A stretch of DNA of 44,839 bases from contig CAIXLU010000623.1 of assembly GCA_903920315.1 (NCBI GenBank), forward strand, positions 1 to 44,839. Reading direction: 5' to 3'. The notes below the pieces were generated by a model. The model ran no database searches. It had not been told where the DNA came from and saw nothing but the letters and a program-made list of their open reading frames with translations. Position numbers and translations under genes: made by a program. This DNA is from an uncultured Oscillochloris sp. GTDB taxonomy: Bacteria > Chloroflexota > Chloroflexia > Chloroflexales > Chloroflexaceae. Numbering within the stretch: the first letter of the stretch is position 1; every line of letters starts with the position of its first letter. This document shows, piece by piece, positions 1 through 44,839 of the stretch.

Positions 1-1247
<1,247 letters not shown>

Positions 1248-1342
1248 CCCGCAACACCGATAGGAGATTATTTACAGATTCGCCGCTATGTTGTTGCCAT
1301 TTTTTGAAGCGACGTATGCTATGCTCAAGGGCAAGGAGGATC

Positions 1343-2410
1343 ATGATGACCCGCGCATTTGCCAAATCCAACCGCATCGGCCAAGTTGAGCGTTTGCTAC
1401 TGAATAGCCGTGTGCCGCTCTCTCAAGCCGAAATCGCCCGTCGCTGTGAGGTGCATCGCTCAACCATTGGTCGTCTCATCCAGGATATGATCGAAGAGGG
1501 AATCCCGATACGTACAACCGAGGATGACCTGATCTTTATCGAGCGCACCGCCTACATCAGCAAGATCCACTTGAAACTGCACGAGGCGCTGTCCACCTTC
1601 CTGGCCTGTCGGCTGTTGGCGCGCTATAGCGACAAGCCCAACGCGCATACCGTGACAACCCTGGAGAAGCTTGGTGTCTCGCTCCAGGCGGTGATGCCGG
1701 CCCTGGGCCTGCATATCGGCGGCACAACGACCGCACTCCATGCCCGGCTGCCCAAAGAGGCCAGCGACTATCAGCGCACACTGGAGAAGCTGACTGAGGC
1801 ATGGGCCGAGGGCGTGAAGGTGCGGATCTGGTATCGCCCGCTTAAGGCGCGTAAGGCGTTCCAGCACACGTTTGCGCCCTATTTTCTGGAGCCGTCGGCA
1901 ATAGGCTATAGCACCTATGTGATTGGGCTGGCTGAGCCACCGAACGTCATCCGCACGCGCAAGATAGAACGCATCGAGCGGGTCGAGGTGACAGACGAGC
2001 CTTTTAGTGTGCCGCCAGACTTCGACGCAAGCGCTCTACTTGCTGGAGCCTGGGGAATCTGGTTCGATGATGGCGACCAACCCACCACGGTGCGGCTGCG
2101 CTTTAGCGGCGCTCAGGTGGTGCGGCGGGTGGGCGAGACGATCTGGCACCCCTCGCAGCGAACCGATCCTGACCTCGATGGCGGGCTGCTCTGGACTGCA
2201 GAGATCGACGAGCCGAAGGAGATGCTGCCATGGGTGCGTGGCTGGGGTGCAGACTGCGAGGTGCTGGAGCCGCAGGAACTGCGCGATCAGGTCAAGAAGG
2301 AAGTCTTGCAGCAGTTCCAACGATATGGATTATTGAACCCAACTCTACCCTCGGTGAGCGAAGCAGATTACGATGATGCGGCCCTGAACATGCTGAGGAG
2401 AAAGCCTTGA
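1343..2410 (+). CDS. WYL-domain transcriptional regulator
   Basis: The N-terminus is a winged HTH (about residues 5-60, LSQAEIARRCEVHRSTIGRL). A WYL-type ligand-binding region follows (about residues 145-220, VRIWYRPLKARKAFQHTFAPYFLE) and then a WCX-like C-terminal extension (about 235-320). WYL regulators bind nucleic acids or nucleotides and often control CRISPR and other defence genes. The frame is open from 1238, but AAGGAGGA at 1333-1340 points to the tandem ATG ATG at 1343/1346; I use 1343. Its TGA overlaps the ATG of cas3, so the two are probably translationally coupled. It is the likely regulator of this CRISPR locus; its targets cannot be read from the sequence. Confidence 0.8.
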   Translation: MMTRAFAKSNRIGQVERLLLNSRVPLSQAEIARRCEVHRSTIGRLIQDMIEEGIPIRTTEDDLIFIERTAYISKIHLKLHEALSTFLACRLLARYSDKPNAHTVTTLEKLGVSLQAVMPALGLHIGGTTTALHARLPKEASDYQRTLEKLTEAWAEGVKVRIWYRPLKARKAFQHTFAPYFLEPSAIGYSTYVIGLAEPPNVIRTRKIERIERVEVTDEPFSVPPDFDASALLAGAWGIWFDDGDQPTTVRLRFSGAQVVRRVGETIWHPSQRTDPDLDGGLLWTAEIDEPKEMLPWVRGWGADCEVLEPQELRDQVKKEVLQQFQRYGLLNPTLPSVSEADYDDAALNMLRRKP

Positions 2411-4917
2411 TGGAGCTATATGCCTATCAGAAAAAGGTGGCTCGCCATCTCCGCAATGGGCGCAGCGTTATCCTCCAAGTGCCGACAGGAAGCGGTAAAA
2501 CGTTGGCAGCCCTCTGGCCTTTCCTCGAACGCTGGGCGCTAGGTCAGTCGGATACATTTCCTCGTCAGTGCCTCTATATGGTTCCTATGCGCGTTCTTGC
2601 CAATCAGTTTGTGGCGACAACCCGCCAAACTATCGCGGAGGAGTTCCAGCTAGCCTACGATCCGATCGTAGCGATCCAGACTGGCGCGCGCCCTGAGGAT
2701 CGTCGCTTTGATGCCGATCTTGTATTCACTACGATTGACCAGGCGTTGAGCAGCTTTCTAACGATTCCTTATAGCCTGGGGAATCGCCAGGCGAATATCA
2801 ACGCTGGTGCAGTGATCGGCAGCTACCTGGTCTTTGATGAGTTCCACCTCTTCCCGGTGGATGAGTCGGGGGGCGGCGCGCTTTCCACGACACTCCAGAT
2901 CCTCCAAATGCTACGAGGTGTCGCCCCGTTTGTACTAATGACGGCAACCTTCTCCAGCACGATGATCGCCCGGCTCGCTACGTTGCTCGACGCCGAGCCA
3001 GTCACACTCACCGCCAATGAAATCAACGTGTTACCCTCACAGGCCGGGAAGTACCGTAGCTATCGCTTCTGTCCTGAGCCGCTCACTGCCGACAACGTGA
3101 TCAGCGATCTGCTTGCTCATCGTCACCGTCGGGTAATCGCGATCTGCAACACGGTTGATCGTGCGCAGGCGCTTGCCGGTGATCTTCAGCGCGACCCACG
3201 TATGGCGAACGTGACGGTTGATCTGCTGCATAGCCGCTTCTACACATCTGACCGCGATACAAAGGAGGATCGCATCCGCCAAGAGTTTGGCGAGGGCCGC
3301 GCAGCTACTGCCGACTCGCCGATGATACTCGTCGCCACCCAGGTGGTTGAGGTTGGACTGAATATCACCTGTGATGCCATCCATACCGAGCTTGCTCCGG
3401 CGGCGGCGATCATCCAGCGCGCAGGGCGCTGCGCCCGCTTCGCGAATGAGTCGGGCGACGTGTTTGTCTACGAGTTGCCGCTGAACGACAAGGGCGAGAT
3501 TTCCTATGCGCCCTACATTGATAAGAAGGGCCAGAGCCCAATCTGCGAGCGTACCCGCGCGGCGCTGCTGACACAGCTACCGCCCGAGGGGCGTGTGCTA
3601 CGTTACCACGACGAGCTTGCGCTGGTTGATGCGGCGCATACGACCTACGATGAGCAGTTGCTCGCGACACTCCAAGAGCGTCGCCATGCGCTTAGCGAGT
3701 CCATTGAGCAGGCGCTGCGCACTCAGCAGCGCAACCTAGCCCACGAGTTGATCCGGGACATTGATTCGCGCACAGTGATCATTCACCCCAACCCGACCGA
3801 TGTCACACTGCCAAACCCCTACCGCTATGAGGGGATCGGGCTGCGCCCCGGCCAGCTTGCGCGCTGGTACGATGCAGTCTGGCAGTATGCGTGGGATCAG
3901 GATATCGACTGGATCGCCAAGATTGCCAAGACTGAAGAGACCACCGAAGGTGTGGAGGATGCGGAGCAGCGGCGGAAGATTGCGACGAGTTGGAAGCATA
4001 CGCTCCGCCCGACCACCGATCCAAAAGAGCGAAGCCACCATAAGTCTGATTTCTACAGCGCCGGATCGGTGATCGTGCTAAACCCAGCCCTGGTGCAGTA
4101 TAGCCCTGAGCTTGGCCTGCTGCTGCTGCCAGGCGATGCGCCAGCAACCGAGTCGCCGAAGTCCGCAACGAAAGGGGGCCGCGAGGACTACGGCCCGATC
4201 CAGCACGAGAGCTACGCCGAGCATATCAACGGCCTCTACCAGTTCTACCTGCGACACCAACGAGACCGCACGGCGGCGGCGCGGCAACGTCTGGAGCAAA
4301 GATGTGGCTTGAGCGATGGTGCGCTCGACCGGGCCATCCGCCTAATGTTCGCTGTCCACGATCTGGGCAAGCTAGATCATACCTGGCAATCCTGGGCGCA
4401 TACCTGGCAGGCGCGAGTGGCGAAGCTTCGACAGCAGCCCGAGCTTGCATTCAATCCAGGCTATATGGCCGCCCACACTGACTTTGACTCGCAGGACGCA
4501 CGTGAGCGAAAGGCGCAAGGGGAGATTCGTCCGGCGCGACCACACCACGCTGCAGAGAGTGCACGCGCCGGGCGCGATCTAATCGCCGCTGTGTCCGAAG
4601 GCAACGACTCGCTACATACGGCGATCATGAGCGCGATCATCTGCCATCACAGCGCACACCTGCGCACCGACCACGGCACATTCACGCCTGCCGAGGGGGC
4701 GAAGGCGGCCTTCTACGAGGCCATGCGCGCCGTTGGACTCTTCGAGGATCAGGCGCTGCGCGCCTCGGGGGCGCGGGTCGCATGGGCGGGCTTTAAGCAG
4801 GAGGAGGGACTAAGTGAGGATGTGATCAGCGTGGGCCGCAACGCCGATGTGCTGCTCTACCTGTTCCTCGTGCGTATCCTGCGCATGGCGGATCAGGGTT
4901 CGCAAGAGGTTTTGTAG
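2410..4917 (+). CDS. cas3: CRISPR-associated helicase/nuclease Cas3 (helicase-HD order)
   Basis: This is the effector that unwinds and degrades DNA recruited by the type I interference complex. SF2 helicase motifs are clear: Walker A VPTGSGKT at about residues 24-32, the box DEFH at 143-146, TATF after it, and motif VI IQRAGRCAR at about 335-343. The HD nuclease domain is at the C-terminus: HDLGK with H650-D651, then HHAAES and ICHHSAH. Most Cas3 proteins carry HD at the N-terminus, so this order is a minority form. ATG 2410 is preferred over the TTG at 2407 because GGAGAAAG lies upstream and the ATG overlaps the WYL stop. It sits in the regulator's unit, apart from the other cas genes. Confidence 0.9.
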   Translation: MELYAYQKKVARHLRNGRSVILQVPTGSGKTLAALWPFLERWALGQSDTFPRQCLYMVPMRVLANQFVATTRQTIAEEFQLAYDPIVAIQTGARPEDRRFDADLVFTTIDQALSSFLTIPYSLGNRQANINAGAVIGSYLVFDEFHLFPVDESGGGALSTTLQILQMLRGVAPFVLMTATFSSTMIARLATLLDAEPVTLTANEINVLPSQAGKYRSYRFCPEPLTADNVISDLLAHRHRRVIAICNTVDRAQALAGDLQRDPRMANVTVDLLHSRFYTSDRDTKEDRIRQEFGEGRAATADSPMILVATQVVEVGLNITCDAIHTELAPAAAIIQRAGRCARFANESGDVFVYELPLNDKGEISYAPYIDKKGQSPICERTRAALLTQLPPEGRVLRYHDELALVDAAHTTYDEQLLATLQERRHALSESIEQALRTQQRNLAHELIRDIDSRTVIIHPNPTDVTLPNPYRYEGIGLRPGQLARWYDAVWQYAWDQDIDWIAKIAKTEETTEGVEDAEQRRKIATSWKHTLRPTTDPKERSHHKSDFYSAGSVIVLNPALVQYSPELGLLLLPGDAPATESPKSATKGGREDYGPIQHESYAEHINGLYQFYLRHQRDRTAAARQRLEQRCGLSDGALDRAIRLMFAVHDLGKLDHTWQSWAHTWQARVAKLRQQPELAFNPGYMAAHTDFDSQDARERKAQGEIRPARPHHAAESARAGRDLIAAVSEGNDSLHTAIMSAIICHHSAHLRTDHGTFTPAEGAKAAFYEAMRAVGLFEDQALRASGARVAWAGFKQEEGLSEDVISVGRNADVLLYLFLVRILRMADQGSQEVL

Positions 4918-5044
4918 CCTAGCAAAGTACTCTAGAGCGAGTCGATTGTGCTACAGCCTACGGCTATTACACCGCCAGTTTTACTTACTTTCAGTACTTT
5001 ATGACAAGTCGAGTGAGGTTAGGTTCAGAAAACCATAGCAGGTC

Positions 5045-5073
5045 TTGACACCTGATGGCTAAAGTATTATACT
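5045..5073 (+). promoter_or_regulatory. Near-consensus sigma70 promoter of the main cas operon
   Basis: TTGACA at 5045-5050 and TATACT at 5068-5073 are separated by exactly 17 bases. This is a perfect -35 box and a one-mismatch -10 box. The expected start of transcription is near 5080, ahead of the small ORF at 5121. It lies in the 200-base gap after cas3, so the genes from 5121 to 11991 probably form their own strongly transcribed unit. The open frame that begins at 5055 starts inside this promoter, which argues against that start codon. Confidence 0.8.
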
Positions 5074-5120
5074 TCCCCTATGTTGAACATCGGCTATATT
5101 ATACCGTATTTTACTTAGGG

Positions 5121-5327
5121 ATGAAAATAACGATAACTCACAAGTCAGGGGTTCAAATTACGCTCGATAGTGCATCCATCACGGTTCTCAAGGCGATCCT
5201 CCACCAGGTCGAGCAAGTTAAGACGAAGCGGGTGCGGCGGCCTCATGCCAAGGATAGCACAGCGGCTTTTGAGGGTCAACTGGTGCTGCTGTCTGATACA
5301 TCAGACGAGAAAGGATATGCTAATTGA
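5121..5327 (+). CDS. Small protein of unknown function heading the cas operon, 68 aa
   Basis: The ORF reads MKITITHKSGVQITLD, then a helix-like stretch SITVLKAILHQVEQVKTKRVRR, then a polar tail. I do not recognise it. The beta-rich start and basic helix suggest a small folded protein, possibly nucleic-acid binding. Its TGA (5325-5327) overlaps the TTG start of the Cas8-like gene (5324), a layout typical of translational coupling. It is the first gene after the strong promoter. The start is uncertain: AGGG touches the ATG at 5121 instead of sitting at normal spacing, and the longer frame from 5055 begins within the promoter. It could be a small interference subunit, a regulator, or a leader peptide. 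Confidence 0.5.
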   Translation: MKITITHKSGVQITLDSASITVLKAILHQVEQVKTKRVRRPHAKDSTAAFEGQLVLLSDTSDEKGYAN

Positions 5328-7159
5328 CCACGACACTCTACATCCCGGTCACGACAACGCCAATGGCGGCGCTGCTGGCCGGGCACGGGCTGGCCGCATG
5401 GCTCGCACAGCTCGGGAGAGATCTCACTGGTGACGCGGTTGACATCCGCGTCGCCAATCTCGGCCAGGGTGTGACGGTGAGTGCGCCGGTTGCGATTCAC
5501 CCCGAGCAGGTGCGACATGATCATTACCAGCAGCCCGATCTCAAATGGATTCTCACCGCTAAGAATGGGTCAGCCCCCGACGGTGTGGCTGTGCTGGACT
5601 ACGAGGATGAGCGGAAGCACAACACCGCCTACTATGACCGGCTCAAGGCCATGCGCAAGGACGGTATCAATCTACGCAATCTGCCACAGGATGAGCGCAA
5701 TGCGCTAGAGCAGCAGGCTCCACACGACTACTGGCCCGCCGCCGCGATAATCAACCAGATGAGTGCGATCAACGCCTATAACAAAGCGGTTGAGCGCTGG
5801 GCTGCGTGCAAGCCGGTCTATCCTGAGCTGGTAGCGATCATCTGGACGATGGCCAGCGGCCAGCCGGGCGCGGTCGAGCAGGCGATGGAAGCATGGGAGC
5901 AGATGTCCAAACAGCACAGCCTGGAAAAGAACCCGCTACTCTCGGCTACTCAGGTGGTCAACCCTGAGCAAGGCAAGGGCGCCAATCGGGCCAAGGCCGA
6001 CGCGCTGACTATCGGCGGACAGGAGAACTTCTGGCTGCTGGAATACTTCAAGTACGGCGGGCTGTTTCGCGGCGCGCTGCCACGCACGGTGCAGGGCCGC
6101 AAGGATCGCAAGACCTACGTGCTGGTGCCCGCCGCTGGCGGGATCGAGCTGGAGTGGCATAAAAAGGCGTTCACCACCTTCCAGAAAGAGTTCTGGGCCA
6201 GCAGCGCGATCAAGATGGACATCATGGTGTCGCTGCGCTATACCGCTCTGATGCTGGCCGACTGGGAAGGAGCGCAGCGCAGCACTGGCCGCCGTCGCCG
6301 CCCGTCGGACTATGTGGAAGGCTTTACGGTCGCCTCCTACAAAGATCTCGGCAGCGCCGTGGCGGTGATGAACGTCTCGATGATCGGCTTGCCTGACTGG
6401 GTTGAGTGGCCCAAGAAGTCAGATGAGGCCCAGCAGATTACGCAATCGGTTGAAGATCACCAGCGAATCATCGGCGCACTCGACGAGTCGAAGAGCGAGG
6501 AGGAACGGCTGCTGCGCGACTACCGTGACTTCCTGACCAGCCGCGACCCGGCGCTACGCGCCTTCTTTGCCTTTACCACCGGCTATGCCGGCTACGTTAT
6601 CCGCAAGCTGAGCAAACGGCAGCGCGTGCGCCGCCTGACGCTCGACCATCTGAAGGTAATCATCATGGCCAATGAGTCCGCCCGCCCCAAGAAACTCACG
6701 CCGATTATCGAGAACCCTGGCTTCAAAAACATCGCCAGCGCGATCCGCCAGGCCACCGTGCAGCAGCAGTTCTACAAGACCGAGCGCAACGACAACACCT
6801 ATGACGTGCGCTATGGTCTGGCCGATGAGCTACAGCGCCATGCACGTGATAGCCGTGAGTTCCTCCGCGCCCTGAGCGAGTTTCTTACCGATTACAGCAA
6901 GGAGAATGCGCGAGTCATGGAGCGCGCCAAAGGCAAGGGCTACCGCAAGCGCATCCCGATCTCTACCGAGGACATCGCCCAACTGACAGAACTGATCGAC
7001 GCCTACGACGCCCAGACGGTCGCCAACATGCTGATCGCCTTCGGGTATGCCCGCGATGTACGCGCCGAGGAGCCATCCGAGCAGCGGGCTGGCGAGAACA
7101 CCAGCACAACGGACGAGCAGGACGAGCAGGGCAACACCAGTGACGAAGGGCCTTTCTAG
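5324..7159 (+). CDS. Putative Cas8-like large subunit of the type I complex
   Basis: This 611-aa protein occupies the position of the large subunit, directly before cas7 and cas5, and no other candidate exists in the operon. I see no Cas10 palm motif, HD motif or zinc finger. It is mixed alpha/beta, with a helical last third (about residues 440-575). That part includes FKNIASAIRQATV and LADELQRHARDSREFLRALSEFL, and may be a built-in Cas11-like small subunit. The tail is acidic and low complexity. The start is TTG at 5324, supported by AAGGA at 5311-5315 and the overlap with the upstream stop. By location it matches DevT/Csx13-type large subunits of DevR/DevS systems, but I cannot prove the family from sequence. 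Confidence 0.6.
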   Translation: MTTTLYIPVTTTPMAALLAGHGLAAWLAQLGRDLTGDAVDIRVANLGQGVTVSAPVAIHPEQVRHDHYQQPDLKWILTAKNGSAPDGVAVLDYEDERKHNTAYYDRLKAMRKDGINLRNLPQDERNALEQQAPHDYWPAAAIINQMSAINAYNKAVERWAACKPVYPELVAIIWTMASGQPGAVEQAMEAWEQMSKQHSLEKNPLLSATQVVNPEQGKGANRAKADALTIGGQENFWLLEYFKYGGLFRGALPRTVQGRKDRKTYVLVPAAGGIELEWHKKAFTTFQKEFWASSAIKMDIMVSLRYTALMLADWEGAQRSTGRRRRPSDYVEGFTVASYKDLGSAVAVMNVSMIGLPDWVEWPKKSDEAQQITQSVEDHQRIIGALDESKSEEERLLRDYRDFLTSRDPALRAFFAFTTGYAGYVIRKLSKRQRVRRLTLDHLKVIIMANESARPKKLTPIIENPGFKNIASAIRQATVQQQFYKTERNDNTYDVRYGLADELQRHARDSREFLRALSEFLTDYSKENARVMERAKGKGYRKRIPISTEDIAQLTELIDAYDAQTVANMLIAFGYARDVRAEEPSEQRAGENTSTTDEQDEQGNTSDEGPF

Positions 7160-7178
7160 GTATTAGGAGAACCATTTC

Positions 7179-8204
7179 ATGCCATCCCCGATCTACTCAC
7201 TCTCACTCGCGATCACCGCCACGCTGGACATGCACAACCTCAACAATGAAGGCAGCGAGGGCAATCAGCTTCAGACTCGTATGGTTGATGTGATTGGTTC
7301 CGACGGTGGACTCTATAGCGTCAATGCGATCAGCGGCGACATGCTGAAGCACATCCAGTCCGAGTATTTCTACAACTTGGCTCGCGAGCGTGGATTGCCA
7401 CTCTGCACTGGCTGTCGGATGTTCAACCCGAATCGGATCAACGCCGATCAGGCATTTCTGGCTAGAACGAAGGAACAGAAGCTGAGCGATGCGCAGACTC
7501 TTGATGAACTGCTGCGGATCTGCACGATGGATGATATTGCTGGCATCCTGATCACTGAGGGTGGGCGCTCGATTCCGCGCAAGAGCGTGGTTGAGTTTGG
7601 CTGGGCAATCGGTATTCCCGATGCAACCCGCGAGGGTCACAACCAGAGCTTTTTCCATGTCAAGTACGCACCCGAGCGCGGCGAGAGCCAGCGATCACAG
7701 GATGCGACGAAGCGGGTTAAGCCAAAGGGTTCTGAGGGCGATGAGGAGCGCACCGGTGGCGCGAATCTCCAGCAGGCGATCTTCCACCGCCCGGCGAACA
7801 GCGGCAAGTACGCGATTGTCTGCAATCTGGAACTGGCCCGTGTCGGCTACAACGACATCACCCACCGCTACGCGATCTCACCTGAGGAGCGGGCACGGCG
7901 CAGCGCGGCCCTGCTGGAGAGCGTACTGCACACGTTCGTGCAGCTCAACGGTGCAATGCGCTCGGCCCAGCTACCGCATCTCGTGGCCCTGGAAGGGGCG
8001 CTGGCTTACTCCACGAAAATGCTCCCGGCTCCACTTGTTAGTCCGATCACTGAGGACTATGCGGATCAGATGGCGACTATTGGCAGGCATCTCGGTGGAG
8101 GCAACGGCGTGACGGTTGATGCATTCGGGTCGCTTGGTGCTCTGGCGGAGAAGTTTGGCTCTCTGATCGGGACGGGCGAGCCGTACCGTATGCCTGAGGC
8201 GTAG
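7179..8204 (+). CDS. cas7: Cas7 backbone subunit (DevR/Cst2-like)
   Basis: Cas7 polymerises along the crRNA to form the backbone of the interference complex. The start IYSLSLAITATLDMHNLNNEGSEG is a RAMP-type strand followed by the DevR-style segment. The pattern FHRPANSGKYAIVCNLELAR and YNDITHRYAIS in the middle, followed by a helix with RRSAALLESVL, is typical of the DevR/Cst2 branch of Cas7. The insertion at about residues 160-205 is highly charged and probably forms a flexible thumb loop. AGGAGA precedes the ATG at good spacing. It is followed closely by cas5, as expected for paired backbone subunits. The 341-aa length fits the family. Confidence 0.85.
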   Translation: MPSPIYSLSLAITATLDMHNLNNEGSEGNQLQTRMVDVIGSDGGLYSVNAISGDMLKHIQSEYFYNLARERGLPLCTGCRMFNPNRINADQAFLARTKEQKLSDAQTLDELLRICTMDDIAGILITEGGRSIPRKSVVEFGWAIGIPDATREGHNQSFFHVKYAPERGESQRSQDATKRVKPKGSEGDEERTGGANLQQAIFHRPANSGKYAIVCNLELARVGYNDITHRYAISPEERARRSAALLESVLHTFVQLNGAMRSAQLPHLVALEGALAYSTKMLPAPLVSPITEDYADQMATIGRHLGGGNGVTVDAFGSLGALAEKFGSLIGTGEPYRMPEA

Positions 8205-8215
8205 GAGCGACTCAC

Positions 8216-8941
8216 ATGTGGACTGTCGCACACTATCTTCCCGCAGCGCTCTTCTCGCTCAAACCGGCCACCGCAACCTCCTCGGGGGGCAAGACCTTGA
8301 TCTGCCCAACCCCCTTCGCGATCAAGATGGCACTGCTGGATGCCGCATTGCGCACGCGGGGAGAGGTTGCGGTCAAGCCGCTCTGGAAGGACATCCGCGA
8401 TCTGCGCCTGATGCTTAGGCTTCCTGCACAGGTCGCGGTGATCAACACGTTCACCAGGATCGTGCGGCCGAAAAAGAACGGGCCGAGCGATGATGACGGC
8501 ACGGGGCTGCTCACGCCATTCGGCAGCACCATCGCCTACCGCGAGTATGTCTCGTTTGGTGGTGCCCTCGGCCTGGCTTTCCAATCCACCTCGGGCGAGG
8601 CGTTGCCCGAATTTCTAGCGGAACTGCTCTACCACATCACTTACCTCGGTAAGCGGGGCGGATTCATGCAACTGCTCGCCCCGCCGGAATCTCAAGAGGA
8701 CGCTGCACTCGCTGATGCAGCGGGATGGGTGATGCTTACTGCCGATCAATCTAGCTTTAGCTTCGAGGGCACCCTTCAGATCTTCGACGACTGCGGCCCA
8801 AAGCTCACCTTTGACCAGGTCGATATCTACAGCGGTAAGCGCATGACCTTGGGCAAGGATCGTATCTTGCGTCATATCGTCCTGCCCTACCGGCTGGCTC
8901 GCAGCAGCCGAGGGTTCAGCCTCTACGAGAGGATCGTATGA
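8216..8941 (+). CDS. cas5: Cas5 subunit
   Basis: Cas5 caps the 5' handle of the crRNA in type I complexes. This 241-aa protein starts with a RAMP-like strand (WTVAHYLPAALFSLK). It then has the Cas5 signature region CPTPFAIKMALLDAAL and a later glycine-containing segment ITYLGKRGGFMQL. The ATG at 8216 follows GTAGGAGCG. The gene begins 11 bases after cas7 and its TGA overlaps the ATG of cas6. Identification rests on order and the P-(T/S)-P-(F/Y)-A motif; overall similarity to well-known Cas5 groups looks moderate. Confidence 0.75.
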   Translation: MWTVAHYLPAALFSLKPATATSSGGKTLICPTPFAIKMALLDAALRTRGEVAVKPLWKDIRDLRLMLRLPAQVAVINTFTRIVRPKKNGPSDDDGTGLLTPFGSTIAYREYVSFGGALGLAFQSTSGEALPEFLAELLYHITYLGKRGGFMQLLAPPESQEDAALADAAGWVMLTADQSSFSFEGTLQIFDDCGPKLTFDQVDIYSGKRMTLGKDRILRHIVLPYRLARSSRGFSLYERIV

Positions 8942-9900
8942 CCCTCACCACCCACCACCTAGAGTTCACCGCCATCGCCGCTACCCCCGTGGAGCTGGAC
9001 GCCCAGGCCGGAGCGCAGGTGCGCGGCGCATTGGTCGAGGCGCTGTGGGGTCGCTTCTGCGCCAACCAGACCGCCCGTAGCTGCGGCGCCTGCCCGCTAC
9101 TGCGGGTCTGCCCGGTGGCCGCCCTGGTGGCCCCCATGCGCGAGAAGGGCGAGACCGGCGGCGAGCAGCGCCCGCGCCCCTATGTCGTGCGCCCGCCCGA
9201 CGCCCCGCGCCGCTACGCCCCCGGCGAGGAGCTGCGCTTTGGGCTCGGACTCTTCGGCCCGGCTGCCCAGCTCTTCCCTTATGTGGTCATGGCCGCCCAG
9301 GGTGTCGAGCAGGGCGGCATGGGGCGACGCCTGCCCGCAAACGGCGGCCAGCGCGGGGCGCTGCGCCTCCGCGAGATCGCCGCCGTTAGCCCGCTCAGCG
9401 CCGACCGCCAGATCCTCTACCGTCCCGACCGGCCCCAGGTGCAGTCGCCGGGCCTGCCGGTGTGCGCCGCCGAGGTGGCCGCCGCCGCTGAGACGCTGCC
9501 CGATGACCGGCTCACACTGCACTTCCTCAGCCCGCTGCGTCTGATCGAGCGCGGCCAGTTGATGCACACCTTTACGCTGCGCCCCTTCGTGCAGCGGCTG
9601 AAGGAGCGCATCGACCAACTGACCGCAGCCTACGGCGAGGGGCCGACCCTGCCGCACCTCGACTTCGCCGCCCTCGCGGAGGCGGTGCGCGTGACCCACG
9701 ACGACACCCGTTGGGTTGATCTCGTCAATTACTCCTCGCGCCAGCAGCGCGGCCTGCCCTTGGGCGGGCTGGTTGGTGCCGTCACGCTTGCTGGCGATGT
9801 GTCCCCGTCGCTGCGTGAATTGCTCGTGTGGGGCAGCCTGATCCACGTCGGGAAGAATTGCGTCAAAGGTGACGGTTGGTACCGCATTCTCGCAGGGTAA
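8938..9900 (+). CDS. cas6: Cas6 pre-crRNA endoribonuclease
   Basis: Cas6 cuts the array transcript within each repeat to release crRNAs. The protein is 320 aa. Its N-terminal half carries a four-cysteine motif (C41, C49, C52, C58; core CGACPLLRVCP), common in the large Cas6 family with a C-terminal RAMP domain. The second half has the glycine-rich pattern LPLGGLVGAVTLAGD and a terminal LLVWGSLIHVGKN, the usual ferredoxin-fold end. The ATG overlaps the cas5 stop (ATGA). The repeat has a 4-bp stem followed by exactly eight bases, which fits a Cas6 product with an 8-nt 5' handle. Confidence 0.85.
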   Translation: MTLTTHHLEFTAIAATPVELDAQAGAQVRGALVEALWGRFCANQTARSCGACPLLRVCPVAALVAPMREKGETGGEQRPRPYVVRPPDAPRRYAPGEELRFGLGLFGPAAQLFPYVVMAAQGVEQGGMGRRLPANGGQRGALRLREIAAVSPLSADRQILYRPDRPQVQSPGLPVCAAEVAAAAETLPDDRLTLHFLSPLRLIERGQLMHTFTLRPFVQRLKERIDQLTAAYGEGPTLPHLDFAALAEAVRVTHDDTRWVDLVNYSSRQQRGLPLGGLVGAVTLAGDVSPSLRELLVWGSLIHVGKNCVKGDGWYRILAG

Positions 9901-10118
9901 CGACCTTCGGCTCGCGTAAGAGCACATGTACCTTAATAATATGTCCTTTTTTCCTTCGGCTCGCACGAGAGCGCGGCGGGCAAATGTACCCGCCGGAAAT
10001 TGTTCCATAGGATAAGGTTTCAGATGCGAGGTTTCAGGTTTCAGGTCAAGCGCGTCAAGATGCCACATTCTGGCCTGAACTGTAAAGTATCTGCGAACCA
10101 TGTCTAGAGGGCGAGATC
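9901..10118 (+). promoter_or_regulatory. cas6-cas1 intergenic region with internal repeats and a hairpin
   Basis: Two related copies of a CTTCGGCTCGC motif occur near 9904 and 9954. A GC hairpin, CGGCGGG (9974-9980) with CCCGCCG (9989-9995), follows and then AAATTGTT, which is weakly terminator-like. Near 10014-10050 a short unit GTTTCAGG is repeated. The gap separates the interference genes from the adaptation genes (cas1, cas2, cas4), so the hairpin may lower expression of the latter. No strong promoter for cas1 is evident to me. Confidence 0.4.
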
Positions 10119-11135
10119 ATGCACCTGATAGTCGATCAGATCGGCAGCTTCATCTCCAAGCATCAGGGCCGCCTGCGGGTCGAAAAGGGCAAGGATCGGC
10201 TGGCCGAGGTACCGCTGCTACACCTGGAGCAGGTGATCATCTGTAGCAACGGCGTGGCCCTCAGCAGCGACGTGGTGCGCGCCTGCTGCAAGGAGGGCAT
10301 CCCCATCCACTTCCTCAACGGTCGTGACGGCGACGACTATGGCACCCTGGTGCATAGCGGGCTGACGGGCATGGCCCTGACGAAGCGTGCACAGCTACGG
10401 GCCTACGAGGAGGGACGCGGGCTGGATCTGGCCCGCGCCTTCGCGAGCGGCAAGGTGCAGAGCCAGGCCAATCTGCTCCGCTACATCGCCAAGTATCGCA
10501 AGGAGGCCGACCCCGACATCTACGCTGCCCTGACGATGGCGGCCACCGAGGTACTCGACGCCCTGCCAACCCTGGCGCGGGTGACGGGCGAGCTGGGTGA
10601 GGCGACCCGCGCAGCCCTGATGGGTGCTGAGGGCCGTGCGGCGGCGCGCTACTGGCAGGCCATCGCCACAGTGCTGCCCACCGAGCTAGGCTGGCCGGGG
10701 CGCGAGACCCAGGGCGCGGGGGATCGCTTTAACCAGGCGCTCAACTACGGCTATGCCGTGCTGCGATCCCAGGTGCGCCAAGCGCTGCTGCTGGCCGGGC
10801 TGGAGCCAATGGCCGGCTTCCTACACGCCGACCGGCCTGGCAAGCCCTCGCTGACCCTCGACCTAATCGAAGAGTTTCGCCAGGCGGTGGTGGATCGCAC
10901 CTTGATCGGTCAGGTCAACCGAGGCGTCGATCTCGTCCAGCAGGAGGACGGACTGCTTGACGCAGCCACGCGCAAACGCATCGTCGAGAAGCTGCTGGAG
11001 CGCATGGAGTCGACCGAGCCCTACCAGGGCAAGCGCCAGCCGCTGCGCCACATCCTCCAACTCCAGGCACGCCAGATCGCCACCTACGTGCGCGGCGAGC
11101 GCGAGATCTACACGCCCTTCGTGATGGGATGGTGA
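10119..11135 (+). CDS. cas1: Cas1 integrase
   Basis: Cas1 inserts new spacers as a complex with Cas2. The 338-aa protein has the N-terminal beta region with FLNGRDGDDYG, and the catalytic C-terminal helical domain with the expected metal ligands. These are E171 in GAEGRAAARYW, H236 in GFLHADRPGKPSL, and the acidic pair in LDLIEEFR (E251). The start ATG follows GAGGGCGAG. It begins 219 bases after cas6 and ends three bases before cas2. Length and motifs are normal. Confidence 0.95.
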   Translation: MHLIVDQIGSFISKHQGRLRVEKGKDRLAEVPLLHLEQVIICSNGVALSSDVVRACCKEGIPIHFLNGRDGDDYGTLVHSGLTGMALTKRAQLRAYEEGRGLDLARAFASGKVQSQANLLRYIAKYRKEADPDIYAALTMAATEVLDALPTLARVTGELGEATRAALMGAEGRAAARYWQAIATVLPTELGWPGRETQGAGDRFNQALNYGYAVLRSQVRQALLLAGLEPMAGFLHADRPGKPSLTLDLIEEFRQAVVDRTLIGQVNRGVDLVQQEDGLLDAATRKRIVEKLLERMESTEPYQGKRQPLRHILQLQARQIATYVRGEREIYTPFVMGW

Positions 11136-11138
11136 GCG

Positions 11139-11411
11139 ATGCAGTGCCTGCTGATCTATGACATTCCCGACGACAAGGCGCGTGCGAAGGTGGCCGACGC
11201 CTGCCTAGACTACGGGCTGCTGCGCGTGCAGTTCAGCGCATTTCGCGGTGATCTGAGCCGCACGCACCAGCGCGAGCTGTTCGGCGAGATCCGCAAGCGG
11301 CTGGGCAAAAAGCCAGGAAACATCCAGCTCTTCCCGCTGGACGAGCGGAGTTGGGCGGCGCGGCGGGAGATTTCCCAGGGGGAGGGGAGCAATGGAGAGC
11401 AACACCTTTGA
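11139..11411 (+). CDS. cas2: Cas2 adaptation protein
   Basis: Cas2 is the structural partner of Cas1 in spacer acquisition. The protein begins with the ferredoxin-fold strand CLLIYDIPDD, carrying the conserved Asp, then RVQFSAFRGDLS and NIQLFPLDERSW. At 90 aa it is normal for the family. It lies between cas1 and cas4, and its last 20 bases overlap the start of cas4, which suggests coupled translation of the adaptation genes. Confidence 0.93.
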   Translation: MQCLLIYDIPDDKARAKVADACLDYGLLRVQFSAFRGDLSRTHQRELFGEIRKRLGKKPGNIQLFPLDERSWAARREISQGEGSNGEQHL

Positions 11412-11991
11412 AGTCACGGATCTGAAGCAGTGGGTCTACTGTCCGCGAGTAGTGTACTATCGCTACTGCCTGCCAGACGTGCGACCGGTAACGGTACTCA
11501 TGGAGGCAGGGATCGCCGGACACCGCGACGAGGGTGCACGTGAAGAGCGGCGCTCGCTGCGGCCCTACGGGCTAACGGAGGGCGAGCGAGCCTTCGACCT
11601 AGCGCTGCGCTCGGAGCGGCTGGGTCTGCGTGGGCGGCTCGATCTCGCGGTCGCAGTGCCAGGGCGAACAACGCCGGGGGCCGAGGCAGTGGTTGTAGAG
11701 TACAAAGACAGCGAGCGGGCGGCGGGGGCGCACTTCAAGCTCCAGATGGCGGCCTACGCGCTGCTGCTGGAGGAGGCGTGGGGGCTGCCGGTACGGCGGG
11801 GCTTCTTCTACGCCATCCCGACCCGACAGGTAGAGCCGGTGACGATCACGGCGGCGCTACGGCGGAAGGTGGCGCAGACAGTGAGTGACCTGAGGGCGGC
11901 AGTGGTGGGCGAGCGCCTGCCAGAGGCTCCGGAGAGCAGACGGCCATGTGTGAGCTGCGAGTTCCGACGATTCTGCAATGACGTGGTCTGA
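11392..11991 (+). CDS. cas4: Cas4 nuclease
   Basis: Cas4 is an iron-sulfur PD-(D/E)XK nuclease that trims prespacers and checks for a PAM. The four cluster cysteines are visible: C17 in VYCPR, and C186, C189 and C195 in the tail CVSCEFRRFC. The nuclease core is GRLDLAV, then VVVEYKDS (E-x-K), then the QMAAYALL motif. The 199-aa length is standard. The ATG lies inside the end of cas2. It is the last cas gene before the array leader, the usual position for adaptation genes. Confidence 0.93.
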   Translation: MESNTFEVTDLKQWVYCPRVVYYRYCLPDVRPVTVLMEAGIAGHRDEGAREERRSLRPYGLTEGERAFDLALRSERLGLRGRLDLAVAVPGRTTPGAEAVVVEYKDSERAAGAHFKLQMAAYALLLEEAWGLPVRRGFFYAIPTRQVEPVTITAALRRKVAQTVSDLRAAVVGERLPEAPESRRPCVSCEFRRFCNDVV

Positions 11992-12282
11992 TCGGTCGCA
12001 AAAGAGGCGCTGTGGTCGTCCCGCTCGCAACTCGGCGTGATTGCACCCTCAGCGGAGCTAGTGGGTGGCAGGGTGTCGGAGTTTCCGTACAGGTTTGAGG
12101 CATAGCGACAGCAAATGGCACCGCTCGCAACTTAACGCGGTTTTGGAACAAAGAGCGAGTTGCGGGCGGCTGCGCCAGATGCTACCATAGGGCGTGATCA
12201 GCGATGCGCCAGAAACGCCCAGGAAGCATGAAAGGAGCGGTATCTGTCCGGTATGACCTGTGTGAGCGATGCGAGGGGCGGG
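11992..12282 (+). promoter_or_regulatory. CRISPR leader
   Basis: This gene-free stretch between cas4 and the first repeat is the probable leader. CCGCTCGCAACT occurs at 12021 and again exactly 100 bases later at 12121. An inverted relative, GCGAGTTGCGGGCGG, lies at 12155-12169; its CGAGTTGCG is the exact complement of CGCAACTCG in the first copy. The repeated motifs could be binding sites for host factors in spacer integration or for a regulator. The leader side is inferred from cas gene position, from the promoter at 12160, and from the diverged repeat near the other end. Confidence 0.7.
12160..12188 (+). promoter_or_regulatory. Possible pre-crRNA promoter
   Basis: TTGCGG at 12160-12165 and TACCAT at 12183-12188 are 17 bases apart and reasonable matches to sigma70 boxes. 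Transcription would start near 12195, about 90 bases before the first repeat. The -35 box overlaps the inverted leader motif, so a protein bound there could control array transcription. This is a pattern match only. Confidence 0.45.
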
Positions 12283-14525
12283 CCGCGAGCCCTACGATCC
12301 GCCAGAGGATGCTGAAAGAATGTCTTTTGATTCGACGATGCAGTATTTTTCACGCCGCGAGCCCTACGATCCGCCAGAGGATGCTGAAAGCATCCTATCC
12401 CCGCCGTTGCGCTGGCGGCAAATACCGCGAGCCCTACGATCCGCCAGAGGATGCTGAAAGTCGCCAACGCCTTCGGCCATACCGCTTTTATGATCCGCGA
12501 GCCCTACGATCCGCCAGAGGATGCTGAAAGTTGCTAACCGTGAAGAAGTGACCCGTAGAGTCAAGCCGCGAGCCCTACGATCCGCCAGAGGATGCTGAAA
12601 GGGTCGCTTTGGCGGTGATCAGGGCGGTGATCCATCCGCGAGCCCTACGATCCGCCAGAGGATGCTGAAAGCCTGACGGGTTGGGCGGGTGGCAGTGGGC
12701 AATGACCCGCGAGCCCTACGATCCGCCAGAGGATGCTGAAAGTTTATCGTCTGACGGTGGTACGTGACGCTGGTGGCCCGCGAGCCCTACGATCCGCCAG
12801 AGGATGCTGAAAGTGCTCTCTCCAGAGAGCAGGTTCTATGTGCGGCTCCCCGCGAGCCCTACGATCCGCCAGAGGATGCTGAAAGATTCGGAGAGCGACT
12901 CTCCCCGAATAGCGTGATGCCGCCGCGAGCCCTACGATCCGCCAGAGGATGCTGAAAGGCCGACAACTCTATACGCCGTTTTTCGCTCACTTTCCGCGAG
13001 CCCTACGATCCGCCAGAGGATGCTGAAAGCCGTGTACCATCAGGCGCAGGGGACACCCCGACCTCCGCGAGCCCTACGATCCGCCAGAGGATGCTGAAAG
13101 AAGACGAGGGCCACGATGCCGAGCGCCCACATCGGCCCGCGAGCCCTACGATCCGCCAGAGGATGCTGAAAGGCTCATAATCGCGTAGGCTTCCAGCGGC
13201 AGCCCGCCCGCGAGCCCTACGATCCGCCAGAGGATGCTGAAAGTCCATGGGGGAGCGTTGGTCGGGCTTTTTCTTTTGTCCGCGAGCCCTACGATCCGCC
13301 AGAGGATGCTGAAAGTGACGACTCTGTAGATGGGAAGCCGCTGCATTTCCGACCGCGAGCCCTACGATCCGCCAGAGGATGCTGAAAGACTATATGATTG
13401 TGGACACACGGCCATCTTCAACAACCGCGAGCCCTACGATCCGCCAGAGGATGCTGAAAGCTTGTTGATTGAGTATTCTTAGCTCTCTTCTATTCCGCCG
13501 CGAGCCCTACGATCCGCCAGAGGATGCTGAAAGACCATCAGGAGGAAACCACGCCGCACCGAGATAATCCCGCGAGCCCTACGATCCGCCAGAGGATGCT
13601 GAAAGCCCCAAATTTCTGCTTAAAAAATGTTCTTTAGCCACCCGCGAGCCCTACGATCCGCCAGAGGATGCTGAAAGACTTTCTATGCTTCAATACAAAA
13701 ACGCCACGCTTTCCGCGAGCCCTACGATCCGCCAGAGGATGCTGAAAGCAGGAAGAAGGAGACAGCACAATGAAACTCACGAAGCCGCGAGCCCTACGAT
13801 CCGCCAGAGGATGCTGAAAGTTGGTCAATCACGTCACGCATCGCACCGAAACTACCGCGAGCCCTACGATCCGCCAGAGGATGCTGAAAGAATTCTCCCG
13901 GCGTCATCTTGTCCATCGGAGCCTCCCCGCGAGCCCTACGATCCGCCAGAGGATGCTGAAAGTGGAACCCGCGCCCCAGCCCGGTGACGGCTTCGCCCGC
14001 GAGCCCTACGATCCGCCAGAGGATGCTGAAAGAACAAGCGGCCCTGTGCCAATCGAGTAGCATGCCCCGCGAGCCCTACGATCCGCCAGAGGATGCTGAA
14101 AGATGGCTGCGGAAGGACGGTGACTTCCGCCACGTAGCCGCGAGCCCTACGATCCGCCAGAGGATGCTGAAAGCATGCGACGATAGCCCGGAACAGACGG
14201 TCGTTGGCACCCGCGAGCCCTACGATCCGCCAGAGGATGCTGAAAGACACACGACGGCCTTGACGCGCTGAGTACCGCTGAGCCGCGAGTCCTACGATCC
14301 GCCAGAGGATGCTGAAAGCCATTGCTTGCTGCTGTTCGTCCCGGCTCGTGTACCGCGAGCCCTACGATCCGCCAGAGGATGCTGAAAGCTAGACGATAGG
14401 ACACCTCTACGGTGCAGGGATAGCTCCCGCGAGCCCTACGATCCGCCAGAGGATGCTGAAAGAGCGTGCTTCCTGGTCATCGGCGTGGGAGGCTGGCCCG
14501 CGAGCCCTACGATCCGCCAGAGGAT
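12283..14525 (+). CRISPR. CRISPR array: 31 full 36-bp repeats, 31 spacers, one truncated repeat
   Basis: The 36-bp repeat starts CCGCGAGCCC and ends GATGCTGAAAG. Full copies run from 12283-12318 to 14427-14462. A 32nd copy begins at 14498 and is cut after its 28th base by the transposon at 14526. Spacers are 34-38 bp. Repeats are essentially identical except the one at 14283, which has GAGTCC for GAGCCC; this marks the older, leader-distal end. Within the repeat, ATCC (positions 15-18) and GGAT (25-28) form a short stem followed by GCTGAAAG, a plausible 8-nt 5' handle. I saw no spacer matching the rest of the window, but I could not search databases. Confidence 0.97.
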
Positions 14526-14575
14526 GGGCTCCCGGTAGAAATGGAACAGAAAATACCAATAAGCGGAAACGTGTA
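14526..14575 (+). repeat. Tn3-family left terminal inverted repeat
   Basis: It begins GGGCTCCCGGTAG and matches the reverse complement of 18622-18671 in 48 of 50 positions (mismatches at positions 6 and 44). It ends 11 bases before the tnpA stop codon. Its first base follows base 28 of the interrupted CRISPR repeat. Confidence 0.95.
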
Positions 14576-14586
14576 GCACAAGGTGA

Positions 14587-17580
14587 CTATGTATCGTCAG
14601 TCGTGCGGAGCGGGCGCCACTCGCCGCGCGCAATTGGCTCGTGCAGCGTGAAGGTGTAGCGGCCCAGCACATTGAGATGGGCAAAGCTGAGTGGCGAGAG
14701 TCGGGCCACATCGGCATCGGCCACCGGTTGACCGGAACGGCGCAGATGGTCGATGGCGCGCTCCATGTACATCGTGTTCCAGACGACAATTGCATTGACC
14801 ACCAGTCCGAGGGCGTGCAACTGATCCTCTTGCCCTTCGCGGTAGCGTTGTCGTAGCTCGCCGCGCTGGCCATAGCAGACGATGCGGGCCAGCTTGTGGC
14901 GGGCCTCCCCCCGATTCAGCTGGGTCAAGACTCGTCGGCGATAGGCCGCATCATTGAGGTAGTTGAGGAGAAACAGCGTTTTGATGATCCGCCCCAACTC
15001 CTGAAGGGCGCGGGCCACTGCCGTCGGGCGGTCGCCGCGCTGGAGCGTGCGCATGACCGACTCAATGTGGCACATGTCCATGGTCAGCGAGCCCGCGATG
15101 CGGAGCAGGTCGTCCCAATGGTCGATAATCCGCTGCGGCTGGATGCGATGGACTGCCAAGTCGTTGAGTTGGCCGTAGTCGGCGGTACGGTCGATCCGCC
15201 AGAAGCGGGTACCGCCAATATCACTGATCCGCGGGCTGAACTGGTAGCCCAAGAGCCAGAGCAGGCCGAACATGCTGTCGGCGTAGGCCCCCGTATCCGT
15301 CATAATCTCGCGGGGGTGGAGCGGGGTCTGCTGGCCTAACAGCAGGCTGATCAGCACCAGCGAGTCGCGGAGGGTGCCCGTGACGACAATACCGTGGAGG
15401 CCACTGTACTGATCGGCGGTGAGGTTGTCGTAGGTGACGCCGCGCTCGGGGCCGAAGTATGTGGGGTTGGCCGCCGCATGCACGGTGCGCAAAGGCACCA
15501 CAAAGCGCACGCCGTCCGCAGAGGCGACCTCCCCGCTGCCCCAGTGGTGCGTGAGCGTGAGCTGACTATGGGCCGCAACCAGGCCCGCGTTCGCACGCAG
15601 CAGGGTCTCGCTGCGGAGATAGTGTTGCTGCACCCAGCGCACGCGGTCATCACGCAGGGCGGGAATGCGGGCGTTGATCAGCGGGGCGATGCCAATATTG
15701 CAGGCATCGGCGATCACGATCGCACAGAGGCTGCTGGCGAGATCCTCTACCTCGGCGGTTCGCTCGCTCAGATGGGTGAACGCCTGGAGGAACCCGGTCC
15801 GTTGATGAACTTCGAGCAGCAGTTCGGGGAGATCGACCTGCGGCAGCAGGTGGGCGATCTGGTCACGTAGTTGGATGAGGCTGGCGGGTTCATCGAGGCG
15901 TTCGAGCGGGCTGAGGACGAGGTCGGGTTTGCCGTCGACGGTGGTGATGGTGACGGCAGCGTTGGCCGGAAGGGCCGCCACCGTGGTTTGGTAGGCGGTG
16001 TCGAGCTGCGTGGCAAGCTGGGCAAGCGCGGTCTCCCCATCCGCTGGCTTATCGAGGGCGCGACAAACCTGTGGGCGCGCCGCCTCCCAGGCGGCGCCGT
16101 GCACCATGCCGAGCCGGGGGTCGGCGTAGCGCAGGCTGGGCTGGACAAACACCTCGCGACGACGCAGGGCGGTGACCAGCCGATCCAGGACGCAGTAGGT
16201 GTAGCCAATCCGATCTGTGCGCTGCTCCCCCATGATCACATAGGGCCGCCACGCCGCCGTGACCACCTGGAGGGGCGCATCGGTGAAGGTGTGCCCACGT
16301 CGTCCCTCCTGTTGCGGGAGAAACTGATAGGCACGCACCACGGCCTTGCCGGCGGGGAGCGCGTCGAGCTGGATGGTCGTCAGGAAGCGGGGGCGAAAGC
16401 GGCTAATCCGCCGGTAGCGGGCAACCAGTGCCTCATAGGTCGTGTCGGCGGTGGGACGCGCCAAGGCACGCACCTGCGCGATGGCATCGTCCAAGGCGTC
16501 GTTGGCGTACTGTGCGGCGACCGCCGTGCGGATCGTTCCATCGGCGACCACGGGGTCACGCAGGATTGCCACGACCGCAGCAAGCGTGAGCGCGGCGGCA
16601 TCCAAGTCATTGAGCGTGCGCACCCGCGTCTGGATGCCGGCCTTGGCGGCCTCGCGGAGCAGGGCGGTCACGACCGCATCGAGCATATCGAGGATCGTGT
16701 CGTGGGCCAGGGCCACAAGGGTATGCAGGGCTGCGCGCAGGGTGGCGGCCCGGCGGGTGTCCGCAAGGCGAGCCAAGGTCTGCGCCCGTGCGGTCAAGGC
16801 GATCCGTGCCAGGGCGTGCAGGCGACTCAGCGGGAGCTGGCGCGGCAGGGCGGGGAGCAGCGGAAGGTCGTGGAGGGTGGCAAGGTGGTGGAGCGCATCG
16901 AGCAATCCCTGACTGCTGGGCGTGGTTGGCAGGCGGCGGATCTGCTCAAAGGGCGTGAGGTGCGCGTCCGGGGCGACGACGAGCAGGGCATCAAGGTGCT
17001 GGCGTTGCGCGAGGGTCAGATCCTGGGCCAGGATGCGCCAGATGCGGTCGCTGGCCCGGTCACGGACACGAGCGACATCGCGGGCCAACACGGTGATGCC
17101 GGGGAGCACGACCTTCTGGCGGATGAGCCAGGTCACGGCGCGCTCAAAGAGGGTGCTGGGCCGCTCCGTACCGAGCCAGGCGCAGGCAAAGAGCCAGCGG
17201 ATAAAGCGCCATCCCCGCTGGGGGTCGGTGTAGTCCACGTAGGCATAGCGCTGCCGGATGTCCACGGTATGGTGCCAGGGCATACGCGATGCCTGGTAGC
17301 GGGCAAGGTGATCGGTGGGGGTGATCGCCAATTGCTGGGCAAGGTAGCGGACCAGCACGTCCGGCACAGCGGTGGGGTCGGTGAGAAAGGTACCAAGCAG
17401 GCGTACCGTGGCGAGTTGCACGGCATAGCCAAGACGGGTATGATCGCTGCGAAGCGCCGTGAGAACGGCCCGGTCGGTCGCGTCAAGGTAGGCGCTGCGG
17501 ACAAGCTGGTCGGCGGAGGGGTCGGTGGCAAAGCGACCATAGCGGGCCACCTGGTCGGCGGCGAGGAATGCGACAGGCAT
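14587..17580 (-). CDS. tnpA: Tn3-family transposase TnpA
   Basis: This 997-aa protein has the length and layout of Tn3-family transposases: an N-terminal DNA-binding region (FLAADQVARYGRFA), a long helical middle, and a C-terminal DDE catalytic domain. The hallmark TDTGAYADSMFGLLWLLGYQFSPRI near residue 760 contains one catalytic Asp and the typical GY(Q/R)F(S/A)PRI end; LTHHWGSGEVASADG carries an earlier Asp. AAGGA lies seven bases before the ATG. It catalyses replicative transposition between the 50-bp ends. No frameshift is seen. Confidence 0.95.
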   Translation of the reverse strand: MPVAFLAADQVARYGRFATDPSADQLVRSAYLDATDRAVLTALRSDHTRLGYAVQLATVRLLGTFLTDPTAVPDVLVRYLAQQLAITPTDHLARYQASRMPWHHTVDIRQRYAYVDYTDPQRGWRFIRWLFACAWLGTERPSTLFERAVTWLIRQKVVLPGITVLARDVARVRDRASDRIWRILAQDLTLAQRQHLDALLVVAPDAHLTPFEQIRRLPTTPSSQGLLDALHHLATLHDLPLLPALPRQLPLSRLHALARIALTARAQTLARLADTRRAATLRAALHTLVALAHDTILDMLDAVVTALLREAAKAGIQTRVRTLNDLDAAALTLAAVVAILRDPVVADGTIRTAVAAQYANDALDDAIAQVRALARPTADTTYEALVARYRRISRFRPRFLTTIQLDALPAGKAVVRAYQFLPQQEGRRGHTFTDAPLQVVTAAWRPYVIMGEQRTDRIGYTYCVLDRLVTALRRREVFVQPSLRYADPRLGMVHGAAWEAARPQVCRALDKPADGETALAQLATQLDTAYQTTVAALPANAAVTITTVDGKPDLVLSPLERLDEPASLIQLRDQIAHLLPQVDLPELLLEVHQRTGFLQAFTHLSERTAEVEDLASSLCAIVIADACNIGIAPLINARIPALRDDRVRWVQQHYLRSETLLRANAGLVAAHSQLTLTHHWGSGEVASADGVRFVVPLRTVHAAANPTYFGPERGVTYDNLTADQYSGLHGIVVTGTLRDSLVLISLLLGQQTPLHPREIMTDTGAYADSMFGLLWLLGYQFSPRISDIGGTRFWRIDRTADYGQLNDLAVHRIQPQRIIDHWDDLLRIAGSLTMDMCHIESVMRTLQRGDRPTAVARALQELGRIIKTLFLLNYLNDAAYRRRVLTQLNRGEARHKLARIVCYGQRGELRQRYREGQEDQLHALGLVVNAIVVWNTMYMERAIDHLRRSGQPVADADVARLSPLSFAHLNVLGRYTFTLHEPIARGEWRPLRTTDDT

Positions 17581-17618
17581 GGCAGGGTCCTTCGGGTCAG
17601 CAGGGAAGCGCAGCAGTT

Positions 17619-17721
17619 CCTGTGAGAATGAACGTTCTCACAGTAAACGTGATACCATCCCTGCATTGGGAAGCCTTCCGATGCCTCCCTCGATGGACCG
17701 CCAGATAATGATTATCACAGG
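17619..17721. promoter_or_regulatory. Resolution site between tnpA and the recombinase
   Basis: TGTGAGAA (17621-17628) and TTCTCACA (17635-17642) are perfect inverted arms around TGAACG, the layout of a core site for a tyrosine recombinase. A second palindrome, GATAATGATTATC, lies at 17704-17716, and CACAGG-type ends recur (CCTGTGAGAA at 17619, TTATCACAGG at 17712). This looks like a core plus accessory sites, as in the Tn4430 IRS. The divergent promoters must also lie here, so the recombinase may repress both genes by binding; that is inference. Confidence 0.65.
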
Positions 17722-17733
17722 AATGAGGCGCTG

Positions 17734-18612
17734 ATGGAACCGCTGCCGCTCCCCGAGGCCATCGCACGCTTCCTCTCCGACCTGCAGCGCACCGCGTGCT
17801 CGCCCCACACCACGCGCGCCTATCGGACGGAGCTGAATCACCTCGTCGCCTGCCACGCTGGATCCGTGGGGGCGATCTCCGTCGACGTGGTACGTGCAGC
17901 GCTCGCCCGCCGCGACGGCCGGAGCCCGGCGAGCCGTGCCCGCACCATGGCCGCGCTCAACAGCTTCCTCACCTGGGCGGTCAAACACGACCTGCTCGAC
18001 GCGAACCCGCTCATCACGCTCGACCGCGTGAAGGTGCCGGAGCCAGGGCCGCGCGGGGTCGCGCGGAACCAGATTGATGCGGTGCTGAAGGTCATCCCGC
18101 ATGACCATCTCCGTGACCAGTTGCTCTTTCGGTTGCTCGCCGAGACCGGCCTGCGCATCAGCGAGGCGCTCCAGCTTGATGTGGACGATCTCGACCTGAC
18201 CCACGACGATGAGCACCTCTATGTCCTCGGCAAGGGCGGACATCGCCGCACGGTGCTGCTCGACGACCCGAAACTCGTGAACCTGCTCCGGCGCTACGTG
18301 AAGGAGACGCAGGCGCGGCACGGGCCACTGTTCCGGGCGTTGAAGAACGGTGACGGCCAGCCGCTGCGCTACCAGACCATCCAGGCGCGATGGGCGACCT
18401 ACTGCGCCGAGGTCGGCGTTGACTGCACCCTGCACCAGCTCCGCCACAGCCACGCGACCGCCCTGGTTCAGGACGGGGTGAGCCTGGCGACCATCCGCAA
18501 GCGCCTTGGCCACAAACACATCCAGACCACGCTCCGCTATGCCGAGCAGAGCGACGCGGTGGCGGATACCGAGATGCGACAGCGTCGGCGGGCGCTCCAG
18601 CGCACGCGATAA
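17734..18612 (+). CDS. tnpI: Tyrosine recombinase (TnpI-like resolvase)
   Basis: The 292-aa protein has an N-terminal SAM-like core-binding domain (residues 10-95, FLSDLQRTACSPHTTRAYRTEL) and a catalytic domain with all expected residues. These are R141 in TGLRISEAL, a Lys in VLGKGGHRRTV, H234-x-x-R237 in HQLRH, H260 in LGHKH, and the nucleophile Y269 in TTLRYAEQ. AGGAATGAGG precedes the ATG. Its length is close to that of TnpI of Tn4430. It would resolve cointegrates at the palindromic site next to its start. Being inside the terminal repeats, it belongs to the transposon and is not a phage integrase. Confidence 0.9.
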   Translation: MEPLPLPEAIARFLSDLQRTACSPHTTRAYRTELNHLVACHAGSVGAISVDVVRAALARRDGRSPASRARTMAALNSFLTWAVKHDLLDANPLITLDRVKVPEPGPRGVARNQIDAVLKVIPHDHLRDQLLFRLLAETGLRISEALQLDVDDLDLTHDDEHLYVLGKGGHRRTVLLDDPKLVNLLRRYVKETQARHGPLFRALKNGDGQPLRYQTIQARWATYCAEVGVDCTLHQLRHSHATALVQDGVSLATIRKRLGHKHIQTTLRYAEQSDAVADTEMRQRRRALQRTR

Positions 18613-20693
18613 CGACGCACATACACGGTTCCGCTTATTGGTATTTTCTGTTCCATTTCTACCGGCAGCCCTATCCCGTGGCGCTGGAGTCGCTCGCGGA
18701 TGTTGGCGACAGGGGCGGTGAGTCTGGGCAGCCCGGCGGCATGGCGCAGAGCGTGGCGATCCTGTTCGCTCAGGTCACGCCACAGTTTGGCAAAGAATGG
18801 CTCGGCCTGGAGCGCAAACTCGGCGCGGGTGCGCGGGTGGTCGCTGTGCCGCCAGAGCAGTTGCGACGCAAGCTGGACGTAGAATGGCAGTCCGCCCGCC
18901 AGTTCGTCCAGTAGCACCAGATCGGCCTCGCGCAGATCAACGCCGCTGCCCGTAAAGCCGTCGCGCACCAGAGCGTGCCATTCGCCAGTGGCGAATGCGC
19001 CCAGTTCAACGGTGGTGAAGATATTGCCGAAGGGCGAGGTCAGGCCCAGCTCTTTGTAGATCGTGTCAATGGGGCGCTGGGTGGCCAGCACCAGGGCGAA
19101 GTAGCCCTGCACGCTGGCCTTCTCGCGCCAGTCGCCGCCCCAGCCCTCGAAGGCCACCAGCCGTGCGCCGATCTGCTCGAACTCGTCAATCAGGACGATT
19201 AGGCGGCGGCCACGGTCGCGTACGGTCTGGAGGCCATCATCAATCGCCCAGGGGTCGTCGTTCTCCGCGTACCGCCAGGGTGCGCTGCCAGTGGCGTGCT
19301 CGATCCCGCGCCGCAGCCCCTCGGTGATGCCCGCTGGCGTATGAAAGCGCTGGTCGGAGAGGCTGAGCGAGACGATGAGGGGTTGCTGTTCCTGCGAGCA
19401 GAACTCGTGGATGTGCTCGCGCACATAGCGTAGCAGTGAACTTTTGCCGCTGCGCCGGAAACCGACGATGGAGACGCACTGCGGTGCCATCCCGCCGATC
19501 CGGTCTTTGATGCTCATGATCTGGTCGCGCCGTCCGTAGAATATATCTGGTGGGACGGGATTTCCGGCGATGAAGGGATTGACGCCCTCGCGGGGCGGGT
19601 GCGCGGGCAGCGTGCCGTGCCACAGCCGCCCGTCGCGCACGCGCATGGTGAGGGTTGGCCGCCACCAGTCGGCACGCTCACGCTCGGCGGCGCGACGGGC
19701 GGCGGCCATCGCCTGGTCAATGCAGCCGTCTCGGCGCAACTCGGTAAGCAGGGTTGGCAGCAGGGCGCTTACGGCGGCGATGCTGATCGTGCCCTGCATG
19801 GCGACGACGGCGGGTATCCCGGTGGCTACCAGGCGTGGGCCGAGGGCGGTTAGGGGTTCCGTCCCATTGTCGCGGCCTGCGCCCTCGCAGGCAGCCAGGA
19901 TCGCCAGTTGCGGGCGCTGCTGCGCGTGCTTCAGCCGCTCGCTCAGCAGGTTGCCTGCTATCTTGTCAGCGCTGCCGTCGGATTGCTCCAGCCAGAGATA
20001 GGGTGTGCTGTCCTGGAGGCTGCCGTGAGCGACGATGATCAGTATCTCGTAGCCGTCGTGCAGGGCGCTGAGCAGGTTGGCAAGGGTTGGCGTAATGGCG
20101 GTGCCGCTGACGAGCAGGGTGTATGTGATGCTACCAAGGGCGGCGACGATTCGCTGCTGCTCCGCGCTCACATTGAGCGGAGCCAAATTGAAGCGGGAGA
20201 GGTCGGACGGGTTGGCGATCACGACCAAGGCGCGCAGATCGCGGCCCTCAGGCAGGGAGATTGGCTCGCCGGTGCCGCCGAGCTGGTAGCGCGAGAGCAG
20301 CACGCACTCGCTGAGCGCCAGCAATGCACCATCATCTGGATCCTGAAGCCACTCCCAACGCAACCCGTGCAACACCGTATCCTCGGGGTCGAGGGCCAAA
20401 CGCAGGCGCAGCGGGATGCTGTGGGCGCGGGCTTGGGCGTGGGCAGCGGTAAGGCCACGGCGAACGGACTCGTCGGCCAACAGCGCAGCGGTGAGCATCT
20501 GCCCATACTTTTGCGGGTTGAAACTCGCAACGCGTAGTGCCTCCAGATCAAAGACAACGGGCGTGGGTGATCGAATACCGAAATCCTCGTCGGCAGCGCT
20601 GGTGTCAAGGCGGAAGCTGATCTGGATGCGGTAGCCGCCGCTGGCCTCGCGCTCCAGATCGATCTTCAGGTCGGCGTAGGTGGGGGCGATCAT
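18537..20693 (-). pseudogene. CHAT-protease/AAA ATPase, 3' end replaced by transposon
   Basis: About 674 natural residues remain. The N-terminal CHAT domain has the caspase-like His and Cys in IIVAHGS (about 220) and LAILAACEGA. An AAA domain follows, with Walker A VGFRRSGKSSLL and Walker B RLIVLIDEFEQ, the STAND-like arrangement seen in defence sensors. After LQRHGI the frame enters the transposon at 18671 and runs 44 foreign residues to a stop at 18537, antisense to the recombinase gene. The end of the AAA winged-helix region and any sensor domain after it are lost. It starts 13 bases after the McrC-like gene. The stump may be inactive or deregulated; I cannot tell which. Confidence 0.8.
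18622..18671 (-). repeat. Tn3-family right terminal inverted repeat
   Basis: Inverted partner of 14526-14575 with 48 of 50 bases matching. Its outer end (GGCAGCCC) joins directly to the coding sequence of the CHAT-ATPase gene. Read on the minus strand it encodes GLPVEMEQKIPISG, which is appended to that protein. Confidence 0.95.
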
Positions 20694-20706
20694 TATGCGT
20701 CAGCTT

Positions 20707-22371
20707 TCACAGGTCAGATGTGGTGATGTCGTGCGGCGGTCTGATCGGTTTATGTGCATCGGCTCGCCCGACAATGTGGCAGAGCCGTCCATCCTGGCAG
20801 CAGTGCTGCTCGCGACTCACAATATCAACGCGCCACGGGCCGATGTGTGGCTTGGGGCAGATCAGCAGGTCGTTGGCGGTACTCTCTATCGCTTTGCCCC
20901 AGCGATTGACCAGGAGCCGCCCCTCGGCGCTGAGTGTATCCAGGAAGACCCCGTGACATGCGAGCACGACAGGCTTGCGTAAATCGGCGTGGACCTGATC
21001 GAGGAGGTGCGCCAGCACGCGCTGGGTCTCTTCGCTGGGCTGGTCGGGGCAGAGGGCGACCACGTCAATCCGAATCGTCGGGTCGAGGCTCTGGGCGGCA
21101 TCGCCTAATGGCCGCAGGCGCTGCACCAGCACCCCCGCACCATCCGCGCTCGCGGCATCATCGCTCTCGTCGGCCTGTAGGAATGCGAACAGCAGGCTAC
21201 CCCGTGTCTCACCCGTGAGGGCGAGGTCGGCCAGCATGCGCTTGATCGGCCCGCTCGGGGCGCTGTTGCGGTCGCGCTCGCGATAGTACTTCGCGTCCCA
21301 GATCACGCCTGGTTCGCGCCATGTGATCTGGCTACCTGCGCGTACCTCTGCCATAGGCGGGTCGAGTCGGCGCAGGTGGTAGTCCGGACGCACCCCCGGC
21401 ACGTGTGCCTTGGCTGGCTCGGAGCGCCAGACATCGGGCTGCTCAATGATACCTTTGTCGTGGCGAAGCTCGTAGTGGTATAGGGTGTCGCCATCGCCCC
21501 AGCGGAAGCGCAGTATGGCGGGCATCTGGGTGCCGGGATCGAGCAGTCCACGCCGGGTGAGCAGATCGGCCAGTTCAAACAAAATCCAGAGCTGGTAGAG
21601 CCGGTTGTCGCGGCGGGGATTGGCACCGAGGACATCGGCGCGGGCAGTGGAGGAACGCCGACGCAGCAGGTCGAGGGTACGGTAGCGCCGCCGCCAAGCC
21701 AGCAGGTCGTCATAGGCGCTACTGCCGCCGGGTATGCCGCCAGCGGCGACGCGGGCCTCCAGTGCCTCCATTCCACCGTTCGCACCATCGAGGCTGGCTT
21801 GAGCCGCCGTGCGGATACCGGCGAACTGCGGGAAGGTCAGTTCACGCTCACAGCGATCAATAATCACGGTGAGCGGGTGGCGCAGGCTCTCAACCCCCAC
21901 AGCTACCGTGTCACTTAGCAGGAGCCGCCGCACGTCGGCGCGATACTCCAGCAGGGTAGCTACGGTCAGGAGGTTTGCGGGGGTGGCAAAGTTACGCAGC
22001 CGCTGGCGGGCGTGGACGCTCAGGGGCGGCTCGCCGGGGCGCTCGCTCCAGCTCGCATCCAGAGTGCGCTCCCAGTCCACGCGGCCACGCCCTGGCAACT
22101 CTTCGACCACCAGGTGGTGTGGCGAGATAAAGCTAAGTCGGCGCACGATGCGAGGCAGAATCTCCTCGAAGAGCGCGGTGCGCAAGGAGAAGAGTACCGC
22201 CAGATCGCGGTAGACCTGGAGTGCTGCCGTAGTCTCCTCACGCATAAAATCCTGGTGATCGGCGAAAAGTTTGGCGTACTCACTCTCGCTGAAACGCAGC
22301 AGCAGGGCGACCATGCGGGCCTGCATCTGGCCGTAGGCCCGCTGCTCGGTTGGCGTCGGCTGATAGTGCAT
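20707..22371 (-). CDS. McrC-like PD-(D/E)XK nuclease subunit
   Basis: The 554-aa protein follows a McrB-like AAA gene, and the pair resembles the McrBC class of modification-dependent restriction. The nuclease core is VRPDYHLRRL, then PGVIWDAKYYRERD, the PD...D-x-K arrangement of McrC and related DUF2357-type proteins. The N-terminal 250 residues are helical and I do not recognise them. The start codon is preceded by GGTGA, which lies inside the arm of the palindromic repeat at 22378. It is followed 13 bases later by the CHAT-ATPase. The function is inferred from the core motif and its neighbour. Confidence 0.7.
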   Translation of the reverse strand: MHYQPTPTEQRAYGQMQARMVALLLRFSESEYAKLFADHQDFMREETTAALQVYRDLAVLFSLRTALFEEILPRIVRRLSFISPHHLVVEELPGRGRVDWERTLDASWSERPGEPPLSVHARQRLRNFATPANLLTVATLLEYRADVRRLLLSDTVAVGVESLRHPLTVIIDRCERELTFPQFAGIRTAAQASLDGANGGMEALEARVAAGGIPGGSSAYDDLLAWRRRYRTLDLLRRRSSTARADVLGANPRRDNRLYQLWILFELADLLTRRGLLDPGTQMPAILRFRWGDGDTLYHYELRHDKGIIEQPDVWRSEPAKAHVPGVRPDYHLRRLDPPMAEVRAGSQITWREPGVIWDAKYYRERDRNSAPSGPIKRMLADLALTGETRGSLLFAFLQADESDDAASADGAGVLVQRLRPLGDAAQSLDPTIRIDVVALCPDQPSEETQRVLAHLLDQVHADLRKPVVLACHGVFLDTLSAEGRLLVNRWGKAIESTANDLLICPKPHIGPWRVDIVSREQHCCQDGRLCHIVGRADAHKPIRPPHDITTSDL

Positions 22372-22377
22372 GGTGAT

Positions 22378-22433
22378 TCACCACAAAGGCACAAAGGCAC
22401 GAAGGGTTATTGCCCTCTGTCTTTTGCCTCTAT
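22378..22433. repeat. Palindromic element copy A (degraded, intergenic)
   Basis: The left arm TTCACCACAAAGGCACAAAGG is intact up to GAAGGG; the right arm (CCTCTGTCTTTTGCCTC) has decayed. It fills the gap between the McrB-like and McrC-like genes. It supplies GGTGA for the McrC-like start and reaches the McrB-like stop codon. Confidence 0.8.
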
Positions 22434-25400
22434 AGCCCCTGCTCGCTCACGAAGGCGGTCAGTCGCCGTGCGAACAGCCCGTCCGGCGCGATACCGAGGG
22501 GCGCGGGCGGGCCGAAGATTGCCCGCACCTGGGTATCAGTCAGGGCTTCGGGCCGAACGGTATCCACACTCGGATCAATCAGGCGTAGCTGGAGAAGCTG
22601 GGCGCTCTGGCGCGGCACCGAGAGCCCGCTGAGGATGGCGATGATGGCGTTACGGAGCGCAGTACTATCCTCGGGGTGGGCAATCAGGGCCAGGAGTACA
22701 CGCAGTTCGTCGCGGGCGATCACCTGGAGTTGGTCGGCGAGGGTGTCGGCCAGAGCTGCGTCGAGGGCGCGATTCCACGCCATACCGACGGCCCGACCCG
22801 CAAGGAAGTCGCGGTAGCCCGACTCGGCCTGGGCGGTGCCAAGCTGCCGGTAGATCCGCACGGCGGCGAAGATGCGCCAGAACTGGTCGCTGGCGACGCG
22901 GGCCGCCGGATCGGCGTCCTTGCCAATGTCGTAGCGCACCGGGGTGCTGCTTTCAACACTGCCAGATCGGCGCACGCTGAGGATGTTTGTCCACGTAGCA
23001 TAGCCGAGATCCGCGTCGGCGCTAAAACCGGCCAGGCCATGCTCCGCCAGACGACTGAGCGCCCCAAACAGCGCCATCGCCTGCTCCTCCTCGCGGCACT
23101 CACGACCGGGTGGCAGCACGTCAATGAAGGTGAAGCGACGCTTCATCGCCTCGCTGATCTGGTTAAGGAAATGGCGGTCGAAGCTGTTGAGCGTTCCAAT
23201 CAGCCGGAAGTCGCGCGGGAGCCGCACGGTGCGCTCTCCGTCGTCGGTGGGAAAGGTGAGCGTCGGCTGGCACTGGCCACCGAGGGTGGTGAGCAACCCG
23301 CCGAAGGCTGCATCAACCTGAGCACGGTTGAACTCGTCAATCACCAGCCAGAGACCGCGATAGCGGTTCTCCGCAGCATCAGTGTGCTCGCGGCGGGGTA
23401 GTTCGACCGGCTCGACTGGCAGGTCGCTGGAGATCTGGTAGTTCGCCAGCACCGCCCGCGTGAGGCAGCCATGCGCCACCGTATAGACCAGCGTACTCCC
23501 GCGCTCGTCGCGCTGGATCTTCGGGGCGATCCCGCCGATGACGTGGCGCACGCCCCAGTCCTCGGTGGCGGTGACGACCTCGACCAGATAGCCCTCACGG
23601 CGCAGGGATTCCTCGAAGGGTGATTCGGTCGGCGCGAGCGCCGGGTCGTTCGGCAGCGTAAGCCGCACCGTGTCGTGATCGTCGCGCCAGAGGATGCGCG
23701 GCAGGATGCGAGCCAGGTGAGTTTTGCCCGTGCCGGGGGGGCCACTGAGAATGACATGGTGTCCGGCGATCAGCGAGCGGTAGACGCGCAGGATAGTCTC
23801 GCGGTCAATCAGGAGCTCGCGCTGGATCTCGGCGATCCGCTCCTCCAGCACGGTCGGCGGCAGGGCGCGTAGCGCGGTGTCTGTTAAGATCGGCAGGTCG
23901 CTTGGCCCGCTGCGCACCCGGCGCAGGTTTGCTAGAAACGTGTTGATTGCTTGCGCCGTGGTGCGGCTGTCGTCAAGAGGTGCGAGCGCCTGCGGCAACG
24001 CCTGCCATGTGCCATCGGCATTGCGCCGCACCAGTCCGGCCTCGGCATACCAGGCGAGCAGTGGCTCGCCCAGCGGCCAGGCATCGGCGAGGTGGGGCAG
24101 ACTGTCGAAGGGTGCCTCAAGTGCGGGCAAACGGTAGTCGTCCTCACCAACGGGCACAAGCAGCGTCAGCGCACAGTAGCGCAGCAGCAGGTCAATGCTG
24201 GCGTCGCCGAGGTGCGGCCAGCGCCGGTAGTGCCCCTCGTCAAGCGGCTCCAGCAAGCGCAGGCGCAGCAGATCATCCACCAGCCGAGCCGGGTCGGGCG
24301 GCACAGTCAGCGCGATAATCGGCGGCATGACGGTGCCCATCACATCGCAGATCGCAGCCGGAGTGTAGCTCTCACCATTCAGGTGCGTGGCCAACTGCAC
24401 GTATGGTCGGAGCTTGACGCCGAGGGTGTGGGGAAGCACGGCGGGAGTGGGATCCTTATCTTTGCTGCCCTCAAGCAACGTGCGACCATTGGGCGTAATG
24501 TGCCAGCCAGGGTTCGCCTTATCGTAGGGCGCGAGATAACCCATCGTTACCGCGACTCGGTTGATGAAGAAACACAGGCTGGTGAGACCCTGCGCCGAAA
24601 GCTTGCTGCCAGCCATGCGACTTTCCACCGCATCCGCAATCTGCTGCATCGTCGCAGTGCCGTCCAGTTCGCTGATGCGGGCAAGGGCGATGCGGATCTG
24701 GTCTGCCCCGCTGAGCCCAGCGCCCACACCGGTCGTGCCTGACTCCGAGGTCGTTATCGTATCGGCATCATCTGGTGGGGCGGCGGTTTTTTCATACCAG
24801 AGTGGGAAGATTCGCGGATCATAGAAGTGAAAGTCAGCGCCGTACACAGAGGCCAGCGCCGCACGAATCTGCTCCAGCCGTCGGTCAAGATCGTACACAC
24901 TGGGATCGGCGAGGGGTGCAAACGCCTCGCCGATCATCTGCTTGTGTTTGTGGGCCATGATTGGCTCAAACGTCGCAGGGTGAACAAGGTGCAGCAGCAG
25001 TTCGCGCTGAGCATAGGCTGGCTTGACGGGAACTGAGTTCGCAAAGTCCTTGAATGCCCAGGGGTCTGCCAAATAATGATCGCGAGTCTCGGTTGAGAGC
25101 GTCTTCCAGCGTCTGACAAACCGGAGCAGGTAGGTGAGCTGAAACGGCCTGCCGATCATGAAGAACATGGCGGCCTTCGCAATGCCCGCATCAAGCGTCT
25201 GCGCGAGATCATCGGGGATGGCGACCGGCGTAGGCGACCATTTCAGCACGGTGGTAATGCTCTGGCGCTTTGCCATACCCCCAATCCCATTGGCTGGCAG
25301 GTAGTAGATATAGAGCAACTCGCCCGCAAGTTGGTATGTAGCAGGTGCCGCGTCTACGGGTGGCTCCAGAACGTCCCCGCGTAGCTGTCGGTGTAGTTTC

Positions 25401-25588
25401 TGCTCAAAGCTATCGGCGCTCACGTCGGGGTGTTCGACGAAGCGGTGGTAGAGGTCGTCGATCACTTCGGGCGACCAGATCGGCGTGCCGGGTGTGAAGA
25501 GCGAGTCGTCGGCGCGCAGGGCACTGGCGATGAAGCGCTGGGCAGCGGCGTAGACGCGAGTGGCGGCGGGGGTGGTGAGACGGGGCAT
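22430..25588 (-). CDS. McrB-like AAA+ NTPase with large N-terminal region
   Basis: The AAA+ domain of this 1,052-aa protein starts near residue 600. It has Walker A ILSGPPGTGKTHLARIL (about 610-626), Walker B GLWLVIDEFNRAQ, and the sensor region RLIGTLNSFDRHFLNQI with AMKRRFTFIDVLPP. These are features of the McrB/MoxR-type AAA_5 group. The first 600 residues are unfamiliar and would carry target recognition; they lack a recognisable 5mC-binding fold. AAGGAG precedes the ATG. With the next gene it likely forms a nucleotide-driven restriction complex that translocates DNA and activates the nuclease. It shares the operon with rloAB. Confidence 0.75.
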   Translation of the reverse strand: MPRLTTPAATRVYAAAQRFIASALRADDSLFTPGTPIWSPEVIDDLYHRFVEHPDVSADSFEQKLHRQLRGDVLEPPVDAAPATYQLAGELLYIYYLPANGIGGMAKRQSITTVLKWSPTPVAIPDDLAQTLDAGIAKAAMFFMIGRPFQLTYLLRFVRRWKTLSTETRDHYLADPWAFKDFANSVPVKPAYAQRELLLHLVHPATFEPIMAHKHKQMIGEAFAPLADPSVYDLDRRLEQIRAALASVYGADFHFYDPRIFPLWYEKTAAPPDDADTITTSESGTTGVGAGLSGADQIRIALARISELDGTATMQQIADAVESRMAGSKLSAQGLTSLCFFINRVAVTMGYLAPYDKANPGWHITPNGRTLLEGSKDKDPTPAVLPHTLGVKLRPYVQLATHLNGESYTPAAICDVMGTVMPPIIALTVPPDPARLVDDLLRLRLLEPLDEGHYRRWPHLGDASIDLLLRYCALTLLVPVGEDDYRLPALEAPFDSLPHLADAWPLGEPLLAWYAEAGLVRRNADGTWQALPQALAPLDDSRTTAQAINTFLANLRRVRSGPSDLPILTDTALRALPPTVLEERIAEIQRELLIDRETILRVYRSLIAGHHVILSGPPGTGKTHLARILPRILWRDDHDTVRLTLPNDPALAPTESPFEESLRREGYLVEVVTATEDWGVRHVIGGIAPKIQRDERGSTLVYTVAHGCLTRAVLANYQISSDLPVEPVELPRREHTDAAENRYRGLWLVIDEFNRAQVDAAFGGLLTTLGGQCQPTLTFPTDDGERTVRLPRDFRLIGTLNSFDRHFLNQISEAMKRRFTFIDVLPPGRECREEEQAMALFGALSRLAEHGLAGFSADADLGYATWTNILSVRRSGSVESSTPVRYDIGKDADPAARVASDQFWRIFAAVRIYRQLGTAQAESGYRDFLAGRAVGMAWNRALDAALADTLADQLQVIARDELRVLLALIAHPEDSTALRNAIIAILSGLSVPRQSAQLLQLRLIDPSVDTVRPEALTDTQVRAIFGPPAPLGIAPDGLFARRLTAFVSEQGL

Positions 25589-25643
25589 TGGAGCTCCTTA
25601 GACCAGATTTCAGGAAGCAGGAAGCAGGGACTGCGCCCCGTGA

Positions 25644-26312
25644 TCAAGCGCGCCGAAACTTGTTCAGCTCCTGGACGAGCAGGTGTACCGTTGTTGAGGG
25701 GTTGTCTTGCTCAGGGTTGGGCTGAGGATAACTTACAAGCAGTCGAGCAGCATTTCGAATCGCTGTTGTCTGCCTTGTACGCAATTCGTCGTACATAGTC
25801 GAGATCTTCTTCTCGTACTTTTTCTTGAGGTGGCGGCTCAACTTCGCCTTGTACTCGTCACGTAACAGCCCAGATTGAAGGTACTCAAAGTGGAGGATGT
25901 ACCAGAGCTCGAACGCCTCATTCGAGTAGGCCACTCGTAAACCGTGGCTCTCGGCAAGCTGGATGGCACGATTAAACCGGTTGGGTGGAAAGGAGTCGCG
26001 GTCAAAGACACACCATGCCTGTGCGTACCCCTGATCGTCATTGCCCTCACCCTCCTGCTTGATCGCAATCGCACGCTCAACCAGACTGTCGGTGTTATCC
26101 CCGAGCCCCTTGATCTGGACGTTGACACTCACGCGCAACTCAGCAGCCAGAGCCTCAAAGTAGTATGGCTCGGTCTTTTCTCCTTCGCAGACGATCAGAA
26201 AGCGTGGCAGATCAGCCTTGATCTCTATCGGACGCTGCAGGTAGGTCGCGAGTGGCGTTCTCTGTGCTTGCGACTTCGTCAGTTTCGGCTTTGAGGTCTT
26301 CTTGCTCGGCAT
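25644..26312 (-). CDS. rloB: RloB-like TOPRIM-type protein
   Basis: The signature RFLIVCEGEKTEPYYFEAL, followed by the acidic CVFDRDSFP, is a TOPRIM-like active site. SNEAFELWYILHFEY is the family hallmark of RloB. These proteins pair with RloA in AbiL-like/RloAB phage-defence modules. The start at 26312 has GGAG six bases upstream; the TTG at 26318 is less likely. The gene overlaps the end of rloA by about 100 bases, an unusually long overlap that implies tight coupling. The 222-aa length is normal. Confidence 0.85.
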   Translation of the reverse strand: MPSKKTSKPKLTKSQAQRTPLATYLQRPIEIKADLPRFLIVCEGEKTEPYYFEALAAELRVSVNVQIKGLGDNTDSLVERAIAIKQEGEGNDDQGYAQAWCVFDRDSFPPNRFNRAIQLAESHGLRVAYSNEAFELWYILHFEYLQSGLLRDEYKAKLSRHLKKKYEKKISTMYDELRTRQTTAIRNAARLLVSYPQPNPEQDNPSTTVHLLVQELNKFRRA

Positions 26313-27582
26313 CAGCAACTCCGATCACTGCGCGCAACATGCCCAGGTAGGGGATCGCACCGTAACGCCCTGCGATGTAGTTCTTCTCGTATGCAGCGTC
26401 ATTGCGGGCTTTATATTCCACCAGCGAGTAGAGCGTCGACTCACCGCGCCGGGATTTCTCGACAAACCAGATCTGGTCGCGGCGGAACAGGTCGCTTCCC
26501 AGCAGATTGGTGTCGTGGGTGGTGAAGATGAGTTGGGCGTGCTTCGGGTTTGTCTCCGGCGAGTTGAAGATGCCGACAATCGCGCAGGTTAAGATCGGGT
26601 GCAGCCGGGCGTCCATCTCGTCGATCACGAGCGGGACGCCGCTGCGCAGCGCAGCAAGAATTGGTTCGGCCAATGTAAAGAGGCGGCGTGTGCCTTGCGA
26701 CTCGTTGGCGAGCAGATCGAAGAGCTCCGTTCCAACGACGCCTCCTTTCTCATCATACTTCGAGTGCGTGGTACGAACACGTGTTGAACCGCCAATGGTT
26801 GCAATCCGTACGTTTCCGTCATCATCACGAAGCTGTAATTCCTGTAGAGGCTCACGCTCAAGGTACATGTCCTCAATCCCAAGGTCAAGTCTGCGAACAA
26901 AGTCGATGAGATCTAGTGGGAGCTCCTCGCTACCATAACGTTGCACAAGCCGCCGCTGGGTTGAGCTATCATCGACACCAGCATTCACGGTCATCTTCTC
27001 AAACCACTCTAGGATCTTGCCGGCGCGTTTGCCATTCCACTGAGCAGTTGCAGAGAGAAAGAGTGCATTGGGGCGGGTGCGCTCTTCAACGCCGTCGCCC
27101 TCTTTGAAGGTGCGCCGGTTAACCCGGATCTCCTCGTGGGCGCGCTCGAAGAGGTATGCCTCTTTTTTGCCGGTCGCCGCGTAGAGCCACTCCTCTTCGA
27201 CTTGCCTGCGGCTCACGAGAAAGCCATAGCGATAGATCGTACCCTGTTGAACAAAGACGATCTCGAATCGCGAGGGCGACTTCTCGGTTTCGGTGCTTAG
27301 CCGATAGGGAGTGATATTCACCGGCTCACGCAGGCTGGTCTCACGCGATGAGTTGAGGATGTAGCTGCGCATGAAGCTCAGCGCGGCAACCAGGTTGCTC
27401 TTGCCGCTGGCGTTTGCACCGTAGATCGCTGCGCTTGTGAGCAGCTTGAGGTCGTCGCGGGGCTGAAAAACATTCGAGCTGTCGAGGGTCGGCGGCTTTG
27501 AGGATAGGTCGGCGGCAAGCATGCTGAGCGTCACCCGATCTTTGAAGGAGCGGTAGTTCTCAACGCTGAATGCGACAAGCAT
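26212..27582 (-). CDS. rloA: RloA-like ABC/SMC-type ATPase
   Basis: The 456-aa protein has the AAA_15/AAA_21 layout. It starts with the strand MLVAFSVENYRSFKDRVTLSML and has Walker A IYGANASGKSNLVAAL at about residues 50-66. The C-terminal LVIDEMDARLHP (Walker B) is followed by QLIFTTHDTNLL (switch His). Together with RloB it forms a two-gene defence module; the ATPase probably senses infection and the TOPRIM protein acts on nucleic acid. It is the first gene of its unit, directly after a good promoter. The C-terminal 100 residues overlap rloB. Confidence 0.85.
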   Translation of the reverse strand: MLVAFSVENYRSFKDRVTLSMLAADLSSKPPTLDSSNVFQPRDDLKLLTSAAIYGANASGKSNLVAALSFMRSYILNSSRETSLREPVNITPYRLSTETEKSPSRFEIVFVQQGTIYRYGFLVSRRQVEEEWLYAATGKKEAYLFERAHEEIRVNRRTFKEGDGVEERTRPNALFLSATAQWNGKRAGKILEWFEKMTVNAGVDDSSTQRRLVQRYGSEELPLDLIDFVRRLDLGIEDMYLEREPLQELQLRDDDGNVRIATIGGSTRVRTTHSKYDEKGGVVGTELFDLLANESQGTRRLFTLAEPILAALRSGVPLVIDEMDARLHPILTCAIVGIFNSPETNPKHAQLIFTTHDTNLLGSDLFRRDQIWFVEKSRRGESTLYSLVEYKARNDAAYEKNYIAGRYGAIPYLGMLRAVIGVADAEQEDLKAETDEVASTENATRDLPAASDRDQG

Positions 27583-27637
27583 GTTGCACTCTTTCTACCA
27601 CCATGTGGTCTCTTTTGTGATTCTCACACACAAGACC

Positions 27638-27666
27638 ATTGTATATGTACATATCATGGTCGTCAA
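27638..27666 (-). promoter_or_regulatory. Promoter for rloA-rloB-McrBC-like-CHAT unit
   Basis: On the minus strand TTGACG (27666-27661) and TACAAT (27643-27638) are separated by 17 bases, close to sigma70 consensus. Transcription would begin near 27631, about 50 bases before the rloA ATG. The spacer contains the 12-bp palindrome ATATGTACATAT, a possible operator. The promoter separates rloA and the genes after it from the methylase upstream. Confidence 0.7.
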
Positions 27667-27672
27667 TTTGGT

Positions 27673-30600
27673 TTAATGCTGATTTCCCTCCCCATCCCAC
27701 GCCTCCAGCACCAGCCTCCGCGTCCGGTACTCGCCGTAGAGTCTGGTCTCCTTCTCCTTCAGCACCCGGAATGTCTCGCCGGGAAAGTCTGGCCCGTATA
27801 CGTCGGCGGGGTCGAGGATGTAGCGCAGTTCGTCGCGGGTGAGGCCGTAGAGTTTGGCGATGCGTGCGTCCAGCTCGGCGCGGGCCTGGGCGCGGCGGGT
27901 GTCGTGCCAGATGAATGGGGGCGGAAGATCCGAACCAACCACAAAGGCACGAAGACACAAAGCTTTTATTTCATCTGAGCTTTGTGCCTCTGTGTCTTTG
28001 TGGTTGGCCTTCCGGCGCTCCATGATCAGCGCCCGTAGTTCGTTGTCTGCCTCCCCCCATACGTCCTCCGCGAAGGCTTTGATGTCCCAGGCGGTGTAGA
28101 CCAGTTCGACGACGCGGGGCACGATGTAGGCGATGTCGGCGGGGGTGAATGCGGAGGGCGGGAGGACGGGGAGTTGGTTCACGATGAAGAAGTTAAGGTG
28201 AATACCGCCTACTTTTGGGCGTGTAACAAAGTCGAAAGGCATACTGTCAATTATTGCAAGAAAACAGGCAATCAATAATGTTTTCACATCTTGAAACAGG
28301 ATAACAGGTGCATTATTTCCAATGCCCACCCGTGGCAACAGACTAAAGATAGCAGTACGCTCATCGGTGGAGCGGGCGATGTCACGGAAGCCAATTAGCC
28401 AGCCGCGATCCCAGCGCCCAGCCAATCGGTCAGCAACGGCGTTAGTCGGCACCCAGTAGCGCGGCGTAATCGCCATCGTCGGGTCGGCCAGTTCATCAGG
28501 CGACACGTCGCGGGCTGTGCCCTCGCCCTCCTTTGTGTCTCTGTGCCTTTGTGGTGAATCCTGATATGTCGCCCAGCGATGCGTAAATTGATGTAGCAGT
28601 TTAGCTTCATATAGCGGCAGCAGCCCCTCGCCCGGTGCGCTCTGGAAGAGGTGGCTATCATTAGACATGTCGAGCATACGCAGGAACGAAACTCCCCAAG
28701 GATTGCCGGACGTTGGAACCACAAAGGCACAAAGGCACAAAGATTCTGTATTGCTTCCGGCCTTTGTGCCTTCGTGTTTTTGTAGTTCGCCCTCACGCAG
28801 CAGCACCGGGGCGCGGCGATAGATCTTTTTGGTCAGTTCGGCATCCTGGCGGGTGCGGAAGACTGGTGCGGTACGGGTGTTTGGGTTAATCAGGGTGATC
28901 TCATCAGGCGTGAGGGTGAAAACGCGCTGCTTGTCGGTCAGATGCGTCACATTGGCCGCAAAGAAAATGAACTGAGTTGGCTCTCGCGTTGCGCCGATAG
29001 TGAGCAAGCTAAATTTATAGCTTCGATGCACACCAGGAAAGATCGCCTCACGGTTCTCAAAATCGTAGAGGCTTACAAGCTGTCGTTGAGTACTGAGATC
29101 GCCAAAGAAATCCTTAGTGGTATCGTCCGTCGCGATACCCGTGGGCACAATGATGCCCGCCCGCCCAGGTGGGGATAACAGCGTTCGGACCTGTTCGGCA
29201 AACAACGCATAGGTGTTCACGTCGCCCACCGCTGTCAGCGGGAAGCGCTCACTGGCACGGACAAAGCGGCTCTCGGCCTCGGCGCGATATTTGGCGGCGT
29301 CGAACTCGGCGATGCGGGCGCGCTGGCTCTCGTCGCCATTGCGCCAGACGGCGATCATCTTCTCGCGGGCGGACTTGTTGGCGGCCTGAGAGATCGCGGG
29401 CACGTCTACAAAATGCTCCTGCTCCTGGAGCTTAATCCGCTCCCAGGGCGGGTTGCCCAGCACAACATCAAAGCCGGACATGTTCACCACAGAGGCACGG
29501 AGGCACAGAGATTCTTTTGAATCGTCCGGCCTCTGTGCCTCTGTGCCTCTGTGGTGAAAAACCTGCGGAAACTCCAACTCCCAGTGGAAGAAGCCGACAT
29601 CCTGGGCCAACTCGAAGGCATTCTTAACCATGAGGTTGTAGAGCAGGGGCCTCTCGTTCCACTCGTCGAGCGAAGCAGTGGTGGGCACGGCCACATCTTC
29701 AGCGTCGGTGAGGCGGGAAAAGAAGGCTGCCGTCCAGAGGTTGAAGCTCACTATGTCGCTGTACGCGCCCGCGCGCAACTGCTCGTACTGACGGGCCTTG
29801 GCGCGCACGGCCGCCACACTGTTGTCGGGCATCATGCTGAGGGTGTGGACGGACGAGGCATACCGAGCGTGCGCGTCGGCAGGGGCGGCGAACTCCAGGC
29901 CGAGGTTGAGTTGGCCAGAGTGCTTGGCCTCACGCTCCTTCTTGTTGCGCTTGCGAAAGGCACCGGCGGCAGCCTTATCGTCCCCCGTCACCGGCTTGTA
30001 GGCATCGTCGGGCACACCCGCCGCGACCAGTTCGCGGGTCGCGCCAATCAGACTGTTGCCGCGCTTGATGTGGTGGTCAAGGAAACTCAGGGGCATCCCG
30101 GCGCAGTGGCCCTCGATCCAGAGGGCCAGCTTGCACAGGTCGGTCGCCAGCGGGTTCATGTCCACACCGAAGATACAGCGCTGGATGACATCGCGCACAG
30201 CGTGGCGGAAGGCAGCGGGTGTGGGCTGATCCTCACCGGCGCGCACCTTGGCCAGCTCGCGCCCGATGCGGCGGGCAGCGGCGAGGAGGAAGGCACCGGA
30301 GCCGCAGGCAGGATCAACTACGCGGATGCTCAACAGAGCCTGTTCTTTTTCTTTCACCACAAAGGCACGGAGGCACAAAGATTCTTTTGAATCTTCTGTC
30401 CTTTGTGCCTTTGTGTCTTTGTGGTTATCCTCAACGGCCTTGATCCGCTTCTCCAGCACCGGCACCAATGCGCTCTTGATCAGCTCCTGCACCAGTTCGG
30501 GGCGGGTGTAGTAGCTGCCCGTCGTCTTGCGCTCCGTACCAGCAACAAGATCGAATTTCACCACAGAGGCACGAAGGCACAAAGATTCTTTTGAATCATC

Positions 30601-32031
30601 CGACCTTTGTGTCTCTGTGCCTTTGTGGTAAATATCCTCAATGCTGACAACTGGGCGAAAATCGAGCAGGGACTCGTAAACACTGCCCAGTTCTTCCACA
30701 TCCAGGGCACCGTAGTTAACCCGGCGCAGCCCCTTGCTCACCTTCTCGCGGTAGAGCGAGAGCTTGCGCATGGCGGCGAGCAGGTCGGCGTTGCGTAGCT
30801 GGGTGGTGGTGGTGAGGTCGCCACAGGCGGCATCGCTGAACAGGTCGCCGTCGAGGGGGGCCAGACCGAGGCGGCGCGGCGCATCCTCATCGCTCCCCTC
30901 GAAGAGACGAAACGTGGTCAGCAGACTCAACCAGAGGTCGCCGAAGGGGCCGCGCCCAGTGCCGGAGGATTCGGCGAGGCGGCGCAGGCGACCCACGGAG
31001 TAGTGGTCGTAGTAGATTCGCAGGGCAGTGTTTGGAGGAGGAACCACAAAGGCACGAAGCCACAAAGATTCTTCTCTGTCGTCCGGCCTTTGTGTCTCTG
31101 TGCCTTTGTGGTTCGCTTCTGCCGCGATCAGCCCGCGCTCCTCAGCAACCATCAGGAAGAGCAGCCGGTAGACCAGACGCAGCAACTGGCGATAATACTC
31201 CAGCGGCGTCAGGCGGCCATCGGCGAGCTTGGCGCGCAGTTGGGCGTTGGCCGGGTGGGCGAGCAGGCCGTTGCCAAGCAGCTTCAGGGCACCCTCAACA
31301 CCATCACGCAGACCCTCGCGCACCCGCCCGCCCGCCTCAATGGCCTGCTGGTGATACTGCTCTAACAGACAGTGTGAACTATCGGCACTCGTCACCGGAA
31401 AGCGCGAGCGGTGGAGTAGCCGGTAAAGAAGGGCGAACTCGGCGAACTGCTCGCCCTCCAGCATCGTGCGCAGGTCAAACTCGACGTAGGCGGGGCGGGT
31501 GAAGCGGGCCGAGTCGCGCAGCAGGCGCAGCCGTTCGCCGTTGGTGACAATGCCCCAAAGTTGCTCGGTGCTGTTGAGGTATTCCTGCATCAGCGCGTGG
31601 GGCGAGAGGCGTGGGCGACCCGACGGGGGCCGTGCGTCGAGGCTGGCGCGGATGCCCTCGATATGAACCGGGGGCGCGTCCTCATCATCACCGGCGCGGT
31701 GCGAGATTGCGTAGGTGCGGCCATCCACTACCGCCGCCGTGGGCAGATAGGTCAGCTTATAGCCTAGTGTCTCCAGCAGAGGCACTATCCAGCGCTCACG
31801 GGTGATGGTTGTCGCCGGGTCATTATCGCGCACGCGGCGCAACGAGCGCTGGAACGCCTCCCAGTACGCACGGGCATCGGCCCACGCCGCCGCGATCTCG
31901 TCAGTGAGACGGCGAATCTGCTCGAAGCCGAAGTCCTCGGGGCGCTGGCCGGTCAGTTCCCCCTGCGCGAGCGCGTCGAGGATGTCGGCAGGAATGAGTC
32001 CACCCTCAGTTGTGATCGTAGAGTAGGGCAT
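27673..32031 (-). CDS. Eco57I/DrmMI-like adenine-N6 DNA methylase with in-frame palindrome insertions
   Basis: Motif I DPACGSGAFLLAAARRI (about 571-587) binds AdoMet, and LGNPPWERIK (about 858) is the catalytic NPPW motif; SYYTRPELVQELI precedes motif I. This is the type IIG/PglX/DrmMI layout, with a C-terminal target-recognition region. The frame is open from 32082, but the first 17 codons come from a repeat. ATG 32031 (MPYSTITTEGG) with GGTGA upstream is the better start, giving 1,452 aa. Six full and one partial palindrome insertions add about 160 residues, for example at 306-330, 466-491, 535-559 and 824-849. I see no separate nuclease motif, so it probably protects host DNA. Its activity with these insertions is uncertain. 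Confidence 0.8.
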   Translation of the reverse strand: MPYSTITTEGGLIPADILDALAQGELTGQRPEDFGFEQIRRLTDEIAAAWADARAYWEAFQRSLRRVRDNDPATTITRERWIVPLLETLGYKLTYLPTAAVVDGRTYAISHRAGDDEDAPPVHIEGIRASLDARPPSGRPRLSPHALMQEYLNSTEQLWGIVTNGERLRLLRDSARFTRPAYVEFDLRTMLEGEQFAEFALLYRLLHRSRFPVTSADSSHCLLEQYHQQAIEAGGRVREGLRDGVEGALKLLGNGLLAHPANAQLRAKLADGRLTPLEYYRQLLRLVYRLLFLMVAEERGLIAAEANHKGTETQRPDDREESLWLRAFVVPPPNTALRIYYDHYSVGRLRRLAESSGTGRGPFGDLWLSLLTTFRLFEGSDEDAPRRLGLAPLDGDLFSDAACGDLTTTTQLRNADLLAAMRKLSLYREKVSKGLRRVNYGALDVEELGSVYESLLDFRPVVSIEDIYHKGTETQRSDDSKESLCLRASVVKFDLVAGTERKTTGSYYTRPELVQELIKSALVPVLEKRIKAVEDNHKDTKAQRTEDSKESLCLRAFVVKEKEQALLSIRVVDPACGSGAFLLAAARRIGRELAKVRAGEDQPTPAAFRHAVRDVIQRCIFGVDMNPLATDLCKLALWIEGHCAGMPLSFLDHHIKRGNSLIGATRELVAAGVPDDAYKPVTGDDKAAAGAFRKRNKKEREAKHSGQLNLGLEFAAPADAHARYASSVHTLSMMPDNSVAAVRAKARQYEQLRAGAYSDIVSFNLWTAAFFSRLTDAEDVAVPTTASLDEWNERPLLYNLMVKNAFELAQDVGFFHWELEFPQVFHHRGTEAQRPDDSKESLCLRASVVNMSGFDVVLGNPPWERIKLQEQEHFVDVPAISQAANKSAREKMIAVWRNGDESQRARIAEFDAAKYRAEAESRFVRASERFPLTAVGDVNTYALFAEQVRTLLSPPGRAGIIVPTGIATDDTTKDFFGDLSTQRQLVSLYDFENREAIFPGVHRSYKFSLLTIGATREPTQFIFFAANVTHLTDKQRVFTLTPDEITLINPNTRTAPVFRTRQDAELTKKIYRRAPVLLREGELQKHEGTKAGSNTESLCLCAFVVPTSGNPWGVSFLRMLDMSNDSHLFQSAPGEGLLPLYEAKLLHQFTHRWATYQDSPQRHRDTKEGEGTARDVSPDELADPTMAITPRYWVPTNAVADRLAGRWDRGWLIGFRDIARSTDERTAIFSLLPRVGIGNNAPVILFQDVKTLLIACFLAIIDSMPFDFVTRPKVGGIHLNFFIVNQLPVLPPSAFTPADIAYIVPRVVELVYTAWDIKAFAEDVWGEADNELRALIMERRKANHKDTEAQSSDEIKALCLRAFVVGSDLPPPFIWHDTRRAQARAELDARIAKLYGLTRDELRYILDPADVYGPDFPGETFRVLKEKETRLYGEYRTRRLVLEAWDGEGNQH
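27935..28007. repeat. Palindromic element copy B (in methylase)
   Basis: Arms CCAACCACAAAGGC and TGTCTTTGTGGTTGG pair around a short centre. It is read in frame as NHKDTEAQSSDEIKALCLR plus AFVV near residue 1350 of the methylase. Confidence 0.9.
28528..28561. repeat. Palindromic element copy C (half, in methylase)
   Basis: Only the right arm is present (CCTTTGTGTCTCTGTGCC then TTTGTGGTGAATC). It is read in a different frame from the other methylase copies, as SPQRHRDTKEG, and remains open. Confidence 0.8.
28716..28788. repeat. Palindromic element copy D (in methylase)
   Basis: Full palindrome with arms GAACCACAAAGGC and TGTTTTTGTAGTTC; the right arm has drifted slightly. Read as QKHEGTKAGSNTESLCLCA plus FVV near residue 1090. 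Confidence 0.88.
29483..29558. repeat. Palindromic element copy E (in methylase)
   Basis: Full palindrome with arms TTCACCACAGAGGC and GCCTCTGTGGTGAA. The centre ATTCTTTTGAAT is itself palindromic. Read as HHRGTEAQRPDDSKESLCLR plus ASVV, about eight residues before the NPPW motif. Confidence 0.92.
30353..30427. repeat. Palindromic element copy F (in methylase)
   Basis: Full palindrome with the ATTCTTTTGAAT centre. Read as NHKDTKAQRTEDSKESLCLR plus AFVV, about 12 residues before methylase motif I. Confidence 0.92.
30557..30632. repeat. Palindromic element copy G (in methylase)
   Basis: Full palindrome nearly identical to copies E and F. Read as YHKGTETQRSDDSKESLCLR plus ASVV, shortly before the SYYTRPELV segment. 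It is only 130 bases from copy F. Confidence 0.92.
31041..31114. repeat. Palindromic element copy H (in methylase)
   Basis: Full palindrome with arms GAACCACAAAGGC and GCCTTTGTGGTTC. Read as NHKGTETQRPDDREESLWLR plus AFVV near residue 315. Confidence 0.92.
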
Positions 32032-32035
32032 ATTG

Positions 32036-32057
32036 TATTCACCACAGAGGCACGAAA
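32036..32057. repeat. Palindromic element arm I' (left outer arm before GxxExxY unit)
   Basis: TATTCACCACAGAGGCACGAA is a left arm without its right partner nearby. On the minus strand it supplies the GGTGA ribosome site of the methylase. With arm J it brackets the GxxExxY gene. Confidence 0.8.
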
Positions 32058-32065
32058 ATCGGAAA

Positions 32066-32144
32066 GCCAACCACAAAGACACGAAGGCACAAAGATTTTT
32101 TTGAGTTGTTCGGCCTTTGTGTCTTTGTGCCTTTGTGGTTAGCC
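32066..32144. repeat. Palindromic element copy I (full, intergenic)
   Basis: Full palindrome from GCCAACCACAAAGAC to CCTTTGTGGTTAGCC with a T-rich centre. It abuts the stop codon of the GxxExxY gene (32139) and lies inside the outer arms I' and J. Confidence 0.9.
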
Positions 32145-32540
32145 TCCGTTCGGATTACCATTGACGAGTCGTTTGATACCGCGTTTGAGTACAGGCGTGT
32201 TGAAGTTTATCAGTAGACCCAGCCACAGATTGCGCATGCGAAGGTAGGTAAGAAGTTGGGCTTCGTGAATAGGCACAAACGCATCGACCGTCTTAAGCTC
32301 GACGATTACCAGATCCTCGACCAAGAGATCGAGGCGATAGCCACAATCCAATCGTACCCCTTTGTAGACAACTGGCAGCGGCACCTGTCGTCCGAAGGCG
32401 ATATTTCGCAACTGAAGCTCATACGCCAGACACTCCTCGTACGCAGACTCGAGGAGCCCGGGGCCGAGGGCGCGATGCACTTCAATCGCTGCACCGATGA
32501 TGAGATTAGAAAGCTGGTCAGATCTGGCTTGTATATCCAT
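32139..32540 (-). CDS. GxxExxY family protein (PDDEXK_3), nuclease-like
   Basis: The 133-aa protein matches the GxxExxY family (PF13366 type): [20 protein letters not shown] carries the name motif G-x-x-E-x-x-Y. The nuclease-like core is [21 protein letters not shown] with the E-x-K pair, then the terminal [20 protein letters not shown]. It is a member of the PD-(D/E)XK fold group, but its biological role is unknown. It lies between the SNF2 helicase and methylase genes, bracketed by arms of the palindromic element. The ribosome site AAAGG before its ATG is part of arm J, and its stop lies in copy I. This suggests the gene belongs to the repeat and not to the defence operon. Confidence 0.88.
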
Positions 32541-32576
32541 AAGACCTTTGTGCCTTTGTGCCTTTGTGGTTAGTTC
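32541..32576. repeat. Palindromic element arm J (right outer arm)
   Basis: AAGACCTTTGTGCCTTTG continuing to TTTGTGGTTAGTTC is a right arm without a local left arm. It provides the TAA stop of the SNF2 helicase gene and the AAAGG ribosome site of the GxxExxY gene. Confidence 0.85.
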
Positions 32577-35545
32577 ATAGTTGGCCAGAGTACATAGAAG
32601 CCAAGGACATCGGGGAGGCCAGAGGAGCGTACCGTCACGCGCCCGCCCCCAGTCTGGGAACGGACACGCTGGTGCGACCCGCGCAGGTGATCGGCGCGGG
32701 CATCGGCGACCGCCTTGAGGTCGCTGCTCAGGCCGGGGAGTAGGGCCAGGGCGTCGGTGATGCCCTGGGTGCGCTCGGCGGCGCTCACATTCTCACAAGG
32801 CTCCGCGCGGCGCAGCAGATCAAGGGCGTCCACCTCATCGAGCCAGCGGATCTCCCCGTCCTCGCGGGTATAGCCGCTGACCACCAGTTCCTCAGCGAGA
32901 GACGAGGCAGCGTGGCGCGGGCTCTCGATCAGGGCGCGGATGCGCAGGAGCAGCAGCACAGTCGTCCGCTTAACCATATTCGTGATGATCAGGCCGCTGC
33001 GCGCCGCAAGCGGGCGCTCATCGCCGGGGATCAGCGCGGTTTCGAGTACATAGTCGGCAAGGGCGGCGGTCAACGGGTGATTCCTACCGATGCTCTCGAC
33101 ATTGGCCGGTGCGGCCGCCGCGAAGGTCAGGGTCAGATCGCCTCGTTTATCGGCCAGGTGCGCCACACGCTCGCGCACGGGCGGCGGGAGTTGGCTCACA
33201 TCAACCACAAAGACACGAAGACACAAAGACCGGACAGAACTATTGGCATCTTTGTGCCTTTGTGCCTTTGTGGTTAGTTCAGAAAGCGACACCCCCAGCC
33301 GCTCGCACGCCGCACGGACAAACGTTTCGACGGCAGCCGGGTCGCCGAGTACCGCATCGCTCTCTTCCAGTTCCTGCGCGACCTCCTCAGGCCGGATGCG
33401 GCGCTGCGCAAAGCGGGTGCGGCTCTCCTTCTCACGGGCCACCGCATCATCCCAGTGATGCTCAATCGCCTGCAACTGCTCATCGGCTGTCGCCAATTCT
33501 CCGTGCGGATCGCCCTCGAAGAGTCCCATCTGTCGCGTGCTGGTCCCAAAGAGCGAGGAGATCAGGGCGTTGACCATCGTATGGGTGTCCACGGGCAGCG
33601 GCACGCTGATGCCGAGACTGCGGTGGATACTGACCGCCTTGCGCAGCAGCACCTTCATCACCGCCTCGTCCATCGGGTTGTCCTTGCCGTAAATCAGCGC
33701 CGTTCGCACCATCGGCGCCCGCTGGCCGTAGCGATCCACCCGGCCCTCACGCTGCTCCAGCCGATTAGGGTTCCAGGGCAAGTCGTAGTGGATGACGGCG
33801 TCGAAGGCATGCTGGAGGTTAATGCCCTCGCTCAGACAGTCTGTGGCGACGAGCAGACGGCGTGGGCTGCGGCTCAGTTCATCAATCAGCACCTCGCGCT
33901 CTTCCTCAGAACGTTCGCCCGTCACGGCGAGTATCCGCAATTCTCCGCCGCTTACCTTGAGGTGTCCACCCAGTTGCTGGGCAAGATAGGTGGCGGTGGC
34001 GATGTAGCGGCAGTAGACAATCGGGTTGAAGCCCGCGCGCAGCAACTCGGACAGCAAAGGGATGAGCGCCTGGAGCTTCGGGTCGTCCTTGCCCTGCAAT
34101 TCCGCAGCGCGGGCCGCAAAGCGGTTCAGGCGGGCACGCGAGTCACCCTTTTCACCACTGAGGCACAGAGACACAGAGGGTTTTTCATTTATGTCATCCA
34201 GGCTACCGAGTACAGGTTCAAAATCGGCTACTTGTTCACTTTCTGTATCTTCACTCACCGCCTGTCTGAGTATCGTCTCAACTGCGATCAGTGCTTCTTC
34301 GTCTTCATCATCTCTGTGTCTTTGTGCCTCTGTGGTACCATCTTCCGCACGCACGCGCAGCGCCTTCTCGGCTGCGGCCGGGCTGCTCATCACGCAGCGC
34401 AGCAACGCCAGGGCAGCCCAGTAGCGCGCACGCTGGTGCACCCGTGTCACGTGGGCATCGGCGCTCTCGCGCACCAGTTCACGGGTGAACTCAAACACAT
34501 CGTCGAACAGCTTCCGATAACCGGCAGCGCGAGCGAATGAATACGTTACTTCCGCCGACTCGCGGGCCGGGAAGGGCGTATCTTCATGTAGCCAGTGGCG
34601 CACATCGGCGCGGCGGCGCTGCACAAAGTGGCGTGCGAGGTCATCGCGCTCGCGCTCCGCCAGCCGCTCCATGCTCAGTGCGGCGAAGCGCGGATCGAGC
34701 AAGCCGAGCAGGCTTCGGAACGCGTCCTCAATGCCCGAGTGCGGCGTGGCCGTGATCAAGAGCAGGTGCCGATCCGGCTGCGCCGCCACCGCCCGCACCA
34801 GGTCGTAGCGTTGCTGCTGGCTCGCACCGCGCCCACCCGAGTCGGTGGCGGTATGGGCCTCATCCACGATGATCAGGTCGGGGGCGGCACGCAGAAAGTT
34901 ATCGCGTCGTCGTCCGCTCTTCACGTAATCAATGCTGGCCACGGTGATCGGGTAGTGTTCCCAGAGGCTCACATCACCGCGTGGCAGGCCACGCTCCAGG
35001 CCCGCAGCCGTACTGGAGCGCACCACCACCGCATCCAGGGCAAACTTCTCGCTCAGCTCACGCCGCCACTGGTCGCAGAGGTGTGGCGGGCAGAGCACGG
35101 TCAGCCGACGGATCTCGCCCCGATCGTATAGTTCGCGGGCAATCAGGCCGGCCTCGACCGTCTTACCAATACCGACGTCATCGGCAATCAGCAGGCGCAC
35201 CGTCTCTAGGCGCAGGGCCATCAGCAGCGGTACCAGTTGGTACGAGCGCGGGCGCACGCCAATCCGTCCCAGTGAGCGAAACGGCCCCGCGCCACTGCGC
35301 AGACTTAGGCGGGCAGCGTCGCGCAGTAGTTGTCCCGAAGCGAAGTCGCCCGAGGTCGCTGGGTCAGGCGATGGGAACGTTGCCGACCCAACGCCATTGC
35401 CCTCGACCGGCAGGTAAATGCCGCAAACCTCTGCCTCCGTGCCGCCAAGTGGTCGGAGCATCAGCAGATCGGGGTGTTCCGACGGGAGTACCACCCACTC
35501 ACGCTCGCGGCAACTGACCAGGGAGCCAACTTCGAAACGGGGCAT
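32570..35545 (-). CDS. DrmD-like SNF2/SWI2 helicase
   Basis: Motifs in this 991-aa protein are [17 protein letters not shown] (Walker A), [10 protein letters not shown] (DEAH), [10 protein letters not shown], and in the second lobe [17 protein letters not shown] and [11 protein letters not shown]. The N-terminal [16 protein letters not shown] and LRPLGG match the start of DrmD, the SNF2 helicase of class 1 DISARM. DrmD with an adenine methylase is expected for DISARM-like systems that restrict phage DNA. It carries two palindromic insertions, at about residues 403-465 and 756-780. AGAGGTG precedes the ATG. Its stop codon comes from arm J, so the original C-terminus may have been altered. Confidence 0.78.
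33203..33276. repeat. Palindromic element copy K (in SNF2 helicase gene)
   Basis: Arms AACCACAAAGACACGAAG and GCCTTTGTGGTT around an altered centre. Read as [20 protein letters not shown] plus VFVV. The first half uses a different frame from most methylase copies. Confidence 0.9.
34150..34336. repeat. Palindromic element copy L (arms separated by about 130 bp, in SNF2 helicase gene)
   Basis: The left arm TTTTCACCACTGAGGCAC (34150-34180) and right arm CTCTGTGTCTTTGTGCC to GTGGTACC (34311-34336) are the usual arms. The centre is expanded to about 130 bases of unrelated sequence. The whole block stays open and adds about 62 residues. Confidence 0.75.
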
Positions 35546-35555
35546 CAGGGCACCT

Positions 35556-37142
35556 CTAGAATTTTGATAGAATCTCTCCGGCTGCCTTGATGATCAGTGC
35601 ATGGTCGCCTTCGCGGCAGTCGATATACTGCACGAGTTCCATATAGGTGGGCAATGTGCAGGTTCGGAGATAGATGGGGGCCAGAACCTTTCGGCCCTCC
35701 CTGCGATTACGTATCAGTGCGATACCGTATTCCTCCAGGCAAATCGCCGAGGCAAGGTACTGCGGCGTATAGAGTGTGACAATCTTCGCACAGCTATCGA
35801 GCGACTCAAGAATCTCCTGCTGCCAGGCAGTACCGGGCTTGAGTACAAGGGTGTCCTGAAAGATGCGGATGTCGGTCTGCTGCCGTTTCAGTTCAGCGAC
35901 TAGGACGTCCACCTCGTCCTTATTGGCATGGCAGTAGCTGATGAACAGGTCGTATTTGTAGCTGGTGGTCGGTGCGGTGACGGGCGGCGTATAGAGGCGC
36001 TTGAGTACGCCGAAGGCACCCCGCAGTTCGGCGGCGCTGATGTCAGAATAGGCCACCACCTTGATTGTCTCAATGGGCAGACCAGCATGGAACCAGTGGG
36101 TTGCTGCCTCAAAGAGGGGCGCGATCATCTCAACCGTGGAAACACCGTGTACACCGCCCCCCAGGATGGGCATTGCAATGCTGTTGATAGGCGTCTTGCT
36201 GCTCATTGATACGAGACATTGGAAGATATCGCCAATCACCTCGGCGGGTTCGCCCCGTTGCTTTGGCTCAAAGCAGAGGATGCGCTGAAACTGGACGGCA
36301 GGGCCGGCTGCCTCGATAGGCTTCGACAGCCAGCAGGCGAGGGTTGGTCGAAAATCCTCCGCCTTGTCGGTCGCCAGGGCTTCCAGCGAAACACCGCGCC
36401 GATCTAACGCGCCAATCAGTGATTGACGCGATGGGCGATAACTATCCGGGAGCGCTGAGACGACCAGCACGTCAACGGCCTCCTTCGGCGGGATGGCCGT
36501 GAGGTCGCCCTGGTAGATCGCGATCGTGCGTGGCCCCCCGCTGGTGGTGATCGTCAGGCTATCCAGGAGTTGAAACGCCGGGGGTGGCGACGCAGTGCCA
36601 GGAAGAATCTGGCTCGCCTGCGATGGGATCATACTGGTGGCGCGGCGGTCATTAGGTTCACGGTTTCCGTCACCGCGCTCGGGGTGTTCGTAGCGTTCAA
36701 ACGCTGCGAAGAAGGTGGGTCGCTCGGCCCTATAGGTCGCGAAGCGCTCAAGGATCGCACGCGTGCCGGGAGTCACAGTCGGGCCAACCGTAGCTCCTGA
36801 TGCAATGTCAATCGGGATAATACTCATGTCTGAGCGACATAGCCCGAGCGCACGTACCTCAGATGGATCGGTGATTTTCGGAGTCCCCGTTGCTCGCATA
36901 TAGCAGACCCGGTGCTGGTTCGAGGTTTCATGATCGAAGAGTGTTACCGCTGCCGTTGCGCGGAGGCTCGTCTCCTCGTACAGCTCGCGGATCGCCGCCT
37001 CGAACCGCGTCTCGTGGGGCCGATCCGCGCCGCCGCCAGGAAGCATCCAGTGATCGCCGTCGCTCACCACGAGGACGCCGCGCTCACCCCCATGCACTAT
37101 CTCGACCAGAGCCGTTCCGCGCCGCCGCTTAGTGGGTGCCAT
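35556..37142 (-). CDS. Nudix - macro-like - TIR fusion protein
   Basis: Three domains are visible in 528 residues. An N-terminal Nudix hydrolase has box G38-x5-E44-x7-R52-E53-L-x-E56-E57, with Ser for the usual late Gly. A middle region (about 185-370) resembles a macro domain: YQGDLTAIPPKEAVDVLVV and SIAMPILGGGVHGVSTVEM. A C-terminal TIR domain (about 395-528) has YDLFISYCHANKD, an Asp in IFQDTLVLKPG, and Glu residues in WQQEILESLDSC that could be catalytic. TIR enzymes cleave NAD, macro domains bind ADP-ribose compounds, and Nudix enzymes hydrolyse them, so one polypeptide may make, sense and remove the same signal. AGGAG precedes the ATG. Spacing to both neighbours is about 10 bases. Confidence 0.75.
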   Translation of the reverse strand: MAPTKRRRGTALVEIVHGGERGVLVVSDGDHWMLPGGGADRPHETRFEAAIRELYEETSLRATAAVTLFDHETSNQHRVCYMRATGTPKITDPSEVRALGLCRSDMSIIPIDIASGATVGPTVTPGTRAILERFATYRAERPTFFAAFERYEHPERGDGNREPNDRRATSMIPSQASQILPGTASPPPAFQLLDSLTITTSGGPRTIAIYQGDLTAIPPKEAVDVLVVSALPDSYRPSRQSLIGALDRRGVSLEALATDKAEDFRPTLACWLSKPIEAAGPAVQFQRILCFEPKQRGEPAEVIGDIFQCLVSMSSKTPINSIAMPILGGGVHGVSTVEMIAPLFEAATHWFHAGLPIETIKVVAYSDISAAELRGAFGVLKRLYTPPVTAPTTSYKYDLFISYCHANKDEVDVLVAELKRQQTDIRIFQDTLVLKPGTAWQQEILESLDSCAKIVTLYTPQYLASAICLEEYGIALIRNRREGRKVLAPIYLRTCTLPTYMELVQYIDCREGDHALIIKAAGEILSKF

Positions 37143-37151
37143 GATATGCTC

Positions 37152-40100
37152 CTAAGATTTCCAGAAGGGGTACGGGGCGATTTGCTCGCCCACATCTCGG
37201 TCAGGGTCAATCAGGTAGACAACCCGCCCGCGCTCGATCAGCGCATCGCGTAGCTGCGTCACGTCCTCGCCGGGGGCTGGACAGAGCAGGCAGGTGCGGC
37301 CAAAGCGCAGGTAACGCTTGGTGTCATCGCCCTCGATGGTCGGCTCCCGCCCACCGTTGCTGCGTACATACTCCATCACGCGGCGGATCGAGGTGGAGAG
37401 GCTGGTGGTATCGTGCGTAGATAGCGTGACACTCTGACGTTCCACCCGTGCGCTGGCGAGGCCGCGCAGCATGTCGCGCACCGCGTAGCGGTTGAGCCGG
37501 GAGTGCTGCGGCTGATTGCTGTAGGTGAGCAGACAGCGATAGCAGGCTCGTGCACAGGAGTCGCCCGCAGGGAGCTCCACGCCCGTCTCCGGATCGAAGT
37601 GGCAAATCTCTAAGGCTGTGCGGGCGACCTGGGCAAGCGCGCTGGGTTCATCCACCAGCCGACGCAGCACGCCCGCGCCGCCCTCAGCCGCCTCCCAGAT
37701 CAAGATCTGGCGCAGCGCACCCTCACCCAACAGCTCAGATTGCAACTCCTGATCCTCAAGCTGGAAGGATTCCTTGATACCGCGCTGAAGGGCGTTTTGC
37801 AGGCTCATGATCTGCTCATCGTCGGCGGCCAGTTGCGGATCGCACTGAATCAGCAAGATATTGCGGGTGTCGTGGACGACAATCCGCACGTCCTCACGCC
37901 GATCACTGCTTTGCTCAAGAGGATCACCCTCATCTGCCTCATCAGGGGCCTTATTCCAGAGACCGTGCTGGAGATCGAGGGTGAAACCCTCCTTACGCGC
38001 ACGCTTCCAGCCATGATTCATCCGCCAGATCGTGGCCTGGGCACCATAGCTCAGAGCCAACGGCATAAACCCTTCGCCCTGCACCTGTGCGCGGACACGG
38101 CGCAGCGTGCCACTTGCGGCGGCGAAGCGGTAGTGCGTCGTGATCCGGTAGCCCTCACGGCGGCGCTCCTCCTCCTCGCAGGTAATGCGCTCGATCCGCC
38201 TGGTACTGACCGTTGTCATCTCAAACAGGTGGTCGAAGATTCGCGCCTGATTCCCATGGAGCGGCGTGCCGCACTGCTCACACACATCAGCGGCGTGGCC
38301 TTCGTGAAAGTAGCCACACGGGGTGCAGATCTTCGCCTGGCGCAAGCGTCGCTCGGCGCTTCCCGATGGGAGCATCGAGCGCACCACCTGATACTTACGA
38401 CCCTCGTGATAGATAATATTCTGCGGCCCAAACTCAGCAAGTGCCAGAAAGCGGGGTCGGGCGATGAAGGTTCCGTCGTCAACATCGGTGCGAAGGAAGG
38501 CCCGCACCGGCAGACGTGGAAAGTTGTAGCCGGGGAGAAAGCCCTCGCTGGCCAAGTAGCGGTAGGGATAGAACTCGGCGTCGCTCTTCCCCCCGCTTTG
38601 GATATTACAGAGGATATCCTTCTGCCGCACCGCATCCTGATAACTGCGATCTGCATCTTTGATCTCACGCGGCGTGAGTGAGCCACGGCGGTGAGCGCGG
38701 CGACGCAGCGCGATGGCCTCTTGGAGTTGGTTGTCCGCGAGTTGATACAGCTCACGCCAACGGTCAAAGGCATGATCAAACTGGACAACTGCCCCGGCGA
38801 GGTGTTCGACGAGCCAGTCTGCGTGAAACCAGGGCAGGTTCACGAGAGTCGGAAGCACCGTGCGAAGCACATCGGCACACATCGCGTTACAGCGGGCGGT
38901 GGCAGAAGGGTCGAGGGTCAGTCGGCGACGTACTTCCGCGTGGAGCGGAAGGTCGGGCTGGTCGGTGTCAATGATATCGTGGATCATCGTCCCCAGATCG
39001 AAGCTCGTAGAGGCCAGCCAGATCGCGTGGATATGTGCTAGCACCAGATCCTCATTTGCCAGTTCGATCTGTGGCGGGGCCACCGCACCGGCAACCATCT
39101 GGAGCGGTCGTTGGAAGAAATACTGGTCGTGGCCGCTGCCCATCGAGCAGTAGGTCATCACCAGGGCGGCCTGGCCGCTGCGCCCGGCCCGCCCGGAACG
39201 CTGGGCGTAGTTCGCAGGAGTGGGCGGCACATTCCGCATGTGGACGACATTTAGATCCGCGATATCAATGCCCAATTCCATCGTCGGCGAGCAGTAGAGT
39301 ACCTGTAGCTCGCCGTCGCGGAAGCGTCGCTCACGCTCGACCCGGACGTCTTGCGGGACTTGGCCGGTGTGTTCGCGGCCCTCCACGGCCCGCAATCGCT
39401 CGGCGGCATTCAGGTAGAGGTCGCGAAAGAAGCCATTAACCTAGCGGGTAGCGGGCTGGGCTCCCGCCATGCGTCGGGCGCGAATAGGATTTGCCTCAGG
39501 CACCGTACCATCTCCGCAGCACCACAGCAAGGCATCGTGGCGGATCTGCACACTGCGCAGGGACTCTCCCTCGCTGTCGCCGGTCAGAATATTCGCGCCG
39601 ATCAGCACCGTCAGGAGTGCCCTGAGCAATGCCTCATAATCGTCATCCTTCAGCCGCTCAGAAAGATGCGGCCATGCATCAGGCGAACGCAGAAACCGAC
39701 CGATGGCTGTCCGGGTGGCGAGGCTGCGCCCGCCTGGCGGCAGCGGTTCATCGCTTGGCATGACATAGCGTGTGGACTTACGCAGCACCACGACCTCGTG
39801 ATCATCGAGCTTCCAGTCATCGTTGACCTTCGCGTTATAGCGGTTGACCCACTCACCCTGATGCTCCGGGTCAAGGCGTGGCGCATCAATCGCCAACTCG
39901 GAGCGCATATGTTCAAGGAGCGCACGGATGGTGCGCGTCCGGTTGGCAGCGGATGCGGCGTGCAGCACGGGGTTACCCACCCAGTAGTCCGGCTCCGCAC
40001 AGAGCTCATCAAGATCAAGGTAATCAACACGCAACAGCCCACACTGCTCCAAGTTCGGCTGGGTCACCCGCCAACTGCGGCGCAGATCTTCGTAAATTCG

Positions 40101-42215
40101 GTACTCCAGCAACAGCGTGAGCGCCTCCTCATTGCGCCTCCGTGCCATCGGAGTCGTCCCGACATCTTTGGCATAGCGTTCCTGGGGGAGGGCGAAGGTC
40201 GTGCAGACACGCGACGCGATGGTGGCGTGTGTAAGCGGGTCGCCCGCAGCCTGCTCCGCAATGGTACGAGCAATCGCCGAGCGGAGCGTCGCCACGCTTG
40301 CGAAGTCGTTAAAGTGACCAGCCTGAAGCGAGGCGTCCTGACGATTATCGGTGAAGCTGAGCAGCTTCTTGGCCGTATCGTTAAGGTCAGAGCGGCGCAA
40401 CTCCTCGATCGTCGCTGCGGAGAGCAGCGTAGTCGCCGTACTGCGACCCTCACTACTCAGGCGTGCCAACTTACGAAAGTCATCCTCACGCTTGGTATAG
40501 ACCACCCCGCAGCGCAGGCAGGTGAGGAAGGGGCTTGGCAGAAACCAGCAGGGCGTCGCATCCGTACGGCCCTCTGCCAAACTCCCATCGGAACGCACAA
40601 ACAGATGGCGCGGGACAAACTCCTTGTACTCGCGCAAGATGCTCCGACCACGCCGCGTGATACGGAACCACGTATCAGGCAGACGGTCACTATCCTCTTC
40701 TGACCAGATTTCATCGCCGACCGCGAGGTAACCCGCGACGGCTGGACGCTCCACATCCTCACCGCGCGAAAGCGGGTGGCGCGGATCAATTCGGTTGGCC
40801 GCAGGGTCGTAGGCACAAAGGGCGTAGTGCTGACCACACTCGCGGCAGAAGACCTGTGGGAAGAGGAGGCGGGTGCTTCCGGCCCCACCGATATAACGCT
40901 GCCCCTCCAGGGTCAACTCTCGGCGATCCGGGAGATCCGTCGTCGCGTAGACCGCACCACCCTGTGAGATGAACTGGTGCAGCTTGAAGGCGAAGGGAGC
41001 TCTCTCCCCGTCGTCATGGCGCGTACCCAGTTGGAAGAAATGAAGGAGTGCGGCCTCGCATTCCAGTACTGGCTCGCTCGTCTGCGCGGCAAGTAGCGCG
41101 GCTCCCTCGCGCAGACTCTTTGGCTTCGCACGCATAAGCTGATTGGTCTGCGGGTCAACATCGAGGCTAAAAGTATCTTCGATCCATGCGGCCAGCGGGT
41201 GCTGGCGGAAGGCATCACCACTCAGCGCGGTGGGCAGCGGCGTGCGGAGCGCCGCAATCAACTGTTCCTGCGTGGGATGATGATAGCTCGACACCGTGCG
41301 GGTCAGTGTCTCGGTGATGACCTGGTCTGGACCGAGAGGTACACCAAAGATCGTACTCGCCACGGCGGCGACCGGGATGCGTGGATCCGCATTGCTCTCC
41401 GTACTCGCCATAGTCGCGCTTGTACCGATACACGTGATATTGGCATTACCGCAGCGCTCACGCAGGCGACGGATGAGCATCGCCACATCCGCACCTTGGC
41501 GGCCACGGTAGGTGTGCAACTCATCGAATACCACAAACTGGAGATCGCTCATCCCGGCCTCAACAAAGCGATACTCTGCAGGTCGAGTGAGCATCAACTC
41601 CAACATCACATAGTTCGTGAGCAGAATGTGGGGCGGATTCTCCTGGATCTCGCGCTTCTCGTGATCGCGCTCCTGCCCGGTATAGCGTCTGACTCGTACC
41701 AGATCGCGCTGCTCGGGCGGCAGGTTGGACAGGAATGCGTTGATCCCGATCTCCTGCGAGTTGATCAGCGCGTTCATCGGATAGACCAGGATCGCACGCA
41801 CCTGTCCTCGTTCGGGCTGATGGCGCAGGACATAATCGGTGATCGGAATGATATAGGTCAGACTCTTGCCGGAGCCAGTGCCCGTCGTGACCACATAGTG
41901 TTTTCGCTGCCGTGCGAGATCAATCGCTTCGCGTTGATGGCGATACAGCGTCAGCGACTGCGTCGTGGTGCCATCATGAGAGACAAAGATCTCGCCGCAA
42001 CGTGGGTGCAAGACATGGTGTGCGACCAAGTCCGCAACAGTGTCTGCGGGGGTGTAGGCCGGAGAGAGCTGAATAAGTGCGTCAGGCCAAAGCGTGCCCG
42101 CATCAAGTTGGGTATGGACATACGTGCGGATCGCGGGGTCGGCGATCGTGAGGAAGCTCGTGGTGTAGGCCGCATAGGTAGCGATGATATGACGTCGCAG
42201 ATGGAAGACATCCAC
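37152..42215 (-). pseudogene. DEAD/DEAH helicase with DUF1998 domain, interrupted by one in-frame TAG
   Basis: This is one gene of 1,688 codons, split by TAG at 39443-39441. Both halves are in the same frame and join within conserved sequence: PATR, stop, VNGFFRDLYLNAAERL. The first half has Walker A TTGTGSGKS, VFDELHTY and GTSATM. The second half has SPTMELGIDIADL and QRSGRAGRSGQ, then the C-terminal DUF1998 region with cysteine clusters (CTPCGYF...CEQCG; CARACYRC). Homologous helicases act in DISARM (DrmA/DrmB functions) and in MrfA-type repair. The start is GTG 42215 (VDVFHLRRHI) with AGAGG upstream; the frame extends to 42311 without family-like sequence. Amber readthrough or sequencing error remains possible. 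Confidence 0.8.
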
Positions 42216-42583
42216 AGGCGGGCCTCTCGCACGACATAGACAGGAGTGACACAAAAAGGGCTTCGCAACGATCTTGCTTGGCGGCGAAGATCGGGATGTC
42301 ACGGTGTACAACCTGAGATCGTCGCTACACGGATGCGCTGCGCTGGACTACGGAGCACCTTGCGGGGGGTCGAAGGGGATGCTACAATAGCAGACACAGC
42401 ACTATAAGATTGTCACAGAGCCCACTCTCGCTTTCCGGCCGGGTGGGTTTTGTGCATGCTGACGATAGTATAGCATTATGCGTGGGGATTGCACATCCTC
42501 TACGCGCTCGTTCCTGGATCGCTGTTCAACAGCGCTCGATGATCTTGGTGACATGAGCAGGTTTCTTTATGTCCAGCGGCACA
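42216..42583. promoter_or_regulatory. Intergenic region upstream of the helicase operon
   Basis: No gene is evident. CCCAC (42421-42425) and GTGGG (42443-42447), enclosing a CCGGCCGG palindrome and followed by TTTT, form a weak terminator-like structure; its direction suits the plus strand better. The promoter for the minus-strand operon must lie here, but I see no strong match to -35 and -10 boxes. The primase gene ends at 42584 on the same strand. Confidence 0.35.
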
Positions 42584-44707
42584 CTATGCAAGACGCTCGT
42601 CGAGAATTTCTGCAACAAGGTCATACTGCCTCGACCACATACCTGCTCGCGCCCGGAGAGCCGCTGGCGTCATCGTACTGCGCCGCACCTCCGTGTCCTC
42701 TCCGGTAACAGGGTCGCGAACAAAAGGCTGCCTATCCAGCTCGGAGGCTAGTGCCGTATCCGCTGCCATGCGGTTCGCCAAACGACGCAACAGCGCGTGA
42801 CACTGCCCCAAGCTCAGTGCCTCCACCCGTGCCCGCAGGGCCGCATCTACCCGCACACGCCGTCGCTGCTCCAGCTCGGCCTGGTAGACACGCTCAATCA
42901 CGGCCTCACTCGTCCCACTCTCGCCCACGGTTCGCACATGCGTGACCACCCGGCGAAAGGCGGCTTTCCCACCCTTCGTCCCGTAGGCATCAAGCGCCTC
43001 TCCAACCAGATTGCGTAACGAAGAGACATCGAGCTGGGGAACATCCCGGGCTACCGCCGCTGCCGCTGGCAGCTCGCTGCTCGCGTCGGTCGCTGCCAGC
43101 GGCAGCTCGCCGCTCGTGACAGGCACCGCACCGCCACAGGGGGTAGCCGCACACACTGTGTTCTTCCCTACACCTATGCATACGCCGCTTTTTAACGCAA
43201 AATTATCGGTTTGAGCCGTCCTGATGCTCTGTTTGGCGATGCTATTTTTGGTGTGGACATCCGCGCCGTTGTCCTTCGCTTTGGTGTGGACATCCGGGGT
43301 ATTTTCCGCCGCTTTGCTGTTTTTGGCGCGGATCCCGGTGGGGGTAAGGCGGATGAGACTCATGCGGGTACACCGCCCGTTGTGTGTCAAGGTGAACATC
43401 TGGATCCGCAAGACGCCCTCGGTTTGGAGCTGTGCCTCTAGCCGTTGGGCCGTTTTGATGCTGATATGGGCGGCCTCAGCGCGTTCCCTTCGGGGAGCGA
43501 TAATGATGCCGCCTACGATGAGGCTGCGCAGGACTTCGACATAGGCTGTTGGACTACAGGGGGCACGATGTGGTGTTGGGGGGCGGACGGGGGCGAACGG
43601 GGGCGGCTCGGGGGTCACAGGCGGCGGGTTTCCGTGGGGTCGGGAGCGGACATAGGCGGTGTGGCGATCCAGGCTGTAGCGGCTGTATGTCGCCGGATTG
43701 AGGTGGGCGTTGGTGATGAGGCGCATGACATCGGTGATCATGTCCTTGGGGCGTTTGCTGGCATAGCCGTAGCGATCCCAGAGGGCGAGGGCCAGAACAT
43801 AGATTTCTTCGGGCATGTGCCCCGACCGCCCAAGCTGGCGAACAACGAGGGCGCGGCGCTCACTGGGGCTGTCGCCCTTGGCGCGAAGAGCGGGGGGCAG
43901 TTCGTCTCGCTCCAGGAGGGCGCGAAGCTGGGATGTTGCTCCAAATGGGATTCCCTGGGAGTCAAGGAGGCGGCGCATGTGCTGAGAGAGCCACTGCACA
44001 AAGCCATTGTCGAGAGAGACGGGGGTGGAGGTGTCGGTAGTGACCGTAGGGCTGGTTTCGCGGGAGGTGCCGCCTAAATCGGCGTACAGGCTGCTGATGA
44101 TAGCCTGTGCATCGGCAATAGGCCCAGGTTCTGACAGGGCGTGTCCGGTGACAACAAAGAAGCGGGAGCGGTCGTAGCATTCGACCGAACCGCGACGCCG
44201 TCCGGGGCCGGGAAGCTGCGCCCGTACAATCGCGTGGATGCCGGTGCCGCTGACGCTCCGCTCGACGTAGGCACCGAGCAGCGTGGTGATGAGATCGCGT
44301 GCTTCGGGGGTGACGACTTCCCCGTTCACGCAACTATCGAGATCCACCCCTGTGAAGGGGTCGTCCGCGCTAAAGACATAGCCGAGACCGTTGAAGGCTC
44401 CGCTCTTGCTTTTCAGCGCCGCGAGCGCCTCGTCAAAGGTGGCCCACGTCGAGGGGTCGGTGACGCTGGCCGTCGCAAAGCTGAGGGGGCTGTAGGGCAT
44501 CTTGGGCCGCTTCCCCCCGTTGCGGGGCGGGCCGTAGCGCCAGACGACCCACTGATGGCGCGTGCGCAACTCTTCGGGGACGGCGGAAAAGGGTGTAGGG
44601 TCGGCATGGAGCGAATGGGAGACGATGCCGCTCTTCTCTTTGAGGTGTACGGGTGTTCCGGGGCGTGACGTGTTGTGTGGCGGGATGGGTATGCTATAAT
44701 CAGACAT
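42584..44707 (-). CDS. Plasmid/phage-type primase (PrimPol-like) with HTH
   Basis: The N-terminus has HQWVVWRYGPPRNGGKRPKMPY, typical of phage and plasmid primases. A PrimPol core follows, with GVDLDSCV (catalytic D-x-D), SGTGIHAIVRA and RSRFFVVTGH. A middle helical region and a winged helix (RAEAAHISIKTAQRLEAQLQ) come next, then a low-complexity linker in which DVHTKAKDN and DVHTKNS repeat. The C-terminus is charged and helical. GGAGAAGAG lies seven bases before the ATG. It likely starts replication of an integrated or free mobile element, so this end of the island may be plasmid- or phage-derived. No helicase domain is present in the 707 residues. Confidence 0.65.
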   Translation of the reverse strand: MSDYSIPIPPHNTSRPGTPVHLKEKSGIVSHSLHADPTPFSAVPEELRTRHQWVVWRYGPPRNGGKRPKMPYSPLSFATASVTDPSTWATFDEALAALKSKSGAFNGLGYVFSADDPFTGVDLDSCVNGEVVTPEARDLITTLLGAYVERSVSGTGIHAIVRAQLPGPGRRRGSVECYDRSRFFVVTGHALSEPGPIADAQAIISSLYADLGGTSRETSPTVTTDTSTPVSLDNGFVQWLSQHMRRLLDSQGIPFGATSQLRALLERDELPPALRAKGDSPSERRALVVRQLGRSGHMPEEIYVLALALWDRYGYASKRPKDMITDVMRLITNAHLNPATYSRYSLDRHTAYVRSRPHGNPPPVTPEPPPFAPVRPPTPHRAPCSPTAYVEVLRSLIVGGIIIAPRRERAEAAHISIKTAQRLEAQLQTEGVLRIQMFTLTHNGRCTRMSLIRLTPTGIRAKNSKAAENTPDVHTKAKDNGADVHTKNSIAKQSIRTAQTDNFALKSGVCIGVGKNTVCAATPCGGAVPVTSGELPLAATDASSELPAAAAVARDVPQLDVSSLRNLVGEALDAYGTKGGKAAFRRVVTHVRTVGESGTSEAVIERVYQAELEQRRRVRVDAALRARVEALSLGQCHALLRRLANRMAADTALASELDRQPFVRDPVTGEDTEVRRSTMTPAALRARAGMWSRQYDLVAEILDERLA
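43061..43104. repeat. Perfect 13-bp inverted repeat in the primase gene
   Basis: TGCCGCTGGCAGC (43061-43073) and GCTGCCAGCGGCA (43092-43104) are exact complements with an 18-base loop. They encode part of the low-complexity linker (SGELPLAATDASSELPAAAA). The stem would be strong in mRNA; it may be a short repeat insertion or a duplication by slippage. Confidence 0.7.
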
Positions 44708-44839
44708 AGCTGTACTCTTCTCCGAACAACTCGTTGTGTGCGAGTCTCGGACATCGAAAACGGATAGACGCGAACGAAGCTCTGGTTTTTCCTCCAGGGC
44801 TTTGTCATTGCCGCAATTGTGTAGGGGTGGCCCTCTGGC
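44708..44839. other. Right edge, upstream of primase
   Basis: Apart from the primase ribosome site GGAGAAGAG (minus strand, near 44715-44723) I see no gene or clear promoter in these last 132 bases. The primase promoter may lie here or beyond the window. Confidence 0.4.

Follow-up and report, generated by a model that had tools for sequence, protein, structure and literature searches.

A single gene encoding a Nudix, a divergent macro and a TIR domain lies between the two helicase genes of a defence operon of an uncultured Oscillochloris sp. The operon matches ARMADA Type I in gene content and order, and the gene is an addition to it. We tentatively propose that the encoded protein serves this operon as an accessory module with an NAD-signalling or effector role, in which the TIR domain would cleave NAD+, the macro domain would read the product and the Nudix domain would limit it. 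The stretch of DNA that was analysed, the 44,839 nucleotides of contig CAIXLU010000623.1, is referred to below as the window.

The gene is a single open frame with an ATG start, placed exactly where the first-pass annotation had put it (35556–37142, minus strand), and is present in one copy in the host genome, a 716-contig draft. Pfam searches with the 528-aa protein returned NUDIX (aa 6–99, E 4.8e-9) and TIR_2 (aa 400–512, E 7.8e-18), each exceeding the gathering score; nothing was matched between the two, and no macro match was obtained even at E 10. With the middle region assigned as described below, the three-domain anatomy is confirmed. It is rare: among the searched Chloroflexota genomes, all three domains were found together only in the window. 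Coordinates of the gene, its domains and its neighbours are compiled in Table 1.

Table 1. Features of the Nudix-macro-TIR gene and of the surrounding operon (window positions).
Feature	Position	Strand	Evidence
Nudix-macro-TIR gene, 528 aa	35556..37142	-	single open frame
Nudix domain, aa 1-158	36669..37142	-	Pfam NUDIX; PDB 3f13
Nudix box, aa 38-60, GADRPHETRFEAAIRELYEETSL	36963..37031	-	sequence
Divergent macro domain, aa 189-386	35985..36578	-	hhalign, AlphaFold2, fold matches
TIR domain, aa 395-528	35559..35960	-	Pfam TIR_2; aligned with 3jrn and 7uwg
TIR catalytic Glu471 in SAICLEE	35730..35732	-	alignment to known TIRs
Shine-Dalgarno-like AGGAG, overlaps YprA helicase stop	37149..37153	-	TTAGGAGCATATCATG
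Shine-Dalgarno-like AGAGGTG of BrxHII gene, overlaps Nudix-macro-TIR stop	35551..35557	-	TTCTAGAGGTGCCCTGATG
N-terminal part of YprA-like (DruE-like) helicase, terminated by in-frame TAG	39441..42311	-	Pfam DEAD 2.4e-25; PADLOC DruE3 9e-48
YprA-like helicase, C-terminal part, MZB (DUF1998) zinc domain	37152..39395	-	Pfam Helicase_C 8.9e-15, MZB 5.1e-9
BrxHII-like SNF2-type helicase (DpdE/DrmD-like)	32570..35545	-	PADLOC; Pfam SNF2 and Helicase_C
Small PD-(D/E)XK_3 protein	32139..32540	-	Pfam PDDEXK_3 7e-44
PglX-like DNA methyltransferase	27673..32082	-	PADLOC DrmMI 1.5e-63, PglX 4.1e-10; Pfam Eco57I 2e-16
McrBC-like pair: AAA GTPase-like (22430-25588) and partner (20707-22371)	20707..25588	-	Pfam AAA_5

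Profile comparison, an AlphaFold model and fold matches in the PDB agree that the middle region is a divergent macro domain. A profile of three relatives of aa 189–386 aligned with the window copy was compared by hhalign with five canonical macro domains, giving a probability of 96.8 (E 2.6e-10, 166 columns) and a score of 68, whereas the controls (20 column-shuffled profiles and one reversed, one TIR and one Nudix profile) scored about 17 or less. Canonical macro proteins were also the next-best matches in a profile search of 158 genomes. Sequence matches of the region in the PDB were all weak (best E 0.0075), and 24 of the 25 were macro domains. The AlphaFold2 model of aa 186–396, computed from two sequences, reached a pLDDT of 74 and a pTM of 0.76, and a fold search seeded with it retrieved macro domains as best matches (macroH2A1.1, PDB ID: 2fxk; Z 15.2, rmsd 3.5, 179 residues); a full-length model from a two-row alignment (pLDDT 36) was discarded. 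A relationship to SPX was considered and rejected: titles and match ranges of the top SPX-domain structure matches (7d3y, 5iit and 5lnc) point to macro domains used as crystallisation carriers. The macro-like middle postulated by the first-pass annotation is thus borne out by hhalign, AlphaFold2 and the fold search, despite the lack of a Pfam match.

Within this fold, the second glycine loop is retained as GGGVHG, as is a GDLT sequence, which aligns with the GDI motif, but the NAAN motif and GGGV loop that define the MacroD type are not, VSALP and SRQSLIG standing in their place. Loss of NAAN and of the first glycine loop fits a reading or scaffolding role better than a hydrolytic one. The first phosphate loop has diverged and the second is missing in one relative (G423), so that binding of a ligand by this domain is uncertain. 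When 400 genomes of the phylum were searched with a profile of the macro subfamily, only the window genome and one other, G380, were recovered. The relative in the latter has a DUF4145-like C-terminus, scoring under the Pfam cut-off; its gene lies beside those for an AAA ATPase and a ParA-like ATPase (KGGVGR), and the locus (L034:11032-15617) may be another conflict system. The subfamily has no Pfam model and deserves one.

The TIR domain carries the Glu expected of a TIR NADase, on which the first-pass annotation had made its reading depend. E471 aligns with the Glu of SSWCLDE in the plant TIR 3jrn and with that of TNYE in the bacterial TIR 7uwg, which we take to be the catalytic residues of TIR NADases, and it is invariant in an alignment of three family members.

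The Nudix domain matches a Nudix protein in the PDB (3f13, E 1.5e-10). Its Nudix box retains the catalytic RELYEE (the REXXEE part) and ends in Ser instead of Gly; the copy in G401, a genome from another genus of the same family, has Gly at this position. A Pro 16 residues past the box marks classical ADP-ribose pyrophosphatases (PMC6856373); it is absent here, Gln76 occupying the position, as is the SQPWPFPxS motif of ADP-ribose specificity. Since no such specificity motif is present, the role of the domain as eraser of an ADP-ribose-type signal is one that we infer, and further clades of ADP-ribose Nudix enzymes exist beyond the classical type (PMC5389931). In a Nudix tree the window domain clustered with that of G401, and its position among the other relatives from the family was unsettled; we therefore do not claim an origin from the Nudix-MacroD fusions mentioned below.

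ARMADA Type I consists of a YprA-like helicase, a BrxHII-like helicase and a PglX-like methylase, in this order (Bell et al. 2025, PMC12458937). All three are found in the window on the minus strand in the same order, with the extra gene between the first two. The YprA-like helicase has its DEAD and DUF1998/MZB domains, and the BrxHII-like helicase matched several PADLOC families (DpdE 1.9e-195, DrmD 3e-96, BrxHI/HII 1.4e-57). The PD-(D/E)XK_3 protein occupies the same place in several ARMADA loci. YprA-containing, DISARM-like cassettes often lie beside McrBC (Bell et al. 2025, PMC12458937), and homologues of the McrBC-like pair adjoin ARMADA helicases in four other loci (L044, L045, L046 and L050); the match of its AAA GTPase-like gene to the NCBIfam McrB-like family (5e-10) is far under the cut-off, and its partner gave no family match. 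ARMADA Type I fits the operon better than DISARM does. DISARM Class 1 needs separate DrmA and DrmB, whereas helicase and MZB domain form one frame in the relatives, and no DrmC/PLD nuclease was present among the scanned proteins. Druantia membership was likewise considered and set aside. The first-pass annotation had named the neighbours as a DUF1998 helicase and a DrmD-like helicase, which holds, except that the former is split by a stop and that the operon is of ARMADA Type I. Its statement that no TIR component had been described at this place fits the main text of the ARMADA paper, in which the words 'TIR' and 'nudix' do not occur (PMC12458937).

The stop is an in-frame TAG (39441–39443) between the two helicase halves of YprA, which are in the same frame; in relatives (G401, L058 and others) the gene is uninterrupted, with one frame of about 1690 aa. 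The genome being a draft of 716 contigs, the stop may be either a mutation or a sequencing or assembly error. Further genes were noted in the window. Upstream of YprA, a 751-aa protein open at the window end (42584–44839) gave no match in Pfam, PADLOC or NCBIfam. An AbiL-like pair (25644–27582; AbiLi 1.1e-103, AbiLii 2.1e-30) is located between the methylase and the McrBC-like genes. A protein with a CHAT protease domain and a C-terminal P-loop (STAND-like) ATPase is encoded at 18537–20693, with a Tn3-family transposase nearby (14587–17580), and a Type I CRISPR-Cas cluster spans 1238–11991 (WYL regulator, Cas3, Cas8a, Cas7, Cas5a, Cas6, Cas1 and Cas4).

The Nudix-macro-TIR gene is closely fitted between the helicase genes. 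The gaps of about 10 bases reported previously measure 9 bases towards YprA (37143–37151) and 10 bases towards BrxHII (35546–35555). A further 61 BrxHII loci, almost all of them belonging to this phylum, were compared; neither a Nudix-macro-TIR protein nor a similar TIR was found within the stretches examined. YprA lies directly upstream of BrxHII, without the gene, in 34 of them, and in the closest relative, G246 (BrxHII 88% identical), only 7 bases separate the helicase genes. On one contig of this genome (L040), two ARMADA BrxHII/methylase sets lie in tandem; they are the closest relatives of the BrxHII in the window. Given its absence from other ARMADA loci, the Nudix-macro-TIR gene is not a core ARMADA component. 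Different genes occupy the same space elsewhere: a 403-aa gene with a JukB match (E 8e-23) in the ARMADA Type I operon of the Ca. Chlorohelix plasmid (NZ_CP128401.1; L058:13788-14999), a PemK/MazF-like toxin gene in G094 (L049:7656-8000) and a truncated macro gene in G190 (L090:6546-7220). The space between YprA and BrxHII therefore looks like a cargo slot for effectors, and is a place to seek new ones; the same variety supports the rival view, weighed below, of an independent effector.

A link to a second genus is provided by G401. Its slot holds a 160-aa Nudix ORF that is 76% identical to the window domain and starts at the same position. In the roughly 100 bases after the ORF, the beginning of the macro domain can still be aligned (PAFQLLDSLT against PAFQHLDHFA), and this remnant joins a TAGAGG-type junction of stop codon and ribosome-binding site directly before BrxHII. 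The simplest reading is that an ancestral Nudix-macro-TIR gene resided in the slot and that its macro and TIR parts would have been deleted in G401. Linkage of the three domains to this operon elsewhere thus stands as the Nudix ORF and macro relic of G401, the full fusion being present in none of the 61 loci. Between the window and G401, dS and dN/dS were 1.04 and 0.155 for the Nudix domain, 0.92 and 0.152 for BrxHII, and 0.78–0.95 and 0.10–0.14 for YprA. These helicase-like values indicate that the Nudix domain has travelled with the operon under purifying selection, that its stay there is roughly as old as the divergence of the helicases, and that its constraint resembles theirs; a large part of this constraint may predate the deletion in G401.

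Outside the slot, macro-TIR and Nudix-macro each occur as separate units. Macro-TIR proteins of 340 and 342 aa are encoded in G422 (L068; JAFAYS010000049.1, a Chloroflexota MAG) and G423 (L064), outside ARMADA within the stretches examined. They are about 41% identical to the window protein over macro plus TIR and share with it the domain order and the lost NAAN, and differ in having no Nudix domain, which is therefore not needed for a host to tolerate macro-TIR. Conversely, in three members of the same bacterial family (G012, G024 and G403) a Nudix domain is followed, as in the window, by a macro domain, here a canonical one with NAAN and glycine loop, without TIR. A TIR fragment was also noted close to transposase genes in G442. 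With the 528-aa protein as query, tblastn against plasmids gave TIR matches only, and none were obtained there with the middle domain or a macro-TIR relative; the G380 macro relative had no match in plasmids and phages. Two scans of viral contigs revealed no relative of the Nudix-macro-TIR protein, and a scan of genome contigs with strict patterns retrieved a single contig, evidently that of G422.

In NAD/ADP-ribose conflict systems, TIR, Nudix and macro domains are known partners (PMC9503650; PMC7159879), and the idea that they make, read and erase a signal is plausible. In the mechanism that we infer, building on what was observed (the domains with their key residues, the operon and the exact slot, and the link to a second genus in its deleted form), the module would be made together with both ARMADA helicases. 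Infection, or an overwhelmed ARMADA complex, would lead the TIR domain to cleave NAD+ to ADP-ribose or a relative of it. The macro domain, devoid of the MacroD catalytic motif, would bind this product and tune the assembly or activity of the TIR domain, and the Nudix domain would hydrolyse it (or a related NDP-X), thereby setting a threshold that would hold the module inactive as long as no phage is present. The module would fire only above this threshold and might be coupled to ARMADA as a back-up. Binding of ADP-ribose and imidazole adenine dinucleotide, produced by a partner TIR, by the macro domains of Thoeris (Shi et al. 2024, PMC11204291) is the nearest experimental precedent. The stricter form of the proposal, a writer, reader and eraser of a NAD-derived immune signal in one polypeptide that is part of a DNA-targeting defence operon, where it would be a self-limiting fail-safe triggered only once the signal outpaces the Nudix domain of the same protein, we regard as rather unlikely. 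Of the first-pass interpretation as a whole, the macro-like middle, the TIR Glu and the link to the operon hold; that link extends to other loci only as the Nudix ORF and relic of G401. Against the module being a requirement, the 34 loci with adjacent helicases do without it, and ARMADA Type II defence is reported to be direct and non-abortive (PMC12458937), so that a TIR killer is not required.

It is conceivable, albeit somewhat unlikely, that the gene is cargo and not a partner: a small, independent gene for defence or for a toxin, sitting in a permissive slot and merely profiting from transcription of the operon. The slot is mostly empty, its contents vary (JukB-like, PemK-like toxin, macro relic) and the nearest relative, G246, has no such gene. 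The ribosome-binding-like sites, which overlap stop codons exactly on both sides of the gene, and the match of the Nudix dS and dN/dS to those of the helicases across two genera argue in the other direction. We consider it unlikely that the Nudix domain, instead of erasing the TIR product, gates the TIR domain as a sensor or as an enzyme acting on another NDP-X (NAD-capped RNA, a phage nucleotide, or free ADP-ribose signalling stress). Nudix sensor domains fused to HTH regulators have been described (PMC9503650), the ADP-ribose signature is missing and the Nudix domain of G401 has outlived macro and TIR; however, the catalytic box is intact, and in the same bacterial family related Nudix domains occur in fusions with canonical macro domains that process ADP-ribose, suggesting ADP-ribose chemistry.

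The interrupted YprA means that the operon may be decaying in the window genome, and the fusion could then be a relic without present function. The macro-TIR deletion in G401 and the TIR fragment near transposase genes in G442 would fit such an explanation, but the 528-aa frame is unbroken and its catalytic residues are conserved, and the YprA stop may be an artefact of the draft; we find a relic very unlikely. If the accessory module works as proposed, all steps of an ADP-ribose-type immune signal would reside in one protein, so that point mutations in a single gene would suffice to study how a TIR is held to a threshold, and a NAD-based effector would be joined to a helicase-methylase system reported, for Type II, as direct and non-abortive. 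No compound name for Nudix-TIR, TIR-macro or Nudix-macro was found in the literature searched; the parts and their chemistry are known, but no description of their combination, of this macro subfamily or of the slot in ARMADA could be found.

Among known systems, Thoeris with a TM-macro ThsA (PMC11204291) has a TIR for an ADP-ribose-type product and a possible macro reader, as predicted here. The window differs in uniting both in one polypeptide, in the added Nudix domain and in the lack of an adjacent ThsA-type effector gene, the neighbours being helicases and a methylase. The gene is not assigned to Thoeris, its TIR domain being weakly ThsB-like (PADLOC ThsB 1.2e-5, 22.6 bits) and its NCBIfam ThcB4 score 26.6 bits against a cut-off of 220. 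NadM-type and other ADP-ribose/NAD Nudix enzymes have the Nudix fold and catalytic box in common with the window domain, and the classical ADP-ribose pyrophosphatases differ from it by their specificity motif. With the ARMADA Type I of Bell et al. (2025, PMC12458937) the operon shares the helicase/helicase/methylase order and a nearby McrBC; it differs in the Nudix-macro-TIR gene between the helicases, of which the main text of that paper makes no mention.
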